DNA from: Oscillospiraceae bacterium
Lineage (GTDB): Bacteria > Bacillota > Clostridia > Oscillospirales > Ruminococcaceae
Direction of reading: 5' to 3'
Assembly (NCBI GenBank): GCA_021200775.1
Contig: JAJQGB010000002.1
Span: forward strand, 1 to 64,000
Length of the DNA: 64,000 nucleotides
Every line of letters begins with the position of its first letter. The first letter of the stretch is position 1. Under the pieces are notes generated by a model. The model did not search any database and had not been told where the DNA came from. It saw nothing but the letters and a program-made list of their open reading frames with translations. Of this stretch, positions 1-64,000 are shown piece after piece. Position numbers and translations under genes: made by a program.

Positions 1-53
1 TCTCGCCTACGATACTTGGATGGCGACGTCCTGGGAAAATTGGTGTTGCCGAC
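1..53 (+). rRNA. rrf: 5S ribosomal RNA, 3' end only
   Basis: The first about 53 bases match the 3' portion of bacterial 5S rRNA: a GATACTTGG block, then GGCGACGTCCTGGGAAAA, then a terminal TTGCCGAC that would pair with the missing 5' end. The 5' part lies outside the window. With a tRNA gene directly downstream, this is the tail of an rRNA operon. The exact 3' end is inferred from the expected terminal helix. Confidence 0.8.
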
Positions 54-59
54 ACGAAA

Positions 60-98
60 CGAATGAGAGCAATACTGTTAAGTATTTGCTCTCGTTCG
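60..98 (+). promoter_or_regulatory. Stem-loop between 5S rRNA and tRNA-Asn
   Basis: A hairpin with a 13-pair stem (60-72 with 86-98; one G-T pair) separates the 5S end from the tRNA. It is followed by CATAAAA rather than a T-run, so it looks more like an rRNA-processing or stabilising hairpin than a complete intrinsic terminator. Confidence 0.55.
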
Positions 99-122
99 CA
101 TAAAACCCTAAAAATGAAATAT

Positions 123-198
123 TGCCTCTTAGCTCAGTCGGTAGAGCATCTGACTGTTAATCAGGGGGTCGTCGGTTCGAGCCCGACAGAGGCAGCCA
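123..198 (+). tRNA. tRNA-Asn (anticodon GTT), CCA encoded
   Basis: A full cloverleaf is visible: acceptor TGCCTCT/AGAGGCA, D arm GCTC/GAGC, anticodon stem TCTGA/TCAGG with loop CTGTTAA (anticodon GTT), and T arm GTCGG-TTCGAGC-CCGAC. The discriminator base is G, followed by an encoded CCA at 196-198. It follows the 5S rRNA, as in many Firmicute rRNA operons. Confidence 0.97.
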
Positions 199-229
199 CA
201 AAGCACTTGCATCTTGCAGGTGCTTTTTT
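196..229 (+). repeat. 34-bp direct repeat, copy 1 (tRNA 3' CCA plus terminator)
   Basis: This copy begins with the CCA of tRNA-Asn and runs through its terminator. Copy 2 is at 1248-1281. The two copies bracket the rpn-like gene at 300-1226, an arrangement like an attachment site or the scar of a deleted tandem tRNA. Confidence 0.8.
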
Positions 230-230
230 G
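199..230 (+). terminator. Intrinsic terminator after tRNA-Asn
   Basis: AAGCAC-TTGC pairs with GCAG-GTGCTT and is followed by a T-run. The sequence from the tRNA CCA through this terminator (196-229) is repeated nearly perfectly at 1248-1281. Confidence 0.85.
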
Positions 231-240
231 TTTACGGTAC

Positions 241-270
241 TTGATTTATTGGGCGGAAGTGTGGTACAAT
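241..270 (+). promoter_or_regulatory. Sigma-A promoter of the first rpn-like gene
   Basis: TTGATT (241-246), an 18-base spacer and TACAAT (265-270) lie about 30 bases before the gene. The spacer segment GGGCGGAAGTGTG recurs in front of the truncated rpn copy at about 1823-1835, so a promoter module is shared between the two loci. Confidence 0.7.
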
Positions 271-299
271 ATAAATGTAGAGGATAGGGAGTGATTGAA

Positions 300-1226
300 A
301 TGGGCTCAGATTTAAAGAACACCGTAGAAGCCGCCGACGTTCGTTCGCAGTACGATACTGCCGCTAAAGTTCTTCTGGCACATAAAACCATCCTTTCCCG
401 TATTTTGGTTGCAACCGTTGATGAGTTTAAAGGTATGTCGCCGGATGAGGTCGAGGGATATATCGAGGGAGACGTCCATGTCGGTAATGTCCCTGTTGAC
501 CCTGGAATGACAAATTCCGAAACCGGTGAGAGAATCGTAGGACTGAATACCGTTCAGCCGGAGATAAGAGAAGGCTATGTCACCTTTGATGTCATCTTCT
601 ATGTCAGGATGCGTGATGGGCTGTCGCAGATAATCATCAATGTCGAGGCACAAAAGGATGACCCGTCTGGATATGATATTCTGAATCGAGCTATATTTTA
701 CGTGAGTAGACTCGTATCGTCCCAGAAAGATAGGGATTTTACTGGCAGAAATTATAACGATTTGAAGAGAGTTTACTCCATCTGGATTTGCATGAATATG
801 GATGAGTGCATCTGGAATCATGTTCATCTCACAAACGATGCAATTATGGCAAACCACGAATGGAAAGGAAAGCTCGACCTGCTGAATATTGTCTTGCTTG
901 GAATCCCGAACGAGCTTCCACAACAAGGAGAAGAATACGAACTTCATCGCTTACTAAGCACGATGTTCTCAGTAGAACTCACAGCAAATGAGCGATTGAA
1001 TATTTTAGAGAATGAGTACGGAATAAATGTTGAACCAGACTTTAGAAAGGAGTTGGACGTAATGTGCAATTTGAGCCAAGGTATTTATGAGCAAGGCGAG
1101 ATGGAAAAGGCAAAGAAAATGGCGATAAGTATGCATGAGGACGGCGTAACGGTAGATTTAATTGCGAAGTATGCAAACGTCAGCGTCGAGCTCGTCAGGA
1201 AGTGGCTCGGTCTTTCCGTTGCCTGA
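300..1226 (+). CDS. Rpn/PD-(D/E)XK nuclease-family protein (transposase-like), copy 1
   Basis: A 308-residue protein of the Rpn family, also annotated as PD-(D/E)XK nuclease family transposase; relatives are DNA endonucleases. The visible nuclease core is a conserved Asp near residue 97, a beta-strand, and a Glu-Ala-Gln triad near residue 116. The C-terminal 30 residues look like a helix-turn-helix (alternating I/V with a final RKW). ATG at 300 is preferred over GTG at 291, because AGGATAGGGA lies nine bases before it. The gene has its own promoter and sits between two 34-bp repeats. A second, internal start (ATG 1062) with a strong ribosome site is described separately. The family assignment is firm; whether it cuts DNA here is inference. 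Confidence 0.82.
   Translation: MGSDLKNTVEAADVRSQYDTAAKVLLAHKTILSRILVATVDEFKGMSPDEVEGYIEGDVHVGNVPVDPGMTNSETGERIVGLNTVQPEIREGYVTFDVIFYVRMRDGLSQIIINVEAQKDDPSGYDILNRAIFYVSRLVSSQKDRDFTGRNYNDLKRVYSIWICMNMDECIWNHVHLTNDAIMANHEWKGKLDLLNIVLLGIPNELPQQGEEYELHRLLSTMFSVELTANERLNILENEYGINVEPDFRKELDVMCNLSQGIYEQGEMEKAKKMAISMHEDGVTVDLIAKYANVSVELVRKWLGLSVA
1062..1226 (+). CDS. Possible internally initiated C-terminal product of rpn copy 1
   Basis: AAAGGAG at 1046-1052 stands exactly nine bases before an in-frame ATG-TGC (Met-Cys) at 1062. Initiation there would give a 54-residue protein containing only the C-terminal helix-turn-helix-like tail. E. coli rpn genes are known to express such a short form, which counteracts the full-length nuclease. 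The other two rpn loci in this window carry the same element with the same spacing. Expression is inferred, not shown. Confidence 0.45.
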   Translation: MCNLSQGIYEQGEMEKAKKMAISMHEDGVTVDLIAKYANVSVELVRKWLGLSVA

Positions 1227-1247
1227 CTCCACCATGATAACCCACAC

Positions 1248-1281
1248 CCACAAAGCACTTGCATCTTGCAGGTGCTTTTTT
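1248..1281 (+). repeat. 34-bp direct repeat, copy 2, acting as terminator of rpn copy 1
   Basis: Near-identical to 196-229, with the same hairpin and one extra T in the run. It is not preceded by a tRNA body, only by CCCACACCCA, so the tRNA-derived terminator has been duplicated downstream of the rpn-like gene. Confidence 0.8.
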
Positions 1282-1335
1282 TGTTGACATGTGCTTGTTC
1301 ACATGATATACTTTCCGAAAGAAAGGGTGATTAGC

Positions 1336-1839
1336 ATGAAAAAAGCGATTATTCTCGGCTGTCCCGGGTCGGGGAAGAGCACTTTTGCGAGAAAGCTTCG
1401 TGATGCAACCGGGATTCCGCTATACTACTTGGATATGCTTTGGCACAAGTCTGACCAGACGAATATTACGAGAGAGGAATTTGACCAACGTCTGCACGAA
1501 ATCCTCATCCGTGATGAATGGATTATTGATGGTAACTACAATCGTACCATTGAGGAACGGGTGAGGAACTGTGATACGGTGTTTCTGTTTGATTTGCCTG
1601 TTGAGGTTTGTGTTGAGGGCGCTCGCTCCAGAGTCGGTACTCAGCGAGAGGATTTGCCGTGGGTAGAGGAGGAACTTGACCCGGAGTTCCATCAGTTTAT
1701 ACTTGACTTTAGGAGAGATTATCTCCCGGGAATTTATGAGATTTTAGAGAAGTACTGCAACAGAGAAATTATAATATTCAAGTCTCGGGATGAAGCGGAG
1801 AAATTTTTGACAGGGCTTGATTATAGGGCGGAAGTGTGA
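1336..1839 (+). CDS. P-loop nucleoside/adenylate kinase-like protein (FlaR-type)
   Basis: A 167-residue soluble P-loop NTPase with Walker A GCPGSGKST at residues 8-16. A short LDMLWHK segment follows, as in adenylate-kinase-like proteins often annotated as DNA topology modulation protein FlaR. An IIDGNY motif precedes a helix with Arg residues, typical of small-molecule kinases. The substrate is unknown. ATG at 1336 follows AAAGGGTG at good spacing; the longer ATG at 1291 lacks a ribosome site. Its last codons (GLDYRAEV and stop) are read from DNA that also forms the promoter of the truncated rpn copy downstream, so the C-terminus may have been acquired with that element. Confidence 0.72.
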   Translation: MKKAIILGCPGSGKSTFARKLRDATGIPLYYLDMLWHKSDQTNITREEFDQRLHEILIRDEWIIDGNYNRTIEERVRNCDTVFLFDLPVEVCVEGARSRVGTQREDLPWVEEELDPEFHQFILDFRRDYLPGIYEILEKYCNREIIIFKSRDEAEKFLTGLDYRAEV

Positions 1840-1842
1840 TAC
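1820..1842 (+). promoter_or_regulatory. Rpn-type promoter module inside the end of the NTPase gene
   Basis: CTTGAT followed by TAGGGCGGAAGTGTGATACTAT copies the promoter of rpn copy 1 (241-270) almost base for base, including GGGCGGAAGTGTG and the TACAAT/TACTAT -10 region. Here the module overlaps the last eight codons of the upstream gene. Confidence 0.55.
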
Positions 1843-1845
1843 TAT

Positions 1846-2193
1846 ATGCATGGGAGAAAAAATGGCGATAATAAGGACGAAACGACACCTTTAGGGAAGC
1901 TTGTACACGATTTTCATTGTACCACAGCAGATGAAATGTATTACAAGCCCTTAGCCAAAAGCATGAGACATTTCAAAGAGTCAGAAGGAGGTATCACTCA
2001 AATGTGCAAATTGATGGAAGATATGAGGATAGAGTATGGGAAAGAGGTAGCGAGAGATTCGGAAATCAAATCCGCAATTAAAACTGCAAGACGCTATGGC
2101 ATCGCAGAGCATTTGATTCTTTCCGACATCATGAAGCAATATAACCTTACCGAAAAAGAGGCGAAGGGATATATGCTTAAGATGAGTGCATAA
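1846..2193 (+). pseudogene. Truncated rpn-like gene, C-terminal part only (copy 2)
   Basis: A 115-codon reading frame nearly identical, over its last about 100 residues, to the C-terminus of the full 272-residue rpn gene at 62030-62848. Shared blocks include GKLVHDF, VARDSEI, KTARRYGIAE and ILSDIMKQYNLTEKEAKGYM. About 150 N-terminal residues carrying the nuclease core are gone. The promoter module ends a few bases before the first ATG, which points to one internal deletion between promoter and C-terminal half. ATG 1846 has no convincing ribosome site. The reading frame is otherwise open, and the internal start at 2002 is intact. Confidence 0.7.
2002..2193 (+). CDS. Probable internally initiated short Rpn product (copy 2)
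   Basis: AGAAGGAGGT (1983-1992), a near-perfect anti-16S match, stands nine bases before in-frame ATG-TGC at 2002. It would give a 63-residue protein with the conserved C-terminal tail. In this locus the nuclease part is deleted, so this may be the only translated product and could act as a solitary antitoxin-like remnant. Inferred from sequence only. Confidence 0.5.
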   Translation: MCKLMEDMRIEYGKEVARDSEIKSAIKTARRYGIAEHLILSDIMKQYNLTEKEAKGYMLKMSA

Positions 2194-2197
2194 TCTT

Positions 2198-2219
2198 CCG
2201 GAGGTATCACTCAAATGTG
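2198..2219 (+). repeat. 22-bp ribosome-site/ATG motif downstream of rpn copy 2
   Basis: CCGGAGGTATCACTCAAATG plus TG lies just after the stop codon. It is repeated after the stop of rpn copy 3 (on the minus strand around 62005-62026), and most of it also forms the internal start of copy 2 (1987-2006). Here it runs straight into a terminator; in copy 3 the ATG is followed at once by TGA. Confidence 0.75.
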
Positions 2220-2221
2220 CA

Positions 2222-2249
2222 AAGCCCGGCAACATTTCCGGGCTTTTTT
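2222..2249 (+). terminator. Intrinsic terminator after rpn copy 2
   Basis: AAGCCCGG pairs with CCGGGCTT and is followed by six T residues. Confidence 0.85.
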
Positions 2250-2408
2250 CCAAAAAAATTTTTTATTCTGCAATAATTCCGCCCCACTCTGTCACCTTTC
2301 CCAAAACAATTTCTCAACACTATCACAATTTTTGACTATCCGAACATCTCATTTGTCAAATCAGCTAAAATGGGTTCGTTTCAAGCAACTTTATTTTGGC
2401 ATAAGTTA

Positions 2409-2437
2409 TTGACAAGCGGGATGTTCTTTGATATAAT
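2409..2437 (+). promoter_or_regulatory. Consensus sigma-A promoter of the large ABC/DUF5696 operon
   Basis: TTGACA (2409-2414), a 17-base spacer and TATAAT (2432-2437), a perfect housekeeping promoter. No terminator was found before 16641, so all genes from 2731 to 16625 are probably transcribed from here. Confidence 0.88.
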
Positions 2438-2730
2438 AGGAAATGTTATAAGGTGATTTTGTGAAAATCACGGTATATTCTTCTCTCTGAAAACGGATTT
2501 CGGGTTTTGTCCGCCACGGGGAGACTTAATCAAGCAAATGCCTTTTTCTAAAGTTGCGGAGTTGCGACTGCCGCACTTTAACTCGCTGAAGTTTATGCTG
2601 AAGCGTATGCACGAAAAAATTGTGCAAAATTTCGGAAAAGGAATTTGCTTATAAGTGTTTGTAGAGGACGAAACAGCGATTTTGTGCAACATGCACAAAT
2701 ACCACAATTCGCAATTGCGGAGGAAACCGG
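2438..2730 (+). promoter_or_regulatory. Long structured 5' leader of the ABC/DUF5696 operon
   Basis: About 285 untranslated bases separate the promoter from the first gene. Visible hairpins are GTGATTTT/AAAATCAC near 2453-2470, AAAGT-GCGG/CCGC-ACTTT near 2551-2581, and TTGTGC/GCACAA near 2683-2699. A short frame begins at GTG 2461 but has no ribosome site. I do not recognise a known riboswitch, and there is no clear terminator in the leader. Its function is unknown. Confidence 0.5.
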
Positions 2731-3408
2731 ATGGAAACAATCATAGCAACACACGGTCTGAGCAGAGACTTTCAGATTGGTGACGGAAGTGTGGTTCACG
2801 CACTTCATGACATTAATATCACTGTAAACGAGGGCGGACTTACCATTTTAAAAGGTCGCTCCGGCTCCGGCAAAACGACCCTCATCAATCTTCTGGGAGC
2901 ATTGGACAGACCCACCGAGGGCGAAGTCTTCTTTGACGGAGTGGACATCACAAAGCTGTCTGACAGTAAAAGAGACGAGCTGAGGCGCTACAAGATGGCG
3001 TTCGTATTCCAGTCGGTGGCTCTGATGTCGTCGATGACGGCATACGAAAACGTCGACTTCGGACTCAGGCTTTCAAAGTTCCCGTTTGCACAGCGTGACG
3101 AGAGAGTTAAGAAGTGCCTTGAAGAGGTCGGTCTTGCAAAGAGAATGAATCACCGCCCGGGCGAGCTTTCCGGAGGCGAACAGCAGAGAGTCGCAATTGC
3201 AAGAGCTTTAGCACACGAGCCGAGAATAATCTTTGCCGACGAGCCGACAGCCGAGCTTGATACGGCGACAAGTCACCACGTTGTAGAGCTGTTCAAGAGG
3301 CTTGTAATCACAGAAAAGATGACAATAGTCATGACAACTCATGACCCGAGCCTGCTGGAGATTGCCGACAGGGTTTACACTTTGGAGGACGGTGAGATTA
3401 TTGACTGA
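2731..3408 (+). CDS. ABC transporter ATP-binding protein, LolD/MacB type
   Basis: A 225-residue ATPase of about the size of LolD. Walker A GRSGSGKTT is near residues 42-50, a Q-loop follows in FVFQS, the signature LSGGEQQR near 147, Walker B IIFADEPT near 165, and the switch His in TTHDP. Domain features (ALHDINI lead-in, TAELD D-loop) place it with the LolD/MacB/FtsE branch. That branch usually powers FtsX-like permeases for lipoprotein release, peptide efflux or mechanotransmission, not sugar uptake. First gene of the operon; ATG 2731 follows GCGGAGG. Its last eight bases overlap the next ATPase gene. No FtsX-like permease is in this window, so the partner is unclear. Confidence 0.88.
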   Translation: METIIATHGLSRDFQIGDGSVVHALHDINITVNEGGLTILKGRSGSGKTTLINLLGALDRPTEGEVFFDGVDITKLSDSKRDELRRYKMAFVFQSVALMSSMTAYENVDFGLRLSKFPFAQRDERVKKCLEEVGLAKRMNHRPGELSGGEQQRVAIARALAHEPRIIFADEPTAELDTATSHHVVELFKRLVITEKMTIVMTTHDPSLLEIADRVYTLEDGEIID

Positions 3409-4468
3409 GGAAGAGAAAACCACCGTTTTGGACGAAGAAAAGAAACCAAAAGAAAAGAAACAAAAAGAGCCCAAAGAGAAGAAATTATCAAAGAAGAAAC
3501 AGCGCATACTAGAGCACGAGCAGGAGATAACGGCTCCGACAACGGAGTACGCGATCGAGTGCGAGAACCTAGTCAAGATTTACAAGACCGAGCAGATTGA
3601 GGTCGTTGCACTTCAGGGACTTGACCTGAAGGTAAAACGTGGTGAACTGGTCGCCATTGTAGGAACCTCCGGTTCCGGTAAATCGACACTTCTGAATATG
3701 CTGGGAGGGCTTGACAAACCGAGCGCCGGGTCGCTCAATGTGAACGGGAGAAATCTTCTCAAATTCACCGAAGAGGACTACATGCTCTACAAGCGCAATA
3801 TGGTCGGGTTTGTCTGGCAGAATAACGCAAGAAACCTTGTTCCGTACTTGACGGCGGAGCAGAACGTCGAGCTTCCGATGCTCCTTCAGGGACAGAAGCA
3901 GAGGCGTGAGAGAGCCCTGGAACTACTTGATGCAGTCGGGCTGTCACACAGGATAAATTCCCGACTTGACCAGATGTCCGGAGGCGAACAGCAGAGAGTT
4001 GCGATTGCCATCTCGATGGCGAACAATCCGCAGATACTTCTTGCCGACGAACCGACAGGGTCGGTCGACACAAAAACCTCCGACCAGCTTTTACAGGTCT
4101 TCAAGGACCTGAACCGTACCCGGGGGATAACGATTGTAATCGTAACCCACGACATGCGGCTTGCAAAACAGATAGACAGAGTAATAGCAATAAGGGACGG
4201 CAGAACGTCCAGTGAAATAATAAAGAAAACGCACGCCGAAATCATGAGAGAGTCACAAGGTCTTGAAGAGACGGACGAGGAACTCACGAAATCGGTGACT
4301 GAGGGCGAACCCGACTTTGTTTCCGAAGAACTCGTGGTACTTGACCGCACCGGAAGACTTCAGCTTCCGAAGGAGTACCTCGAAGAGCTCGGAATGAAAG
4401 GCGGAGACCGAGTCAAGGCTGACCTTGACAAGGAAGCCGAGCGAATCTATATTCGCAAGGCAGAATAA
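3401..4468 (+). CDS. LolD-type ABC ATPase with C-terminal AbrB/SpoVT-like domain
   Basis: A 355-residue protein in three parts. Residues 1-45 are a very lysine/glutamate-rich tail. Residues about 55-285 form an ABC ATPase (Walker A GTSGSGKST near 88, signature MSGGEQQR near 192, Walker B LLADEPTG near 213, switch His in VTHDM). After an acidic linker, residues about 308-355 match the swapped-hairpin AbrB/SpoVT/MazE fold (VVLDRTGRLQLPKEYLEELG followed by GDRV). TTG 3401 is chosen because it overlaps the preceding stop in the usual coupled way with GGAGG upstream; GTG 3392 is possible. The AbrB-like domain normally binds DNA; on a transporter ATPase it may instead dimerise or regulate it, in the position MalK uses for its regulatory domain. 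Confidence 0.82.
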   Translation: MTEEEKTTVLDEEKKPKEKKQKEPKEKKLSKKKQRILEHEQEITAPTTEYAIECENLVKIYKTEQIEVVALQGLDLKVKRGELVAIVGTSGSGKSTLLNMLGGLDKPSAGSLNVNGRNLLKFTEEDYMLYKRNMVGFVWQNNARNLVPYLTAEQNVELPMLLQGQKQRRERALELLDAVGLSHRINSRLDQMSGGEQQRVAIAISMANNPQILLADEPTGSVDTKTSDQLLQVFKDLNRTRGITIVIVTHDMRLAKQIDRVIAIRDGRTSSEIIKKTHAEIMRESQGLEETDEELTKSVTEGEPDFVSEELVVLDRTGRLQLPKEYLEELGMKGGDRVKADLDKEAERIYIRKAE

Positions 4469-4559
4469 ACTTTTTATAACCTGTAAGGAAGAATAGAAGC
4501 ATCCGACCGAATCTTATCGGGAGCGGTTGGAGCAATTTAGAAGAAAGGTGGATACCACA

Positions 4560-7523
4560 GTGAAAAACAAACTGTTCGGGGACAATAAGTCCGGGAATAG
4601 ACTGTTCATGCGTATACTATCGCTTGTGCTTGCACTTTGCATGATGGTGCCGTTTGCAGGCACGGTTTATGCGGATAGCGACACTTCCGAAGAGGAAGAC
4701 ACGTCTACATCCACGGCTTCGGTCGCCGAAACATCCGCACAAGCCATCGACGATGCCAGTAGAGCCAATAGCTACTCAACGTTCTACGACAACCACGCTG
4801 ATGACCCGAGACCGGACACTGAAATCGTCATTGACGGCGTTGATTACGACTCCGTTACCGACGAATCAGAGGCTTATATCGACACAATCGACGGAGTAGA
4901 TGCACTTGTTCTTTCCGCAGAGGAAGCCGAAGTCTCCTACTCATTCAGCATTTCGGAAGCCGGAATCTACAACGTGGAGATTATGTACTACGCTCTTGCC
5001 AGCACCGCAAACGATATTGAAATCGCCTTCTATATCGACGGCGAGCTTCAGTATTCAACCGCCGAGAGAATTCTTTTAAGCAAGCTCTGGGCTATCTCCG
5101 AGGATTCCTATGAATACGACGAAGATGGCAACCGTAGCTTCAGAACCGATGCTACCGGCAACCAGGTAAGACCTACTCTGGAAGAATCACTTTCCTGGCA
5201 GACAACTACATTTGAGGACACCGACGGTCTTTACAACGATGCTCTCGAATTCTACCTTACAGAAGGTGAGCACACCCTCACAATCGTGTCCGACAAGGCA
5301 AGATTCGCAATCTCCTATTTAAAGTTCTTTAACGAGGAAGAACCCGCTTCTCTTACCGTGGTTGACACCGTTACAACTGATGAGTCGGTTGCTTCTTCTA
5401 CAACCGGAGTTTACATTCTTCTCGAAGGCGAAGATTGCACCTATACTTCTGACGTAACACTTTATCCTACTCAGGACCGTTCTACATACCTCACTTCTCC
5501 CGCCGCTTCTTCAAAGCAGGTTTACAACACCATCGGCTCGGAGACGTGGAAGGATTCCGGAATGAAAGTCACATGGACGTTCACGATGGAAGAAGCCGGC
5601 TGGGTAAAGATTGGTATCCGCGGTATTCAGGATGAAATGCGAGGACTCTTCTCCAACCGTACTATTTATATAGACGGCGAGATTCCTTGCGAAGAGGCTG
5701 AGGCTGTCAAGTTCTACTATTCGAACAGCTGGAGCGTCACCACTCCTACCGATGATGACGGCGACACCCTTTACTTCTACCTTGAAGCAGGCGAGCACAC
5801 CTTAACACTCGAAGCTGTCCCTGGCGACATCGGCGAAATCATGCGTGAGCTCGACGATTTGGTTTACTACCTCAACAGCTACTACAGACAGATACTCATG
5901 ATTACCGGTTCCGACCCGGATGAGTACACCGACTACATGGTTCACAAGCAGATTCCTGATTTGCTTACCGACTTCCAGACCTACGCTGACGAGCTCAGAG
6001 CTCTGAAGACTAAGATTGAGGATATCGCAGGAACCTCCGGTACTGAAGCAGTTTCTTTGGAAACAATGGCACAGCTTCTTGACAAGATGATCGACCGTCC
6101 GGACGACATCCCTGCCAAGCTCGGTCAGTTCAAGGACGACGTCACCGCACTCTCTCAGTGGATGACCGACTACCGCAGTCAGTACCTCGAAGTTGACTTT
6201 ATCGAAATCACTTCCGCAGATGTTGAGTTCTCTTCCACAAAGGAAAGCTTCTTCAAGTCACTTTCCTTCAGCTGGGACCAGTTCATCGCTTCCTTCTTTG
6301 AAGACTATAACAACCTTTCAACCGGCGGCGAGGATGCCCTTGAAGTGTGGGTTTCTTTAGGTCGTGACCAGGCTCAGATAGTCAAGGAACTCATTGACTC
6401 CTACTTCGTTGAGGATACCGGCATTGCAGTAAATGTAAGCCTTGTACAGGGCGGTATCATTGAAGCGACACTTGCCGGAAAGGGACCTGACGTCGCACTC
6501 TTCGTTGGCGGCGACCTGCCTTTACAGCTCGCAATCCGTGACTGCCTGGTAGATGTATCGCAGTTTGACGACTATGAAGAGATAATCTCGAGATTCTCCG
6601 ACAACATCATGACGCTGTATACATACAACGGAGAAGTCTTCGGACTCCCGATTTCCCAGACATTCTCGATGATGTTCTATAGAACCGACGTACTTGAATC
6701 GTTCGGATTCGACGAGCCGCCGGAGACATGGGACGAACTCATCGAAATGCTCCCGACCATTCAGCGTAGCTACATGGGCGTCGGCTTCAACTTCGATGCA
6801 TACGCTACATTCATGGTTCAGAATGGTATGGACTACTACAACGAGAACAAGACCGCAACAACATTTGACAATATCACGTCTGTTGAGTGCTTCGAGATGT
6901 GGACTGAGTTCTACACCCTCTACTCATTCGAGCAGACATTCGACCAGTTCTCAAGATTCCGTACCGGTGAGTACCCGATAATCATCACCGGCTACACCTT
7001 CTACAACCAGGTTTACACCGCCGCACCTGAAATCAGAGGTCTTTGGGACTTCGCTCTGGTACCCGGTACTGTTCAGGAGGACGGAACCATCAGCCACGCC
7101 ACAACTTCTACCTCTACCGGAGCTATCATCTTCTCGAAGCTTTCTCAGGAGCAGAGGGAAGACGCTTGGGAGCTCATCAAGTGGTTCACCGAATCCGATA
7201 TCCAGGCTCAGTACGGACGTTCAATCGAAGCTTTGTTAGGTCCGATGGGACGATTCGATACCGCAAACCAGGAAGCTCTTACACAGCTCTCATGGTCCAA
7301 GACCGAGTATTCACTCATCTTGGAGCAGATGAACTACACTACTGAGATGAGACTTATCCCGGCAACATACATTGTTACACGTAACATAACAAATGCATTC
7401 AGAGAAGTCGTCAACAACTATGCTAACCCGAGAGACACGTTGCTCTGGTACAACAGAGACATCAACGATGAAATCACGAGAAAGTACGAGGAGTTGGGAA
7501 TCGACATCTCAACACTAGAATAG
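4560..7523 (+). CDS. Giant secreted ABC solute-binding protein with CBM-like N-terminal domains
   Basis: 987 residues, about twice the usual length. A signal peptide (hydrophobic LSLVLALCMMVPFAG, cleavage near VYA-DS) lacks a lipobox Cys, so this is not a lipoprotein. Two beta-rich domains (residues about 80-258 and 283-423) each end in a GEHTL strand and contain FYIDGE/IYIDGE, resembling CBM6/35-type sugar-binding modules. A helical linker (about 424-560) leads to a family 1 extracellular solute-binding domain from about 595 to the end (VAL..GGD, PISQTFSMMFYRTD, EPPETWDEL, ALVPG). GTG 4560 with AAAGGTGG eight bases upstream is preferred over TTG 4527. It is followed by two sugar-type permeases, so it probably captures an oligo- or polysaccharide for them. 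Membrane retention is unexplained. Confidence 0.85.
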   Translation: MKNKLFGDNKSGNRLFMRILSLVLALCMMVPFAGTVYADSDTSEEEDTSTSTASVAETSAQAIDDASRANSYSTFYDNHADDPRPDTEIVIDGVDYDSVTDESEAYIDTIDGVDALVLSAEEAEVSYSFSISEAGIYNVEIMYYALASTANDIEIAFYIDGELQYSTAERILLSKLWAISEDSYEYDEDGNRSFRTDATGNQVRPTLEESLSWQTTTFEDTDGLYNDALEFYLTEGEHTLTIVSDKARFAISYLKFFNEEEPASLTVVDTVTTDESVASSTTGVYILLEGEDCTYTSDVTLYPTQDRSTYLTSPAASSKQVYNTIGSETWKDSGMKVTWTFTMEEAGWVKIGIRGIQDEMRGLFSNRTIYIDGEIPCEEAEAVKFYYSNSWSVTTPTDDDGDTLYFYLEAGEHTLTLEAVPGDIGEIMRELDDLVYYLNSYYRQILMITGSDPDEYTDYMVHKQIPDLLTDFQTYADELRALKTKIEDIAGTSGTEAVSLETMAQLLDKMIDRPDDIPAKLGQFKDDVTALSQWMTDYRSQYLEVDFIEITSADVEFSSTKESFFKSLSFSWDQFIASFFEDYNNLSTGGEDALEVWVSLGRDQAQIVKELIDSYFVEDTGIAVNVSLVQGGIIEATLAGKGPDVALFVGGDLPLQLAIRDCLVDVSQFDDYEEIISRFSDNIMTLYTYNGEVFGLPISQTFSMMFYRTDVLESFGFDEPPETWDELIEMLPTIQRSYMGVGFNFDAYATFMVQNGMDYYNENKTATTFDNITSVECFEMWTEFYTLYSFEQTFDQFSRFRTGEYPIIITGYTFYNQVYTAAPEIRGLWDFALVPGTVQEDGTISHATTSTSTGAIIFSKLSQEQREDAWELIKWFTESDIQAQYGRSIEALLGPMGRFDTANQEALTQLSWSKTEYSLILEQMNYTTEMRLIPATYIVTRNITNAFREVVNNYANPRDTLLWYNRDINDEITRKYEELGIDISTLE

Positions 7524-7540
7524 AGGAGGGAGCATGAGTA

Positions 7541-8494
7541 ATGGCAAAGGCTAAAAAAGAGCAAACAGCCGTCAAGCCGATAAACACAGAGAGCAAAGCC
7601 GCCTATACCTGGCATCTCATCAAGCAGAATAAAACTGTATACCTGATGATGCTTCCGTTCTTTGTACTGTTTATCATCTTTACACTGGTTCCTGTTATCA
7701 TGACGCTTCCTTTGGGTCTTACGAACTTCAACCTCGTACAGGCGCCAAGGTACATCGGACTTCAGAACTTCTACTCGCTGTTTGTAAACGATGATGTATT
7801 CATGACAGCCATCAAGAATACACTCATATTCGCAGTTTTCACAGGTCCGTTCTCCTACGTATTGAGCTTCCTTCTTGCGTGGCTCATCAACGAGATGAAT
7901 CCATTTTTCAAGGTATTCTTCACATTCGTATTCTACGCTCCGTCAATGACGCCGTCGGCATACGTAATCTGGCAGCTCATCTTCTCCGGTGACTCCTATG
8001 GATACCTGAACTCGGTTCTTATGGATTTGGGAATCATAAACAACGCCATACAATGGTTGACGGACACGAGCTATATGATGGGGGTTGTAATCATCGTCCA
8101 GCTCTGGTCGTCAATGGGTGCCGGATTCCTTGCACTCCGTGCAGGCTTCCAGAACATCGATAACTCGCTTTATGAAGCGGGCGCAATCGAAGGCATCCAA
8201 AACAGATTCCAGGAGCTATTCACCATCACAATCCCTGCAATGGGACCGTCACTTCTGTTCGCAGCCGTCCTGGCAATTTCCGGAGCTTTCACCTGCGGTA
8301 CCGTTGGTTCAACGCTCTGCGGACTTCCCTCGACCGACTACGCAGTACACACGGTTATGAACCATGCTCAGGACTATGGTACAATTCGTTACGAAATGGG
8401 CTACTCGAGTGCAATTTGTATGGTGCTCTTCGCGGTAATGCTTATAACGAACACTATCATACGTAGGATTCTGAGCAGATACACAGATGATTAA
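7541..8494 (+). CDS. Sugar ABC transporter permease, MalF/UgpA type (pair 1)
   Basis: A 317-residue, six-helix binding-protein-dependent permease. The cytoplasmic EAA loop EAGAIEGIQNRFQELFTITI begins near residue 212 and docks the ATPase in this family. The N-terminal cytosolic tail is about 35 residues and begins MAKAKKEQ. ATG 7541 follows GAGGAGGGA. It lies 17 bases after the binding-protein gene and is followed by its MalG-type partner, the usual F-G heterodimer arrangement. The substrate is inferred to be a carbohydrate from the family only. Confidence 0.92.
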   Translation: MAKAKKEQTAVKPINTESKAAYTWHLIKQNKTVYLMMLPFFVLFIIFTLVPVIMTLPLGLTNFNLVQAPRYIGLQNFYSLFVNDDVFMTAIKNTLIFAVFTGPFSYVLSFLLAWLINEMNPFFKVFFTFVFYAPSMTPSAYVIWQLIFSGDSYGYLNSVLMDLGIINNAIQWLTDTSYMMGVVIIVQLWSSMGAGFLALRAGFQNIDNSLYEAGAIEGIQNRFQELFTITIPAMGPSLLFAAVLAISGAFTCGTVGSTLCGLPSTDYAVHTVMNHAQDYGTIRYEMGYSSAICMVLFAVMLITNTIIRRILSRYTDD

Positions 8495-8509
8495 GGGGGT
8501 GGAAAAGTT

Positions 8510-9475
8510 ATGGCATCAGATATAAGAGTAGATCAGGAAAAGCTTGCAAAGAAGCAAGCTAAAGAAGTAGAAAAGCTGAGAAAAAGACAGGCTAAGATAA
8601 ATATCGAAAAGGTCCACGTCAAGAAATCAAAGGGCAAGCACATAAACGGCTCTTTGGGCGGAGACATAATGATATTCATCCTTCTCGCCCTCCTCGGAAT
8701 CTTCATGATTTTCCCGCTTTACTACTCAATCATTCAGTCTTTGAAGCCGATCAGTGAACTTTTCGTCTTCCCTCCGAGACTGTACGTAATAAATCCGACC
8801 ACTGAAAACTTCTCAAACCTCTTCAAGGTTGCCGGTAACCTCTGGGTTCCGTTCTCGAGATACATATTCAACTCGGTATTCATCACAGTAGTAATTTCAA
8901 TCATCCACGTTTTCGTAGTCTGCTGTGCGGCGTATGCACTTTCCAAGTGCCGCTTCCCGGGATATGGTGCTCTCAACTCGATCATTGTAAATGCACTTCT
9001 CTTCTCCTCGACAGCGACATGGATCATGCAGTACGTAGTCATTGCGGCAATGGGACTCATCAATACCTACTGGGCTTTGATTCTCCCGAATATCGCAACA
9101 TCAATGGGTCTTTACCTCATGCGTCAGAGTATGTCAACCATCAACGACTCGATTATCGACGCCGCCAAGGTTGACGGTGCGGGACACTTCCGCATCTGCT
9201 GGCAGGTAATCGTCCCGAACCAGAAGCCTGCAATTGCAACCCTTATCATTTACGTTTTCCAGGGTGCATGGAACATCCAGGGCGGTTCACTCGTTTACGA
9301 AGAGCAGTTGAAGACTCTTCCGACCATCATGAACCAGTTGGCGGCTTCCGGTATTGCACGTCAGGGCATCATCTACGCTTCGGCTGTAGTACTTATGCTC
9401 CCTCCGCTTATCATCTTCCTTGTAGCACAGAGCAACGTTATGGAAACCATGGCAAGCTCAGGTATGAAGGACTAA
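8510..9475 (+). CDS. Carbohydrate ABC transporter permease, MalG/UgpE type (pair 1)
   Basis: A 321-residue permease with six predicted helices. The EAA loop DAAKVDGAGHFRICWQVIVP lies near residues 217-236. The first 50 residues are a highly charged, lysine-rich cytosolic tail (KKQAKEVEKLRKRQAK), longer than usual for MalG proteins. It starts 15 bases after the MalF-type gene behind AAGGGGGTGG. It forms the second half of the first permease heterodimer. Confidence 0.92.
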   Translation: MASDIRVDQEKLAKKQAKEVEKLRKRQAKINIEKVHVKKSKGKHINGSLGGDIMIFILLALLGIFMIFPLYYSIIQSLKPISELFVFPPRLYVINPTTENFSNLFKVAGNLWVPFSRYIFNSVFITVVISIIHVFVVCCAAYALSKCRFPGYGALNSIIVNALLFSSTATWIMQYVVIAAMGLINTYWALILPNIATSMGLYLMRQSMSTINDSIIDAAKVDGAGHFRICWQVIVPNQKPAIATLIIYVFQGAWNIQGGSLVYEEQLKTLPTIMNQLAASGIARQGIIYASAVVLMLPPLIIFLVAQSNVMETMASSGMKD

Positions 9476-9531
9476 CCCTTATGGGCACAGTCAAGACTGT
9501 ACTATATAGAAAAGGAGACAGGTGATAAGCA

Positions 9532-11208
9532 GTGACGAACTTTAATATCAAAAAAGTGCTGTGTATAATGCTCGCTGTGATGCTGACAGTCACGATGGCT
9601 GTAACCGCATTCGCCGACGACCCGTACACATCCTACAACTATAATGCATGGAAAGAGGCAGTTCCCTCCCAGAACGGTTATCAGGTCACAGACACGATAA
9701 CCGGTGCGGAAATCGGACTCGACCAGCTTTCCGACCCCGACAGCGAGTTCTTCATCAGTGAAGATGAACCGGCTACTCTGTCGGATGCCAAGGACTTCTT
9801 CCTTTCCGAAAATGAGGAATGGTATATAGTTGACACCGGCAACAACCGTATAATCAAGACAGACCTTGAATTCAACCTTCTTGCTTGCTTCAAGACCTTC
9901 ACGGGAAGTTCGATTACTACTGAGACTACCCTTGAAGACGGAACGGTTGAAACCACAGTGGCAAACACACTGAAGAGCCCATATGGCATCTACGTCGACG
10001 AAGACGACATCATGTACATCGCCGACAGAGATAACCAGAGAGTTATCAAGTGCAATCAGGATTGCGAAATCATCACCGAGTACACAAGACCTGATTCAGA
10101 GCTTTACGATTCAGTGTCATTCTACTGTACGAAGGTGCTCGTCGATGCGGCAAAGAACGTTTACGTTATCTGCCCCGCAGTAAACAAGGGTGCTATCATG
10201 TACTCCGCATCCGGAACCTTCTTAGGCTTCTTCGGTGCGAACAAGGTTGAGGTTACCGCACAGGTAGTCATCAACAAGATGTGGAGAAAGATAGCGACCG
10301 AATCCCAGTCGGCAACTCTTACAAAGGCTACTCCTGTTGAGTATGCAAACTTCGATATCGACGACCAGGGCTTTATCTACACCGTAACCGAAGCGGCTAA
10401 CACCACAACGGACGCTGTAAAGAAGCTGAATCCGGCAGGCTCGAACATTATCTCCCGTACCGAGAACGGTGCTGAGATTGTATTCGGTGACCAGACGTCG
10501 GTAACCTACTCGGGCACGACCTATTCGACCCGACTGACCGACATCTCAATCGGCGATAACGGAATCGTCAACATCCTCGACTATACTTCGGGACGTATCT
10601 TCCAGTATGACCGTGAGTTCAACCTCCTCTTCATCTTCGGATGCGACCAGGAAGACCAGAACGGCGGATTTGACAACCCGAACGCAATCGAGTCCTATGG
10701 CGACAAGATTTACGTTCTCGACGGAAGAAACAACGACATAACAGTCTTCTCTGAGACGCTCTTCGGCTCCTATGTTCACGAAGCCGCTGAGATGTACAAC
10801 GAAGGTTTGTACGAAGATTCTCTCGAACTCTGGCAGGACATCCTCAAGCGCGACGGTAACTACAACATGGCTTACGTCGCAATCGGCAAGGCACTCCTCA
10901 ATCAGGATGAGTATGAGGAAGCTATGAAGTACCTCAAAGCAGGTTACGATGACGAAGACTACGACAAGGCGTTCGAGTATTATCGTAAAGACCTCATGAG
11001 AAACAACTTCACAGCGGCGATTATAGTAATTGCTGTTCTGATTATAGCTTACCTCGTTGTAAAAGCCCTTCAGAAGAGAGGAAAGATTCCCGATCATCTC
11101 TGGCGCAGACTCTTCAGACTTATCGGGAAGGGTATCAAGACACTTGCAAACAAAATTGTGGGAGTCTTTACAAAGAACAAGAAGGGAGGAGCAGTAAATG
11201 GTCTATGA
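9532..11208 (+). CDS. Secreted, membrane-anchored NHL-repeat/TPR protein
   Basis: 558 residues. An N-terminal signal peptide (VLCIMLAVMLTVTMAVTAFA) is followed by a beta-propeller-like region with NHL-type repeats. Diagnostic pieces are WYIVDTGNNRIIK, SPYGIYVDEDDIMYIADRDNQRV and YGDKIYVLDGRNNDI. A pair of TPR-like helical repeats (about residues 415-485, AAEMYNEGLYEDSLELW) leads to one transmembrane helix near 493-515 and a basic cytosolic tail (KKGGAVNGL end). The propeller would therefore face outside and the tail inside. Start is GTG 9532 behind AAAGGAGAC. Its stop overlaps the next gene by 11 bases. NHL propellers usually bind proteins, glycans or RNA; here a surface scaffold for the transporter is likely. 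Confidence 0.8.
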   Translation: MTNFNIKKVLCIMLAVMLTVTMAVTAFADDPYTSYNYNAWKEAVPSQNGYQVTDTITGAEIGLDQLSDPDSEFFISEDEPATLSDAKDFFLSENEEWYIVDTGNNRIIKTDLEFNLLACFKTFTGSSITTETTLEDGTVETTVANTLKSPYGIYVDEDDIMYIADRDNQRVIKCNQDCEIITEYTRPDSELYDSVSFYCTKVLVDAAKNVYVICPAVNKGAIMYSASGTFLGFFGANKVEVTAQVVINKMWRKIATESQSATLTKATPVEYANFDIDDQGFIYTVTEAANTTTDAVKKLNPAGSNIISRTENGAEIVFGDQTSVTYSGTTYSTRLTDISIGDNGIVNILDYTSGRIFQYDREFNLLFIFGCDQEDQNGGFDNPNAIESYGDKIYVLDGRNNDITVFSETLFGSYVHEAAEMYNEGLYEDSLELWQDILKRDGNYNMAYVAIGKALLNQDEYEEAMKYLKAGYDDEDYDKAFEYYRKDLMRNNFTAAIIVIAVLIIAYLVVKALQKRGKIPDHLWRRLFRLIGKGIKTLANKIVGVFTKNKKGGAVNGL

Positions 11209-11833
11209 TATGACGCCGATTCAGTGGCTGAAGCACGTCATCTTCCACCCGCTGGAAGGCTATGAGGATATGAGATGGAAGAAGCAAGGTTCAATGTCCA
11301 TCGCAATAGTTATCGTGTTCCTTCTTCTCGTGGCTCAGGTAGTCAACCAACGTATGGGCGGATTTGCATTCAACATGGCGGCATATTCGGACGTATTCAA
11401 CATCGTTCCGATTATCACCCAGAGTGTTATCATCTACATCGCCTGGGTCGTATCCAACTGGTCGTTCTGTACGCTTCTTGACGGTGAAGGCAACATGCGC
11501 AGAGTAGCAATTTATTCGGCGTATGCACTCGTTCCCTACATCGTCTGCATGGTTATTTCGACTATTATGACCTACGCCCTCACTCTGGACGAGTCAATCT
11601 GGTCAAGCGCAATATACTACGTCGGAATCGGATGGACTGCGATTATGATAGTAACCGGCATGAAAGCGTGCCACCAGTATTCCTACACAAAAACATTCGT
11701 ATGCATAGCTCTGACAGTTGTCGGCATGATTCTTATCCTTTGCATGTTCGTACTGCTCCTGTCACTCTTCCAGCAGGTATACGTCTTCTTCTACACCATC
11801 TATACTGAGATAATGTATAGAGTGAGAAGCTAG
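11198..11833 (+). CDS. Yip1-family polytopic membrane protein
   Basis: 211 residues with about five hydrophobic segments. A short amphipathic N-terminus (PIQWLKHVIFHPLEGYEDM) is typical of bacterial Yip1-domain proteins. Charged loops separate helices beginning MSIAIVIVFLLLV, IIYIAWVVSNW, AYALVPYIVCMV and FVCIALTVVGM. ATG 11198 follows GGGAGGAGCAG and overlaps the NHL gene, so translation is probably coupled. The function of bacterial Yip1 proteins is unknown. Co-occurrence with NHL, DUF5696 and sugar-permease genes suggests a membrane accessory of this transporter. Confidence 0.78.
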   Translation: MVYDMTPIQWLKHVIFHPLEGYEDMRWKKQGSMSIAIVIVFLLLVAQVVNQRMGGFAFNMAAYSDVFNIVPIITQSVIIYIAWVVSNWSFCTLLDGEGNMRRVAIYSAYALVPYIVCMVISTIMTYALTLDESIWSSAIYYVGIGWTAIMIVTGMKACHQYSYTKTFVCIALTVVGMILILCMFVLLLSLFQQVYVFFYTIYTEIMYRVRS

Positions 11834-11860
11834 TGGGCAGAAAGGTGAGTGTAAACTGAT

Positions 11861-14365
11861 ATGAAGAAAAAATTTCTCAGATTAATCGCCGGACTGCTTG
11901 TAATCACCATGCTCATGTCGATGACCGTCTTCACGGCGGTCGCCGAAGAGGAAGCGGAAGAAGCTACGGCTGTAAGCGATGATGCAGAAGTCGCAGAGGC
12001 TACAGACGCCGAAGCCGTCGAAGCAGACGTCACCGATGAAGTCGTGGCTGAAGCCGTAGACGAAGAAGCGGACGAAGTGGTCGAAGAAGACGAGGACGAG
12101 GCGGTCGAAGACGAAGATGAGGACGCCGACTCCGACGAAGACGAAGAAGAGGAAGAAGAGACCGTAGAATATCTCACCGATGAAGATGAGATTGCACGGT
12201 GCGAAGTAGTCGCTGAGAACGACGAAGCTATAATGTATCTCGACAGAGAGTACGAGCGAATCGGCGTCTACGTCAAGGCTTCCGGCAAGGTTTGGTGGTC
12301 GAACTGCGTTAATGCACTTCTGGACGACGCTACCACGAAGTCTTCGCTTCAGGAAAACCGTCTTTCCAACATCGCCGTCAGATACGGCAACGCAACAGAC
12401 CTTATCATTTCCGCATACCTTTATTCTTACAGACAGTCAACCGACAAGGAAGACACCGAATTTGAGCTTGTAGACAACGGCGTCAAGGTTACCTACAACT
12501 TCTCCAGTGCCAAGGCAACCGTTCCGGTCTACTACATTCTCGAAGATACAAATCTTTACTGCTACGTAATCACCTCCGAGATAAACGAGAAGGCTGGATA
12601 CGTTGAAGGCGAGGATGCTCAGGAATCCGATTCCGACGTTCTCATCCTTACCGAGCTTGCAATGAACCCTTACTTCGGTGCAGCTGACAGCGAGGCTGAA
12701 GGCTATATGCTCGTAGTTGACGGCTCAGGTGCTATCATCAACCTCAACAACGGCAAGGGCAACTACTCCAACTATTCATCCACCATTTACGGAAGAGACG
12801 TAGCGGACGTCAAGGACAATCAGCCTGATGAAGTCGAGCAGGTTACAATGCCTGTTATGGCTATGGTTCAGGGAAGCGACGGTCTGGTAATGGTCGCTAC
12901 TGAAGGCGATACGTTCGCATCTGTCAACGCCGCAGTCGCCTATAATTCGGACGATAACTGCGGATATAACTACTGCTACTTCTCATTCACCCTCCGTTCA
13001 ACCGATACCTACAGCATGTCCGGTGACTCCTCTTCAATCATCATGTTTGAAAAGGGCGACGGAACAATCGCTGTTGAGAAGCTCGGCGTAAGATACTACT
13101 GGGTAACTTCCGAAGAGGAAGAAGTAACAGTCACCGAGATTGCGGATGTCTATAGAGACTACCTCATCGAAGAGGAAGGCTTAACCCAAAAGGTCGATTC
13201 CGACTATGCTCCTCTGTTCGTAGAGTTCTACGGCGGAACCTTAAAGTCGAAGTCAATCCTTGGTATTCCCGTAAACCTCAAGACCGCTTTCACAACATTT
13301 GACCAGGCGGCTGAGATTCTCGAAGAACTCGTTGAGCTCGGAGTTGACCAGTTCGTCGTCAACTATAACGACTGGACCACCGACTCGATGACAGGAAAGA
13401 TTGACACGGCAAAGAGTGCGGCAAGCGTCCTCGGAGGCAAGAGTGATTTTGAAGATTTAATCGAGTATTGCGAGAGCATCAATGCACAGTTCTACGCATC
13501 GGTTAGCGATTACACCTTCTCCTCGAACGGCAACGGCTTCTGGACACTCTTCAACACGGCTTACCGTGTATCGAAGTCCTATGCAAGACCTTATGAGTAC
13601 AACATAGCCTATGGCACACCGAACTCCGGCGTTGCTTCGGCACTTCTCTCACCGAGGTCGATCAGTAAGCTTTCAACGAAGGTTGCAAATAACCTTGAAA
13701 AGTATGACCTTCCCGGCGCAGGACTTGGCTCTTATGCTAACACACTCTGGGGCGACTACTCCACAAAGAATCGCACCAACCGTGAGGTTACCGCACAGTA
13801 CATCATCGACTACTATAAGGAAGTAGCAGGAGTCGTTGACAGCGTAATCGCAGACGCTCCGAACGCTTACCTCTACAGCTACGTAGATGTAATCCAGAAC
13901 CTGACGCTCCAGTCGAGCCAGTTCAAGATTTTCGATGAGGACGTACCGTTCGTACAGATTGTACTCCACGGCTACATTCCTTACTCCACCGAAGCAATCA
14001 ACAGCTCAGCGGATTCAATGGAACTCTTCTTAAAGGCAATTGCTTCCGGCTCTTACGTCAAGTACACCTTCATCTATGAAGAGACAACCGAGATTGAGGA
14101 CACCGATTACATCAATCTCTACTATGCAAACTACGATGGCTGGCTTGAACAGGCTGCCGCTGAATACGAGCTTGCAAGTGAAATTCTCTCATCCGTTTCC
14201 GATTCCGTAATCACCGGATATGAGACCGATGGCTCAGTAATCACGACGACTTACGAAAATGGTGTTGTGACTACAGTTAATCTCTCAACCGGAGAAATCA
14301 CGGCAAACGGAAAGACCTATAACTATTCAGATTATGTTGACGAAGGAGGGATATTGAATGGCTGA
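11861..14365 (+). CDS. Secreted DUF5696-type protein with a long acidic linker
   Basis: 834 residues. A signal peptide (LLVITMLMSMTVFTAVA) is followed by about 80 residues made almost only of Glu, Asp, Ala and Val, then a large folded region. The C-terminal half (VEFYGGTLKSKSILGIPV, AEILEELVELGVDQFVVNYNDW, YASVSDYTF, YLYSYVDVI) resembles DUF5696, which by its alternating pattern looks like a TIM-barrel glycoside-hydrolase-like fold. I cannot assign catalytic residues. There is no lipobox or C-terminal anchor. It overlaps the next permease gene by eight bases. Likely role: extracellular processing or binding of the transported glycan. The DUF name is from memory of the family. Confidence 0.72.
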   Translation: MKKKFLRLIAGLLVITMLMSMTVFTAVAEEEAEEATAVSDDAEVAEATDAEAVEADVTDEVVAEAVDEEADEVVEEDEDEAVEDEDEDADSDEDEEEEEETVEYLTDEDEIARCEVVAENDEAIMYLDREYERIGVYVKASGKVWWSNCVNALLDDATTKSSLQENRLSNIAVRYGNATDLIISAYLYSYRQSTDKEDTEFELVDNGVKVTYNFSSAKATVPVYYILEDTNLYCYVITSEINEKAGYVEGEDAQESDSDVLILTELAMNPYFGAADSEAEGYMLVVDGSGAIINLNNGKGNYSNYSSTIYGRDVADVKDNQPDEVEQVTMPVMAMVQGSDGLVMVATEGDTFASVNAAVAYNSDDNCGYNYCYFSFTLRSTDTYSMSGDSSSIIMFEKGDGTIAVEKLGVRYYWVTSEEEEVTVTEIADVYRDYLIEEEGLTQKVDSDYAPLFVEFYGGTLKSKSILGIPVNLKTAFTTFDQAAEILEELVELGVDQFVVNYNDWTTDSMTGKIDTAKSAASVLGGKSDFEDLIEYCESINAQFYASVSDYTFSSNGNGFWTLFNTAYRVSKSYARPYEYNIAYGTPNSGVASALLSPRSISKLSTKVANNLEKYDLPGAGLGSYANTLWGDYSTKNRTNREVTAQYIIDYYKEVAGVVDSVIADAPNAYLYSYVDVIQNLTLQSSQFKIFDEDVPFVQIVLHGYIPYSTEAINSSADSMELFLKAIASGSYVKYTFIYEETTEIEDTDYINLYYANYDGWLEQAAAEYELASEILSSVSDSVITGYETDGSVITTTYENGVVTTVNLSTGEITANGKTYNYSDYVDEGGILNG

Positions 14366-15404
14366 TACAGTAGTTAATGAAGCCGCTGAGGTCGCAGAGG
14401 TTCCTGCAGAGGAAACCGTAAACGAGACTGTTGAAGAGACTGTCGTCGAAACTAAAGAAAAGGCTTCAAAGAAATCCGCCAAGCCTCCGAAAGAGAAGAA
14501 AGTCAAGGGTATGAAAATCCCTTACGAGAGGCGTAAAGCGCTGTATGGCTATGGGTTCCTTGCCATCTGGATTTTGGGAACCATCTGGCTCTTCTTAAAG
14601 CCACTCATCACATCGCTTTGGTACTCTTTCAACACGACCGAGGTAACGGTCGGCGTCATGAAGACCACATTCGTGGGAATCCAGAACTACATTGATGCGT
14701 TCACAATCGACACCGATTACACGACTGCGCTCATTAATGTTCTTGGTGAAACACTTTGGTCAACGCCGGTTATCCTGATATTCTCGCTGTTCGTAGCGGT
14801 TATTCTTAACCAGAAGTTCCACGGAAGAACCTTCGCCCGTGCGGTATTCTTCCTCCCGGTTATCATTGCAACCGGACCGGTTATGAGTATCATCAACGGC
14901 GATATGGACACCTCCGGATATTCCGGCGGTTCCGAAGCCTTCTCGACAATGTTCGAGACGGATATGGCGGGTGAACTTCTGACGTTCTTGGGAGTTTACA
15001 ACATAAGTGACACGGTCACTGAAATGGTAACCTTGATTACATCAGATGTATTCAATCTCGTCTGGAACTCAGGTATTCAGATTATCATCTTCCTCTCAGC
15101 CTTGCAGAATATTCCTGTTTCCGCAAGAGAAGCGGCATCCATCGAAGGTGCTACCGCATGGGAGTTCTTCTGGAAGATTACTCTTCCTTACATCAGCCCG
15201 ATGATCGTTACAAACCTTGTTTATACGATTGTTGACTCGTTCGTTGCTACTGATAACGAGGTCATGACGCTGGTTCTTTCCGAAGCGTCTGACTGGAACC
15301 ACGGCTACTCTGCGGCACTCGCATGGATTTACTTCCTGATTGTAATTGTAGTCCTGGGAATTGTACTCGGTATCATCAACAAGCACATCTACTACGAAGT
15401 ATAA
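14358..15404 (+). CDS. Sugar ABC transporter permease, MalF/UgpA type (pair 2)
   Basis: 348 residues. Residues 1-55 are a cytosolic tail rich in Glu, Val and Lys (EETVNETVEETVVETKEK then KKSAKPPKEKKVKG). Six predicted helices follow, with the EAA loop EAASIEGATAWEFFWKITLP near 257-276. ATG 14358 lies behind AAGGAGGG inside the end of the DUF5696 gene. With the next gene it makes a second F-G permease heterodimer in the same operon, which has only one solute-binding protein. Confidence 0.92.
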   Translation: MADTVVNEAAEVAEVPAEETVNETVEETVVETKEKASKKSAKPPKEKKVKGMKIPYERRKALYGYGFLAIWILGTIWLFLKPLITSLWYSFNTTEVTVGVMKTTFVGIQNYIDAFTIDTDYTTALINVLGETLWSTPVILIFSLFVAVILNQKFHGRTFARAVFFLPVIIATGPVMSIINGDMDTSGYSGGSEAFSTMFETDMAGELLTFLGVYNISDTVTEMVTLITSDVFNLVWNSGIQIIIFLSALQNIPVSAREAASIEGATAWEFFWKITLPYISPMIVTNLVYTIVDSFVATDNEVMTLVLSEASDWNHGYSAALAWIYFLIVIVVLGIVLGIINKHIYYEV

Positions 15405-15419
15405 AGGGGGGGAATCACA

Positions 15420-16625
15420 GTGGCTAAAGAAAAGAAAGAAAAGGTCGTAAAAGAAAAGGTCGTCAAGGAGAAGGCTGTCAAGGAGAAGAAGCCTCGCCGT
15501 CAGAAGGAAATGAGTACCGAAAAAGCCGAAAAGCTCTTTGAAAAGGAACGCAGACAGCACCTCAGAGAGAAAGAAAAGGCTTATAAGGAAGCCAAGAAGA
15601 ACGGCACCCTCGACGAACGTCAGCTCGACCCGAAGTATCTGTGGTATCTCCGCCGTAAAAGGATTCTCGGATGGGTTTGGCCGATTGCCAGATTCCTCAT
15701 CCTCTTCGGACTCTGCTTCGTAATCCTCTATCCGCTCATCTACATGCTCTCGACCGCTTTCAGACCGAATGCTCAGATGAACGACCCGTCAGTAGTCTGG
15801 ATTCCCAAGTCGTTCACGCTTTCAAACCTCCAGGATGTCTGGGACGTTATGGACTTCGGTGCAACGCTTCTGAACACCATCAGACTTAACCTTGTCTGCT
15901 CGCTCCTCTCGGTTGTAAGCTGTTGTCTTGCCGGTTACGGCTTCGCAAGATTCAACTTCAAGGGAAAGAGCCTCATGTTCGGAATCGTAATCATGCAGAT
16001 TATCGTTCCTGCACAGATTACCGTTATACCTCTGTACCTCCAGTGGGCATACTTCAAGTGCTTCGGACTTGTGGAGGTTGCGGCGGGCGCCGGTGCGACG
16101 ACGTTTATGGGAATTGCCATAAACACGGCATCAGACGGTGCGCACTATATCTCACTCATCGACCACCAGATTGTAATGTACGTCCCGGCGATATTCGCAA
16201 ACGGTATTCGTTCCGGACTGTTCATCTACATATTCAGACAGTTCTTCAGAGGACTCCCGATGGAGCTCGAAGATGCCGCATACCTCGACGGTTGCGGACC
16301 GTTCAAGACCTTCATCCGAGTAATGATTCCGAATGCTTCTTCGGCATTCCTGACAGTATTCCTCTTCTCGATAGTCTGGTACTGGAACGACTACTACGTT
16401 TCGTCCACATTCTTCATCAACAACCACACGGTCGCTTTGCAGCTACAAAAGCTATCGGCAACGCTCGATGCCCAGCTGTTCAACAACGCACAGGTTGGTA
16501 CACGACGAAAGATTGTTTGGTTGGAAGCCGGTTGTCTGTTGTCAATTTCACCTATTCTGATAATGTACATCTTCCTACAGAAGTACTTTACCGAAGGTCT
16601 TGCAAGATCCGGCTTGGTTGGATAA
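15420..16625 (+). CDS. Carbohydrate ABC transporter permease, MalG type, with long basic tail (pair 2)
   Basis: 401 residues, about 120 longer than typical MalG proteins. The first about 80 residues are cytosolic and extremely charged, starting with tandem EKVVKEK repeats and then KKPRRQKE and KLFEKERRQHLREKEK. The six-helix permease follows, with the EAA loop EDAAYLDGCGPFKTFIRVMI near 284-303. An extra loop before it (about 220-250) is rich in Gly/Ala. Start GTG 15420 follows AAGGGGGGG. Last gene of the operon; a terminator lies 15 bases later. Confidence 0.92.
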   Translation: MAKEKKEKVVKEKVVKEKAVKEKKPRRQKEMSTEKAEKLFEKERRQHLREKEKAYKEAKKNGTLDERQLDPKYLWYLRRKRILGWVWPIARFLILFGLCFVILYPLIYMLSTAFRPNAQMNDPSVVWIPKSFTLSNLQDVWDVMDFGATLLNTIRLNLVCSLLSVVSCCLAGYGFARFNFKGKSLMFGIVIMQIIVPAQITVIPLYLQWAYFKCFGLVEVAAGAGATTFMGIAINTASDGAHYISLIDHQIVMYVPAIFANGIRSGLFIYIFRQFFRGLPMELEDAAYLDGCGPFKTFIRVMIPNASSAFLTVFLFSIVWYWNDYYVSSTFFINNHTVALQLQKLSATLDAQLFNNAQVGTRRKIVWLEAGCLLSISPILIMYIFLQKYFTEGLARSGLVG

Positions 16626-16640
16626 TTCCAAAGCAATTAA

Positions 16641-16677
16641 AATTCCCTCATGGTTTTTCCGTGAGGGAATTTTTTTC
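16641..16677 (+). terminator. Terminator of the ABC/DUF5696 operon
   Basis: AATTCCCTCA pairs with TGAGGGAATT across a short loop and is followed by seven T residues. Confidence 0.9.
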
Positions 16678-16716
16678 GCCGCCTTCGGCGCCGACTCGCC
16701 TCCCGTTGGTCGGCGC

Positions 16717-16796
16717 ACCTCTCAGTCAGAGTTGCGAAGCAACTCTCTTAGTTCGGCGAAGCTGAACTAATGCGCTCGCCCTTGACAGGGGAGCCA
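16717..16796. repeat. Degenerate palindromic intergenic element (type A-like)
   Basis: It begins CCTCTCAGTCAG and ends GGGGAGCC, as in the type A elements at 27470 and 40467. It contains two small palindromes, AGTTGCGAAGCAACT (16729-16743) and TAGTTCGGCGAAGCTGAACTA-like (16749-16769). It lies directly after the operon terminator. Confidence 0.5.
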
Positions 16797-16808
16797 TAAG
16801 TGCATCAT

Positions 16809-16837
16809 GTATAATTACAGATTTATAACAAATACTA
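16809..16837 (+). promoter_or_regulatory. Possible sigma-G-type promoter of spoVAC
   Basis: GTATA (16809-16813), 17 bases, then AATACTA (16831-16837) approximate the forespore sigma-G pattern (GNATR, then CATNNTA). This is a weak match, offered because spoVA genes are sigma-G dependent in relatives. Confidence 0.25.
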
Positions 16838-16859
16838 TCCTAAAAAAGGAGTTTTGTGA

Positions 16860-17303
16860 ATGAACCTATCCAATAAACAATATTCGGAGCTTGCGAAGGA
16901 CGCCGAAGAGCCGTCGAAAGCCTGGTTTAACGTACCGAAGGCGTTTTTGATTGGCGGATTCATCTGCCTGGTAGGGCAGGGAATAGGCGATTTGTACCGC
17001 TATTTCGGAATGTCGGAGGAGGAGACTGCGGCGTTCACGTCAATTACGCTCGTGCTAATTTCGGTAATCCTCACAGGCTTCGGGCTTTATCCGAAGGTCG
17101 CCAAGCACGGCGGAGCCGGAACTCTGGTCCCGATAACAGGATTTGCGAACGCAGTCGCCTCGCCCGCAATCGAGTTCAAAACGGAAGGCTGGGTAACAGG
17201 CGTCGGCACAAAAATCTTCACCATCGCAGGACCCGTCATCCTCTATGGAACAGCCGCAGGAGTCGTGTATGGGGTGATTTACTTCATCTTATCGAGATTA
17301 TAG
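16860..17303 (+). CDS. spoVAC: Stage V sporulation protein AC
   Basis: 147 residues, full length for SpoVAC, with four or five membrane segments. It carries the family motifs FLIGGFICLVGQ, GLYPKVAKHGGAGTLVPITG, FANAV and EGWVTGVGTKIFTIAGPVI. SpoVA proteins form the spore-membrane channel that loads and releases dipicolinic acid. In most spore formers spoVAC is followed by spoVAD and spoVAE(b). Here it stands alone, between a terminator and a convergent accessory block. ATG 16860 follows AAAAAAGGAG. Confidence 0.93.
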   Translation: MNLSNKQYSELAKDAEEPSKAWFNVPKAFLIGGFICLVGQGIGDLYRYFGMSEEETAAFTSITLVLISVILTGFGLYPKVAKHGGAGTLVPITGFANAVASPAIEFKTEGWVTGVGTKIFTIAGPVILYGTAAGVVYGVIYFILSRL

Positions 17304-17310
17304 CGCAAAA

Positions 17311-17341
17311 AAGCCGGGTTCTTGGGAACTCGGCTTTGTGT
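17311..17341. terminator. Terminator between spoVAC and the convergent HipA-like gene
   Basis: AAGCCGGGTTC pairs with GAACTCGGCTT (one G-T pair), with a T-run on the plus side and A-run on the other, so it may serve both convergent genes. Confidence 0.85.
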
Positions 17342-17353
17342 TTTTTTGAAGTA

Positions 17354-18493
17354 TTATCTGAGTGAAAGTAGCTCTACAACCCTCTTGTTGAGATGCTTTT
17401 CGATGGCTGTCAGCCTTTCTTCGGGCAAATTCAGACTCGGATGCCTCGTGAATGTAAAGTTTATAAGTCTGCGAAGTTGAGCTTTCTGATTGGAGCTGAT
17501 AACCTCCCGGCAAACGTCCTCATAAGAAACACGATAAGGATTGGCTCGTGTCCTGGCGTATTCGTCCAGATTCCTGAAATCATCCGGCATACCGTAGTTG
17601 AAAAGGGACAAGCCGTTGTCAAAAATCGGAGCAGGAGAGATAATCTTGCCGGAGTGATTGTCACGAAGCAATCCGAAGTTTCCAAAATGCCGGTCCTCAT
17701 TATAGATAACGGCGTCGAAAACCAGCATACTGCAAATCTGTTCGTAAAAATTATCGCCGAGGCTTTTGTAGTAGGACAGGCACTCTGCAAGAGTCGATTT
17801 TTTGAGAAGCCGTCCAATTGGAACAAAAGAGGTGTCGATGTCGGTGAAGAGCTTACATTTTGAAGCGAGAATTCCCTTCCACCGTTCCAGGTCATACCGA
17901 ACGCAGTCAAGACCCATAGCATTTGCAACCTGGCAGGCGTAATACTCGTTGTAAGGCTCGTTGCCGGTGTTTGCGGCGCCTTCGGTTCCGCCTTTGTAGA
18001 GGTAAATTTCGTCGTCATCAATAAGACGCCACGCTTTTCTTAACATTCCGTTTGTCGTGAGCTCGGGTGAGGTGGAAAATGCCTCATCAGAACCGCCGAT
18101 TCCGGTGTATGCAACAAGTGACAGAGCCTCGGAAAACCTGTTTTCATAGAGATTGTAGTCTGCAAATTTTCCGGGAAAGCCGTTTTTGACAACCCAATAG
18201 CTGTCGTTCAGCGAAAGCCCCATGCAGACATCTATGATGCCCTTCGTGTTGTTGACGCTCAGTCCCAGGGTTTTCAGAACTTCGTCGACAAACTGCCGGT
18301 TCTTTGGAATAACCCGCCTTTCCAGCCAGCGGACAATACCTTCGCCTGAAAGCTCCATATCCAACGGAAGCAGGTTTCTCTTTTTATCAGCTATGTCGAT
18401 TATTTGCACCTGTAAGCCCTCGATGCCCTTTTCTTCAAGAGAAAATGTAACGAGATTCTCATCATAGAGTCGAATATTGTAAATATTATTCAT
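17354..18493 (-). CDS. HipA-like Ser/Thr kinase (HipA_C/CtkA type)
   Basis: 379 residues. Kinase landmarks are the ATP-binding Lys in IYLYKGG (K167), the catalytic loop YNEDRHFGNFG with D267 and N272, and the metal-binding Asp in PIFDNGLSL (D292). These match the PI3/4-kinase-like HipA fold. A roughly 110-residue N-terminal domain (RWLERRVIPKNRQFVDEVL, GLSLNDSYW) replaces the usual HipA N-terminus. There is no HTH antitoxin (HipB) nearby. It lies 30 bases downstream of a NADAR gene on the same strand and should be co-transcribed with it. HipA kinases phosphorylate translation targets or partner proteins; the target here is unknown. Confidence 0.82.
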   Translation of the reverse strand: MNNIYNIRLYDENLVTFSLEEKGIEGLQVQIIDIADKKRNLLPLDMELSGEGIVRWLERRVIPKNRQFVDEVLKTLGLSVNNTKGIIDVCMGLSLNDSYWVVKNGFPGKFADYNLYENRFSEALSLVAYTGIGGSDEAFSTSPELTTNGMLRKAWRLIDDDEIYLYKGGTEGAANTGNEPYNEYYACQVANAMGLDCVRYDLERWKGILASKCKLFTDIDTSFVPIGRLLKKSTLAECLSYYKSLGDNFYEQICSMLVFDAVIYNEDRHFGNFGLLRDNHSGKIISPAPIFDNGLSLFNYGMPDDFRNLDEYARTRANPYRVSYEDVCREVISSNQKAQLRRLINFTFTRHPSLNLPEERLTAIEKHLNKRVVELLSLR

Positions 18494-18523
18494 AATCTGC
18501 CTCCTTTCTGGCGTTTTTGTAGT

Positions 18524-19036
18524 TCAGGAAAATTGCCCGCAGCGAATCTCCTCCCTTATCTTCATCCAGAGCTTGCCCATGTGGTTCTCGCCGTCACGGT
18601 TTTTGCCCCAGCCCCAGTATGTGTCCTTCGGTGAATCCTCAACGATGAGGCAGTCGCCGGTTCCAAGCAGCATTTCCCTGACATACGGGTGTTGCCTGAC
18701 CTTCTCACGAAGAAGCTCCTCCATCACGACGACTTTCTCAGCTTCCCAGTCGGGACGCTTGCGGTCTTTGTTGGCAATAGAAATCTGCTTCGCCTCATAT
18801 GGCGACTTTGCCCGGCGTATGAGCTCCACAACGTCCTCAGCAACGTCCTTGAAAGCACTTGCCTGATAAGCCTCCTCAACCGTGCCGTAAACCCAGCCGT
18901 CGTACTCAATCTTGTTGGCACTGTAGTTGTCAAGGCAGTAAAACTCCCTCGGGAAGAACCCGATAGCTTCATCAAGCAGTATTCCCTCCGCCAGCCACGG
19001 ATCCCTGTAGTCGGATAATTTCAAGCTGATACTCAT
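18524..19036 (-). CDS. NADAR-family protein (YbiA/DUF1768 type)
   Basis: 170 residues. NADAR signatures are YDGWVYGTVEEAYQASAF near the N-terminus and LLGTGDCLIVEDSPKDTYWG followed by GENHMGKLWMKIREEI at the end. Characterised NADAR proteins remove ADP-ribose from guanine in DNA, protecting against DarT-like toxins, or act on riboflavin-pathway intermediates. No ADP-ribosyltransferase gene is in the window. It is the first gene of a two-gene unit with the HipA-like kinase. ATG 19036 follows AAGGAAGGG; its promoter lies just beyond. Confidence 0.85.
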   Translation of the reverse strand: MSISLKLSDYRDPWLAEGILLDEAIGFFPREFYCLDNYSANKIEYDGWVYGTVEEAYQASAFKDVAEDVVELIRRAKSPYEAKQISIANKDRKRPDWEAEKVVVMEELLREKVRQHPYVREMLLGTGDCLIVEDSPKDTYWGWGKNRDGENHMGKLWMKIREEIRCGQFS

Positions 19037-19059
19037 GCGCAGTCCCTTCCTTTTTGATT

Positions 19060-19089
19060 ATAGTAGCATAGATTATGCGGGGATGTCAA
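19060..19089 (-). promoter_or_regulatory. NADAR-HipA promoter with palindromic operator in the spacer
   Basis: On the minus strand TTGACA (19089-19084), 18 bases, then TACTAT (19065-19060). The palindrome GCATA-N3-TATGC (19066-19078) fills the spacer next to the -10 element, a classic place for a repressor site. The promoter starts only seven bases after the DUF4143 gene ends. Confidence 0.65.
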
Positions 19090-19095
19090 CTCTTT

Positions 19096-20370
19096 TCAAT
19101 TCTTTAACGCAAGAATCGGCACAACGAACACCCCGTCCGGACGTTGATACGCCGCCGTTGCGAGACCGCTTACCACACAGCATATTTTAGGTGGTTTGCC
19201 TCCGGCTTCTGAGATTCTGTTGTTAAGATAGTTCAGATTCTCTGCGGCTTCGTCAATTCTGTTAGCGCCGAGCTTGATTTCAAAAGCACACCAGTCGCCG
19301 TCACGGAGCTCGATTACAGCGTCAATTTCTCTTCCCGAGTAATCCTGATAGTGGTAGAGTTTTGCGCCGAACGATTCGGCGTAGATTCTCAAATCCCGCT
19401 CGCAAAGTGCTTCAAACAGAAAACCGAGAGTATTCAGGTCGTGAAGGAGCTTGTCGGGCGTAGCCCTTAAAAGGGCGCTGGCGAGAGATGGGTCGGTGAA
19501 ATGCCGCTTTTCCGCTTGCTTGATCCTTACGGACGAGCGAATGTTTGATGAAAACGGCTCCTGGTTTTCGATAAGGAAGAGCCGGCTGAAGATATCAAGA
19601 TATGTGGCAACGGTGTTTATGTCGAGGTCGCCGTCGTCGGTAGCCTTGATGTCCTCTTTGAGAACTCTGTTCGATGCGGTTGTCGACTCGTTTCTGGCAA
19701 GCGACCGAAGAAGAAGCATTACCTTCCTTGTGTCACGCTGGATTCCGTCAATACGGTGGATTTCGTCCTCCACAATAGCGTTTATATATTCGCCCGGCAG
19801 AAGAGCCGCTTCCGAAAGTGGCAAATCCTGAGTAGCAGGCCATCCGCCTCTTATGACACTATCGATAATCGTATTAAGGTCAGGCTCGCCGGTAAGAGCT
19901 GGCGACAGTTCGCCGTTACAGAGTGCCTCCAGCGAAACCTGTCCGCTTGAACGACCCGATTCGTAGAGAGACATCGTCCTCATCCGAAGCCTTGCGATTC
20001 TTCCGGCACCGCTGTGGAGAATTCCCTTTGTCTTTGGAGTCGACGAGCCGGTCAGAATAAACTGTCCTTTTGCTCCACGCTTGTCGACCTCGTACCGAAC
20101 AGCATCCCATATCGGCGGAACCTCCTGCCATTCGTCAATCATTCGTGGACATTCGCCCTCCAGAATAAGGCTTGGTGACATCTCTGCCAGCTTCCTTGCC
20201 TGAAAGCCCTGTTCAGGATTCCCGACCAGATATTCACTTTTCGAGTGGTGTCTCGAAGTCCATGTCTTCCCACACCATTTCGGACCTTCAATGCAAACAG
20301 CACCGAAAGCGGAAAGATACTGCTCGACTTCATCGTCTACAATTCTTGGATTATAGCTTTTCTGTTCCAT
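19096..20370 (-). CDS. DUF4143 AAA-like ATPase
   Basis: 424 residues. N-terminal P-loop domain with Walker A GPKWCGKT (29-36), Walker B near PRMIDEWQ, and sensor LTGSS. The C-terminal DUF4143 domain has a nuclease-like D..ExK arrangement in GREIDAVIELRDGDWCAFEIKLG-like sequence, near the end of the protein. Such proteins are common in accessory regions, and their role is unknown. ATG 20370 is chosen: it follows GCGGGAG, and any upstream start (for example 20436) would lie in or before the promoter at 20402-20430. The upstream DNA carries tandem operator-like repeats. Confidence 0.85.
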   Translation of the reverse strand: MEQKSYNPRIVDDEVEQYLSAFGAVCIEGPKWCGKTWTSRHHSKSEYLVGNPEQGFQARKLAEMSPSLILEGECPRMIDEWQEVPPIWDAVRYEVDKRGAKGQFILTGSSTPKTKGILHSGAGRIARLRMRTMSLYESGRSSGQVSLEALCNGELSPALTGEPDLNTIIDSVIRGGWPATQDLPLSEAALLPGEYINAIVEDEIHRIDGIQRDTRKVMLLLRSLARNESTTASNRVLKEDIKATDDGDLDINTVATYLDIFSRLFLIENQEPFSSNIRSSVRIKQAEKRHFTDPSLASALLRATPDKLLHDLNTLGFLFEALCERDLRIYAESFGAKLYHYQDYSGREIDAVIELRDGDWCAFEIKLGANRIDEAAENLNYLNNRISEAGGKPPKICCVVSGLATAAYQRPDGVFVVPILALKN

Positions 20371-20401
20371 TATAATCTCCCGCAAGTAGTTTTCTACGCC
20401 T

Positions 20402-20430
20402 ATTATAACCCATTCAGACAAATTTGTCAA
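20402..20430 (-). promoter_or_regulatory. Promoter of the DUF4143 gene
   Basis: Minus strand TTGACA (20430-20425), exactly 17 bases, TATAAT (20407-20402): a perfect sigma-A promoter. Its -35 box overlaps the first of the GACAAATTTGTC repeats. Confidence 0.88.
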
Positions 20431-20495
20431 GCTCATTCAGACAAATTCGTCTTATTCATTCAGACAGATTTCACTTTTTTATTCAGACATATTCC
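20411..20495. repeat. Tandem operator-like repeats upstream of the DUF4143 gene
   Basis: Four copies of CATTCAGACA(A/G/T)AT at about 20411, 20434, 20457 and 20481, with periods of 23 to 24 bases. The first two contain the palindrome GACAAATT(T/C)GTC, perfect in the first; later copies decay. The first copy overlaps the -35 box of the DUF4143 promoter. The array suggests cooperative binding of a regulator on one face of the helix (period near two turns). Confidence 0.75.
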
Positions 20496-20500
20496 CATCA

Positions 20501-20527
20501 AAAAAGAGCCCCACGCAGGGCTCTTTT
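20501..20527 (-). terminator. Terminator-like hairpin between the DUF975-like and DUF4143 genes
   Basis: AAAAGAGCCC and GGGCTCTTTT form a stem with A/T runs on both sides. It ends the DUF975-like gene's transcript just before the DUF4143 operator array. Confidence 0.85.
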
Positions 20528-20541
20528 CATATTTCGATATA

Positions 20542-21465
20542 TCAGATTCTTGTCGGCTGGTTATCGTCGGTCGGGGCTTCCGGTGCGGGAGTCGGATTCT
20601 GGTTTACGACTGGCTCGTCGCCGGGGTTGTAAACCGGTGCGGGCTGGGTCGGGGGAATCGGCTGGACTTCGGGAGCAGGAGCAGGAGCAGGAGTGGGAGC
20701 CGGCTGGGTCGGAGGGATTGGCTGAACCTGCGGCTGAATCGGCTGACCAGTATACGGGTCGAAGTTGTACTGCTGGGGCTGAGGCATCGGCTGAACAGGT
20801 GCGGGATGAGCAGCTGTATACAGTGCATCCTCATAGAACTTCGCACTTACCAGACCGAAGAAAATCGGGCAGAAGAGGACAACTGCAACGATGAGGAGGA
20901 AGAGAACGAGTCCGAACAAACCGCCGATGAAGGGGATTGCGGAGAAGATTCCCAGGATAAGTGCGCAGAGCCAGATTGCAACGATAACAAGAGCCTGAGC
21001 GCCGAACATCTTGCCCTTCCAGCCCTTAGTCATCTTCTTTGACTCTTTGAGAGCGTCCATAGCGCCGATTTCGGGACGGGTGATTAAAATGTATGGCGTG
21101 AATGCGTACTCATATGTCTTGATGACAGCGAAAACGATTCCGACAATCGGGATAAGTCCCCAAAGGAGAATCCAGAGCTCCATCCAGAGCATACCGCCGG
21201 CGACGTGAACCGCCTGCTTAAGGCTTGTGAATCCGGAGAAGATGTTTTTGGTCTCGATGCCTTCGCCTCTTACTCCCTTCAGATAGAGCACTGCAAGGCT
21301 TGCCTCAAGAACGAGAGCAACAGGAAATGTGATAATTCTGGCTCCACCGAGGAGAGAAACGATGAGAATAATGAAGTTTGAAAGGAGCGACAGTCCCCAG
21401 AGGAGAATCGGCTTCTTCTTCAGAATCTCGAAAGCTGCTTTGTAGTTTTGTGTGATAGAACTCAT
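20542..21465 (-). CDS. DUF975-like multispanning membrane protein with Pro-rich tail
   Basis: 307 residues. About five or six hydrophobic helices occupy residues 15-215, with a DALKESKKMTKGWKGKMF-type cytosolic segment typical of DUF975/glycerophosphoryl-like integral membrane proteins. The C-terminal 90 residues are low-complexity Pro/Gln/Ala (repeats of QPIPPTQPAP), probably a flexible cytosolic or surface tail. ATG 21465 (MSSITQNYK) behind AAGGGGGAC is preferred over ATG 21495. Promoter TTGACA-N18-TATAAT lies just upstream on the minus strand. Function unknown. Confidence 0.7.
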   Translation of the reverse strand: MSSITQNYKAAFEILKKKPILLWGLSLLSNFIILIVSLLGGARIITFPVALVLEASLAVLYLKGVRGEGIETKNIFSGFTSLKQAVHVAGGMLWMELWILLWGLIPIVGIVFAVIKTYEYAFTPYILITRPEIGAMDALKESKKMTKGWKGKMFGAQALVIVAIWLCALILGIFSAIPFIGGLFGLVLFLLIVAVVLFCPIFFGLVSAKFYEDALYTAAHPAPVQPMPQPQQYNFDPYTGQPIQPQVQPIPPTQPAPTPAPAPAPEVQPIPPTQPAPVYNPGDEPVVNQNPTPAPEAPTDDNQPTRI

Positions 21466-21497
21466 GTCAAAGTCCCCCTTACAATTATTATGCACTA

Positions 21498-21530
21498 ATT
21501 ATAGCATTAATTGTGGCAACTTGTCAACAT
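21498..21530 (-). promoter_or_regulatory. Promoter of the DUF975-like gene
   Basis: Minus strand TTGACA followed by 18 bases (AGTTGCCACAATTAATGC) and TATAAT, about 35 bases before the ATG at 21465. Confidence 0.75.
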
Positions 21531-21587
21531 ATCTGAGCGCACTGGCGCAAAAATTAAGGAAAACTTAATCTTTTACGTCACATTAAA

Positions 21588-21624
21588 ACTTTCCCGTCAA
21601 ATCGGCACTGAATGACGGGAAAGT
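21588..21624 (-). terminator. Hairpin downstream of the Fic gene
   Basis: ACTTTCCCGTCA pairs with TGACGGGAAAGT (12 bases perfect). On the minus strand it is followed by TTTAAT, a weak T-tract, consistent with termination after the Fic gene. Confidence 0.7.
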
Positions 21625-21651
21625 CGTATTGATGGCGGAAAAGCCTGTGCA

Positions 21652-22539
21652 TTAAAGCATTTTCAGATATGTATCAAGCCTTTCGTTGATGTACCTTGCA
21701 AACAGGTTTTCCATTGCGGAAATGTCATGCTTTGTATGATACTCGTCAAAGGCGTTGTAATATGCCATCCTGTCGGTGAATTTGATGTCGATAGGCGGAT
21801 AGCCTGCCTTCATAAGTTCCAGGTTCACCAGCAGTCGACCGGTTCTGCCGTTGCCGTCAATGAAGGGATGTATGCTCTCGAACTCAATATGAAACCGAGC
21901 CAGTCTGGCTATGATGTGCTCCGTACTTTTGGCATAGTCGAGAAGGAGCTGTTCCATCTTCGGCTGTATCAGATAAGGCTGAACCGGCTCGTGATGCGCA
22001 CCCATGATTCGCACAGGAACCTGACGATAAACTCCACGGTCTTCCCGCTTATCCGCAAGCACGAATGAGTGAATCAGCTTGACAATCCTTTCACTGAGTG
22101 GCGTGTTATCTCTGACAAGCTCGCACACAAAATCGAACGCTTCCTTGTGACCGACTGCTTCCAGATGGTCTTTCAGAGGCTTCTGTGCGACGGTGAGTCC
22201 CTGCAGAACAATAGCTGTTTCATTTAAAGTCAGAGTATTGCCCTCGATTGCGTTTGAGTTATAGGTGTATTCTATAGCAAACTCTTCACGGAGCCTTTCC
22301 AATTCGCCTTCCGTTAGTGAGCGTTTGCCGTCAAGCTCAGCTTTCTTTCGCTCAATTTGCTCGAAAACGCTTTCTTTGGATTTATAGCGCCCGTCAGCAG
22401 GCTTCCGTGCATCCGCCGGGATTCTCCATCCTCGTCCTTCGTGAAATGCACCGGGGATTTTTCCGTCAGCGCACAGAACCCGTATTCTCCTGTCGGAAAT
22501 TCCCCATTTTTCAGCCGCTTCTTTTACCGTTATATACAT
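21652..22539 (-). CDS. Fic-family protein with N-terminal DNA-binding domain
   Basis: 295 residues. Residues 1-50 form a MerR/excisionase-like winged helix (VKEAAEKWGISDRRIRVLC, then a WRIP wing). Residues about 90-110 carry the class II Fic inhibitory motif SNAIEGN. The catalytic loop HPFIDGNGRTGRLL has the full HPFx(D/E)GNGRxxR signature, so AMP-transfer activity is expected and self-inhibited through the Glu. The partner or substrate is unknown. ATG 22539 follows GAAGGAGGC. Three CGGAA(C/T)AAT boxes overlap its own promoter, so autoregulation through the winged helix is plausible. Confidence 0.92.
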   Translation of the reverse strand: MYITVKEAAEKWGISDRRIRVLCADGKIPGAFHEGRGWRIPADARKPADGRYKSKESVFEQIERKKAELDGKRSLTEGELERLREEFAIEYTYNSNAIEGNTLTLNETAIVLQGLTVAQKPLKDHLEAVGHKEAFDFVCELVRDNTPLSERIVKLIHSFVLADKREDRGVYRQVPVRIMGAHHEPVQPYLIQPKMEQLLLDYAKSTEHIIARLARFHIEFESIHPFIDGNGRTGRLLVNLELMKAGYPPIDIKFTDRMAYYNAFDEYHTKHDISAMENLFARYINERLDTYLKML

Positions 22540-22570
22540 ATGAGATGCCTCCTTCTCTCAGTTTTTCTCA

Positions 22571-22636
22571 TTATATCACATTTGCGGAACAATATCAAGT
22601 CTTTCGGAATAATATTTTCTGGTTTATCGGAACAAT
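22571..22636 (-). promoter_or_regulatory. Fic promoter with three direct-repeat boxes
   Basis: On the minus strand TTGATA, 17 bases, TATAAT immediately upstream of the Fic gene. On the plus strand CGGAACAAT (22585), CGGAATAAT (22605) and CGGAACAAT (22628) recur every 20-23 bases. The first lies between the -10 and -35 boxes and the other two lie upstream. Confidence 0.7.
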
Positions 22637-22669
22637 GTATTCTTCAAGTGAAAATTTCCCCACTACCTA

Positions 22670-22698
22670 TTGACTTTTTGCCCGGTTTTGGCTATACT
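22670..22698 (+). promoter_or_regulatory. Promoter of secD-secF
   Basis: TTGACT (22670-22675), 17 bases, TATACT (22693-22698). A leader of about 105 bases follows. It holds the hairpin GCACC-GTGA-GGTGC at about 22709-22722 and GC-rich sequence not assigned to a known riboswitch. Confidence 0.78.
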
Positions 22699-22807
22699 AA
22701 TAAAGTATCGCACCGTGAGGTGCCATTATGCCGTCTGGCTGTCCGCCTTAGATTCTGGATAATCAGTACAGCATTGACTAACAAATTATTCTAAGGAGGC
22801 AACAGAA

Positions 22808-24226
22808 GTGCGGCACATAAAAAAGCCTGTATTCTTTATTGTTGTTGCGCTGTTGGTGGTTTTCACGCTGCTTAACATCTTCGGTATCAGCACCTACTAT
22901 GGCGACATCACTACGACTGTTATCAAGTCTATGAGTGATATCCGCTGGGGAATTGATATCAGCGGCGGTGTTGAAGTAACATTCTCACCTGCTGAAGACG
23001 TTGACGCTACCCAGGACGAGCTCGATGCGGCAAAGACCGCTCTGGAGCTGAGACTTGTAAACCTCGGTATTACCGACTATGAGGTTTATGTTGACTACTC
23101 AAACAGTGACATTATTGTAAGATTCCCGTGGCAATCGGACGAGGAAGACTTCGACCCTGAGGAGGCAGTTCAGGAACTCGGTGAAACTGCCGAGCTCACC
23201 TTCCGTGAGGGCTACGAAACTGACGACTATGGCAATCCTTCGGGAACCACAGCCGACACCATCATTTTAACTGGTGACATGGTAACATCGGCAACGGCTG
23301 TTTTCTGGGAAAACAGCGACGGAACCTATGAGTACGGAGTATCTCTGGTACTCAACGAAGAGGGAACCGAAGCATTCGCAGAAGCAACCACAAGACTTGC
23401 TGAGGAAGAGGGCATAATCTCCATCTGGATGGACAACACCTGCATCTCTTACCCGACAGTAAGCTCCGCCATCACCGACGGACAGTGCCAGATTACCGGC
23501 GACTTCACCTATGACGAGGCTAGCGACCTTGCTGAGAAAATCAGTGCAGGTTCTCTGCCGTTTGCTCTTGAAGCATCCAACTTCCGTTCGATTTCCGCTT
23601 CGATGGGCGAAGGTGCAAAGAACACCATGCTCATTGCAGGCGTGGTTGCGTTCATCATCATCTGCATCTACATTATAGCTTCTTATAAGCTTCCCGGCGT
23701 TGTTGCTTCAATCTGCTTGTTCGGACAGGTTGTCGGAACGGTCGCCTGCATCACCGGCTTCTTCGGAAACATCTCCGGTGTCACACTTACGATTCCCGGT
23801 ATTGCCGGTATTATCCTTGCGGTCGGTATCGGTGTCGACGCAAACGTAGTTACGTTTGAAAGAGTCAAGGAGGAGCTTCGCTCCGGTAAGACCCTTGACA
23901 CGGCGCTTGACCACGGCTATCAGAAGGCATGGAGAGCTATCTTCGACGGCAACATCACTATCGTATTTGTTGCATTAATCCTTATGGGTGCGTTCGGACC
24001 TTCCGACAGCATCATCGCAACAATCATGAAGCCTATTTACTTCATGTTCCCGACCACAATTGAAGGAACAATCTACTCCTTCGGCTACACTCTTCTGGTC
24101 GGCGTTATAATGAACTTCATATTCGGAGTACTTTGTTCGAGACTTATGCTCGGCTCGCTCTCAAGATTCAAGAAATTAAGAAATCCTGTACTGTACGGAG
24201 GTGTTAAGAATGACGAAAACCTTTGA
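22808..24226 (+). CDS. secD: Protein translocase subunit SecD
   Basis: 472 residues, the normal length for Firmicute SecD. One N-terminal membrane helix is followed by a large extracytoplasmic domain (begins DIRWGIDISGGVEVTFSP) and five C-terminal helices of the RND type (GVVASICLFGQVVG, GIAGIILAVGIGVDANVVTFER). SecD works with SecF to use the proton-motive force in late steps of Sec-dependent export. GTG 22808 follows CTAAGGAGG. It overlaps secF by 17 bases. Confidence 0.97.
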   Translation: MRHIKKPVFFIVVALLVVFTLLNIFGISTYYGDITTTVIKSMSDIRWGIDISGGVEVTFSPAEDVDATQDELDAAKTALELRLVNLGITDYEVYVDYSNSDIIVRFPWQSDEEDFDPEEAVQELGETAELTFREGYETDDYGNPSGTTADTIILTGDMVTSATAVFWENSDGTYEYGVSLVLNEEGTEAFAEATTRLAEEEGIISIWMDNTCISYPTVSSAITDGQCQITGDFTYDEASDLAEKISAGSLPFALEASNFRSISASMGEGAKNTMLIAGVVAFIIICIYIIASYKLPGVVASICLFGQVVGTVACITGFFGNISGVTLTIPGIAGIILAVGIGVDANVVTFERVKEELRSGKTLDTALDHGYQKAWRAIFDGNITIVFVALILMGAFGPSDSIIATIMKPIYFMFPTTIEGTIYSFGYTLLVGVIMNFIFGVLCSRLMLGSLSRFKKLRNPVLYGGVKNDENL

Positions 24227-25214
24227 TGTAGTCGGGAAGAAAAAGTATTTCTATATCTTCTCTGTAGCGGTTATCGTTATAACCCTGCTTCTTGCCGCTA
24301 TCCTCGGCGTAAACGTCGCTATTGAGTTCAAGGGCGGTACCATCATTACTTACTCCTACACTGGTGAGGTTGACGGAAATGCAATCGCCGCAACCGCTCA
24401 GGATATAACCGGTCTTTCCTGCGAGATTTCCTATGGTGAAAGCGTCTCCGACGGAAGCGAGACTATTTCCCTCAGTTTTGCAGAATCCACCGGTATGGAC
24501 ACCGAAATTCAGTCGGAATTAACCGATGCCCTCGAAGAGGCATATGCTTCGAGCTCACTGACGCTTTACAGTTCTCAGGACGTAAATCCTTCAACCGGTA
24601 GCGGCTTCTTCGGAAAGTGCATGGTTGCGGTTCTCGTTTCGATGATAGTAATGATTGTCTACATCGGCTTCCGCTTCAGAAAGATTGGCGGCTGGGTCGC
24701 AGGTATCTGCGCAGTTGTTGCACTCATGCACGATATGTTCTTCGTATTCGCCTGCACAACTATCTTAAGATTCGACATCGACTCGAACTTCATAGCCGTT
24801 CTTCTTACAATCCTCGGCTATTCAGTAAATGCGACAATCATCATCTACGACAGAATCCGTGAGAACAGAAACCTCTACGGGACTGAAAAGAGCTTGGACG
24901 AGCTTGTAAACATGAGTGTCAGCCAGTCGTTCGGACGTTCGGTTCACACAACCGTTACAACCGTTATCGCAGTCGCTTCAATCTGCATTGTTGCGCTCGT
25001 TGCAAACGTCGATTCCATCGTAAGCTTTGCCTTCCCGCTCCTCGTCGGACTTCTTTCGGGTGTATATTCCTCGAACTGCATTGCTCCGACTCTCTGGACA
25101 ACATGGCAGGGTCACATCGATAGAAAGAACGCCGAGAAGGCGCTTGCTGAAGGAACCAACACAGCGGCTCCGAAGGCTAAGAAGACTGCAAGCAAGTCAA
25201 AGAAAAAGAAATAA
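24210..25214 (+). CDS. secF: Protein translocase subunit SecF
   Basis: 334 residues. N-terminal helix, a short extracytoplasmic domain (FKGGTIITYSYTGEV), then the SecF motifs IGFRFRKIGGW, LTILGYSVNATIIIYDRIREN and TTVTTVIAV. The C-terminus is a lysine-rich tail (KAKKTASKSKKKK). ATG 24210, inside the secD end behind CGGAGGTG, is preferred over GTG 24201. Partner of SecD in one membrane complex. Confidence 0.97.
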   Translation: MTKTFDVVGKKKYFYIFSVAVIVITLLLAAILGVNVAIEFKGGTIITYSYTGEVDGNAIAATAQDITGLSCEISYGESVSDGSETISLSFAESTGMDTEIQSELTDALEEAYASSSLTLYSSQDVNPSTGSGFFGKCMVAVLVSMIVMIVYIGFRFRKIGGWVAGICAVVALMHDMFFVFACTTILRFDIDSNFIAVLLTILGYSVNATIIIYDRIRENRNLYGTEKSLDELVNMSVSQSFGRSVHTTVTTVIAVASICIVALVANVDSIVSFAFPLLVGLLSGVYSSNCIAPTLWTTWQGHIDRKNAEKALAEGTNTAAPKAKKTASKSKKKK

Positions 25215-25228
25215 GCCGGTTTTCGGCA

Positions 25229-25266
25229 CAAAAGGCGGCGCAGGAATTCCTTGCACCGCCTATTTT
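25229..25266 (+). terminator. Terminator of secD-secF
   Basis: AGGCGGCGCAGGAA pairs with TTCCTTGCACCGCCT (one mismatch) and is followed by ATTTTAT. Confidence 0.75.
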
Positions 25267-25282
25267 ATCGGGAGGGATAGTT

Positions 25283-26098
25283 ATGTCCACTGTAACAGAT
25301 ACTAAGACAGAAAAGAAAATAGAAGTAGGAGTTTCGGTGGCGTGCGGCTATCCCGAATATCCCGAAATAACTCTCAAAAGACTTCTCGACCTGGGAGTCA
25401 AGCACGTCGAAATCTTCCTGAACACCCACTCCGAAACGAAGCCGGAGTATGTCAGGGAACTGAAAAAGATGATGGACGACTACGGTTGCACCTGCAAGTC
25501 GGTTCACCCGTTCACCGCCGCCATCGATACATACATGCTCTACACTCCCTATGAGCGCCGGATTCAGGACTATTTAGACTATCACCGCCGCTATTTCGAG
25601 GCTATGGACATCCTCGGCGCCGAGTACCTGATTTTACACGGCAATCAGGATAAGGGTCCCGATGAAGTTGTCATCGAAGGCTACCGGAGACTCAATTCCG
25701 TTGCAAAAGAATACGGCAAGACAGTCTTGCAGGAGAACGTCTACCGTTGCACAACCGGCGCACTCGAACAGCTCGTCGCCATGAAGAAAGCGCTCGGCGA
25801 TGAAGTGAGCTTCGTCCTCGATACGAAGCAAGCCATCCGCCGCGGCTACGACCCGTATGATTTCATAAAAGAACTCTCCCCGAATATAAAGCACATCCAC
25901 TATTCCGACCATAATTCTCAGTCCACCTGCACCCTCCCCGGCAAAGGCGACATCGACACCCCAAGATTCATCCAAGCCCTCAAAGCCGTCGGCTTCTCCG
26001 GCTCCATCATGCTGGAACTCTATAGAAGCTCTTTCGGGACGTTTGAGGAGCTGGTGGAGGCGATGAAGTATGTGCAGAATATTGTGAACAGTCTGTAA
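25283..26098 (+). CDS. TIM-barrel sugar phosphate isomerase/epimerase-like protein
   Basis: 271 residues with the xylose-isomerase-like barrel pattern. Candidate metal ligands and active-site residues are in EIFLNTHSE, YLILHGNQD, VLQENVYR (Glu), FVLDTKQA (Asp), HIHYSDHN (His-x-His) and IMLELYRS (Glu). Relatives include sugar isomerases, inosose dehydratases and endonuclease IV, and the specific reaction cannot be told. A separate ATG at 25283 follows GGGAGGG. No sugar-operon neighbours are present, so the substrate is unknown. Confidence 0.85.
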   Translation: MSTVTDTKTEKKIEVGVSVACGYPEYPEITLKRLLDLGVKHVEIFLNTHSETKPEYVRELKKMMDDYGCTCKSVHPFTAAIDTYMLYTPYERRIQDYLDYHRRYFEAMDILGAEYLILHGNQDKGPDEVVIEGYRRLNSVAKEYGKTVLQENVYRCTTGALEQLVAMKKALGDEVSFVLDTKQAIRRGYDPYDFIKELSPNIKHIHYSDHNSQSTCTLPGKGDIDTPRFIQALKAVGFSGSIMLELYRSSFGTFEELVEAMKYVQNIVNSL

Positions 26099-26113
26099 AA
26101 TTTGATTTTTGTA

Positions 26114-26142
26114 TTGCTATTGTGCGGACAAAAGAGTATAAT
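26114..26142 (+). promoter_or_regulatory. Promoter of the toxin-antitoxin-HAD operon
   Basis: TTGCTA (26114-26119), 17 bases, TATAAT (26137-26142). The -10 region is followed by a near-repeat, GAGTATAATAG then GAGTATAAAA, where an antitoxin could bind. Confidence 0.75.
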
Positions 26143-26174
26143 AGGAGTATAAAATATTGAAAGGATGATTTCTG

Positions 26175-26483
26175 ATGGCAGGAAAGTCGGCTAATTTATA
26201 TGTTCGTATCGAACCGGAGGTTAAAGAGGAAGCGGAGCAGATTCTGTCTTCGCTCGGAGTGTCTTCATCAAGCGCAATCAACATGTTCTACAAGCAGATT
26301 ATCTTCTGCGGCGGTCTGCCGTTCGACGTCAAACTCCCTGGTCCGCCACATCTCGACATGACTCAGTGGACTGACGAGCAGTTTGCAGAGGAAATCGAAA
26401 AGGGATTTCAGGCTATCCGTGAAGGAAGGTCAATGCCTATCGATGATTTTGAGAAAAAGCTTCGGGAGGAAGGAAGACTGTGA
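26175..26483 (+). CDS. RelB/DinJ-type antitoxin
   Basis: 102 residues. The N-terminal ribbon-helix-helix (ANLYVRIEPEVKEEAEQIL, then SSSSAINMFYKQI) is typical of RelB/DinJ antitoxins. The C-terminal half is acidic and would wrap the toxin. ATG 26175 follows GAAAGGATG. Its stop TGA overlaps the toxin's GTG, giving the usual translational coupling. Expected to repress its own promoter. Confidence 0.93.
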   Translation: MAGKSANLYVRIEPEVKEEAEQILSSLGVSSSSAINMFYKQIIFCGGLPFDVKLPGPPHLDMTQWTDEQFAEEIEKGFQAIREGRSMPIDDFEKKLREEGRL

Positions 26484-26815
26484 TTTACAGAGTAGAAATT
26501 TCCGAGCCAGCACAGAACGATATTGAGGAAATATCCGATTATATCGCACCCTTATCGATACCGGCAGCGATAAATCAGGTTGATCGGTTGATTAAAAGGA
26601 TTCATAGCCTAGATTTTATGCCCGAGAGATACAAGCTGTACGACAGAGAACCCTTTGAGGGAAAAGGTCTCAGGATGGTGGCTGTTGACAATTACTGTAT
26701 TTTCTATCATGTAGATGACGAAGCAGAGATGGTTGAGATTTCACGAGTTGTCAATGGCAGGCGCAACTTTGACACCCTCGACATCGACATACATTGGGGA
26801 GAGAAGCAGGAATGA
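26480..26815 (+). CDS. RelE/ParE-superfamily toxin
   Basis: 111 residues with the RelE/ParE pattern: YRVEISEPAQNDIEEISDYIA at the start, a basic middle (RLIKRIHSL), GKGLRMVAVDNYCIFYHVDD, and the closing VVNGRRNFDTL with the conserved Arg pair. ParE-like toxins poison gyrase and RelE-like ones cut mRNA on the ribosome; which applies is not clear, though the YCIFYHV and late Arg pattern leans to the RelE-like YoeB/ParE border. GTG 26480 overlaps the antitoxin stop, and its own stop overlaps the next ATG (26812). Confidence 0.92.
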   Translation: MIYRVEISEPAQNDIEEISDYIAPLSIPAAINQVDRLIKRIHSLDFMPERYKLYDREPFEGKGLRMVAVDNYCIFYHVDDEAEMVEISRVVNGRRNFDTLDIDIHWGEKQE

Positions 26816-27468
26816 TAATACTTGATAAATCCAAAATAAAATACATCCTCTACGACCTGGACGGGACGCTTACAGACTCGGCTCGGGGGATTGTCAATTC
26901 GTTCAAGTATTGCCTTAATGAGCTCGGCATTACCGGCTGGGACGGCAAGGCGCTTCTGAAGTTCGTCGGTCCGCCGCTTCGGGAGTCGTTCGGGGTTTAC
27001 CTCGGGATGGATGAAGCGGAAGTTGACAACGCTATAAAAGTCTATCGCACTTACTACGCTGACAAGGGAATTTTCGAGAACAGCGTCTATGACGGCGTTC
27101 CGGAGGCTCTGGAAAGGCTCCGCCAGGCAGGCTTCATCCAAGCCGTTGCGACCTCGAAGCCGGAGGTTTACGCAAAAAAGATACTCGAAAAGTTCGAGCT
27201 CTCCGAGTATTTTGAAGATATTTGCGGCATCCCTTTGGGCGATGAATCGATGACGAAAGCGCAGGTAATCGCCCAGTCAATGGAGCGCCTCGGCATCAAA
27301 GACAAGTCGACTGTTGTAATGGTCGGCGACCGTGATTACGACATCAAGGGCGCACACAAAAACGGCATCCCCTGCATCGGCGTCACCTACGGCTACGGCT
27401 CACGTGAAGAACTTGAATCGGCTGGGGCGGATGAGATTGTTGATTCGCCTGCGGAGATTCTCGGGTAA
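26812..27468 (+). CDS. HAD-family hydrolase (phosphoglycolate/pyrophosphatase type)
   Basis: 218 residues. HAD motif I DLDGTLTDS near residue 15, motif II ATSKP, and motif IV GDRDYDIKGAHKNGIPCIGV with the Asp pair. A helical cap lies between motifs I and II (C1 cap). This matches phosphoglycolate phosphatase/PpaX-like enzymes; the substrate is unknown. ATG 26812 overlaps the toxin's TGA, so it is translated as the third gene of the toxin-antitoxin operon. TTG 26794 would lie inside the toxin. The stop TAA at 27466 is one base before a palindromic element that also ends at the polA stop. Confidence 0.88.
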   Translation: MIILDKSKIKYILYDLDGTLTDSARGIVNSFKYCLNELGITGWDGKALLKFVGPPLRESFGVYLGMDEAEVDNAIKVYRTYYADKGIFENSVYDGVPEALERLRQAGFIQAVATSKPEVYAKKILEKFELSEYFEDICGIPLGDESMTKAQVIAQSMERLGIKDKSTVVMVGDRDYDIKGAHKNGIPCIGVTYGYGSREELESAGADEIVDSPAEILG

Positions 27469-27469
27469 A

Positions 27470-27610
27470 CCCCTCAGTCAGCCACTTTGTGGCTGCCAGC
27501 TCCCCTTTCAGGGGAGCCTTTTTCTGCATTTTGCAAGCTTTTGAGAGAGCGACTTTAAGCCTCCCCTGAAAGGGGAGGGGGGACCGCCGACGAAGTCGGT
27601 GGTGGAGGGG
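27470..27610. repeat. Composite palindromic element A-B between HAD and polA genes
   Basis: Left half: CCCCTCAGTCAG, palindrome CCACTTTGTGG, then GCTCCCCTTTCAGGGGAGCC. Right half: CTCCCCTGAAAGGGGAG, palindrome CCGCCGACGAAGTCGGTGG, and final GGAGGGG. The whole element has CCCCTC/GAGGGG ends and fills the gap between two convergent stop codons exactly. Both hairpins carry T/A tracts, so it can terminate both genes. Related copies are at 34391, 40467 and 43510. Confidence 0.8.
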
Positions 27611-30127
27611 TTATTCCTTAGTCTCAAACCAGCTCTTCCCCATATGCACGTCCGCTGTCAGCGGGACGGCGAGCTTGACTGCATTTTCCATTTCTTCATG
27701 CAAAATCTCTGCGGCTCTGTCGGCACAGGATTCGCTTGCTTCGACAATCAGTTCGTCGTGAACCTGCAAAATTAATCTTGCGTCGAGATTTTCGGCTTTA
27801 AGGCGGTGGTAAACCTTTACCATCGCTATTTTTATTATGTCGGCGGCTGTACCCTGAATCGGGGCGTTCATTGCGGCACGCTTGCCGAACGCCTGGACAT
27901 TCTTGTTCGCATTTTTCAGCTCTGGAATGTAGCGCCGGCGGTTGAACATCGTCACGGCGTAGCCGTTATTTTTTGCAAACTCAACCGTCTCGTTCATGAA
28001 CCTGTCTACTTCTGAGAAGTTCGCCAAGTACGACTCGATATACTTCTTCGCTTCAGCGACCGAAACGCCGATGTCCTGCGATAGGGAATAGGCGCCGATT
28101 CCGTAGATGATTCCGAAGTTGACAGCCTTTGCGGCTCTTCTCATGTCGCCGTCGACCATGTCCTCGGGGATTCCGAATACCTGCGAAGCGGTGCGGGTGT
28201 GGATGTCGACTCCCGACAGGAAGGTCTCAATCATGTTCTTGTCGCCGCACATCGCCGCAAGGACTCTCAGCTCAATCTGCGAGTAGTCGGCGTCGAGGAG
28301 GGTGTAGCCGTCCTCCGAAATAAAGAATTTTCGCATGTTCCTGCCGATTTCCTTTCGGACGGGAATATTTTGTATGTTCGGGTTTGCGGACGAAATTCGC
28401 CCGGTTTTGGTCTCCGTCTGCTTGAACTCGCTCCTGACCCGACCGTCGGGGCAGACTACTCCCAGGAGCCCGTCGACATATGTCGATTTCAGCTTCGTGA
28501 GCGTGCGGTACTCTAAAATCAGGTTGACAATCGGGTGGTAGTTGACAAGACCTTCGAGCACCTCAGCACTCGTCGAATAGCTCTTCGATGCGGAATTTTT
28601 CTTGCCTGTCGGGAGCCCGAGCTCGTCGAAGAGCACCGTCCCGAGCTGTTTCGGCGACGAAATGTTGAACTCATGCCCGGAAAGCATGTAGATGGTGGAT
28701 TCAAGCTCCGAAATCTGCCCGCTGAGTCCTTCTCCGAACTCTTTGATTCCGTTTTCGTCGACCCTAACTCCTAAAACTTCCATAGAGGCAAGAACCTCGC
28801 AAAGCGGCAGTTCAATGTCGTAGTAAAGGCTCTTCATGTCGGTCTTTTCAAGCTCCGTAAGCAGAATGCCGGCGAGCCTTTCAAGGGACAGGATGCCCCC
28901 GTACTTCTCGTCACTGCTGTAGGGAACCGAGTAGGAAGCGCACAAGTTCTGCACGCTATAGTCGCTCGACTGGGAGTTGAGGAGATACCCTGCCAAATCT
29001 GCTGAAAAAGTAAGATTCTTTAGCTCACTTCCACGCTCAAAGCAGTATTTATGAGCAGGTTTCGCCTCGAAGGTAATCTTCTCGCCCTGAGATTCAAAGT
29101 ATTTCAAGATTAGATTCTCGTCGCCTGTGACATAGATATCGCCGCCGTGCTTTATAGTCAGGCTGTCGCCCGAGAGAATAAATGCCGATTTCTCGAAAAT
29201 TTCGTTTCCTGTAAGCTCTTTTTCGGTGTAATCATCCGTGATGATTTCGGCTTCTTTTTTAATCTCAATATTTCCGAGCCCGAGTTTGTCAATCATCTTG
29301 AACATTTCGAGCTGGTTCAAAAGATTTGCGGCGGCGGGGAGATTTTGCTCACGTCGTTCGTAATCGGAAAGATTTTGCGGGACGGGAGCATCACGGACGA
29401 TTGTTGCAAGCCACTTGCTCGTCTCGGCGGACTCCTTGCCCTCGGTGAGCTTACGCTTGACGGACGGCGACGCAGTAATCGTGTCGATATTCCTATAAAT
29501 CTCTTCTATTGAAGGGTACTGAGCCATGAGAGCCATCGCCGTTTTTTCGCCAATTCCGGGAACGCCCGGGATGTTGTCCGAGCTGTCGCCCATAAGGGCT
29601 TTCAAATCTATCAGGTGAATCGGCTCGAAGCCGTAAACTTCTCTGAATTTTTCGGGTGTATATGGAGTAGTCTCCCGGGTTGTGACGAGACGCACTGTCA
29701 CATGCTCGCCGACGAGCTGAAGGGTGTCCCTGTCTCCCGAGAGAATGACGCAATCGCCCGAATTGTCCGACATGAGCTTTGAGACAGAGCCCAAAATATC
29801 ATCGGCTTCGTAGCCCGAAATCTCCAAGATAGGGATTCCCAAATCGGTCAGAAGCTCTTTGACTTTCGGGAGCTGCATCGCCAGCTCCTCCGGCATCCCG
29901 TGACGGTTAGCCTTGTAGAAAGCGCACTTCTGGTGCCGGAAGGTGGGTGCCTTCAGGTCAAACGCAACTATGGTGGCGTCCGGCTTCACTTCGCCGATTT
30001 CCCTTAAAAGCGTATTCATAAATCCGGTGACGGCGTTCGTGTAGAAGCCGTCCTTCGTGGTGAGCACCTTTATCCCGTAAAAAGCCCTATTGAGAATCGA
30101 GTTCCCGTCAACAGCAAGAAGTAGCAT
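27611..30127 (-). CDS. polA: DNA polymerase I
   Basis: 838 residues. N-terminal 5'-nuclease/FEN domain (VDGNSILNRAFYG, then GYEADDILGS and GDSSDNIPGVPGIGEKTA). The central 3'-5' exonuclease domain is vestigial: the DTE motif is absent, as in other Firmicute PolA (degenerate FSADLAGYLLNS segment). The C-terminal polymerase has motif A DADYSQIELRVLA, motif B RRAAKAVNFGIIYGIGAYSL and motif C LQVHDELIVE. It fills gaps in Okazaki-fragment processing and repair, without proofreading. Promoter TTGCTC-N17-TATACT (30185-30157, minus) and ribosome site GGAGGA precede ATG 30127. Confidence 0.98.
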   Translation of the reverse strand: MLLLAVDGNSILNRAFYGIKVLTTKDGFYTNAVTGFMNTLLREIGEVKPDATIVAFDLKAPTFRHQKCAFYKANRHGMPEELAMQLPKVKELLTDLGIPILEISGYEADDILGSVSKLMSDNSGDCVILSGDRDTLQLVGEHVTVRLVTTRETTPYTPEKFREVYGFEPIHLIDLKALMGDSSDNIPGVPGIGEKTAMALMAQYPSIEEIYRNIDTITASPSVKRKLTEGKESAETSKWLATIVRDAPVPQNLSDYERREQNLPAAANLLNQLEMFKMIDKLGLGNIEIKKEAEIITDDYTEKELTGNEIFEKSAFILSGDSLTIKHGGDIYVTGDENLILKYFESQGEKITFEAKPAHKYCFERGSELKNLTFSADLAGYLLNSQSSDYSVQNLCASYSVPYSSDEKYGGILSLERLAGILLTELEKTDMKSLYYDIELPLCEVLASMEVLGVRVDENGIKEFGEGLSGQISELESTIYMLSGHEFNISSPKQLGTVLFDELGLPTGKKNSASKSYSTSAEVLEGLVNYHPIVNLILEYRTLTKLKSTYVDGLLGVVCPDGRVRSEFKQTETKTGRISSANPNIQNIPVRKEIGRNMRKFFISEDGYTLLDADYSQIELRVLAAMCGDKNMIETFLSGVDIHTRTASQVFGIPEDMVDGDMRRAAKAVNFGIIYGIGAYSLSQDIGVSVAEAKKYIESYLANFSEVDRFMNETVEFAKNNGYAVTMFNRRRYIPELKNANKNVQAFGKRAAMNAPIQGTAADIIKIAMVKVYHRLKAENLDARLILQVHDELIVEASESCADRAAEILHEEMENAVKLAVPLTADVHMGKSWFETKE

Positions 30128-30156
30128 GGTTATCCTCCGAAAGAATTGTTATCTAT

Positions 30157-30185
30157 AGTATACCACCTGAGCCTAAAAAGAGCAA
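30157..30185 (-). promoter_or_regulatory. Promoter of polA
   Basis: Minus strand TTGCTC (30185-30180), 17 bases, TATACT (30162-30157), followed by a short 5' UTR of about 25 bases. Confidence 0.72.
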
Positions 30186-30194
30186 GGCAAAAAA

Positions 30195-30222
30195 ATGTAC
30201 AATGTACAATGTACAATGTACA
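30195..30222. repeat. Four tandem 7-bp repeats ATGTACA
   Basis: ATGTACA occurs four times head-to-tail. TGTACA is itself palindromic, so each unit can pair with any other. It lies between the divergent polA and dus genes, upstream of both promoters. It may be a simple slippage repeat or a cluster of binding sites. Confidence 0.7.
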
Positions 30223-30289
30223 ATGGTCGGCAGAGCCGACTTATGGGATTCTTCAAAAATTCCCTCTTCCCAAACTCTGCAATTTGTGC

Positions 30290-30295
30290 TATACT
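30290..30295 (+). promoter_or_regulatory. Probable -10 box of the dus-tsaD operon
   Basis: TGTGCTATACT provides TATACT with a TG just upstream (extended -10 form). No good -35 is present (TTCCCA at 17 bases), consistent with an extended -10 promoter. Confidence 0.45.
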
Positions 30296-30338
30296 ATTTA
30301 CATACGACTATTTTTGTGTGGGGACTGTGTGACAGAGA

Positions 30339-31322
30339 ATGGAGACTTTGAAAATCGGAAATGTGGAGATTGAACGCTCTTGTGCGCTGTCGCCGATGGC
30401 GTCGGTTGCGGACAGGGCTTATCGTACCATCTGCAAGGAGTACGGCGCAAGCTTACTCACAAGCGAGATGGTCTCGGCAAAAGGACTTTGCTACTCGTCC
30501 ACAAAAACCGAGGAGCTCTGTTCTATCTCTGAAATCGAACGTCCCTACGCAATCCAGCTTTTCGGCGAGGAACCCTATTTCATGGCAAAAGCAGTCGGCA
30601 TCATCAAGAAATACAAGCCCGACCTGATAGATATAAACATGGGTTGCCCTGTTCCGAAAGTGGTGAACCCCGGCGGGGGAAGTGCTTTGATGAAGACTCC
30701 CGAGCTCGCTTCTGATATAGTTAAGGCGATGTGCGACGTTTCAGATTGCCCGATAACCGTCAAAATCCGTGCCGGCTGGGATGACGAGCATATAAATGCT
30801 GTCGAGTTTGCAGTTAAGATGGAAGAAGCCGGAGCGGCGGCAATCGCTGTCCACCCGAGAACAAGGCGGCAGATGTACACCGGTCTTTCCGACTGGTCGA
30901 TTATCCGTGACGTTAAGAACGCCGTCAGCGTTCCCGTAATAGGCAACGGCGACATATGCGACTGCTTCGATGCAGAAAGAATGTATAATGAAACCGGTTG
31001 CGATTTGGTTTCTCTGGCGAGAGCCAGCAACGGCAGACCGTGGATTTTCAAAGAGATTCGCGACTATTTAGAGGACGGCACTATCTATTATGAGCCGTCG
31101 GTAGAAGAAAGAATGAACATAATGCTCCGCCACGTCGGGCTTCTGGTGCAGTTCAAAGGCGAAGACACCGGAATCCGTGAAGCCCGCAAGAACGTCGGCT
31201 GGTATTTCAAAGGACTCCGTGGAGCTTCGGCTTTTCGTCAGAGAGCAGGAGCTTTGAAATCTTTGGATGAACTTAAAATGATGGCGGATGAATTTATAGA
31301 AATATCGAAGAGTGAAGAATGA
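30339..31322 (+). CDS. dus: tRNA-dihydrouridine synthase
   Basis: 327 residues of the DusB type. FMN-dependent reduction of uridines in tRNA is shown by [13 protein letters not shown], the active-site Cys in [30 protein letters not shown] and VIGNGDI, and the C-terminal helical domain. First gene of a five-gene translation-linked operon; its stop TGA overlaps the next ATG (31319). ATG 30339 has a weak ribosome site. Which U position is modified cannot be told. Confidence 0.95.
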
Positions 31323-32062
31323 TGTTTTCATATGAGAGTCTGGGAGCAGGCTACAAAGTCTGCATATCGGAAGAGCATAGATTTGGGACGGATGCTTTCC
31401 TGCTCGCCGACTTTGCGGGTGCCCGGCACAAGGACAAGGTCTGCGATTTGTGTTCCGGAAACGGAATCGTGGCGCTACTTTTGTCACGGGACTATCAGCC
31501 GGCGGGGATTTATGCCGTCGAATTGCAGGAGCAGGCTTATTCGCAATTAGAGAAGTCGATAGAGGCTTCTCCTGATGAGGCAAAGAAAATTCTGCCTGTT
31601 ATGGGTGACCTCAAAGAGTGGACTGCTCCCGAAAAGCTGGATTTAATCACCTGCAACCCACCATACAAGGCGGACGGTGCGGGGATCCGGAGTGACACAG
31701 AAGCCGCTATCATCGCCCGGCACGAGACGGCTTGCACCATCTACGACGTTTGCGAGTGCGCCGCAAGGTCTCTTAAATACGGTGGCAGGCTCTGCATCTG
31801 CAACCGCCCCGAAAGGCTTGCGGACGTAATCGAAGCGATGAGAAAGAATAAGATTGAGCCAAAAAGGCTCAGAACCGTTCATAAAGACAAGTCGAGCGAA
31901 CCGTGGCTTATCTTGGTTGAAGGCAAATTTGGCGGGTCGGCGTTTATGAGAATAGAAAAGCCCTTATTCATCAAGGGCGAGAACGGCGAGAGCTACTCGG
32001 AAGAGATGAAAAGAATCTATCGTTTATACGAATTTCAGCGGCAGAACCAGGAGGAAAAGTAA
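31319..32062 (+). CDS. trmN6: tRNA1(Val) A37 N6-methyltransferase-like protein
   Basis: 247 residues. Rossmann-type SAM methyltransferase with motif [16 protein letters not shown] and the catalytic NPPY ([11 protein letters not shown]) used by adenine-N6 methylases. N-terminal [12 protein letters not shown] is typical of TrmN6/YabB-type proteins. Expected to modify A37 of tRNA; exact substrate inferred from family. It overlaps dus at the start and rsmI at the stop (TAATG). Confidence 0.85.
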
Positions 32063-32904
32063 TGTCAGAGCTTTTTGTGGTCGGGACGCCAATCGGCAAC
32101 CTGGGAGACATAACATATCGGGCTGTTGAAGTGCTTAAGTCAGTCGATTTTATTGCGGCTGAGGACACAAGGGTCTCGGCGAAGCTTTTAAGCTACCTCG
32201 ACATAAGAAAGCCGATGGTGAGCTATCATGAGCACAACCACAAATACTCCGGCGAGAGCATTATAAAAAGAATCCTTGACGGCGAAAGCTGTGCCGTCAT
32301 CACCGACGCCGGTATGCCCTGCATCTCCGACCCGGGAGAAGATTTGGTGCGGCTCTGCATCGAAAATAACGTCCCGGTGACGGTTGTTCCCGGACCTACG
32401 GCGCTGATTTCGGCGCTTGCCGTCAGCGGGCTCGACACTTCGAGATTCGCATTTGAAGGCTTCCCGTCGGTCGCAAAGCGCTCTCGCAACGAGCTTTTCG
32501 CCAAGTGTGCGCTTGAAGAAAGAACCCTAATCTTTTACGAAGCTCCCCACAAGATGGTCGAAACTCTCGGCGACCTGTATAAATTCTTCGGCGACCGTAG
32601 AATCACCATCTGCCGGGAGCTCACGAAGATTCACGAAGAGATTATTAGAACCACCCTTTCCGAAGCCCAGAATCTCTACAACGACGATGACAGAAAGCCC
32701 CGTGGCGAATATGTCCTGATTGTCGAGGGCTTGAAGGAAGTTCCGGAGACAATTACGAAAGAAGACGCCCTGGGAAAAGTAAAAGAACTGGTCGCAAAGG
32801 GAATGCGAGGCGCCGACGCTTGCAGAGAAATCGCCAAAACTACTCCGTTCTCGAAAGCCGAGCTCTATACTCTTCTCCTGAACGAGAAGGAGGACGAACA
32901 GTGA
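32062..32904 (+). CDS. rsmI: 16S rRNA (cytidine1402-2'-O)-methyltransferase
   Basis: 280 residues, typical RsmI. Tetrapyrrole-methylase fold: VGTPIGNLGDITYRAVEVL, FIAAEDTR, VITDAGMPCISDPG, VVPGPTALISALA and LIFYEAPHK. It methylates the 2'-O of C1402 in the ribosomal P site. ATG 32062 shares a base with the upstream stop. Its own stop overlaps GTG 32901 of rimI. Confidence 0.97.
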   Translation: MSELFVVGTPIGNLGDITYRAVEVLKSVDFIAAEDTRVSAKLLSYLDIRKPMVSYHEHNHKYSGESIIKRILDGESCAVITDAGMPCISDPGEDLVRLCIENNVPVTVVPGPTALISALAVSGLDTSRFAFEGFPSVAKRSRNELFAKCALEERTLIFYEAPHKMVETLGDLYKFFGDRRITICRELTKIHEEIIRTTLSEAQNLYNDDDRKPRGEYVLIVEGLKEVPETITKEDALGKVKELVAKGMRGADACREIAKTTPFSKAELYTLLLNEKEDEQ

Positions 32905-33323
32905 CTGTCCGTGAAATGGCTTTGGGCGACATTCCGACGGTCTGCGAAATAGAAAAAGACTGCTTCACCGCCGAAGCCTGGAGCGAGGATAGCTTCAAGT
33001 ACAGGCTCGGAAAGCCCGGATTCATCTCGCTTGTGGCTGTTGATTCGGGAGAAATTGTCGGCTATATTGCCGCCTCCGAAGTCCTTGACGAGCAGTATCT
33101 CGACAGCTTAGCCGTCAGGGCTGATTATCGTGGACAAGGCGTTGCGACCTCCCTTATGAAAGCGGCTTTTGACCCGGAAAAGACGGTGTATCTTGAAGTC
33201 AGGAAGTCGAATCTTCCGGCGATAAATCTCTATAAGAAATTAGGTTTCACCCAGTATGCCGAGCGTGGCGGCTATTACGAAAATCCGACCGAAAATGCAA
33301 TATTAATGAGGAATGAGAAATGA
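32901..33323 (+). CDS. rimI: Ribosomal-protein-alanine N-acetyltransferase RimI-type
   Basis: 140 residues, GNAT fold. Motif A/B elements are YLDSLAVRADYRGQGVATSLMKAA (acetyl-CoA loop QGVA) and VYLEVRKSNLPAINLYKKLGF. RimI acetylates the N-terminus of S18. GTG 32901 behind AAGGAGGACG, overlapping the rsmI stop, is preferred over ATG 32820, which lies inside rsmI. Its stop overlaps tsaD ATG (33320). rimI next to tsaD is a conserved pairing. Confidence 0.92.
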   Translation: MTVREMALGDIPTVCEIEKDCFTAEAWSEDSFKYRLGKPGFISLVAVDSGEIVGYIAASEVLDEQYLDSLAVRADYRGQGVATSLMKAAFDPEKTVYLEVRKSNLPAINLYKKLGFTQYAERGGYYENPTENAILMRNEK

Positions 33324-34354
33324 AGATATTAGGAATTGAAAGCTCCTGCGACGAAACTGCGGCGGCTGTCATCGAGGACGGCGTGAACGTCCTTTCAAAC
33401 GTCGTTGCTTCCCAGATTGACGAGCACAAGCTCTATGGCGGAGTTGTCCCGGAGATAGCGTCACGAAGACACGCCGAGAACATCTGCGGAGTTGTCAGTG
33501 AAGCTCTTGAATCGGCATCCGTCACGATGGACGACATCGACGCCGTTGCCGTCACCTATGCTCCCGGGCTTATCGGGGCGCTTCTGGTCGGCGTGAGCTA
33601 TGCAAAAGGGCTGTCGTTTGCAACCGGAAAGCCGCTTGTGCCCGTCCACCATCTGGCGGGGCACATCGCCGCAAATTACATCTCGCACCCGGAGCTCGAA
33701 CCGCCGTACTTGTGCCTTGTAATCAGCGGCGGACATTCGCACATCATAGAAGTTAAGACGCACACCGAATTTCACGTCATCGGAAGAACCCGTGACGATG
33801 CGGCGGGGGAGTGCTTTGACAAGGTAGCACGTACTCTCGGCTTCCCTTATCCGGGAGGAAAAGAGATTGACCGTGCCGCACAGCTCGGAAACAAAAACGC
33901 CTTCAAGCTTCCGCACCCGAAGCTCACCGGTTGCGAATATGACTATTCCTTTTCGGGGCTCAAGACCGCCGTCATAAATCTCTGGCACAATGCTGAACAG
34001 CGTGGCGAAACGCTCGAAGTAAACGATTTAGCGGCTTCGTTCCAGAAGACCGTCTGCGACATATTAGCAGAGAAGCTCATGCTTGCGGCGGAGAACTTAG
34101 GCTACACGAAGATAGCCGTCGCCGGAGGAGTTTCCGCCAACACCGGAGTCCGGGACAAGATAGCACATGAGTGCAAAAAGCGTGGCTACGAGCTTTACAT
34201 GCCGAAGTTCACCTACTGCGGCGACAACGGCGCAATGATTGCCTCGCAGGGATACTTTGATTTCATCGCCGGAAAAACCGCTGGAACTGACCTGAATGCA
34301 TATGCAACGATGGCGATTGACTGTGCAAATGTCGGCTGCGGACGACTTGGCTGA
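33320..34354 (+). CDS. tsaD: tRNA N6-adenosine threonylcarbamoyltransferase
   Basis: 344 residues. ASKHA-fold TsaD with GIESSCDETAAAVI at the start, the metal-binding VHHLAGHIAAN (His-x3-His), CLVISGGHSH, GECFDKVAR, VAGGVSAN and YCGDNGAMIA. It transfers threonylcarbamoyl to A37 of ANN-reading tRNAs with TsaB/TsaE. Last gene of the chain. The palindrome GACTTGGC-TGAC-GCCAAGTC (34344-34363) spans its stop codon and, with AAGTTCGGCTTTGCCGAACTT just after, may end the transcript. Confidence 0.98.
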   Translation: MKILGIESSCDETAAAVIEDGVNVLSNVVASQIDEHKLYGGVVPEIASRRHAENICGVVSEALESASVTMDDIDAVAVTYAPGLIGALLVGVSYAKGLSFATGKPLVPVHHLAGHIAANYISHPELEPPYLCLVISGGHSHIIEVKTHTEFHVIGRTRDDAAGECFDKVARTLGFPYPGGKEIDRAAQLGNKNAFKLPHPKLTGCEYDYSFSGLKTAVINLWHNAEQRGETLEVNDLAASFQKTVCDILAEKLMLAAENLGYTKIAVAGGVSANTGVRDKIAHECKKRGYELYMPKFTYCGDNGAMIASQGYFDFIAGKTAGTDLNAYATMAIDCANVGCGRLG

Positions 34355-34387
34355 CGCCAAGTCGGCAAGTTCGGCTTTGCCGAACTT
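34344..34387 (+). terminator. Two palindromes at the end of tsaD
   Basis: GACTTGGC/GCCAAGTC (34344-34363, across the stop codon) and AAGTTCGGC/GCCGAACTT (34367-34387). There is no T-run, so they may act as transcript-end protection rather than a full terminator. Confidence 0.45.
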
Positions 34388-34390
34388 GCA

Positions 34391-34577
34391 CCCCTCCACC
34401 ACCGCACTTCGTGCGGCGGTCCCCCTCCCCCTTCGGGTGAGGCTTTGACTGCTTCTATTGTAACTTTTAACTAAGCACTACTTTTTTGCAACCCTTCCTA
34501 TTACAAGAGTCTTCGAGAGAAGGAAAATAGCCTCCCCTGAAAGGGGAGGGGAACCGTGCGAAGCACGGTGGAGGGGT
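34391..34577. repeat. Composite palindromic element B-B (inverted) after tsaD
   Basis: It begins CCCCTCCACCACCGC-ACTTCG-TGCGGCGGT and ends ACCGTGCGAAGCACGGTGGAGGGG: two type B halves in opposite orientation around about 90 bases of AT-rich middle. The inner palindromes differ in sequence but keep pairing (CCGCAC/GTGCGG against ACCGTGC/GCACGGT). Confidence 0.75.
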
Positions 34578-34595
34578 TTCCATGCGAGGTTCACC

Positions 34596-35480
34596 ATGAA
34601 ACTTAAACGCACAATATCCATAATCCTATCCATAGCTCTTTTGCTCAGCCTCACCGCTTGCAGTGACATCACGCCGGAGGCGGTGGTGACTGAGGACGTT
34701 GTCATCGATGAGGCGCCGGTGAAGGCGGCTTATCCTGTCAGCTTCGGAACGGAGACGTTTGACTCAGCACCCGAGACGGTTGCTTCGCTTTCACCCGCAC
34801 TGACTGAGATTCTGTACGAGCTCGGGCTTTCTGAGAAGCTGGTCGCCGTCAGCGAGTACTGCAACAACTACAATTCGCTTCCCACTGTCGGTAGCCCTGC
34901 TAATCCGGACATCGACGCCATTATCGAGCTTGCACCCGAGCTTCTCATTACCCAGTCGCCTATAGCTTCGACCGACGAGGTCCGGCTTGACCAGGCGGGC
35001 GTCAGAGTGCTCTATCTCGAACTTCCGACCGGGTTTTCCTACTTGTGTGAAGAGTACATCGAGCTCTCGATGATTTTCTATGGTGCTGTCGACTCGGAGG
35101 AGGTTGCGCTTGCGGCTCTCAGCGAGATTGACGACACCATGCTTTCGGCGCAGAACTTAGGAGTCAGCGAGAATTTCGTCATCATCTACTATGGTCTTGA
35201 CGGCGGCTACACCGCTTCTGCCGGAAACGACCTTGCTTCCGACATGCTTTCCGTTTTCGGGACGAATCTTCTTGAAACCGAGGACGAGGAGCTGGCGATA
35301 GTCTCCTATGAAGAGCTCGAAGAGATGGATTTGGGAGTAATATTTGCCGACGAAGCGCTTTCGGACGAAGATTTTGAGGATTTGGACGCCGAGATAATCT
35401 ATCTCGATTTGAGTGAGTTCTCGAAGCCGACGGCTCAGTTGTCGGGGATTATTTCAGAATGTATCGCAGAACTCAGCTAG
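34596..35480 (+). CDS. Orphan helical-backbone metal/cobalamin-type substrate-binding lipoprotein
   Basis: 294 residues. Lipoprotein signal with lipobox LSLTAC (Cys22). The mature part follows the BtuF/FhuD (TroA-like) fold: VASLSPALTEILYELGLSEKLVAV, GSPANPDIDAIIELAPELLI, then a long rigid helix and YEELEEMDLGVI. It captures siderophore, haem or cobalamin on the cell surface. No permease or ATPase follows, so it must borrow a transporter encoded elsewhere. ATG 34596 is chosen; ATG 34581 is an alternative that lies at the end of the palindromic element. The N-terminal mature part is acidic. Confidence 0.85.
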   Translation: MKLKRTISIILSIALLLSLTACSDITPEAVVTEDVVIDEAPVKAAYPVSFGTETFDSAPETVASLSPALTEILYELGLSEKLVAVSEYCNNYNSLPTVGSPANPDIDAIIELAPELLITQSPIASTDEVRLDQAGVRVLYLELPTGFSYLCEEYIELSMIFYGAVDSEEVALAALSEIDDTMLSAQNLGVSENFVIIYYGLDGGYTASAGNDLASDMLSVFGTNLLETEDEELAIVSYEELEEMDLGVIFADEALSDEDFEDLDAEIIYLDLSEFSKPTAQLSGIISECIAELS

Positions 35481-35519
35481 CCGGGAAAAGTGAATAATTT
35501 GTAAAGATTCCGATTTCGG

Positions 35520-35548
35520 TTGACATCGGGCAAAATAAAAGGTATTAT
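35520..35548 (+). promoter_or_regulatory. Promoter of the transglutaminase-like lipoprotein genes
   Basis: TTGACA (35520-35525), 17 bases, TATTAT (35543-35548). A leader of about 125 bases contains the stem CAAGCC/GGCTTG (35579-35604). Confidence 0.75.
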
Positions 35549-35679
35549 ATTAGAATACGGTTACGAAAAATTTTTGCCCAAGCCGCAATAATTTCGGGGC
35601 TTGATTTGTATTAAAAGATACGGGACGGTTCGCCCCAGAGAATAAAAGAAGAATTTTCGCAAAAAAAGGAGAAACAAAA

Positions 35680-36963
35680 ATGAGCAAAAGAATAATATGC
35701 CTTCTGCTGGCTTTGTGCATGGCACTGTCCGTCTTCACGGGATGTGGCACGACCATCGACGATGAGCCGGCATCGACCACAGCATCAACTGACGCTGAAG
35801 CTTCAACCGGTGCTGATCAGACAGACGGGGCGTCTGATGCCTCTGCCGACAGTCCGACTGCCTCCGCAATCACCGAGAACTGGAGCTACGACTTCGACTC
35901 CTCGTTCATCACCGAAAACGGAATCGAATATGTCTGGGAGAGACTCGATGAAGAAACAAGAGTCAACTTAGGCGAGATTATGAACGCAATCCGTGAAGGT
36001 CAGATTTACTGTTCGCTTTCAGTCGGCTTCCCTTATGAGGAGAGAGACGACTTCCTCACGCTCGTGTCGAACTGCTGTATTTATTACACCTGGGTGGGAA
36101 CATCCTTCAGCACTGCGACCGACGAGTCGGGAACGGTAAAGGGAGTCACGATAAACTACAGAGGAATCGACTATGAGTCGGATATCCTGGTTATCATGGA
36201 TGAGCTCGACGCTAAGCTTGACGAGATTATCTCGGCTATGCCAGACGGAACCGAGTTCGAGAAGCTGAAGTACTTACACGATTATCTTATACTTAACTGC
36301 GACTACAGCGACACCGCCGGAACAAGTCCGTTTACATCCTATGGAGCGCTCGTCGAGGGCTACGCCACCTGCCAGGGCTATGCGGACGCTATGCACCTGC
36401 TTCTCAACCGTGCGGGATTTGAAACGATGTTTGTAACCGGTGTCGGAACCGACTCGGCTGTCAAGCACAAGTGGAACTATGTCATGTGCGAGGACGGTCA
36501 CTGGTACATCATCGACCCGACATGGGACGACCCTTCGGACGTCACCGACCCGTACTACGTCGGCTACTGCTACTTCCTCATCAGCGACGAGGAGATTTTG
36601 AAGGACCACGCCGCAAAGCATGAGAGCAACTATTACGAGACTCCCTATGCTGATTCGATGGACTTAAACTTCTTCAACGTGATGGGCTACTATGCGACCA
36701 CCGCTGATGAAGCCTATGAAATTCTCATGGAGCAGGCAAAGAGCAGTACTATTGACTCTGAGAGAAGATGCTTCTATGTCAAGTTCGAGAGCTCGGAGGC
36801 AATGCACGAGATTTATGAGTCCTTAAAGGACAACGGACAGCTTGCAGAGATTATCAGTGCGGCAAATTCCGCCGCCGGAACGACATACAAGACGACTTCC
36901 TGGTCGAGAACGCTTAATGACGCTCTCGGAATCCTGACGATTACATTGAAAGAGTCAGACTAA
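35680..36963 (+). CDS. Lipoprotein with transglutaminase-like domain, copy 1
   Basis: 427 residues. Signal with lipobox FTGC (Cys23), followed by a low-complexity Thr/Ala/Ser/Asp linker. The C-terminal half contains a transglutaminase-like Cys-His-Asp triad: Cys in EGYATCQGYADAMHLLLNRAG, His in KHKWNYV and Asp in YIIDPTWDDP. In bacteria such surface proteins act as cysteine proteases or peptidoglycan/protein crosslinkers; the specific role is unknown. A paralogue with an SH3 domain follows 79 bases later. ATG 35680 follows AAAAGGAGAAA. Confidence 0.88.
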   Translation: MSKRIICLLLALCMALSVFTGCGTTIDDEPASTTASTDAEASTGADQTDGASDASADSPTASAITENWSYDFDSSFITENGIEYVWERLDEETRVNLGEIMNAIREGQIYCSLSVGFPYEERDDFLTLVSNCCIYYTWVGTSFSTATDESGTVKGVTINYRGIDYESDILVIMDELDAKLDEIISAMPDGTEFEKLKYLHDYLILNCDYSDTAGTSPFTSYGALVEGYATCQGYADAMHLLLNRAGFETMFVTGVGTDSAVKHKWNYVMCEDGHWYIIDPTWDDPSDVTDPYYVGYCYFLISDEEILKDHAAKHESNYYETPYADSMDLNFFNVMGYYATTADEAYEILMEQAKSSTIDSERRCFYVKFESSEAMHEIYESLKDNGQLAEIISAANSAAGTTYKTTSWSRTLNDALGILTITLKESD

Positions 36964-37042
36964 GTAAATGTTAAGGCGACGGCGAAGCGCCAGGCGCCCT
37001 ATCAGATAAAAACAGATAAATCCGAAAACGGAGGAAAGAAAC

Positions 37043-38689
37043 ATGAGTAAGTTCAAGAGATTCCTGTCGCTCATAATCGCAATGGTTCTCACCGTCACAA
37101 TGCTTTCGAGCTGTGGAAGTGAAATCATTGAATCGAATTCTGACGGCTTGGTAACAGGCGACGCCGCTGTAACGGAAGTGCCCGAGGAGACAACCGAGGT
37201 CACCACCACAACGGAGGTAACAACCACCGAAGCGACCACCACCGAGGCAACAACCGTCGCCACAACCGAGGCGACAACCACTGCCGCAACCACAACCGCT
37301 TCGACATCTTCAGGCGAATACACCGTCGAGGCTATGAGTGCGACAATGTACGCTACATATTCGGTAAACGTAAGAAGCGGTCCTTCTGCCGACTATGACA
37401 GAATCGGCGGCTATGCACAGGGCGCCGAAGTCACCGTCACCGGACGTGCATCCACCGGCTGGTATCAGGTCGACTATAAGGGTGAAACCGGCTACGTTTC
37501 GAGCTCCTATCTTTCTTCCGACCCGGTTGCTACAACTACAACCACTACTTCCAGCGATGAGGATTCAGTAGACCTCGGCGACGATTCGTCTTCCGGCTCT
37601 TCAACCTCCTCATCCACCACAATCTCCTCTTCAAATGCAAGCACCACCGTTTCCTTCGGCAGTTGGGCTAGCGACAACGGCTGGGAGACAATTTTGAGCT
37701 ACATGAAGGAGGACAGATACGTAACCGTCCTCAACAAGGTTATGGAAGCAGTCCAGAACTATCAGTCGGTTGTCGATGTAAGCGGATATATCACCGCTGA
37801 TGAAGCAAGCGACTTTGCAAACCTCATTTTGCAGATTGTTGCGGTTGAATACTTCTATGTTGATTCAATCGGCGCTACAACAAGCGGCGGATATCTGAAC
37901 AAGGTCAAGATTTCCTATAACGTCGACACCGAAGCTCAGGGCAACCAGATGGTAAATACCCTCAGGTCAACTGCGGACAGCGTTATTGCAAACCTGAAGA
38001 GCTCGATGTCCGACTACGAGAAGATTAAGTATCTCACCGAGTGGCTGGTCTTTAACTGCTCTTATGACGGTGACGCTTCCGTCTGCGATACCGCATACGG
38101 CTCTGTCGTAAACGGTAAGGCAAACTGCGCTGGTTACGCAAAGGGTCTCTTCTATCTCCTTACAAGAGCAGGCTTTGACGTAGTCTTCTGCGAAGGTATC
38201 GGCTCAGAAGCCAAGCACCTCTGGGTAAAGGTCAAGATTGGCAGTTCTTGGTACAATATCGACCCGACATGGTGCGATGACAAGACTATGCCTTCAACCT
38301 ATATCGACTACAGCCTCTTCTGCTGCACCGACTCTTACATGGCGGCAACTCACGCAGATGTCTTCGACATGGAATTCTACACCGTTCCTTCCGCAACAAG
38401 CACATCCTATGACTGGTTCGTTATGAACGGCTACTATGCGACAAGTCTCAGTGAGGCTGTAAGCATACTCAAATCCGAGACAAAGTCGGCTGTAAGCACC
38501 GGCAGTTCGTATGTATATGTATATCTGAAGGTTTCCTCTTCGAGCGTCTATGACGAGGTTGCGGCTTCCTACAAGAAGAGCGGATATAACTCGAATATCC
38601 TTGCAAGCATCAGCTCCTCCTACACCTGCACGAGCGTTCAGGTAAGAGACAACTCAAACGTCAGAATTTACGTACTGAAGAAAAATTAA
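37043..38689 (+). CDS. Lipoprotein with SH3 domain and transglutaminase-like domain, copy 2
   Basis: 548 residues. Lipobox LSSC (Cys24); a Thr/Glu/Ala repeat linker (TTTEVTTTEATTTEATTVA); a bacterial SH3 domain (SVNVRSGPSADYDRIGGYA, then GWYQVDYKGETGYVSSSYL, about residues 108-160); a second Ser/Thr-rich linker; then a transglutaminase-like domain with triad Cys (KANCAGYAKGLFYLLT), His (KHLWVKV) and Asp (WYNIDPTWCDD). SH3b domains usually bind cell-wall peptides, so the enzyme part is probably held at the wall. It pairs with copy 1 as a duplicated module. Confidence 0.88.
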   Translation: MSKFKRFLSLIIAMVLTVTMLSSCGSEIIESNSDGLVTGDAAVTEVPEETTEVTTTTEVTTTEATTTEATTVATTEATTTAATTTASTSSGEYTVEAMSATMYATYSVNVRSGPSADYDRIGGYAQGAEVTVTGRASTGWYQVDYKGETGYVSSSYLSSDPVATTTTTTSSDEDSVDLGDDSSSGSSTSSSTTISSSNASTTVSFGSWASDNGWETILSYMKEDRYVTVLNKVMEAVQNYQSVVDVSGYITADEASDFANLILQIVAVEYFYVDSIGATTSGGYLNKVKISYNVDTEAQGNQMVNTLRSTADSVIANLKSSMSDYEKIKYLTEWLVFNCSYDGDASVCDTAYGSVVNGKANCAGYAKGLFYLLTRAGFDVVFCEGIGSEAKHLWVKVKIGSSWYNIDPTWCDDKTMPSTYIDYSLFCCTDSYMAATHADVFDMEFYTVPSATSTSYDWFVMNGYYATSLSEAVSILKSETKSAVSTGSSYVYVYLKVSSSSVYDEVAASYKKSGYNSNILASISSSYTCTSVQVRDNSNVRIYVLKKN

Positions 38690-38808
38690 CAGTCAACAGT
38701 CTGGCTATCAGATTTAAATGGATGTCCGACAAATTCCGGACAGTTGTGCATGTTGTACAAAACTAACGCCGGAATTTCGGCGAATTGCACATTTCATTTT
38801 CCGACGAT

Positions 38809-38869
38809 ATGTGCTATAATGTTTAAGTACTTGTGATTCGTGTGAGAGCCTTTTTCGCACGAATCACAA
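38809..38869 (+). promoter_or_regulatory. Promoter and long leader stem-loop before the second solute-binding protein
   Basis: An extended -10 TGCTATAAT ends at 38820, with no good -35. The transcript would carry a perfect 12-base-pair stem (TTGTGATTCGTG with CACGAATCACAA, 38831-38869). There is no T-run, so it is not a terminator; the start codon lies about 83 bases downstream. Confidence 0.55.
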
Positions 38870-38951
38870 AAATAAACCCGTTGTGAATAACTCCGTCGGG
38901 CGGACGCCCGGCAAGAAGGCAACTACCACACTATTGAAAGGAAACATTACT

Positions 38952-40385
38952 ATGGCAAAAAGATTTATTGCGGTCCTCATGGTTGCGCTGATGATTGTTG
39001 CACTGGTTGGATGCGGAAGCTCCAAGCGTGAAATTGTACAGCTCACCCTTTCGACCGAGGATTCCACTGCTATTCTCGCCGCGGCTGGCATTACGCTCCC
39101 CGACGCTGAGACTGTTGCTGGAACCAACACAGTCATCAAGTTCCACAAGTGGACTGACGACTTCCACAACTATTCTGAGGACGAAGTCATCAACACCGGT
39201 TACTGGACCTTCGTCAACAAGTACGGCGGAGAGATAGAGTGGATTGAATGTACATACGAAAATCGTTTCGACGACTTGGCGAACCTCGTTCTTTCCTCCA
39301 ACTCACCTGACTTCACCACCTGCTCGGTTTCGACCTTCCCTTACTACTGCATCAAGGGAATCTTCGTTCCCGTTGACGACTACATCGACTACACCGACCC
39401 GCTTTGGGCAGGAACTGCCGATTTTGCGGCTAACTACTTCTCAATCGGCGGACAGAACTACGCTATCATCACCGATATCAAGGCGACCACCGTTATCGCT
39501 TACAACAGAAGAGTTATCGAAGAGTGGGGCTATGACGACCCTGCCGAGCTCTACTACAATGATGAGTGGACATGGGATGTATTCTATGAGATGTGCGTAG
39601 ACTTCACCGACCCCGACGAGGACAGATATGCTCTCGACGGCTGGTACTGGCAGCAGGCTATTATCGATTCGACGGGTGTAACCGTTATCGCTCTTGAAGA
39701 CGGCGTCTTCGTTTCCGACATCGACAATCCGCTTCTTGAAGAGGCTGAGTCACTTATCTACGACCTCAACAAGAACGACTGCGTATATCCGAGATGGAAT
39801 AACAGCTATCAGTGCCGTAACTCCAACACCGTTGGTGCCGGAGTCAAGGAAGGCTTGACTCTCTTCTATCCTGTTGAGAAGTGGGGCTTCACCGATACTG
39901 TTGAAAGCATCAGCTCTGTCTGGGGCGACATCACTGAGGGCGAAGTCATGTTCTGCCCGATGCCTCGTGACGATGATGGCGACGGCAACTACTACTTAGC
40001 CGCTCAGCCGGTTGGCTACCACATCATCCAGGGCGCTAAGAACCCTGAGGCAGTTTACCTTCTCTCCGCTTGCGAGAGATTCAAGGTCATCGACCCGACA
40101 GTTATCGACATCGACACCAAGCAGCTCAAGGAAACCTACATGTGGACCGACGAAATGCTCGAAATGCTCGATGAAACCTACAGACTCGTCAACAACTACC
40201 AGATAGTCAACTTCACCTCCGGATGCCAGTCTGCACTTTCCGATGCAGTCAGCAACCTTATCGGCGGAACTCTCGGCAACAGTCCTTCTACATGGGCACA
40301 GCTCAAGGAGACCTACTCCGACAGAATTGCGTACTACGTTGAAGAGTTGAACGCAATGTTCTCCGGCGAAATTGAAGTTGAATGA
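38952..40385 (+). CDS. Orphan family 1 (sugar) substrate-binding lipoprotein
   Basis: 477 residues. Lipobox LVGC (Cys20). The mature protein resembles carbohydrate-binding family 1 proteins: YWTFVNKYGGEIEWIE, LVLSSNSPDFTTC, GLLxxV-like PVDDYIDY, YNDEWTWDVFYEM and KEGLTLFYPVEKW. No permease genes are adjacent, so it either feeds a distant transporter or serves as a sensor. ATG 38952 (MAKRFIAVLM) follows GAAAGGAAA and is preferred over GTG/ATG starts in the leader (38883). Confidence 0.88.
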   Translation: MAKRFIAVLMVALMIVALVGCGSSKREIVQLTLSTEDSTAILAAAGITLPDAETVAGTNTVIKFHKWTDDFHNYSEDEVINTGYWTFVNKYGGEIEWIECTYENRFDDLANLVLSSNSPDFTTCSVSTFPYYCIKGIFVPVDDYIDYTDPLWAGTADFAANYFSIGGQNYAIITDIKATTVIAYNRRVIEEWGYDDPAELYYNDEWTWDVFYEMCVDFTDPDEDRYALDGWYWQQAIIDSTGVTVIALEDGVFVSDIDNPLLEEAESLIYDLNKNDCVYPRWNNSYQCRNSNTVGAGVKEGLTLFYPVEKWGFTDTVESISSVWGDITEGEVMFCPMPRDDDGDGNYYLAAQPVGYHIIQGAKNPEAVYLLSACERFKVIDPTVIDIDTKQLKETYMWTDEMLEMLDETYRLVNNYQIVNFTSGCQSALSDAVSNLIGGTLGNSPSTWAQLKETYSDRIAYYVEELNAMFSGEIEVE

Positions 40386-40428
40386 TTAAACCAGCTAGCT
40401 TTTTCCATAAAATAGCCTTATGCAAACG

Positions 40429-40457
40429 GTCCGTCTCATCTGAGGCGGACTTTTGCT
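40429..40457 (+). terminator. Terminator after the second solute-binding protein
   Basis: GTCCGTCTCA pairs with TGAGGCGGAC (one G-T pair) and is followed by TTTTG. Confidence 0.75.
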
Positions 40458-40466
40458 GTATGGAGA

Positions 40467-40513
40467 CCCCTCAGTCACGCCTGCGGCGTGACAGCTCCCC
40501 TTTCAGGGGAGCC
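40467..40513. repeat. Palindromic element, type A, single copy
   Basis: CCCCTCAGTCACGCC-TGC-GGCGTGACAGCTCCCCTTTCAGGGGAGCC. It has the same ends as the left half of the element at 27470, but its inner palindrome (CACGCC/GGCGTG) is different, with pairing preserved. Confidence 0.7.
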
Positions 40514-40526
40514 TATATCTGCCTCT

Positions 40527-40555
40527 GCATAACTCTCCTGTTTTTCTCATATCCT
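40527..40555 (+). promoter_or_regulatory. Possible sigma-E-type promoter of yabP
   Basis: GCATAAC (40527-40533), about 14 bases, CATATCCT (40548-40555) approximates the mother-cell sigma-E pattern. The match is weak. In B. subtilis yabP is a sigma-E gene, so the position is sensible. Confidence 0.28.
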
Positions 40556-40583
40556 GTACTAAAAGAATTTGGGAGGAATAGGA

Positions 40584-40865
40584 ATGACTACACCTGAAGC
40601 ACCTTTGAAAAAGCACAACCTGATTCTTGAAGACCGGCAGAAGCTTTCTTTGTCGGGAGTGACCGACGTCGAGAGCTTTGACGACACCGAAGTGTCACTC
40701 TTTACGTCACAGGGCGAGCTCGTCATCCGGGGAAAGAATCTCCACGTCGACGAAATAAGCCTTGAAACCGGAGATTTGGAGATGTCGGGAGAAGTGAAGT
40801 CGCTGATTTACGGCGACAGAGACAGAACGAAGAAGCCGACGGTGTGGAAGAAGATTACGAGGTGA
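40584..40865 (+). CDS. yabP: Sporulation protein YabP
   Basis: 93 residues with the YabP pattern: KHNLILEDRQKLSLSGVTDV, then FDDTEVSLFTSQGELVIRGKNLHVDEISLETGDLEMSGEVKSLIY. Needed for spore-coat assembly in relatives. ATG 40584 follows GGGAGGAATAG; TTG 40569 is inside that ribosome site. First gene of the conserved order yabP-yabQ-divIC-S1. Confidence 0.92.
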   Translation: MTTPEAPLKKHNLILEDRQKLSLSGVTDVESFDDTEVSLFTSQGELVIRGKNLHVDEISLETGDLEMSGEVKSLIYGDRDRTKKPTVWKKITR

Positions 40866-40869
40866 GATT

Positions 40870-41286
40870 ATGGATTTCAACCCCGGTTCGTTCTTAGGAG
40901 TTTTGGGCGAGCTTCGGATGCTTGGGCTGGCGGCGGTCGTCGGGGCACTTCTCGGCGCAGTGTTTGACATCCTTCGGGTATTCCGGATGAGCTTCCCGCA
41001 CAGAGCCTGGATGGTGTTTTTGGAGGATTTCCTGTTTGTTTGGTTCTTCGGGATGGTCTTCTTCCTATTCTCGGTTGAGATGCTCGAAGGCTCGCTTCGG
41101 TTTTATGTCATAGCCGGGATGATAGCGGGATTCGGAATTTATCTCCTGACGCTCGGGCGGATTATCTCGGGAATGTTCAGAATGGCGGGAAATATTTTCA
41201 GAAAAATCGAAAAATTGGTGATGGAGAAGCTGAAAACTGTCCTTCCCGCAAAAAAATTTCCCGGAAAAATAAAAAAATCCTCCTAA
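40870..41286 (+). CDS. yabQ: Spore cortex biosynthesis protein YabQ
   Basis: 138 residues. Four membrane helices with the YabQ pattern AAVVGALLGAVFDILRVFRM, HRAWMVFLEDFLFVWFFGMV and RFYVIAGMIAGFGIYLLTLG. The basic C-terminus is cytosolic (KKFPGKIKKSS). It starts four bases after yabP. Needed for spore cortex formation in B. subtilis. Confidence 0.92.
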   Translation: MDFNPGSFLGVLGELRMLGLAAVVGALLGAVFDILRVFRMSFPHRAWMVFLEDFLFVWFFGMVFFLFSVEMLEGSLRFYVIAGMIAGFGIYLLTLGRIISGMFRMAGNIFRKIEKLVMEKLKTVLPAKKFPGKIKKSS

Positions 41287-41291
41287 ATGAC

Positions 41292-41321
41292 TTGCAAGGT
41301 GTGCACGAAATGTAGTATAAT
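41292..41321 (+). promoter_or_regulatory. Promoter of divIC
   Basis: TTGCAA (41292-41297), 18 bases, TATAAT (41316-41321). It separates vegetative divIC transcription from the sporulation genes upstream. Confidence 0.75.
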
Positions 41322-41359
41322 ATACCTTGCATAACTATCTCAGATTGGAGGGTGAGGAA

Positions 41360-41695
41360 ATGGCAACGTCAACTCAGAGTGTCAACCGCAGACCGTCGGC
41401 AAAATCGAAGCAGAAACAGCCGCCAAAGGTTTGGCACTTTATCAAGCTCGTCTTCTTCTCAACCCTTCTCGTCTATGCGGCGTCGGTAATCATCAACACG
41501 CAGGCGGAAATTGCAGAGCAGAAAGCTACCATCGAAAAGCTCGAAGCCGAAATTGTCGAGGCACAACAGGAAAACGACGAATACATAAGGCTTCTGGGCG
41601 ACGACGATGAGTACGAGTATATGCTCTCAGCCGCTATCGCAAGAGGATATGCCTACCCGAGAGAAACGCGTTACTATGCCAAGTCGGTGGAGTGA
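41360..41695 (+). CDS. divIC: Septum formation initiator, DivIC/FtsB family
   Basis: 111 residues. A basic N-terminal tail (RRPSAKSKQKQPPK), one membrane helix (FIKLVFFSTLLVYAASVII), then a leucine-poor coiled coil (QAEIAEQKATIEKLEAEIVEAQ) outside. The C-terminal YEYMLSAAIARGYAYPRE is typical of DivIC. A divisome scaffold with FtsL and DivIB. ATG 41360 follows GGAGGGTGAGG. Confidence 0.9.
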   Translation: MATSTQSVNRRPSAKSKQKQPPKVWHFIKLVFFSTLLVYAASVIINTQAEIAEQKATIEKLEAEIVEAQQENDEYIRLLGDDDEYEYMLSAAIARGYAYPRETRYYAKSVE

Positions 41696-41790
41696 CGCTT
41701 CAAGGCGAAAAATGTGGAAGTTGTGACAGAGACGCACACATCGCAGTTGCGGTGCGGCAAATAAGTCATGAAAGAGGAAAAAGTAAATTT

Positions 41791-42423
41791 ATGCAGCTTG
41801 AAGAAGGTAGCATTATCGAGGGCAGAGTCACCGGTATTCAGAAATTCGGCGCATTTATCGACATCGGCGGTGGCAAAAACGGAATGGTTCACATTTCGGA
41901 GGTTTCGCCTACATACGTAGCAGATATCAACGATTTTCTGAAGGTCGGGCAGATTGTCAAGGTCAAGGTCATTTCAATCGATGAGAGAGGAAAGGTCGCA
42001 TTGTCCATCAAGAGGGCGCTCCCTCCGAAAGAGCCGGCTCCGCACCATCCGAGAAACGGACAGCCAGGCGGACATCAGGGCGGACACCCCGACGGACGCC
42101 GTGAAGGACATCCCGGTGGACAGGGTGGACAACCCGGCAGGGACAACCGTGGCGGCTATAACCAGAACCGTGACAAGGGCATGTATGACAAGGACAAGGA
42201 CGCCCAGCCGGTAAGGCACTATCAGCAGAAGAAGCCTGTCAAGAAGGAGGAGCCAGACCCGGAAGCGCTGGTGAACGCTGAGTACGCCTACAAGCCGAAC
42301 AGCACCACGACCGACGCCGGCTTCGAGGACATGCTCTCAAAGTTCAAGTCTTCAAGCGAGGACAGAATGTCCGACCTCAAACGCTCGATGGACGTCAAAA
42401 AGCGTGGGTCGAGGAGAAGGTAA
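41791..42423 (+). CDS. S1-domain RNA-binding protein (YabR type) with Gly/His/Arg-rich tail
   Basis: 210 residues. The S1 domain covers residues about 1-72 (GSIIEGRVTGIQKFGAFIDI, NGMVHISEVSPTYVADINDF, VKVKVISIDERGKVALSIK). A low-complexity segment rich in GGHP, GGQ and GRD repeats follows (about 80-125), then a charged C-terminus. B. subtilis yabR is the homologue, in the same gene order. ATG 41791 follows GAAAGAGGAAAAAG; the longer frame starting at 41692 lies at the end of divIC. It probably binds RNA or ribosomes. Confidence 0.88.
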   Translation: MQLEEGSIIEGRVTGIQKFGAFIDIGGGKNGMVHISEVSPTYVADINDFLKVGQIVKVKVISIDERGKVALSIKRALPPKEPAPHHPRNGQPGGHQGGHPDGRREGHPGGQGGQPGRDNRGGYNQNRDKGMYDKDKDAQPVRHYQQKKPVKKEEPDPEALVNAEYAYKPNSTTTDAGFEDMLSKFKSSSEDRMSDLKRSMDVKKRGSRRR

Positions 42424-42449
42424 GTCAGACTTTAAGGAGGTGCTTGAAC

Positions 42450-42674
42450 GTGTGCTATCTGGTTGCTAAAAACGCCGATGATATCGGTTGCATAGCGATT
42501 GAAATGTCAATCGGTCAACATCTGGCAGACTTCAAGCACAAGCTCTCAAAAGAAGTAGACCAGAGGAAAATCCAGCTCGTTACCATCAGCCGACCGTCGG
42601 CTTATGGGGAGTATGAGCCTTATCGGTTTGTCAATACCGAGGATGAATTTGAGGAACAGGTCAAGCTGTTGTGA
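42450..42674 (+). CDS. Small conserved protein, DUF6718-like
   Basis: 74 residues, soluble, with no membrane segment. MCYLVAKNADDIGCIAIEM and LVTISRPSAYGEYEPYRFVN recall DUF6718, whose function is unknown (family name from memory). GTG 42450 is nine bases after TTAAGGAGG and is preferred over TTG 42444. A terminator follows 20 bases after its stop. Confidence 0.65.
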   Translation: MCYLVAKNADDIGCIAIEMSIGQHLADFKHKLSKEVDQRKIQLVTISRPSAYGEYEPYRFVNTEDEFEEQVKLL

Positions 42675-42692
42675 CAGCATTTGCAGGAATCG

Positions 42693-42724
42693 AAACCGTG
42701 CCGTTTCGCGCACGGTTCTCTTTT
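42693..42724 (+). terminator. Terminator/attenuator between DUF6718-like gene and lipoprotein gene
   Basis: AACCGTGC pairs with GCACGGTT and is followed by CTCTTTTG. The ribosome site of the next gene (GTGGAGGA) begins just past the T-run, so the stem could attenuate readthrough into the lipoprotein gene. Confidence 0.75.
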
Positions 42725-42737
42725 GTGGAGGATTAAG

Positions 42738-43463
42738 ATGAAGTTAAAATCATTCGGAAAAAGGCTGATGGCAGTTATGATGGCGGCGGTTATGGCTTTG
42801 TCGCTTACCGCTTGTGGGGATGATTACGTGGTTGCCGGCGAGGATTATATCCTGGCGGCAAGGGCGGCTTATGTGGAGCTCGATTCCGCAAGAGTCGACG
42901 TCATCAACGACAACACCGGAGAGTCGGAGCAGATATTCATCTACAAGTACGACGAGAAGGGTCTCATGACATATTCCTACTATGCCGTCTCCGGCGACAC
43001 GACAATCGCCCAGTACAACAACGGCTATGAGCAGTACACCGAGGAAAACGGTGTTGTTTCATATCTCGACACCGGCGACGCAAGCTTCACCTCCTACTCA
43101 AAGGACGTCCCATATCCGCTGGCTGACGAGGGTCTTATAGTCTTCTACAAAAAGGCTGTCAACACCGAGACTTCCTACATCGCCACAAACGAGCTTGCAA
43201 GCGAGGTTTGCCACTACTATGACATCTCAAAGATTTCGGGAGTAGACACCGCCGATGGAATGACCGGCTTCAAGGTTCTCTACTACTTCGACGCCGACGG
43301 CAACCTCCTCTTTTTGAGGGAAGTAACCGAAGTCACGAACGACGACGGCAGTATCACCGAGTATTCCTACTCCATTTATATAACCCAGCAGAACGAAGTC
43401 GGAACCGTGCCGAACTTTATCGATATTTCGAGGGTTGAGGAAGAGGTTGGGGAAATGGTGTAA
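42738..43463 (+). CDS. Secreted lipoprotein of unknown function
   Basis: 241 residues. Lipobox LTAC (Cys25) after a long basic/hydrophobic signal (FGKRLMAVMMAAVMALS). The mature part is acidic and beta-rich with regular Tyr, Asp and Thr (YNNGYEQYTEENGVVSYLD, VLYYFDADGNLLFLREV), like LolA/outer-surface sheet proteins. ATG 42738 (MKLKSFGKR) follows TGTGGAGG; ATG 42681 is upstream of the terminator hairpin. I do not recognise the family. Confidence 0.7.
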   Translation: MKLKSFGKRLMAVMMAAVMALSLTACGDDYVVAGEDYILAARAAYVELDSARVDVINDNTGESEQIFIYKYDEKGLMTYSYYAVSGDTTIAQYNNGYEQYTEENGVVSYLDTGDASFTSYSKDVPYPLADEGLIVFYKKAVNTETSYIATNELASEVCHYYDISKISGVDTADGMTGFKVLYYFDADGNLLFLREVTEVTNDDGSITEYSYSIYITQQNEVGTVPNFIDISRVEEEVGEMV

Positions 43464-43509
43464 ACCTCCGCATTGTCGGCTACGCCGACGCACCCACTGC
43501 GTGGGCGCA

Positions 43510-43624
43510 CCCCTCCACCACCGGCTTCGCCGGCGGTCCCCCTCCCCTTGACAGGGGAGGCTTAGATTTGCGCAATTATGGCTCCCCTGAAAGGGGAGCT
43601 GGCGCCCGAAGGGCGACTGAGGGG
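43510..43624. repeat. Composite palindromic element B-A after the lipoprotein gene
   Basis: CCCCTCCACCACCGGCTTCGCCGGCGGT, CCCCTCCCCTTGACAGGGGAGG, about 20 bases, GGCTCCCCTGAAAGGGGAGC, palindrome GGCGCCCGAAGGGCGAC, and TGAGGGG. It is the mirror arrangement of the element at 27470. Two more short palindromes (GTCGGCTACGCCGAC and CACCCACTGCGTGGG) lie just before it. Confidence 0.78.
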
Positions 43625-43706
43625 TTTGCGCATATTGCACAAATCTCCGCCCCAAAAATCCCTGATTTTTCTACACCAAAAAATCCACACAAATCGTGAA
43701 AAGTGC

Positions 43707-43735
43707 TTGCAATTGCAATTCAAAAGTGTTATTAT
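43707..43735 (+). promoter_or_regulatory. Promoter of the S10-spc-alpha operon
   Basis: TTGCAA (43707-43712), 17 bases, TATTAT (43730-43735), with an overlapping TATAAT at 43733-43738. Transcription would start near 43745, about 370 bases before rpsJ. Confidence 0.7.
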
Positions 43736-43740
43736 AATTA

Positions 43741-44100
43741 CTGCGTGACTGCAAAAGATATGCGTTGAAGCTGGAGGTTGCCGGCGGTATGCCGGGTAAT
43801 TTCAGCCGAGTATGTCCGATTTTAAACCGGGCGACTGTAATAGCAACACGGTACTGTGGTACAATGGGCTTGCCAGAGTGAGTACAAGGGCGTTTGTGTG
43901 TAAACTTCCGAGTGCATTGCGAAGGCGAAGCAGATTGAGGGCGATTTTGCGCCTTTGAGTCAGAAACCAAGCTCCGATGCGATTTATGTGTCCCGCCGAA
44001 AAGATGATTTTTCGGCTTTTTTCATGGGGACGCAGGAAACACACGGATTCGTGTTAAAAAACAGATGGGATAATCCCAGCCCCCAATAATCGTTAGCTTT
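43741..44100 (+). promoter_or_regulatory. Ribosomal S10-operon leader with internal terminator
   Basis: A long untranslated, GC-rich leader. Paired segments include TTGCCGGCGGTATGCCGGGTAA near 43780-43800. An intrinsic terminator, GCCGAAAA-N5-TTTTCGGC plus T6 (about 43997-44023), lies about 90 bases before rpsJ. The arrangement fits attenuation of the whole operon, likely through a ribosomal protein binding upstream helices (L4-type control is known for other S10 operons). The exact class is not assigned. Confidence 0.6.
43997..44024 (+). terminator. Attenuator terminator in the S10 leader
   Basis: GCCGAAAA pairs with TTTTCGGC, followed by TTTTTT and then CATGG. It sits inside the leader rather than after a gene. 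Confidence 0.8.
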
Positions 44101-44115
44101 AAGGAGGCGTTTTTA

Positions 44116-44430
44116 ATGGCAGTCAATGAGAAAATCAGAATCAAGATCAAGGGCTACGAGCACACTAACGTCGATGCGGCAGCGGCTAAGATAGTCGAAG
44201 CAGCAAAGCGTTCCGGCGCACAGGTTTCGGGACCGATTCCGCTCCCCACTGAGAGAGAAATTGTCACCGTCCTTCGCTCCGTATTCGTCAACAAGGATAG
44301 CCGTGAACAGTTCGAGATGAGAACTCACAAGAGACTTATCGACGTAATTCACCCCACCAACGACACAACTGCGGCTCTGCAGAATCTTGAACTTCCCGCC
44401 GGTGTGGATATCGTAATGGAGATCAAGTAA
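44116..44430 (+). CDS. rpsJ: 30S ribosomal protein S10
   Basis: 104 residues, full length, with [15 protein letters not shown] and HKRLIDVI as in S10. Sits in the 30S head and doubles as NusE in antitermination. First gene of the S10 operon; AAGGAGG is eight bases before ATG 44116. A 90-base gap with small hairpins separates it from rplC. Confidence 0.99.
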
Positions 44431-44520
44431 TCTCCCAAGGAAATCACATTGATTTCTCAGCGAAATCCCACGACAGGTCAAGTCGGTCCGACCGACCAAT
44501 AACCATTAGGAGGAAACAAA

Positions 44521-45156
44521 ATGAAGAAAGGCATCATCGGAAAGAAGATCGGTATGACACAGGTCTTCGACGATAAGGGAAGAGTCATTCCCGTATCGGT
44601 AATTGAGGCAGGTCCTTGCGTGGTAGTCCAGAAGAAGACTGCCGAGAACGACGGCTACGAAGCCGTGCAGCTCGGGTTCGGCGACGCCACCGCAAAGAGT
44701 TTGAAGAAGCCTCTTACAGGTCATTTCAAGAAGGCTGACGTTGCTCTGAAGAAGACTTTAAAGGAATTCAGACTTGAAGACATTTCAGGCATGAACGTAG
44801 GCGACATCGTAAAGGCTGACATTTTCGCTGAGGGCGAGATTGTTGACGTTTGCGGCACTAGCAAGGGTAAAGGATTCTCCGGCACCATCAAGCGCTGGAA
44901 CACCCACAGATTAAAGGAAACCCACGGTACAGGTCCTGTTCACCGTGAGGCAGGTTCCATGAACGCTTGCTCCAGCCCTTCGAGAATCTACAAAGGAAAG
45001 AAAATGCCGGGTCACTTGGGAGCAGAGAGAGTTACAATCCAGAACCTCGAAGTTATCAAGGTCGATTCGGAGAACAACCTTATCGCTGTAAAGGGAGCAA
45101 TCCCCGGACCGAAGAACGGTATCGTTACCGTCTGCAACAGCGTTAAGAAGGCTTAG
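44521..45156 (+). CDS. rplC: 50S ribosomal protein L3
   Basis: 211 residues, typical of Firmicutes. [20 protein letters not shown] at the start and [19 protein letters not shown] around the central loop that reaches the peptidyl-transferase centre. An early-assembly protein. AGGAGG is seven bases before ATG 44521. Second gene of the S10 operon. Confidence 0.99.
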
Positions 45157-45173
45157 TGGAAGGAGGAAGTACA

Positions 45174-45797
45174 ATGTCAAAGGTTTCCGTATACGATATT
45201 AAAGGCAATGTAGTTGCCGACACTGAGCTTAACGACAGCATCTGGGGAATCGAGCCCAACACCGCTGTCATGCACACAATGGTTGTCAATTATCTCGCTA
45301 ATCAGAGACTGGGCACTCAGTCCACACTCACTAGAACAGAGGTATCCGGCGGCGGTAGGAAGCCCTGGAGACAGAAGGGCACCGGTCATGCAAGACAGGG
45401 TTCAATCCGTTCTCCTCAGTGGACACACGGCGGCGTAGCTCTTGGACCGAAGCCCCGTAGCTACAGATTCACCGTCAACAAGAAGATGAGAAGACTCGCT
45501 ATGAAGTCTGCACTCTCTTCCAAGCTCGCTGAGAACGAGGTAGTCGTAGTTGACAATATCAGCTTCGACGAAATCAAGACTAAGAACGTCGTTTCGATGC
45601 TTTCGGCACTCGGAGCAGAGGGCAAGACCCTTATCGTAATGCCCGCATCCGACGAGAAGGTCATCAAGAGCGCAAGAAACATTCCTGGTGTCAAGACCAC
45701 TCTTGTGAACACTCTGAATGTTTACGACATCCTTAACTGCAACAAGTTTGTTGTAGCTTCTGATGCCGTCACCAAGATTGAGGAGGTTTACTGCTGA
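45174..45797 (+). CDS. rplD: 50S ribosomal protein L4
   Basis: 207 residues. The extended loop GGGRKPWRQKGTGHARQGSIRSP reaches the exit tunnel and is the erythromycin-region loop. L4 represses S10 operons in several bacteria. ATG 45174 behind AAGGAGGAAG is preferred over GTG 45156. Its stop overlaps rplW (TGATG). Confidence 0.99.
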   Translation: MSKVSVYDIKGNVVADTELNDSIWGIEPNTAVMHTMVVNYLANQRLGTQSTLTRTEVSGGGRKPWRQKGTGHARQGSIRSPQWTHGGVALGPKPRSYRFTVNKKMRRLAMKSALSSKLAENEVVVVDNISFDEIKTKNVVSMLSALGAEGKTLIVMPASDEKVIKSARNIPGVKTTLVNTLNVYDILNCNKFVVASDAVTKIEEVYC

Positions 45798-46093
45798 TGG
45801 AAAAGGTTGCTCAGGATATCATTCTGAAGCCGGTTATCACCGAAGCTTCTATGGAGGATCTTCAGGCGGGCAAGTACACTTTCAGAGTTGCAAAGACCGC
45901 CAACAAGATTGAAATCAAGGACGCCGTTGAGGAAATCTTCGGTGTCAAGGTTGCCAAGGTTCACACTATCAATGTTCGCGGTCGCTACCGCAGAATGGGT
46001 AGATCTGAAGGCAAGACCTCAGACTGGAAAAAGGCAATCGTTACGCTTGCCGAGGGCTCAAAGACCATCGCCTTCTTCGACGGCATGATCTGA
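45797..46093 (+). CDS. rplW: 50S ribosomal protein L23
   Basis: 98 residues. DIILKPVITEASMEDLQAGKYTF and VKVAKVHTINVRGRYRRMGR are diagnostic. It lies at the tunnel exit and docks trigger factor and SRP. ATG 45797 overlaps the rplD stop, and its ribosome site AGGAGG is inside rplD. Confidence 0.98.
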   Translation: MEKVAQDIILKPVITEASMEDLQAGKYTFRVAKTANKIEIKDAVEEIFGVKVAKVHTINVRGRYRRMGRSEGKTSDWKKAIVTLAEGSKTIAFFDGMI

Positions 46094-46250
46094 TAACGCC
46101 TGAGAGCGAGGAAAGTCACAGGGACTGGACAGCTCTCACATTCCGGCAATCGTTACTGGTGCGGGGAGACCTGCACGGTATGTATGGGACACTGCATGGC
46201 AGTACCTGCCGATGCAGCCCGCAAAACACTAATAAGGAGTGAAAAATTAC
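46094..46250 (+). promoter_or_regulatory. Structured 157-base spacer rplW-rplB
   Basis: Unusually long for this operon and full of pairings. GAGAGC/GCTCTC is near 46103-46138. The strong stem CTGCAT-GGCAG/CTGCC-ATGCAG lies at 46192-46217, with one bulged base. No reading frame with a ribosome site. No T-run, so not a terminator. Function unknown; a binding or processing site is possible. Confidence 0.5.
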
Positions 46251-47084
46251 ATGGCTATAAAGAGCTACAAGCCGACTACCAACGGTCGCAGAGGTATGAC
46301 CGTTACCGACTACAGCGGCTTGTCCAAGGTTAAGCCGGAGAGAAGTCTTCTCGAACCGAAGAAGAAGACCGCCGGCAGAAACAGCTATGGCAGAATCACC
46401 GTTCGTCATCACGGCGGCGGAGAGAGAAAGAAATATCGTGTAATCGACTTCAAGAGAGACAAGACCGGCATGGATGCCACTGTTATGACTCTTGAATACG
46501 ATCCGAACCGTTCGGCTCACATTGCACTCGTTCAGTATGAGGATGGCGAGAAGAGATACATCATCGCACCGAACGGACTTAACGTAGGAGATACAGTAAG
46601 AGCTGGCGCAGACGCCGACATCAAGCCGGGCAACGCACTTCCTCTTATGAACATCCCCGTCGGTACCTTCATCCACAACATCGAGCTTTATCCCGGCAAG
46701 GGCGCACAGCTTGTCCGTTCCGCCGGCAACATGGCTCAGCTTATGGGACGCGAGAACGACAAGGTTCTTATAAGACTTCCTTCCGGTGAAATGAGATATG
46801 TTCCTGCAAACTGCATGGCAACAGTCGGACAGGTCGGAAACATCGACCACGAGAATGTTCACCTCGGCAAGGCTGGTAGAAAGCGCCACATGGGCGTAAG
46901 ACCCACAGTCCGTGGTTCTGTTATGAACCCGAACGACCACCCTCACGGCGGTGGCGAAGGCAAGGCTCCTGTCGGACGTCCTTCACCTGTTACACCCTGG
47001 GGCAAGCCTACTATGGGTTACAAGACTCGTAAGAAGAAGAACCGCACTGACAAGTTTATAGTCAAGCGTCGTAACGCCAAGTAA
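46251..47084 (+). CDS. rplB: 50S ribosomal protein L2
   Basis: 277 residues. [18 protein letters not shown] at the start and the conserved [22 protein letters not shown] loop near the peptidyl-transferase centre. ATG 46251 follows AATAAGGAGTG; GTG 46239 lies closer to that site and is less likely. Essential for subunit joining. Confidence 0.99.
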
Positions 47085-47106
47085 TGCGAAGGGAGGCAGA
47101 TGAATA

Positions 47107-47388
47107 ATGGGCAGAAGCATTAAGAAGGGACCATACGTACAGGAATCCCTTTATAAGAAAGTAGTTGCCATGAACGAGACCGGCGAAAAGAAAGCCATCA
47201 AGACATGGTCGAGAGCATCCGTTATCTTCCCCGAATTCGTGGGACACACATTTGCCGTCCACGACGGACGCAAGCATGTTCCGGTATATGTCACTGAGGA
47301 CATGGTCGGACACAGACTTGGTGAGTTCGCACCGACAAGAACCTTCAAGGGTCACGCCGGTTCAAAGACTTCCAACAACGGCAAGTAA
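47107..47388 (+). CDS. rpsS: 30S ribosomal protein S19
   Basis: 93 residues. [15 protein letters not shown] and the closing [17 protein letters not shown] are standard S19. Binds 16S rRNA in the head with S13. GGGAGGC precedes ATG 47107. Confidence 0.99.
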
Positions 47389-47402
47389 AGGAGGAGATTT
47401 AG

Positions 47403-47738
47403 ATGGAAGCAAGAGCAGTATTAAAGACTGCACGCATTGCTCCTCGCAAGGTCGAAATTGTCCTCAACCTTATCAGAGGCAAGGACCTCGAGACAGCATT
47501 GGCAATCGTAAAGCATACTCCTAAGGCTGCCTGCGAGTATCTGGAGAAGCTCCTGAACTCGGCTGCGGCTAACGCAGAGAATAATCTCGGGCTTGACAAG
47601 AAGAACCTTTATGTCAAAGAGTGCTATGTCAATCCGGGACCGACCATGAAGAGAATGCAGCCTGTATCAAAGGGCAGAGGACACAAGATTCTCAAGAGAA
47701 CTTCAAACGTAACCGTAGTTCTCGGCGAAATGGAATAA
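47403..47738 (+). CDS. rplV: 50S ribosomal protein L22
   Basis: 111 residues. EARAVLKTARIAPRKVEIVLNLIRGK, and the tunnel loop GPTMKRMQPVSKGRGHKI. It lines the narrow part of the exit tunnel with L4. AAGGAGGA precedes ATG 47403, 15 bases after rpsS. Confidence 0.99.
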   Translation: MEARAVLKTARIAPRKVEIVLNLIRGKDLETALAIVKHTPKAACEYLEKLLNSAAANAENNLGLDKKNLYVKECYVNPGPTMKRMQPVSKGRGHKILKRTSNVTVVLGEME

Positions 47739-47756
47739 GGCGGCAGGAGGTAGACT

Positions 47757-48572
47757 ATGGGACAAAAAGTAAATCCGCACGGCATGCGTGTCGGAATAAT
47801 CAAGGACTGGGATTCCCGCTGGTTTGCAGATAAGAGCACTTTCGGTGATACTCTTGTAGAAGACTACAACATCCGTAAGTACATCAAGAAGACTCTGTAT
47901 TCCGCCGGTGTTCCGAAGATTGAGATTGAAAGATTCGCCGACAAGGTGAAAATCAACATCTGGTGCGCTAAGCCGGGTATCGTAATCGGCAGAGGCGGCG
48001 AGGCTGTTGAAAAGCTCAGACATGATATCGAGGCTAAAATCGGCAAGACCGTATCCCTCAATATCATCGAAATCAAGTCTCCCGACTTGAACGCTCAGCT
48101 GGTTGCTGAAAAGATTGCTCTCGATTTGGAGAACAGAATCTCCTTCAGAAGAGCTATGAAGGGCGCCATCAGCAGAGCAATGAAGCTCGGAGCAAAGGGT
48201 ATCAAGGTCAAGGCAGGCGGCAGACTCGGCGGTGCTGAAATCGCAAGAAGCGAAAGCTACCACGAGGGTACCATCCCGCTTCAGACCATCAGAGCAGACA
48301 TCGACTACGGTTTTGCTGAGGCTAACACAACCTACGGCAAGATTGGTATCAAGGTCTGGATTTACAAGGGAGAAGTCCTGAAGGGCGAGATTTCTAAGAC
48401 CGAAGAGAAGGCTCCCGACAATCGCAGAAACCGTAAGCCGAGAAATGGCGACGACAGACGTCGTGGCGACAGAAACGGTAATCAGAGACCGAGACAGAAT
48501 AGAGACGGCAACCGTAACTATGAAAATCGCGGCGAGAGACACACACAAAACAAAGAAGGAGGTAATAAGTAA
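47757..48572 (+). CDS. rpsC: 30S ribosomal protein S3 with C-terminal basic extension
   Basis: 271 residues, about 50 more than B. subtilis S3. The core is normal: [21 protein letters not shown], the KH-domain loop [12 protein letters not shown] and [12 protein letters not shown]. After residue about 218 an extra tail rich in Arg, Asn, Gly and Asp follows ([20 protein letters not shown], then RGER), resembling RG-type RNA-binding tails. S3 forms the mRNA entry helicase with S4. GCAGGAGGT precedes ATG 47757. Its last bases overlap rplP. Confidence 0.98.
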
Positions 48573-49009
48573 TGTTACTTCCGAAGAGAGTTAAATATCG
48601 TAAGCAGCAGCGCGGACGCATGAAGGGTCAGGCGACAAGAGGAAACAAGGTTTCATACGGTGAGTATGGACTTCAGGCACTCGAACCCGCATGGATTACT
48701 TCAGCTCAGATTGAGGCGGCTCGTATCGCAATGACACGTTACATCAAGCGTGGCGGACAGGTCTGGATCAAGATTTTCCCTGACAAGCCTGTAACGACCA
48801 AGGCTTTGGGTCTTCGAATGGGATCCGGTAAAGGTACTCCTGAGTACTGGGTAGCAGTTGTCAAGCCGGGCAGAGTTATGTTCGAGATTGCAGGCGTGTC
48901 CGAGGATGTTGCAAGGGAAGCTATGCGTCTTGCTATGCACAAGCTCCCCATCAAGTGCAAGTTTGTAAAACGTGAAGATGAAGCTTCAGAAACGGGTGGT
49001 GAGCAATAA
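48572..49009 (+). CDS. rplP: 50S ribosomal protein L16
   Basis: 145 residues. [17 protein letters not shown], then [11 protein letters not shown]-like [17 protein letters not shown] and [17 protein letters not shown] are standard. It sits near the A-site and 5S rRNA. ATG 48572 shares a base with the rpsC stop (TAATG). AAGAAGGAGG is inside rpsC. Confidence 0.99.
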
Positions 49010-49200
49010 TGAAGGTCAGTGAAATCAGAGAAATGACTCCCGTCGAGATGGACAAGAAGCTCGACGATTTGAGAAAAGAGCTTTTCAACCTTCGCTTCCA
49101 GCACGCAGTAAATCAGCTCGACAACCCCATGAGAATCAAAGCTGTTAAGAAGGATATTGCTCGTATCAAGACTGTTATTCGCGAGCAAGAGTCCAAGTAA
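49009..49200 (+). CDS. rpmC: 50S ribosomal protein L29
   Basis: 63 residues, a two-helix hairpin: [21 protein letters not shown] and [21 protein letters not shown]. Located at the tunnel exit beside L23. ATG 49009 shares a base with the rplP stop (TAATG). Confidence 0.98.
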
Positions 49201-49223
49201 TCAGCGAAAAAGGAGGATTTACT

Positions 49224-49481
49224 GTGAGCGAAAGAAAGCTTAGAAAAACAAGGGTCGGCAAGGTTGTTTCCGACAAGATGGACAAGACAATTGTCGTAGC
49301 TATTGAGGACAACGTAAGACACCCTTTGTATGGCAAAATCATAAAGAGAACAGTCAAGTTCAAGGCTCATGACGAGGAGAACGTTGCCCACATCGGCGAC
49401 AAGGTCGAAATCATGGAGACAAGACCTTTGTCCAAGGACAAGAGATGGAGACTCGTCAGGGTTGTTGAGCAGGCTAAGTAA
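49224..49481 (+). CDS. rpsQ: 30S ribosomal protein S17
   Basis: 85 residues, with [22 protein letters not shown] and [21 protein letters not shown]. Binds helix 11 of 16S rRNA. GTG 49224 follows AAAAAGGAGG. It is followed by a long non-coding spacer. Confidence 0.98.
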
Positions 49482-49642
49482 TGAGGGCGTGGGCGCAAGT
49501 TTGGACGGCTGGCAGAAGGAGCACTGTGGTGACTCAGGGCTGTGTTCCAAAATGCGAACCCTGAACCCGAAGAGTAAACGAGGGTCGGTGATAGACTGAT
49601 CCGGCGCTCAGATTTCTTTAATACTGAAAGGAGGAACTTGCT
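49482..49642 (+). promoter_or_regulatory. Structured 161-base spacer rpsQ-rplN
   Basis: It holds alternative pairings: GGAGCAC with GTGTTCC (about 49516-49552), or TCAGGG with CCCTGA (about 49536-49566). GC-rich, with no convincing reading frame and no terminator. Its position divides the S10 and spc parts of the operon. Confidence 0.5.
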
Positions 49643-50011
49643 GTGATACAAATGCAGACAAGACTCAAAGCCGCTGACAACACCGGAGCCAAGGAGCTTC
49701 AGTGCATCAGAGTTTTGGGTGGCACCCGCAGAAGATATGCAAACATCGGCGACGTAGTAGTTGCTTCCGTAAAGAAGGCTGCTCCCGGTGGCATGGTCAA
49801 GAAGGGCGACGTTGTAAAAGCAGTAATTGTTCGTTCAGCATCCGGTCTTCGTCGTGAAGACGGAACCTATATCCGTTTCGACGAGAACGCAGCTGTAATA
49901 ATCAAGGAAGATAAGACACCGAGAGGTACGAGAATTTTCGGGCCGGTTGCCCGTGAACTCAGGGATAATGACTATGTTAAAATCCTGTCGCTCGCACCCG
50001 AGGTACTGTAA
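49643..50011 (+). CDS. rplN: 50S ribosomal protein L14
   Basis: 122 residues. [40 protein letters not shown] and [15 protein letters not shown] are canonical. It forms an inter-subunit bridge with L19. GTG 49643 is used (the family starts at this MIQMQ Met); AAAGGAGGA precedes it. Confidence 0.99.
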
Positions 50012-50028
50012 GGAGGAGCTGGGTAAAT

Positions 50029-50352
50029 ATGAATAATAAGATTCACGTTAAAACCGGCGACTCGGTAGTAGTTCTCAGCGGTAAGGACAAGGGCAAGAAG
50101 GGAAAAGTTCTTGCTGTATCCCCCAAGGAGGGCAAGGTAATAGTCGAAGGCATCAACATGGCTACCAAGTCAGTCAAGCCCCGCAGACAGAATGATGCCG
50201 GCGGAATCGTCAAGGCTGAAGCGGCTATGTATTCAAGCAAGGTTCAGCTCGTTTGCCCGAAGTGCCAAAAGGGCGTAAGAACCGGCGTCAAGTTTGGTCC
50301 TGACGGCGAGAAGCTCAGAGTTTGCAAGCGCTGTGGCGCTGAAATCAAGTAG
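50029..50352 (+). CDS. rplX: 50S ribosomal protein L24, zinc-ribbon form
   Basis: 107 residues. KOW motif [21 protein letters not shown] and [16 protein letters not shown]. The C-terminus has a four-Cys zinc ribbon (CPKCQKG, then CKRCGAE), as in many bacterial L24. An early-assembly nucleator. AAGGAGGA precedes ATG 50029. Confidence 0.99.
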
Positions 50353-50362
50353 GAGGTTAATT

Positions 50363-50902
50363 ATGGCAAGATTAAAAGATCAGTATGTCAATGAGATAGC
50401 CCCCGCACTGATGAAGAAGTTTGGCTACAAGAACGTAATGCAGATTCCGAAGCTCGACAAGGTTGTCATCAACGTAGCTTGCGGCGAGGCTAAGGAGAAC
50501 TCTAAGGTCGTAGACGCAGTTATGAACGATTTGTCACTTATCACCGGACAGAAGCCGGTAGTTTGCAAGGCTAAGAAGAGTGTTGCAAACTTCAAGCTCC
50601 GTGAGGGTATGCCGATTGGAGTAAAGGTTACTCTGAGAAGCGATAAAATGTACGAATTCATCGACAGACTTTTCAATGTCGCATTCCCGAGAGTTCGTGA
50701 CTTCAAGGGCATCAACCCGAATTCCTTTGACGGCAGAGGAAACTACTCCACAGGTATCAAGGAGCAGCTCATCTTCCCCGAAATCGAGTTCGACAAGGTT
50801 GACAAGGTCCGCGGTATGGATATCAACTTCATCACAACCGCAAAGACCGATGAAGAGGCAAAGGAGCTTCTGACTATGCTCGGCGCTCCGTTTGCAAAGT
50901 AA
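50363..50902 (+). CDS. rplE: 50S ribosomal protein L5
   Basis: 179 residues. [45 protein letters not shown] and [16 protein letters not shown] are standard. Binds 5S rRNA and contacts the P-site tRNA. ATG 50363, just after TAGGAGG, is preferred over the earlier ATG 50294, which is inside rplX. Confidence 0.99.
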
Positions 50903-50917
50903 GAGTGGAGGTAGATT

Positions 50918-51103
50918 ATGGCTAAAAAAGCAATGGTTTTAAAGCAGCAGGCAAAGCCTAAGTATTCGACCCGCGCTTACAACAGATGCAAGATTTGCGG
51001 TAGACCTCACGGTTATCTGAGAAAGTACGGCATCTGCCGTATCTGCTTCAGAAAGCTTGCGCTTGAGGGACAGATTCCCGGCGTCAAGAAGTCGAGCTGG
51101 TAA
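50918..51103 (+). CDS. rpsZ: 30S ribosomal protein S14, zinc type
   Basis: 61 residues. The short Zn form with [20 protein letters not shown] and PGVKKSSW at the end. The zinc pairs are CxxC and CxxC. No zinc-free S14 is in the window. GTGGAGG precedes ATG 50918. Confidence 0.98.
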
Positions 51104-51123
51104 TTAGCGAAGGAGGCAAAAGT

Positions 51124-51522
51124 ATGCAGATTACTGATACAATAGCTGATTTGCTGACCAGAATTCGTAACGCAAGCTCAGCAAAGCACGCTACAGTTGA
51201 TATTCCCGCGTCGAATATGAAGAAGTCCATCGTTCAGATTTTGCAGGATGAGGGCTACATCAAGTCCTATCAGGTAATTGACGACGGCAAGCAGGGAATC
51301 ATCAGAGTTACACTTAAATATGACGAGAACAGAACACCGGTTATCTCCGGCATCAGAAGAGTATCTAAGCCCGGTCTTAGAATCTACTCCAGCTGTGAGG
51401 ATATGCCGAAGGTACTCAAAGGCTTGGGTATCGCTATCGTTTCCACTTCAAAGGGAATCGTTACCGATAAGAAGGCTAGAGAGCTTGGCGTAGGCGGCGA
51501 GATTCTCGCATTCGTCTGGTAA
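51124..51522 (+). CDS. rpsH: 30S ribosomal protein S8
   Basis: 132 residues. [20 protein letters not shown] and the closing [22 protein letters not shown]. Binds 16S helix 21. In other bacteria it represses the spc operon. GAAGGAGGC precedes ATG 51124. Confidence 0.99.
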
Positions 51523-51535
51523 GGAGGGCTGAATT

Positions 51536-52087
51536 ATGTCAAGAATAGGCTTAAAGCCAATCAGCGTTCCTGCCGGAGTTGACGTTTCCATCGCAGAGGG
51601 CAACGTCGTAACAGTAAAGGGTCCCAAGGGAACACTTACTCAGAAGTTTAACCCCAATCTTACCATTTCGGTTGAGAACGGCACTCTCAAAGTAGAGAGA
51701 CCCAACGACGAAGATGAGTCGAAGGCTCTTCACGGTCTTACAAGAACCTTAGTCAACAACATGGTTGAGGGCGTTGTAAACGGATACCAGAAGACTCTCA
51801 TCATCGAGGGTGTTGGTTACAGAGCACAGAAGCAGGGTAAGGACGTTATCCTTAACCTCGGCTACTCACATCAGGTCACGATTTCCGAGACTGACGACAT
51901 CAAGCTCGATGTTCCTCAGCCGAACCAGATTGTAGTTAAGGGAATCGACAAGCAGAAGGTAGGTCAGTTTGCCTGTGAAGTACGCGCCAAGCGTCCTCCT
52001 GAGCCTTACAAGGGCAAGGGAATCCACTACGACGGTGAAGTCATCCGCCGCAAGGAAGGCAAGGCCGGCAAGGGCGCAAAGAAGTAA
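51536..52087 (+). CDS. rplF: 50S ribosomal protein L6
   Basis: 183 residues. SRIGLKPISVPAGVDVSI, GVGYRAQKQGKDVILNLGYSH and RAKRPPEPYKGKGIHYDGEVIRRKEGKAGKGAKK. Near the sarcin-ricin loop. AAGGAGGG precedes ATG 51536. Confidence 0.99.
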   Translation: MSRIGLKPISVPAGVDVSIAEGNVVTVKGPKGTLTQKFNPNLTISVENGTLKVERPNDEDESKALHGLTRTLVNNMVEGVVNGYQKTLIIEGVGYRAQKQGKDVILNLGYSHQVTISETDDIKLDVPQPNQIVVKGIDKQKVGQFACEVRAKRPPEPYKGKGIHYDGEVIRRKEGKAGKGAKK

Positions 52088-52105
52088 ATAAGGGAGTAAG
52101 AATCT

Positions 52106-52465
52106 ATGGTAAAGACAATAGACAGAGCTAAGTCAAGAGCCAAGAGGCACGCAAGAGTACGCGCTAAGGTCAGCGGTACCGCTTCCTGCCCGAGACTCAA
52201 TGTCTTCCGCTCAGCTAAACACATTTACGCTCAGGTGATTGATGACGTCACCGGTACAACTCTCTGCGCCGCTTCAAGCATGGATAAGGACTTCGGAGCT
52301 AGCGGCGGAAACGTCGATGGTGCTAAGAAGGTCGGCGAGGCTATCGCCGAGAAGTGCCGAGCAAAGGGTATAGAGGAAGTCGTATTCGACAGAGGCGGCT
52401 ATCTCTATCACGGACGTGTCGCAGCTTTGGCAGAGGGTGCCCGTGAGGGCGGACTCAAATTCTGA
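52106..52465 (+). CDS. rplR: 50S ribosomal protein L18
   Basis: 119 residues. Basic N-terminus [20 protein letters not shown] and [19 protein letters not shown]. Binds 5S rRNA with L5. TAAGGGAGT precedes ATG 52106. Confidence 0.98.
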
Positions 52466-52481
52466 GAGGAGGTAACGTATT

Positions 52482-52979
52482 TTGGCTATTATAGACGCTT
52501 CTCAAATGGAGCTTACCGAGAAGGTTGTAGCTATCAACCGTGTATCCAAGACGGTAAAGGGCGGACGTATCATGAAGTTCTCCGCATTAATCGTTGTAGG
52601 TGACGGCAATGGCACAGTCGGCTACGGTATCGGAAAGTCGGGAGAAGTTACCGACGCTATCAGAAAAGGAATCGCTGATGCGAAGAAGAATCTGATAAAA
52701 GTATCACTTAAAGGAACAACAATTCCTCACGAGGTAGTCGGTGTCTACGGCGCTGGCAGAGTTCTTATGAGACCTGCTGCTGAAGGTACTGGTGTTATCG
52801 CCGGAGGTCCTGTCCGTTCCGTAATCGAGGCTGCAGGCATCAAGGACATAAGAACCAAGTCCCTGAAGTCAAACAATCCCTGCAACGTCGTAAGAGCAAC
52901 ATTTGCAGGACTTGCTGAACTCAAGTCTGCCGAAGAAATGGCAGCCAAGAGAGGCAAGACCGTCAAGGAAATAATCTAG
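52482..52979 (+). CDS. rpsE: 30S ribosomal protein S5
   Basis: 165 residues. [39 protein letters not shown] and [23 protein letters not shown] translation-accuracy protein near the mRNA entry. Start is TTG 52482, supported by AGAGGAGGT upstream. Confidence 0.98.
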
Positions 52980-52992
52980 GGAGGAAATGATC

Positions 52993-53169
52993 ATGTCAGT
53001 AAAAATTGAGCTTGTAAAAAGTCTCAACGGCAGACTCAAGGATCAAATCGCAACCGCAAACTCCTTAGGTCTTAGAAAAATCGGTGACGTTACCGTTCAG
53101 CCGGATAACGCACAGACGCAAGGTAAAATAAATAAGATTGTTCACCTTATCAAAGTTACCGAAGCATAA
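52993..53169 (+). CDS. rpmD: 50S ribosomal protein L30
   Basis: 58 residues. VKIELVKSLNGRLKDQIATANSLGLRKIG is split across the core; the closing HLIKVTEA is typical. ATG 52993, eight bases after GGGAGG, is preferred over ATG 52987, which is too close. Confidence 0.97.
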   Translation: MSVKIELVKSLNGRLKDQIATANSLGLRKIGDVTVQPDNAQTQGKINKIVHLIKVTEA

Positions 53170-53191
53170 GAATTAAGGAGGTGCGAATAAA

Positions 53192-53632
53192 TTGAAATTG
53201 CACGATTTAGCACCTGCTGAGGGTTCCGTAAAGGATGTCAAGAGAATCGGAAGAGGACATGGCTCCGGACAGGGAAAAACAGCAGGAAAGGGACACAAGG
53301 GTCAGAATGCGCGTTCGGGCGGCGGTGTAAGACCGGGCTTTGAAGGCGGTCAGACCAGGCTCGCAAGAAGAATCCCGAAGAGAGGCTTCAACAACATATT
53401 TGCAGCTAAGTATACGGCAATCAACGTCTCCGATCTCGAAAAGTTTGTCGACGGAACTGTCGTCGATACAGAGCTTCTTATCGCTGCCGGTATTGTCAAG
53501 AATGAGGGCAACGGAATCAAGGTACTGGGTAACGGTGAACTCACCAAAAAGCTTACCGTAAAGGCAGCCGCTTACTCCGCTTCAGCTAAGGAGAAGATTG
53601 AGAAGGCAGGCGGAGAGGCAGAGGTGATCTAA
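53192..53632 (+). CDS. rplO: 50S ribosomal protein L15
   Basis: 146 residues. [39 protein letters not shown] and [10 protein letters not shown] are standard. Binds 23S rRNA in assembly. TTG 53192 follows TTAAGGAGGTG. It abuts secY without a gap. Confidence 0.98.
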
Positions 53633-54928
53633 GTGTTTGAGACTCTCAGAAACGCTTGGAAGGTGCCTGAGATAAGAAAGAAGATTCTCTATACTTTCCT
53701 TATCTTCATCATCTACAGACTCGGCGGATATATCCCCGTTCCGTTTCTTGATTCAGCCGCTATAAGCGAGATGATAAATAGCAGTAACAACCTGTTCAGC
53801 TACCTCAACACTCTCTCCGGCGGTACCTTCTCAAGAGCAACAATCTTGTGTTTGTCGGTTTCGCCGTACATCAACGCACAGATTATCATGCAGCTTCTGA
53901 CCTTTGCAATTCCCGCACTCGAAAGACTTGCAAAGGAAGGCGAAGAGGGCAGAAAGAAGATTGGTATGATTACCAAGATTCTGGCTCTTGTTATCGCAGT
54001 ATTCCAGTCGTGGGCTTACTATCTCACACTTAAGAATGCCGGAGCTCTCACTTATACCGATGGTTTCTCAAAGGTTCTTTCTGAAATTATCATCATAGCT
54101 TGCTTCACAGCAGGTGCGATGCTCGTTATCTGGCTCGGTTCGCTCATCGACAAGAACGGAATCGGCAACGGTATGTCAATGCTTATCTTTGCCGGTATCG
54201 TTGCAGAGCTTCCGCAGTCGTTCGGTAACATCTTCGCTACTTTGGCTAGCACCGGTTCAGCAGGATATATCATCCTTATCCCGATTATCATCATAATCTT
54301 CATTCTCATGATTGCGTTCATCGTATTCATGGACAATGCAGAGAGAAGAGTTCCGATTCAGTACGCAAAGCGTGTTGTCGGAAGAAAGATTTATGGCGGT
54401 CAGTCGACCTACCTTCCCATCAAGGTATCTATGGCAGGCGTTTTGCCGATTATCTTCGCAATGAGCTTCATGTCCATTCCGCAGACTATCGCAATGTTCA
54501 CCGGCGAGCCCACACAGGGCACCGTCTGGTACACAATCTACAACTGCTTCACCACGACTCACCCTGTATACGCAACACTCTACTTCCTCCTCATCATTGC
54601 ATTCAGCTACTTCTATATCTCGATGCAGTATGATCCGGTTGAGATTGCGAATAACCTCCGTCAGAACAACGGCGGTATCCCGGGTATCCGTCCCGGCAAG
54701 CCGACAAGTGATTACATCACGAGAATTGTTCATAAGCTCACTCTCGTTGGTGCTCTCTTCCTCGGTGTTGTAGCACTCTTCCCGATAATCTTTGCTCAGA
54801 TTACAGGCATCTCGAACCTGGCTCTCGGCGGTACTTCAATCCTTATCGTTGTAAGCGTTGCTCTGGAGACAGTTCGTTCGCTCGAATCTCAGCTTATGAT
54901 GCGTCATTACAAGGGATTCCTGGATTAA
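53633..54928 (+). CDS. secY: Protein translocase subunit SecY
   Basis: 431 residues with ten predicted helices. ETLRNAWKVPEIRKKILYTF at the start, AISxxLGYxxP-like SPYINAQIIMQLLTFAIP, VFMDNAERRVPIQYAKRVVGR and NNGGIPGIRPGKPT. The membrane channel of the Sec system. GTG 53633 abuts the rplO stop, with GAGGTGAT upstream. SecE and SecG are not in this window. Confidence 0.99.
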   Translation: MFETLRNAWKVPEIRKKILYTFLIFIIYRLGGYIPVPFLDSAAISEMINSSNNLFSYLNTLSGGTFSRATILCLSVSPYINAQIIMQLLTFAIPALERLAKEGEEGRKKIGMITKILALVIAVFQSWAYYLTLKNAGALTYTDGFSKVLSEIIIIACFTAGAMLVIWLGSLIDKNGIGNGMSMLIFAGIVAELPQSFGNIFATLASTGSAGYIILIPIIIIIFILMIAFIVFMDNAERRVPIQYAKRVVGRKIYGGQSTYLPIKVSMAGVLPIIFAMSFMSIPQTIAMFTGEPTQGTVWYTIYNCFTTTHPVYATLYFLLIIAFSYFYISMQYDPVEIANNLRQNNGGIPGIRPGKPTSDYITRIVHKLTLVGALFLGVVALFPIIFAQITGISNLALGGTSILIVVSVALETVRSLESQLMMRHYKGFLD

Positions 54929-55037
54929 TACGTTGCGGCTCGGTTGCAGGGAGTCTGCAACTGAGGCAGGCGTTATACTGCGTGTGATTGCGGTATAACG
55001 TCAGCAACGGTCAGACATCATAGAAAGGAGATACCAC
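54929..55037 (+). promoter_or_regulatory. Spacer secY-adk with stem-loops
   Basis: 109 bases with the stem GTTGCAG/CTGCAAC near 54943-54962 and GTTATAC-TGCG/CGG-TATAAC near 54970-55000. A -10-like TATACT at 54971-54976 is possible, but no good -35 is seen. Confidence 0.35.
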
Positions 55038-55670
55038 ATGAATATCATTTTGCTCGGCGCACCCGGTGCCGGTAAGGGCACTCAGGCGGAAGTAATCTGT
55101 GAGACCAAAGGGATTCCGGCTATCTCGACCGGAAACATGCTCCGCGAAGCAGTAGCCAATGGTACAGAAGCAGGACTTTCGGCTAAGAGCTATATGGACA
55201 GAGGCGACCTCGTCCCGGATGAGACGATAATTGCAATCCTGAAGGAGAGAATCCTGAAGGACGACTGCAAGAACGGCTTTATTTTGGACGGATTCCCCCG
55301 TACAGTTCCACAGGCAGAGGCTCTTGAAACTATGGGCGTGAACATCGACAAGGTAATCGAGATTTACGTTCCGGATGAGAAGATTGCGGCAAGACTTTCG
55401 GGTCGGCGCGTTTGCGAAAAATGCGGCAACTCCTATCATGTAGACTATAAGCCGACCAAGGTGGAGGGCATATGCGATGCCTGCGGCGGCAGGGTGGTCA
55501 TCCGCAAGGATGATGAACCCGCTACCGTTCTTGACAGACTTAAAGTCTATCATGAGAAAACGGCACCCCTTAAGGACTACTACGAAGCGAAGGGAAAGCT
55601 CGTAACCGTAGAAGGTCAGGAAGAGGTAGCCGACACTACAAAGCTCACACTTGCGGCTTTGGAGGCTTAA
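55038..55670 (+). CDS. adk: Adenylate kinase, zinc-LID form
   Basis: 210 residues. P-loop [10 protein letters not shown] at 7-16, [10 protein letters not shown], and the LID with four Cys (CEKCGNSYH and CDACGG) that bind zinc, as in Gram-positive Adk. Interconverts ATP+AMP and 2 ADP. AAAGGAGA precedes ATG 55038. Sits between secY and map as in B. subtilis. Confidence 0.99.
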
Positions 55671-55672
55671 AA

Positions 55673-56425
55673 GTGATAAACATCAAGTCGAATAAAGACT
55701 TACTGAAAATGCGCAAAGCGGGAGAGATAACAGGCGGTGCACTGGTTGCCGCCGGGAAAGCCCTTTATGCCGGAATGACAACGAAGGAGCTTGACAAGGT
55801 TGTACACTCATACATCACCTCCCGTGGCGCAAAGCCCTCGTTTCTGGGGTATGGCGGATTTCCCGCCTCGGCGTGCATATCGGTGAACGACACCGTTATC
55901 CACGGAATACCCTCGTCAAAAGAAGTTATCCATAACGGAGACATAGTTTCCGTTGATGTGGGTGCATATATCGACGGATTTCACGGCGACAGTGCGTATA
56001 CTTTTACGGTAGGAGAGATTAATCCGGAGGTTCAGGGACTGCTCACAGCCACTGAAGAGAGCCTTATGCTTGCCATCTCGATGGCGAAGCCGGGTGTGAG
56101 GATTGGAGACCTTTCCGCCGCAATTCAGGAATACGTTGAGTCAAGAGGCTATGGAGTCGTCCGTGAATACGTAGGACACGGAGTGGGAAGTAATCTTCAC
56201 GAAGAGCCGGAGGTTCCGAATTTCGGAAGAGCCGGTCACGGACCAAGGCTGATGAGTGGCATGGTAATTGCCATCGAGCCGATGATTACTTTGGGAAATC
56301 CCGCTGTAAAGGTTCTCGGGGACGGCTGGACAGTCAAGACCCGGGATGGCAAAGCGGCAGCCCACTTTGAGCACACAATTGCGATAACTCCCGACGGTGC
56401 CGTCATTCTTACGGCACGCGAATAG
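55673..56425 (+). CDS. map: Methionine aminopeptidase, type I
   Basis: 250 residues. Metal ligands are visible in SVDVGAYIDGFHGDSAY (two Asp), GHGVGSNLHEEPEVPN (His), IAIEPMI (Glu) and HFEHTIAIT (Glu). It removes the initiator Met. GTG 55673 is two bases after the adk stop. The ribosome site is inside adk (GGAGG). Confidence 0.98.
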   Translation: MINIKSNKDLLKMRKAGEITGGALVAAGKALYAGMTTKELDKVVHSYITSRGAKPSFLGYGGFPASACISVNDTVIHGIPSSKEVIHNGDIVSVDVGAYIDGFHGDSAYTFTVGEINPEVQGLLTATEESLMLAISMAKPGVRIGDLSAAIQEYVESRGYGVVREYVGHGVGSNLHEEPEVPNFGRAGHGPRLMSGMVIAIEPMITLGNPAVKVLGDGWTVKTRDGKAAAHFEHTIAITPDGAVILTARE

Positions 56426-56435
56426 GAGGGAACCC

Positions 56436-56708
56436 GTGAACGTCGTCAAAGGCTCGGTGGTTAAATCCACGGCTGGTCGAGATCGGGGCGGCTACTTCGT
56501 TGCTGTAGACGTTACCGACCGCTTCGTTACAATCGCAGACGGCAAGGAAAGGAAGCTTTCCAAGCCCAAGCGAAAGAACGTAAGACACATTTCACCGACT
56601 GCCCACGTGATAGAGCTATCCGGCATGACAGATAGAAAGCTTAAAAGGCTTCTTCGTGAGCTTGAACCCGAAGCGAATGAAGAAACTATTACGACCGGAC
56701 GAGAATAA
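56436..56708 (+). CDS. KOW-domain RNA-binding protein (L14e-like)
   Basis: 90 residues. [22 protein letters not shown] is a KOW motif, and the protein resembles L14e/YlxR-adjacent small proteins found between map and infA in Clostridia. GTG 56436 follows AGGAGGGA and lies just after the map stop. Probable RNA or ribosome binder; function unproven. Confidence 0.85.
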
Positions 56709-56725
56709 CGAAAAGAGGAATTTTA

Positions 56726-56944
56726 TTGTCCAAGGAAGATGTAATTGAACTTGAAGGCACCGTTTTGGAAGCATTGCCGGGAGCGAAGTTCCAGGTTGAG
56801 CTCATGAACGGACACAAGATTCTCGCCTATGTCTCCGGTAAGCTGGGACTTAACCACATAAGAATAGTCCCGGGAGACCGTGTGACGGTCGAGATGTCGC
56901 CCTATGATCTGACTAAGGGTCGGATTACATGGCGGTCGAAGTAA
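56726..56944 (+). CDS. infA: Translation initiation factor IF-1
   Basis: 72 residues. [21 protein letters not shown] and [14 protein letters not shown] fold binding the 30S A-site. TTG 56726 is used, behind AAAGAGGAA. Standard place between map and rpmJ. Confidence 0.98.
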
Positions 56945-57009
56945 TATAGAACACCAGTAAACAGGTGGCGGTTGTTAAAAGCAATCCGCAGTCAGTTTAC
57001 AGTTTTTGA

Positions 57010-57135
<126 letters not shown>

Positions 57136-57163
57136 AGAAAGTTAATGGAGGTGCCACTAAAGT

Positions 57164-57532
57164 ATGGCTCGTATAGCAAGTATAGACCTTCCGAGAGATA
57201 AAAGAATTGAGGTTGCACTCACCTATATCTACGGAATCGGTCAGCCCACGGCGACAAAAATCTGCAAGGAAACCGGCGTAGACCCGGATGTCAGAGTCAA
57301 GGATATGTCCGAAGACGATGTTACAAAAATCCGTGAATACATCGACCATAATCTCATTGTTGAGGGCGACAAGCGCAGAGAAGTCCAGCTCAACATCAAG
57401 AGACTTATCGAAGTCGGTTGCTACAGAGGAACCCGTCACCGCAAGGGTCTTCCCGTCAGAGGTCAGAGAACAAAGACCAACGCAAGAACTCGCAAGGGTC
57501 CTGTAAAGACAGTAGCTAACAAGAAGAAGTAA
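57164..57532 (+). CDS. rpsM: 30S ribosomal protein S13
   Basis: 122 residues. [25 protein letters not shown], and the closing [24 protein letters not shown]. In the head, contacting P-site tRNA. GGAGG precedes ATG 57164. Confidence 0.99.
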
Positions 57533-57545
57533 GGAGGGATAGAAC

Positions 57546-57953
57546 ATGGCTCAGAAACAGGCAAGCGGCAAGAAACAGGTTATTCGCCGCCGCAGAGAAA
57601 GAAAGAATATAGAACAGGGACAGGTTCATATCCAGTCCACATTTAACAACACAATCGTAACCATCACCGATATGCAGGGCAATGCGATTTCATGGGCTTC
57701 CGCCGGAGGACTCGGCTTCAGAGGCTCCAAGAAGTCAACACCTTTCGCCGCTCAGACTGCCGCAGAGACAGCCGCAAGAGCTGCTAAGGAGCATGGCTTG
57801 AAGACCGTTGAGGTTTACGTAAAGGGTCCCGGACAGGGAAGAGAAGCAGCAATTCGTGCACTCCAGGCAGAGGATTTGGAAGTAAGACTCATCAAGGATG
57901 TCACTCCTATTCCCCACAACGGATGCCGTCCTCCCAAGCGTCGTAGAGTTTAA
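57546..57953 (+). CDS. rpsK: 30S ribosomal protein S11
   Basis: 135 residues. [37 protein letters not shown] and the closing [15 protein letters not shown]. Platform protein near the Shine-Dalgarno helix. AAGGAGGGAT precedes ATG 57546. Confidence 0.99.
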
Positions 57954-58042
57954 TCTGCGCAAAAGTTGGGAGCCGAGTTTACCAAAGTTGACTCGGAGTC
58001 GGGTATTGAACTCGATATTATTTAAAAACGGAGGATATAATT

Positions 58043-58639
58043 ATGGCAGTAAATAAGGAGCCTATACTCAAAAAGTGTGCAGCTCTCGGAATCAGCCCGA
58101 TGGTTATGGGTGTCGGCAAGGAAACAAAGCGCAACCCCAAAGCCTCAGTAAGAAAGAAAGAATCGGAATACGCTAAGCAGCTCAAGGAAAAGCAGAAGCT
58201 CAAGTTCATCTATGGCGTTCTTGAAAAGCAGTTCAGACATATCTATGAAAGAGCTGAGAAGATGGAAGGTCAGGCAGGTGCCAACCTTCTGACACTTCTC
58301 GAAGAGAGACTTGACAATGTCGTCTTCAGAATGGGTCTTGCAACCACCAGACGTGAAGCAAGACAGCTCGTTTCCCACGGTCATTTCAATGTAAATGGCT
58401 CCAGAGTCGACATTCCTTCATACAGAGTCAAGGTCGGCGACGTTATTTCCTTAAGAGAGAACTCCAAGAAGAGCGAAAAGTTCAAGGAAATTGTCGAGGA
58501 TACCGACAAGAGACTTGTTCCCTCATGGCTTGACAAGGACAAGGAAAACCTCAGCGCTACTGTAGTCAGAGTTCCCGTCAAGGAAGACCTCGACTATGAG
58601 GTTGAGGAGCATATGATTGTCGAGTTGTACTCCAAATAA
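58043..58639 (+). CDS. rpsD: 30S ribosomal protein S4
   Basis: 198 residues, Cys-cluster-free form. The S4 RNA-binding motif RLDNVVFRMGLATTRREARQ and HGHFNVNGSRVDIPSYRVK are clear, while the N-terminus (KEPILKKCAALGISPMVMG) is of the clostridial type. S4 nucleates 30S assembly and represses the alpha operon in relatives. GGAGG precedes ATG 58043. Confidence 0.98.
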   Translation: MAVNKEPILKKCAALGISPMVMGVGKETKRNPKASVRKKESEYAKQLKEKQKLKFIYGVLEKQFRHIYERAEKMEGQAGANLLTLLEERLDNVVFRMGLATTRREARQLVSHGHFNVNGSRVDIPSYRVKVGDVISLRENSKKSEKFKEIVEDTDKRLVPSWLDKDKENLSATVVRVPVKEDLDYEVEEHMIVELYSK

Positions 58640-58860
58640 TCGGCGATTTATATCGGAAAGATTATCATTTGGATATACCCTGTTCTGCTGGTGTGGGTGC
58701 TGTGGTGAAGACCTGTGCGTTTGCATATTATGCGCATATGCATCCACATGAAGGCAGTGTCAGCGGGAGGGCAACAGACTGCGCCGGGGGTTCTTCGTGA
58801 GAATTTTACGTAGAATTTAACCCTGAAGGCGTGAGTCACCGATAGTAAATGGAGGCTATA
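58640..58860 (+). promoter_or_regulatory. Structured spacer rpsD-rpoA
   Basis: About 220 bases, non-coding and strongly paired: TGCATA/TATGCA (about 58724-58744), GGCAGT/ACTGCGCC (about 58756-58786) and GGGTT/AACCC (about 58790-58825). No terminator T-run. It could hold an S4-type autoregulatory site or a secondary promoter. Confidence 0.45.
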
Positions 58861-59823
58861 ATGCTAGAAAAAATCGAGAAGCCGGATATAAATATAGTCG
58901 ATCTTAAGTCTAACGGCACCTATGGCAAGTTTGTCCTTGAACCGTTGGAGCGTGGCTATGGTACGACTATCGGCAACAGTCTTAGACGTGTATTGCTTTC
59001 ATCGCTTCCCGGCGTCGCCGTCACATCCGTTAAGATTGACGGTGTACAGCACGAATTCTCCACCGTCCCCGGAGTCAAGGAGGATGTCGCAGAGATTATC
59101 CTCAACCTGAAGGGACTTACAGCCAAGCTCTACTGCGACGGTCCGAAGACCGTTTACGTTGAAGCCGAAGGCGAGCGTGAAGTGACAGCGGGCGACATCA
59201 AGACCGATTCCGAGGTTGAGATACTCGTTCCCGACATGCACATTGCGACACTCGGCGAGGGCGCGAAGCTGTACATGGAGATAACTCTCGACAGAGGCAG
59301 AGGCTACGTTTCAGCCGAAAAGAACAAGACCTACATGGTCAACGCCCCCATAGGCGTAATCGCAGTAGACAGTATTTACACGCCAGTTCTCAAAGTCAAC
59401 TACAGCGTTGAGAACACCCGTGTAGGACAGATAACCGACTTTGATAAGCTCACATTAGAGGTGTGGACGGACGGCGTCATTTCCGCAAAGGAAGCCGTTT
59501 CGATGGCAGCCAAACTCCTCAACGAGCATCTGAATCTGTTTGTCAACCTCTCGGAAGAGACGATTGTTGACGAGATAATGACAGAGAAGGAAAACAAGAC
59601 AAAGGACAAGGTTCTTGAGATGACCATTGAGGAACTTGACTTGTCGGTACGTTCATTCAACTGCCTGAAGAGGGCAGGAATCAACACTGTCAGCGATTTG
59701 GCTGATAAGACTGAGGAAGAAATGATGAAAGTCAGAAACCTCGGTAAGAAGTCGTTTGAGGAAGTCAAGACAAGGCTCGCTTCACTCGGCGTCGAAATGA
59801 ACTCAAGCAATAACGAGGAATAA
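58861..59823 (+). CDS. rpoA: RNA polymerase alpha subunit
   Basis: 320 residues. N-terminal domain with [27 protein letters not shown]-terminal domain with [16 protein letters not shown] and [16 protein letters not shown]. Assembles core polymerase and binds UP elements through the CTD. ATG 58861 (MLEKIEKP) behind GGAGG is preferred over ATG 58849. Confidence 0.99.
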
Positions 59824-59844
59824 CAAAGTAAGGAGTGAAATTCA

Positions 59845-60183
59845 ATGCCGGCAAGAAAGTTGGGCAGAACCACTGACCAGAGACGGGCAATGCTCAGAGC
59901 TATGGTAACGTATCTGCTTGAAAACGGTAAGATAGAGACCACAGTAACCAGAGCTAAGGAAGTCCAGAGCGTTGCAGAGAAGATGATTACTCTCGGCAAA
60001 GCTGGAGACCTCCACTCGAAGAGACAGATTTACGCATACATCACTAAAGAGGATGTTGCAAGAAAGCTGATTAACGAGATTGCTCCGAAGTACGCCGACC
60101 GTAATGGTGGCTACACGAGAATTATCAAGACCGGTCCCCGCCGCGGCGACGCAGCAGAGATGGCGATAATTTCGTTGGTCTGA
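59845..60183 (+). CDS. rplQ: 50S ribosomal protein L17
   Basis: 112 residues. [24 protein letters not shown] and the closing [22 protein letters not shown]. Near the tunnel exit. AAGGAGTG precedes ATG 59845. Last gene of the large ribosomal operon. Confidence 0.99.
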
Positions 60184-60207
60184 ACTAAGGTATAAGTATA
60201 CACGCAT

Positions 60208-60238
60208 AAAACCCCGGCAGATTGCTCTGCCGGGGTTT
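60208..60238. terminator. Bidirectional terminator between rplQ and prfC
   Basis: AAACCCCGGCAG pairs with CTGCCGGGGTTT; A and T tracts flank both sides, so it can end both convergent genes. Confidence 0.92.
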
Positions 60239-60251
60239 ATCATATTTAATC

Positions 60252-61862
60252 TTAATTCCTGCTGAACTCTTTAAGCTTGAGTCCTTCATTCTTTTCAAGC
60301 GCCCAGCGGATGTTCCACTCGCTGGTGAAGAGAAGAAGCGGGTTGCCGTGGAAGTCTTCGACAATTCGGGTGTCGGAACTCAGGTTCAGCTTCTTCGGGT
60401 CGACGCCGCCGTCGTCCATGTCAATCCAGCGGATGTACTGGTAGGGAAGCGACTCGCTGATGAGCTCGACGCCGTACTCGGTTCTCATTCGGTGCTCGAA
60501 GACGTCGAACTGGAGCATACCAACGACGCCGACGATGACCTCTTCCATGCCGGTGTCCGGCTCACGGAAAATCTGGACTGCGCCTTCCTGCGCAATCTGA
60601 GTGGCGCCCTTGACGAACTGCTTGCGCTTCATCGTGTCCTTGTGGCGGATTCTGGCGAAGTGCTCCGGCGCAAATGTCGGGATTCCGTCGAACCTCAGCT
60701 CATGTCCGGGCGAGCAGACGGTGTCGCCAATCGAGAAGATTCCCGGGTCGAAAACGCCGATGATGTCGCCGGCGTAAGCCTCATCTATAATTTCTCTTTC
60801 CTGCGCCATCATCTGTTGCGGCTGGGAAAGACGCATCTTCTTCATACCGCCCTGAACGTGGCAGACTTCCATATCTCGTGAAAACTTGCCCGAGCAGATT
60901 CTCATAAACGTGAGTCTGTCACGGTGCGCTTTGTTCATGTTCGCCTGAATCTTGAAGACGAACGCTGAGAAATAGTCGTCGGTCGGGTTGACGGTGCCCT
61001 TGTCGCTGTTTCTGGGAAGCGGCGGACTCGTCATCTTTAAGAAGCCTTCGAGGAAAGGCTCAACGCCGAAGTTATTGAGTGCCGAGCCGAAGAAGACGGG
61101 CGACAATTCGCCTTTTGCAACTCTTTCGGCATCATACTCATCGCTTGCGCCGTCGAGAAGCTCGATGTCCTCCATCAGTTGGTTGTAGTTGATTTCGCCG
61201 ATGACTGACTTTAAGTTCGGGTCGTCGATGTCAAGTTCCGTGGAGTCAACCTCATGCTGACCGCCGTTTGCGGAATATGTGATGACTTTCTTGCGCTCAC
61301 GGTCGTAGATTCCTTTGAAGTCGACGCCGCTTCCGATTGCCCAGTTCATCGGGCAAGTGGAGATGCCGAGCTCGTCCTCAATCTGAGAGAGCAAGTCAAA
61401 CGAGTTTTTGGCGTCGCGGTCGAGCTTGTTAATAAACGTAAAAATCGGGATGTGCCGCATGACGCAGACCTTGAAGAGTTTTCTCGTCTGATTCTCAACG
61501 CCCTTTGCGGCGTCGATTACCATTACAGCCGAGTCGACAGCCATAAGCGTGCGATACGTATCCTCTGAGAAATCCTGGTGTCCCGGGGTATCGAGAATAT
61601 TTATGCAGAAGCCCTCGTACTCGAACTGCATGACAGAGCTCGTGACCGAGATTCCACGCTGCTTTTCGATTTCCATCCAGTCGGAAACGGCGTGGCGGTC
61701 GGTCTTCTTGCCCTTGACAGAGCCGGCGAGGGCGATTGCTCCGCCGTAGAGAAGTAGTTTTTCCGTTAAAGTAGTTTTACCCGCATCCGGGTGAGATATA
61801 ATGGCGAAGGTTCTCCGCCGGTTGATTTCACTAACAAGTTCAGCCAAAGCCGAATCCTCCAT
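60252..61862 (-). CDS. prfC: Peptide chain release factor 3
   Basis: 536 residues. GTPase motifs SHPDAGKTTL (G1), G2 in KQRGISVTS, DTPGHQDF (G3) and NKLD (G4), then the RF3 domains (SPVFFGSALNNFGVEPFLEG, then QFDVFEHRMRTEYGVELI). Recycles RF1/RF2 after termination. ATG 61862 overlaps its weak ribosome site; promoter TTGCAA-N17-TATCAT lies just upstream. Convergent with rplQ. Confidence 0.98.
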   Translation of the reverse strand: MEDSALAELVSEINRRRTFAIISHPDAGKTTLTEKLLLYGGAIALAGSVKGKKTDRHAVSDWMEIEKQRGISVTSSVMQFEYEGFCINILDTPGHQDFSEDTYRTLMAVDSAVMVIDAAKGVENQTRKLFKVCVMRHIPIFTFINKLDRDAKNSFDLLSQIEDELGISTCPMNWAIGSGVDFKGIYDRERKKVITYSANGGQHEVDSTELDIDDPNLKSVIGEINYNQLMEDIELLDGASDEYDAERVAKGELSPVFFGSALNNFGVEPFLEGFLKMTSPPLPRNSDKGTVNPTDDYFSAFVFKIQANMNKAHRDRLTFMRICSGKFSRDMEVCHVQGGMKKMRLSQPQQMMAQEREIIDEAYAGDIIGVFDPGIFSIGDTVCSPGHELRFDGIPTFAPEHFARIRHKDTMKRKQFVKGATQIAQEGAVQIFREPDTGMEEVIVGVVGMLQFDVFEHRMRTEYGVELISESLPYQYIRWIDMDDGGVDPKKLNLSSDTRIVEDFHGNPLLLFTSEWNIRWALEKNEGLKLKEFSRN

Positions 61863-61892
61863 TCATGATTTGTGATAACTTTGTCAGTGAAT

Positions 61893-61921
61893 ATGATAGC
61901 ACATTAAGCCAAAGATTGCAA
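61893..61921 (-). promoter_or_regulatory. Promoter of prfC
   Basis: Minus strand TTGCAA (61921-61916), 17 bases, TATCAT (61898-61893). Confidence 0.68.
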
Positions 61922-61950
61922 GGCTTTTTGGGAGTATAGGGATAAGAAAA

Positions 61951-61980
61951 CCGGCGGAAGTGGCTCTGCCGGCTTTTTAT
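61951..61980. terminator. Terminator after rpn copy 3
   Basis: CCGGCGGA pairs with TCTGCCGG (one G-T pair), with a T-run on both strands. It ends the rpn transcript (minus) before prfC. Confidence 0.7.
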
Positions 61981-62004
61981 AGTATTCTGGGCTAAGAGAT
62001 TTTC

Positions 62005-62026
62005 ACATTTGAGTGATACCTCCGGA
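62005..62026 (-). repeat. 22-bp ribosome-site/ATG motif downstream of rpn copy 3
   Basis: On the minus strand CCGGAGGTATCACTCAAATG plus TG lies just after the stop of rpn copy 3 and is identical to the motif after copy 2 (2198-2219). Here the ATG is followed by TGA, so it can make only a single-codon frame. Confidence 0.75.
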
Positions 62027-62029
62027 AAA

Positions 62030-62221
62030 TTACGCACTCATCTTAAGCATATATCCCTTTGCCTCTTTTTCAGTAAGGTTATATTGCTTCATGATGTCGG
62101 AAAGAATCAAATTCTCTGCAATCCCATAGCGTCTTGCAGTTTTAATTGCGGAGCTGATTTCTGAATCTCTCGCCACTTCCTTTGCGATTTCATCTCTGAA
62201 ATCTTCCATGAGTTTGCACAT
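62030..62221 (-). CDS. Possible internally initiated short Rpn product (copy 3)
   Basis: GAAGGAGGA (62239-62231, minus) stands exactly nine bases before in-frame ATG-TGC at 62221. It would produce a 63-residue C-terminal tail. Copy 2 has the same tail and the same spacing. Confidence 0.45.
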   Translation of the reverse strand: MCKLMEDFRDEIAKEVARDSEISSAIKTARRYGIAENLILSDIMKQYNLTEKEAKGYMLKMSA

Positions 62222-62848
62222 ATCCTCTTGTCCTCCTTCGTCTTCTTTAAAATATCTTGCTCTGTCTGCGAATAATTCGTAGTGCATTTCACTTGCTGAC
62301 TTGCACTTGAAGTCATGTACAAGCTTGCCTATCGGGTCTTCTTCGTTAGTATATTCTCCATTAACGTAAATTATATGCGAGCCGTCGCCAAAGAGTTTAT
62401 CGTCGAGCTCTGTAATCTTACGGTCAATGTGATAAAGCGGACAGCCTCCGCCCAAGACATCATTTTCAGTGATGAAAATCACATACGCCGGCTTCAGCTT
62501 CGGGATTTTGTCCCCGACATTCGCCATCTTTGTGTCGAGCATACTGCTGTTGAACCTTGCTCGTTCCGGGACTGCGCCAGCGTCCTGACGTTGAACTTCA
62601 ACATCGAAGTGCTGACCGTTTGCGTCTACTGCATGGATGTCCAACCTTGCCGAGCGACCATTCGGATTCTTAATCTCATACTGCCCAACCGTCTCTATTA
62701 CCGTTATCCCCGGGTCTTCAAGAGTAATCCTCAAAAGAAGCTGAGTCGTTTCAATGTCCCCGCCGAAAAACAGAGTCATAAAGCTGTCGTCCATCAAGCA
62801 AAACTCTTTGATTATCTGCAAGTACCTTTCACGGTATGATTTCTCCAT
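62030..62848 (-). CDS. Rpn/PD-(D/E)XK nuclease-family protein, copy 3 (full length)
   Basis: 272 residues. The N-terminal 70 residues (YLQIIKEFCLMDDSFMTLFF) are a helical entry. The nuclease core is GRSARLDIHAVDANGQHFDVEVQRQDAGA, with Asp in ARLDIHA and Glu-x-Gln in VEVQRQ, and the following ARFNSSMLD with conserved Arg. This is the Rpn/PD-(D/E)XK transposase-nuclease fold. The C-terminal 100 residues equal those of truncated copy 2. Promoter TTGCTA-N17-TATAAT, similar in layout to copy 1, lies upstream on the minus strand. Its internal start at 62221 carries the same ribosome site as the other copies. The gene has a terminator but no obvious insertion ends. Confidence 0.85.
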   Translation of the reverse strand: MEKSYRERYLQIIKEFCLMDDSFMTLFFGGDIETTQLLLRITLEDPGITVIETVGQYEIKNPNGRSARLDIHAVDANGQHFDVEVQRQDAGAVPERARFNSSMLDTKMANVGDKIPKLKPAYVIFITENDVLGGGCPLYHIDRKITELDDKLFGDGSHIIYVNGEYTNEEDPIGKLVHDFKCKSASEMHYELFADRARYFKEDEGGQEDMCKLMEDFRDEIAKEVARDSEISSAIKTARRYGIAENLILSDIMKQYNLTEKEAKGYMLKMSA

Positions 62849-62968
62849 GCTCTCATGCCTTCTTTCCTTCTGTATTTATATTATACCATAAAACCAACCC
62901 ATTAGCAAGCACTATTTTCTCCTCACCATCCGTCAAGAAACTCGTCAGCATTCATCAATCAATTTCTA

Positions 62969-62998
62969 TTGACAAGATACCTTCGGGGAGTGTAAAAT
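62969..62998 (+). promoter_or_regulatory. Promoter of the arabinofuranosidase gene
   Basis: TTGACA (62969-62974), 18 bases, TAAAAT (62993-62998), then a short leader with GGTTGC/GCAACC (about 63008-63026). Confidence 0.7.
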
Positions 62999-63068
62999 AG
63001 GGCTAGTGGGTTGCGGGGGCAACCTCCGAGAAAAAATATGACTTATCAAACCTAAGGAGGATAATTCA

Positions 63069-64000
63069 ATGTCACAGCTTAAAATGACAATCGACCGCAC
63101 AAACGAACTGAGCAAGATTAACAAGGAAATCTACGGGCACTTCGCCGAGCATCTCGGACGGTGCATCTACGGCGGAATCTATGTTGGCAAGGACAGCCCG
63201 ATTCCGAACATCAACGGCTACCGCAAGGACGTCGTCGAGGCTCTCAGAGCTCTCAAAGTTCCGGTTCTTCGCTGGCCCGGAGGATGCTTTGCCGATACAT
63301 ACCATTGGAAGGACGGCATCGGAAATCCTGAGGAGCGCCGCAAAATTGTCAACACCAACTGGGGCGGAGTGACTGAAGATAACAGCTTCGGCACCCACGA
63401 ATTCCTCGACTTCTGTGAGCTTATCGGTTGCGACGCCTATGTCTCCGTCAACGTCGGCTCAGGAACCGTTCAGGAAGCCGCCGAGTGGGTCGAGTATATG
63501 ACTTCTTCAAATTCTTCCCCGATGACAGATTTAAGAAAGAAGAACGGCAGGGAAAAGCCCTGGAACGTCAAGTACATCGGCATCGGAAACGAGAGCTGGG
63601 GCTGTGGCGGTGGAATGACTGTTGACCATTACTCGAACCTCTACAAGCAGTTCCAGCAGTTCATCCCGTCAAACGGTAAGATTGCCTGCGGACCGAACTC
63701 TACCGACTACAATTGGACGGATGGAATCATGAGAAATTGCCAGTACTCTGGCATGAAGGGACTTTCCTTGCACTTCTACACTATTCCTACCGGCGACTGG
63801 GGCAAGAAGGGCTCGTCGGTCAACTTCCCCGAGAACGAGTACTACTCCACCATCTCGAACACATGGGAGATGGAAACCCTCTTAAAGAAGCATGATGCTG
63901 TCATGGACAGATACGACCTCGACAAGAAAATCGGTCTCGTCGTCGACGAATGGGGAGTATGGACGGACGTCATCGACGGCACCAACCCCGGTTTCCTCTA
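63069..64000 (+). CDS. Alpha-L-arabinofuranosidase, GH51 (3' end outside window)
   Basis: 310 residues visible of an expected about 500. The GH51 opening EIYGHFAEHLGRCIYGGIYVG and VLRWPGGCFADTYHWKDGIG are clear. The acid/base Glu is residue 175 in YIGIGNESWGCGGG and the nucleophile is Glu294 in VVDEWGVW, the same numbers as in the characterised Geobacillus enzyme. No signal peptide: cytosolic, cleaving arabinose from imported arabino-oligosaccharides. ATG 63069 follows CTAAGGAGG. The frame remains open at the window end. Confidence 0.97.
   Translation, partial: MSQLKMTIDRTNELSKINKEIYGHFAEHLGRCIYGGIYVGKDSPIPNINGYRKDVVEALRALKVPVLRWPGGCFADTYHWKDGIGNPEERRKIVNTNWGGVTEDNSFGTHEFLDFCELIGCDAYVSVNVGSGTVQEAAEWVEYMTSSNSSPMTDLRKKNGREKPWNVKYIGIGNESWGCGGGMTVDHYSNLYKQFQQFIPSNGKIACGPNSTDYNWTDGIMRNCQYSGMKGLSLHFYTIPTGDWGKKGSSVNFPENEYYSTISNTWEMETLLKKHDAVMDRYDLDKKIGLVVDEWGVWTDVIDGTNPGFL

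Follow-up and report, generated by a model that had tools for sequence, protein, structure and literature searches.

Two ABC ATPase genes of the type that works with FtsX-like permeases stand at the head of a sugar-importer operon in an Oscillospiraceae bacterium, which raises the question of which membrane machine they serve. Sugar importers normally use MalK/MsmK ATPases, while LolD/MacB ATPases power FtsX-like permeases. An earlier note, made from the sequence of the window (the whole stretch of 64,000 nucleotides that was analysed), had proposed that the two ATPases either energise the four-permease importer or belong to a second membrane machine joined to it. All ten genes it described were found on the + strand at 2731-16625, and profile matches confirmed the named families (Table 1). 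Our analyses point to the second proposal: the operon very probably combines an ATPase-less importer, itself probably driven by an MsmX-type ATPase, with ATP1 and ATP2 of a type VII double-FtsX machine, the membrane parts of which are encoded on contig C16 of the same genome.

Table 1. Features of the importer operon and its flanks, with positions in the window
Feature	Position	Strand	Basis or remark
Promoter, sigma-70 type	2409..2437	+	TTGACA-17-TATAAT, TG before -10; 12/12 consensus positions (consensus match only)
Candidate operator, perfect 8-bp inverted repeat GTGATTTT-GTG-AAAATCAC	2453..2471	+	Directly past promoter; read from sequence
ATP1, LolD/MacB-type ABC ATPase, putative NBD of double-FtsX machine	2731..3408	+	
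ATP2, LolD/MacB-type ABC ATPase with C-terminal AbrB/MazE-like tail, putative second NBD of double-FtsX machine	3401..4468	+	
AbrB/MazE-like tail of ATP2	4340..4459	+	17.5 bits against Pfam cut-off of 24.7
SBP, 998 aa	4527..7523	+	Profile match
PA1, MalF/UgpA-type permease	7541..8494	+	Profile match, EAA loop
PB1, MalG/UgpE-type permease	8510..9475	+	Profile match, EAA loop
NHL-repeat protein, C-terminal hydrophobic helix, weak TPR match	9532..11208	+	
Yip1-domain membrane protein	11198..11833	+	
DUF5696 protein; domain 12458-14335, predicted GH129-like fold	11861..14365	+	
PA2, MalF/UgpA-type permease	14358..15404	+	Profile match, EAA loop
PB2, MalG/GlcU-type permease	15420..16625	+	Profile match, EAA loop
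Terminator-like stem and T-run	17310..17337	+	12 pairs, 6 GC; after spoVAC-like gene 3' of operon

The promoter is the sole 12-of-12 sigma-70 site and coincides with the start point chosen in the earlier note; promoter-like sites as a whole number 17 against a shuffled mean of 15.3, and terminator-like sites 14 in total against 13.0, both near chance. A search of 2100-17400 against Rfam yielded nothing at gathering scores. ATP2 most likely starts at the TTG at 3401, overlapping the end of ATP1, and no MalK-type ATPase is encoded in the operon. In SBP, the solute-binding domain comprises residues 618-896, and the N-terminal ∼600 aa have no Pfam match. All four permeases are of the BPD_transp_1 type, with PB1 scoring 25.0 bits, just under the Pfam cut-off of 26.4, and matching UgpE at 2.5e-26. 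The DUF5696 protein matched its profile with an E value of 5e-147, and its predicted model (mean pLDDT 73.9) resembles the fold of the GH129/GH101 glycoside hydrolases NagBb and ZgGH129, at an identity of just 12-14%; the GH129 profile aligned only part of the domain, and its catalytic residues were not mappable. DUF5696 is kept while neighbouring hydrolases vary (single examples of GH26, GH32, GH35, GH38, and GH53), and literature searches, with subscription papers mostly outside their reach, found no mention of it.

The eight core genes, from SBP to PB2, form a cassette that is widespread in Bacillota, and their order is kept in 66 of 80 loci of other species, so the arrangement is not due to chance. 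Single examples of the cassette stand beside mannan, fructan, or galactan breakdown genes. The ATPase pair, in turn, is co-located with the importer in 20 of the 80 named loci, plus the window; these counts rest on tblastn and whole-genome searches, because ORF picking had overlooked ATPases in L039, L049, and L061. The pair was not found in the sequence available for the other 60 loci, 13 of which have less than 1.5 kb upstream of the first core gene, too short a stretch to show absence from the locus alone. Among these 60, a six-frame motif search found an ABC signature in one (L104), ∼5 kb past the cassette; an initial motif filter had returned 0/60 and overlooked L104, and the broader six-frame pattern returned L104 together with two chance strings. 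Outside the family of our organism, these LolD-type genes usually share an operon with an adaptor and an FtsX permease.

We examined ATP1 and ATP2 for partners of this kind. Their best NCBIfam matches are LolD, DevA, FtsE, and MacB, all under the curated cut-offs, and their Walker A, signature, Walker B, and H-loop motifs are intact, being invariant in 12 ATP1 and 13 ATP2 rows. An AbrB/MazE-like tail is visible in nearly all ATP2 rows examined, and was not seen in the L050 copy. Among 49 genomes, all of which carry a DUF5696 locus (G428 with a partial cassette), ATP2 was found in 35/35 genomes with a ∼940-residue double-FtsX permease family and in 0/14 without it. ATP2 therefore tracks this permease and not the importer, which argues against the proposal that the pair energises the importer. 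Permease and ATP2 copy numbers are equal in 34 of the 35 genomes (4/4 in G421, 3/3 in G435, and 2/2 in both G430 and G431), the exception being G424, with four FtsX and three ATP2 copies. Further, a separate draw of 398 genomes from the phylum contained the permease in 12 and ATP2 in 13, with all 12 within the 13; in the thirteenth, the permease gene lies beside ATP2, split into two ORFs.

The same partnership is evident from gene order. In cassette genomes without the pair at the locus, ATP2 lies on the same strand and within 1 kb for 22 of 24 permease copies, the other two being on contig C3 of G424 and in G423, which carries ATP2 on a different contig. Twenty regions were fetched, and in these the order ATP1-adaptor-FtsX-ATP2 was found in 15 and adaptor-FtsX-ATP1-ATP2 in one, with the adaptor adjoining FtsX in 19; ATP2 of the L200 region was overlooked by ORF picking and recovered by the whole-genome search. 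Outside the family of our organism, regions from the phylum draw showed the former order in 7/10 and the latter in one. Moreover, our phylogenetic tree gathers the ATP1 rows into one supported group and the ATP2 rows into another (100/99). Rows of the window type and rows from FtsX operons are intermingled in both groups, and 11 other LolD-like ATPases fall outside them. ATP1 of the window type is nested among the rows from FtsX operons (98/98), beside that of L184, and in the L184 operon ATP1 adjoins ATP2, as it does in the window.

The earlier note stated that FtsX-like permeases are absent, which holds for the operon but not for the genome, where we found 26 FtsX-domain matches. These include the double-FtsX permease on contig C16, which is encoded with an adaptor (HlyD_3 and HlyD_D23 matches) and no ATPase. 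The 934-aa permease matches PF02687 in two stretches (E 1.7e-21), and its model (pLDDT 81.8) shows ten long helices with a pair of extracellular domains, arranged as MacB-like halves (a helix, an extracellular domain, and three helices), with structural matches to YbbP, BceB, MacB, and LolC/E. Two further FtsX genes of this genome (C2:30096 and C2:175325) have no adjacent ATPase, so that elimination within the genome would leave more than one possible partner; it is by gene association that the C16 permease clearly pairs with these ATPases, an outcome that the earlier note had named as refuting their role in the importer. A point against the pairing is that, in the 21 genomes in which the ATPases at the importer are encoded apart from the permease, ATP2 adjoins the permease in none. 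From the co-occurrence of ATP2 with the double-FtsX permease, the shared operons, the nesting of the ATPases, and the C16 genes, we infer that the operon joins the importer to half of a second machine, and that ATP1, ATP2, the adaptor, and the C16 permease most likely make up a type VII ABC machine that is encoded by four genes and has two distinct ATPases.

What, then, would power the importer? The remark that no MalK-type ATPase is present, correct for the operon, does not extend to the genome, which encodes three. Two of them have permeases of their own, and the third, on contig C7, is an orphan MsmX/MalK-type ATPase with an OB domain; conversely, the cassette's MalG-type permeases are the only ones without a MalK alongside. 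By elimination, the importer is probably driven by this one orphan. Mutagenesis described in PMC7658222 ties four MsmX residues, D77, R104, E110, and K154 (numbered from the Walker A K43), to multitask docking; the C7 protein keeps D77 and R104 but, as a point against this role, has Q at both E110 and K154. OB_MalK ATPases were found in 48 of the 49 cassette genomes, and none was seen in G434, a 1.6 Mb metagenome genome.

In the mechanism we propose, SBP to PB2 would form a carbohydrate importer of type I (CUT1-like), in which two permease pairs are joined by the NHL, Yip1, and GH129-like DUF5696 proteins as accessories and which is powered by the C7 ATPase as MsmX powers importers in Bacillus subtilis. 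ATP1 and ATP2 would together supply nucleotide binding to a type VII machine of the MacB/LolCDE/YbbAP class, as its two ATPase subunits, whose membrane parts would be the lipoprotein-like HlyD/MacA-type adaptor and the ten-helix permease of two FtsX halves. This single-chain permease may seat one ATP1 and one ATP2, the ATP-driven closure of which would move its extracellular domains and the adaptor. Elsewhere in Bacillota, all four genes usually form one operon, whereas in the window lineage the ATPase genes head that of the importer, which probably leads to joint expression of the two machines. On the other side, the pair has kept its place ahead of the importer genes over a wide divergence (DUF5696 identities of 89 to 33% over best segments), which suggests that some tie to the importer is under selection. 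Yip1 was considered as a partner that the FtsX machine might have in the manner of YknW, and rejected, because its gene is part of the importer cassette even in genomes without the FtsX family (L054/G419 and L056/G420).

It is conceivable, with a probability well short of even, that the pair, while part of the FtsX machine, entered the importer operon by a chance rearrangement, leaving the two systems with just a promoter in common. In line with this, some genomes that have no full-length DUF5696 (G016, G064, G222, G392, and G288) carry the FtsX operon too, by eye with flagellar genes as its neighbours in G016 and G288. However, the split arrangement is kept in the family of our organism, G337 included, and in the 20 named loci. 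Adaptor and FtsX genes also directly follow the importer in L036-L043 and directly precede a cassette in L194, and full-length DUF5696 is commoner in FtsX genomes (8/12) than in others (29/386; Fisher p about 1e-6, kinship ignored). A more doubtful suggestion is that importer and double-FtsX machine form a single envelope system directed at one and the same glycan. If it is true, the type VII machine would mechanically move or clear a glycan, an enzyme, or a lipid at the outer face, the NHL, Yip1, and GH129-like proteins would couple this action to the two-channel importer, and the merged operon would be the fused form of a link kept loose in other Bacillota.

We consider it very unlikely that an ATP1/ATP2 heterodimer has replaced MsmX in the window lineage and drives the importer's four MalF/MalG-type permeases. 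While such a role would fit the strict co-location of the pair with the importer in the 20 loci and the window, and while one or two of the four docking residues are changed in the orphan MsmX aligned from six pair-bearing genomes, two of the four are changed as well in the genome of L135, which has no pair. Each of the 21 genomes with the pair at the importer retains exactly one permease of the double-FtsX family and at least one OB_MalK ATPase, and, as noted above, the 14 cassette genomes devoid of ATP2 are the same 14 that lack the permease. Further, the MsmX residue R104 is absent in 12/12 ATP1 rows (D77 is matched in two), and D77 is absent in 13/13 ATP2 rows (R104 is matched in two). The EAA loops are broadly alike in importer loci with and without the pair, with no clear switch, which weighs weakly in the same direction. 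Least likely of all, by a little, is that the pair has a double role, confined to the window lineage, in which it serves the importer as well as the double-FtsX permease. This would account for the FtsX tie and the operon position alike but would require a single pair of NBDs to fit two membrane folds that are unrelated, for which we know of no precedent, and MsmX is available for the importer.

The preferred reading, an importer joined to the ATPases of a double-FtsX machine, places both assemblies near known systems. The four-gene machine resembles YbbAP of the E. coli YbbAP-TesA system, a type VII ABC machine; unlike YbbAP, which according to PMC12646458 has two copies of one ATPase per permease, it has two different ATPase genes, one of them AbrB-like-tailed, plus an HlyD-type adaptor. 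It shares with Gram-positive MacAB and Bacillus YknWXYZ an HlyD/MacA-type adaptor, a MacB-type permease, and a separate ATPase. According to PMC4887032 and PMC5985334, YknW is a Yip1 protein and the half-size permease YknZ works with a single kind of ATPase, whereas here the permease is double-length rather than a half-size homodimer, there are two ATPase kinds, and Yip1 goes with the importer cassette and not with the FtsX machine. The importer, with its SBP, its MalF/MalG permeases, and an orphan MalK elsewhere, resembles the ATPase-less CUT1 importers of Firmicutes driven by MsmX/MsmK, but differs from them, as described in PMC7658222, in its two permease pairs, its ∼1000-residue SBP, and its fixed NHL, Yip1, and DUF5696 genes.

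In summary, an apparent exception, in which MacB-type ATPases would power a sugar importer, is removed. Our literature searches, which covered titles and abstract openings, mostly without subscription papers, found no earlier description of a two-ATPase type VII machine, nor of the eight-gene importer cassette that combines, across Bacillota, two pairs of permeases with fixed NHL, Yip1, and GH129-like genes. With two ATPases per two-halved permease, the four-gene machine would offer a natural case for studying asymmetric ATPase pairs in mechanotransmission, and the locus as a whole cautions that ABC subunits sharing an operon may belong to different machines.

ATP1 and ATP2, the two LolD/MacB-type ABC ATPases that head the ten-gene operon, are outside the importer cassette formed by the other eight genes, which is CUT1-like and contains no ATPase. 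The pair lies 5' of the SBP gene in 20 of 80 loci, labelled as Oscillospiraceae, Ruminococcus, Ruminiclostridium, unnamed Clostridia, and in one case Bacteroides sp. A six-frame ABC-signature search of the remaining 60 loci, 13 of which had <1.5 kb of upstream sequence, returned one real match, ∼5 kb beyond the cassette in locus L104. What ATP2 tracks is a double-FtsX permease: the permease profile gave exactly one match in each of the 21 pair-bearing genomes and matched 14 of the 28 other DUF5696-locus genomes, and the ATP2 profile matched exactly those 35 of the 49 genomes, leaving the other 14 without a match. The first option of the earlier note, namely that the pair energises the importer, is thus unsupported. 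Among 398 genomes drawn from the phylum (this one included), 12 carry the permease; ATP2 is carried by 13, which include every one of those 12 (Fisher's test, p = 5e-22, with genomes treated as independent of kinship). In the 13th, G288, the permease gene adjoins ATP2 and is broken into two ORFs (locus L210, contig C3), through gene decay or an error in sequencing.

Regions around 20 permease copies were fetched from cassette genomes lacking the pair at the locus; 15 read ATP1-adaptor-FtsX-ATP2 and one reads adaptor-FtsX-ATP1-ATP2. By coordinates, ATP2 lies <1 kb away on the same strand for 22 of 24 permease copies in such genomes, the exceptions being those of G423 (ATP2 on another contig) and G424 (contig C3). 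In the phylum draw, 10 of the 12 permease genomes have ATP2 <1 kb 3' of the permease, ATP1 intervening in G222; ATP2 is found inside the importer operon instead only in this genome and G337, both of one family. The 10 regions outside that family comprise seven with the first order and one with the second; in L210 and L216, the DNA read contained no ATP1, and in L216 no adaptor either. In a tree of 42 ATPases, the window-type and FtsX-operon ATP1 proteins form one group (100/99), and the corresponding ATP2 proteins another (100/99); 11 further LolD-like ATPases lie outside both groups. Window-type ATP1 is nested inside the FtsX-operon rows (98/98), beside locus L184, where, as in the window, ATP1 adjoins ATP2. 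Because of the gene order and this nesting, the four-gene operon is probably the older state, and the adaptor-FtsX-ATP1-ATP2 order, as in L184 and G222, would be a likely step preceding the split.

The other half of the machine was found apart from its ATPases. In eight of the 20 pair-bearing loci (L036-L043), a block encoding a lipoprotein, an adaptor, and a ∼940-residue permease follows 3' of the importer (8/8), with BioY also present in two; no ATPase was seen with these genes, which are related to those of a block on contig C16 of this genome (five of eight read directly). At the C16 block, Pfam matched GH26 with CBM35, an HlyD-type adaptor, two FtsX stretches, and BioY, and a search there for an ABC ATPase found none. 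Elsewhere in the genome, contig C15 (L208 and L205) has double-FtsX permease genes in two arrays, one of four and one of two, each array with one small ATPase gene, and contig C2 has two similar-looking FtsX genes without an adjoining ATPase. The alternative reading of the earlier note, an importer joined to a second membrane machine, is supported, the missing parts of that machine being the adaptor plus the double-FtsX permease. Both sides are variants of known systems: the importer is a large cassette of the CUT1 type, and the type VII machine resembles YbbP, bears an adaptor, and has two ATPases, with its genes split up in the window's lineage.

Features of the window operon (contig C5) and of the C16 block (locus L138)
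Feature	Location	Strand	Remark
Sigma-70 promoter	2409-2437	+	perfect consensus; upstream of ten genes
ATP1	2731-3408	+	family searches
ATP2	3401-4468	+	family searches; TTG start
SBP	4527-7523	+	family searches
PA1	7541-8494	+	family searches
PB1	8510-9475	+	family searches
NHL	9532-11208	+	family searches
Yip1	11198-11833	+	family searches
DUF5696	11861-14365	+	family searches
PA2	14358-15404	+	family searches
PB2	15420-16625	+	family searches
BioY	C16, 11599-12192	-	own genome
Lipoprotein	C16, 9991-11589	-	own genome
Adaptor	C16, 8622-9731	-	own genome
Permease	C16, 5777-8581	-	own genome

The genome spans 2.06 Mb in 17 contigs (the window is C5, 1-64000), and among named relatives the closest are metagenome-derived genomes of Oscillospiraceae and Ruminococcus. 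The labels first given to the genes were borne out by family searches, and the original observation of the operon was sound. A perfect 8-bp inverted repeat at 2453-2471, 15 bases past the -10 box, is by its sequence a possible repressor site; the leader ahead of ATP1 measures ∼290 bases. ATP2 ends in an AbrB/MazE-like tail (17.5 bits, below the Pfam cut-off) that is seen in nearly all of its relatives. Pfam found no match in the first ∼600 SBP residues (4527-6400), where two jelly-roll, CBM-like stretches were judged by eye; SBP length is alike among 70 measured ORFs (median 981 aa, 833-1089). Beyond the operon lie a lone SpoVAC/SpoVAEB-family gene (16860-17303, + strand; PF03862, E 9e-43), a terminator-like stem (17310-17337), and a HipA-like gene on the opposite strand. 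A second, divergent DUF5696-like stretch is located on contig C4 (L127, 32000-47000), where Pfam also matches GH101.

As for the importer's motor, OB_MalK (MalK/MsmX-type) ATPases are present in 48 of 49 cassette genomes, the exception being G434. This genome has three, of which two (C6 and C2) adjoin their own permeases and SBP, and the third (C7; L124, 6802-7947) has no transporter permease of this type among its neighbours. Apart from PB1 and PB2, each MalG-type permease of the genome partners the C2 or the C6 ATPase; two weaker permease matches are MalF-type. With the C2 and C6 ATPases and their permeases accounted for, one orphan ATPase therefore faces one ATPase-less importer. In Bacillus subtilis, it is established that such importers have an orphan MsmX in common (PMC7658222). 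Of the MsmX residues tied to multitask docking, Asp77 and Arg104 are kept in the orphan of this genome, and Gln replaces both Glu110 and Lys154, substitutions that count against a simple reading of MsmX as the motor. Arg104 is absent from all 12 ATP1 rows, and Asp77 from all 13 ATP2 rows. In some relatives, the msmX orphan and the cassette share a contig, with msmX ∼5 kb (G414, L130) or ∼8 kb (G401, L132) 5' of ATP1 by coordinates and unrelated genes between.

The pair is retained with the importer across wide divergence, the adaptor and permease adjoin the cassette in L036-L043 and L194, the complete four-gene set lies near it in L193, and full-length DUF5696 occurs in 8 of 12 permease genomes versus 29 of 386 others in the phylum draw; these observations suggest shared regulation or a shared substrate for the importer and the type VII machine. 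The four-gene operon was also found without full-length DUF5696. By analogy with MacB, LolCDE, and YbbAP, the type VII machine would apply mechanical force to some target at the membrane's outer face.
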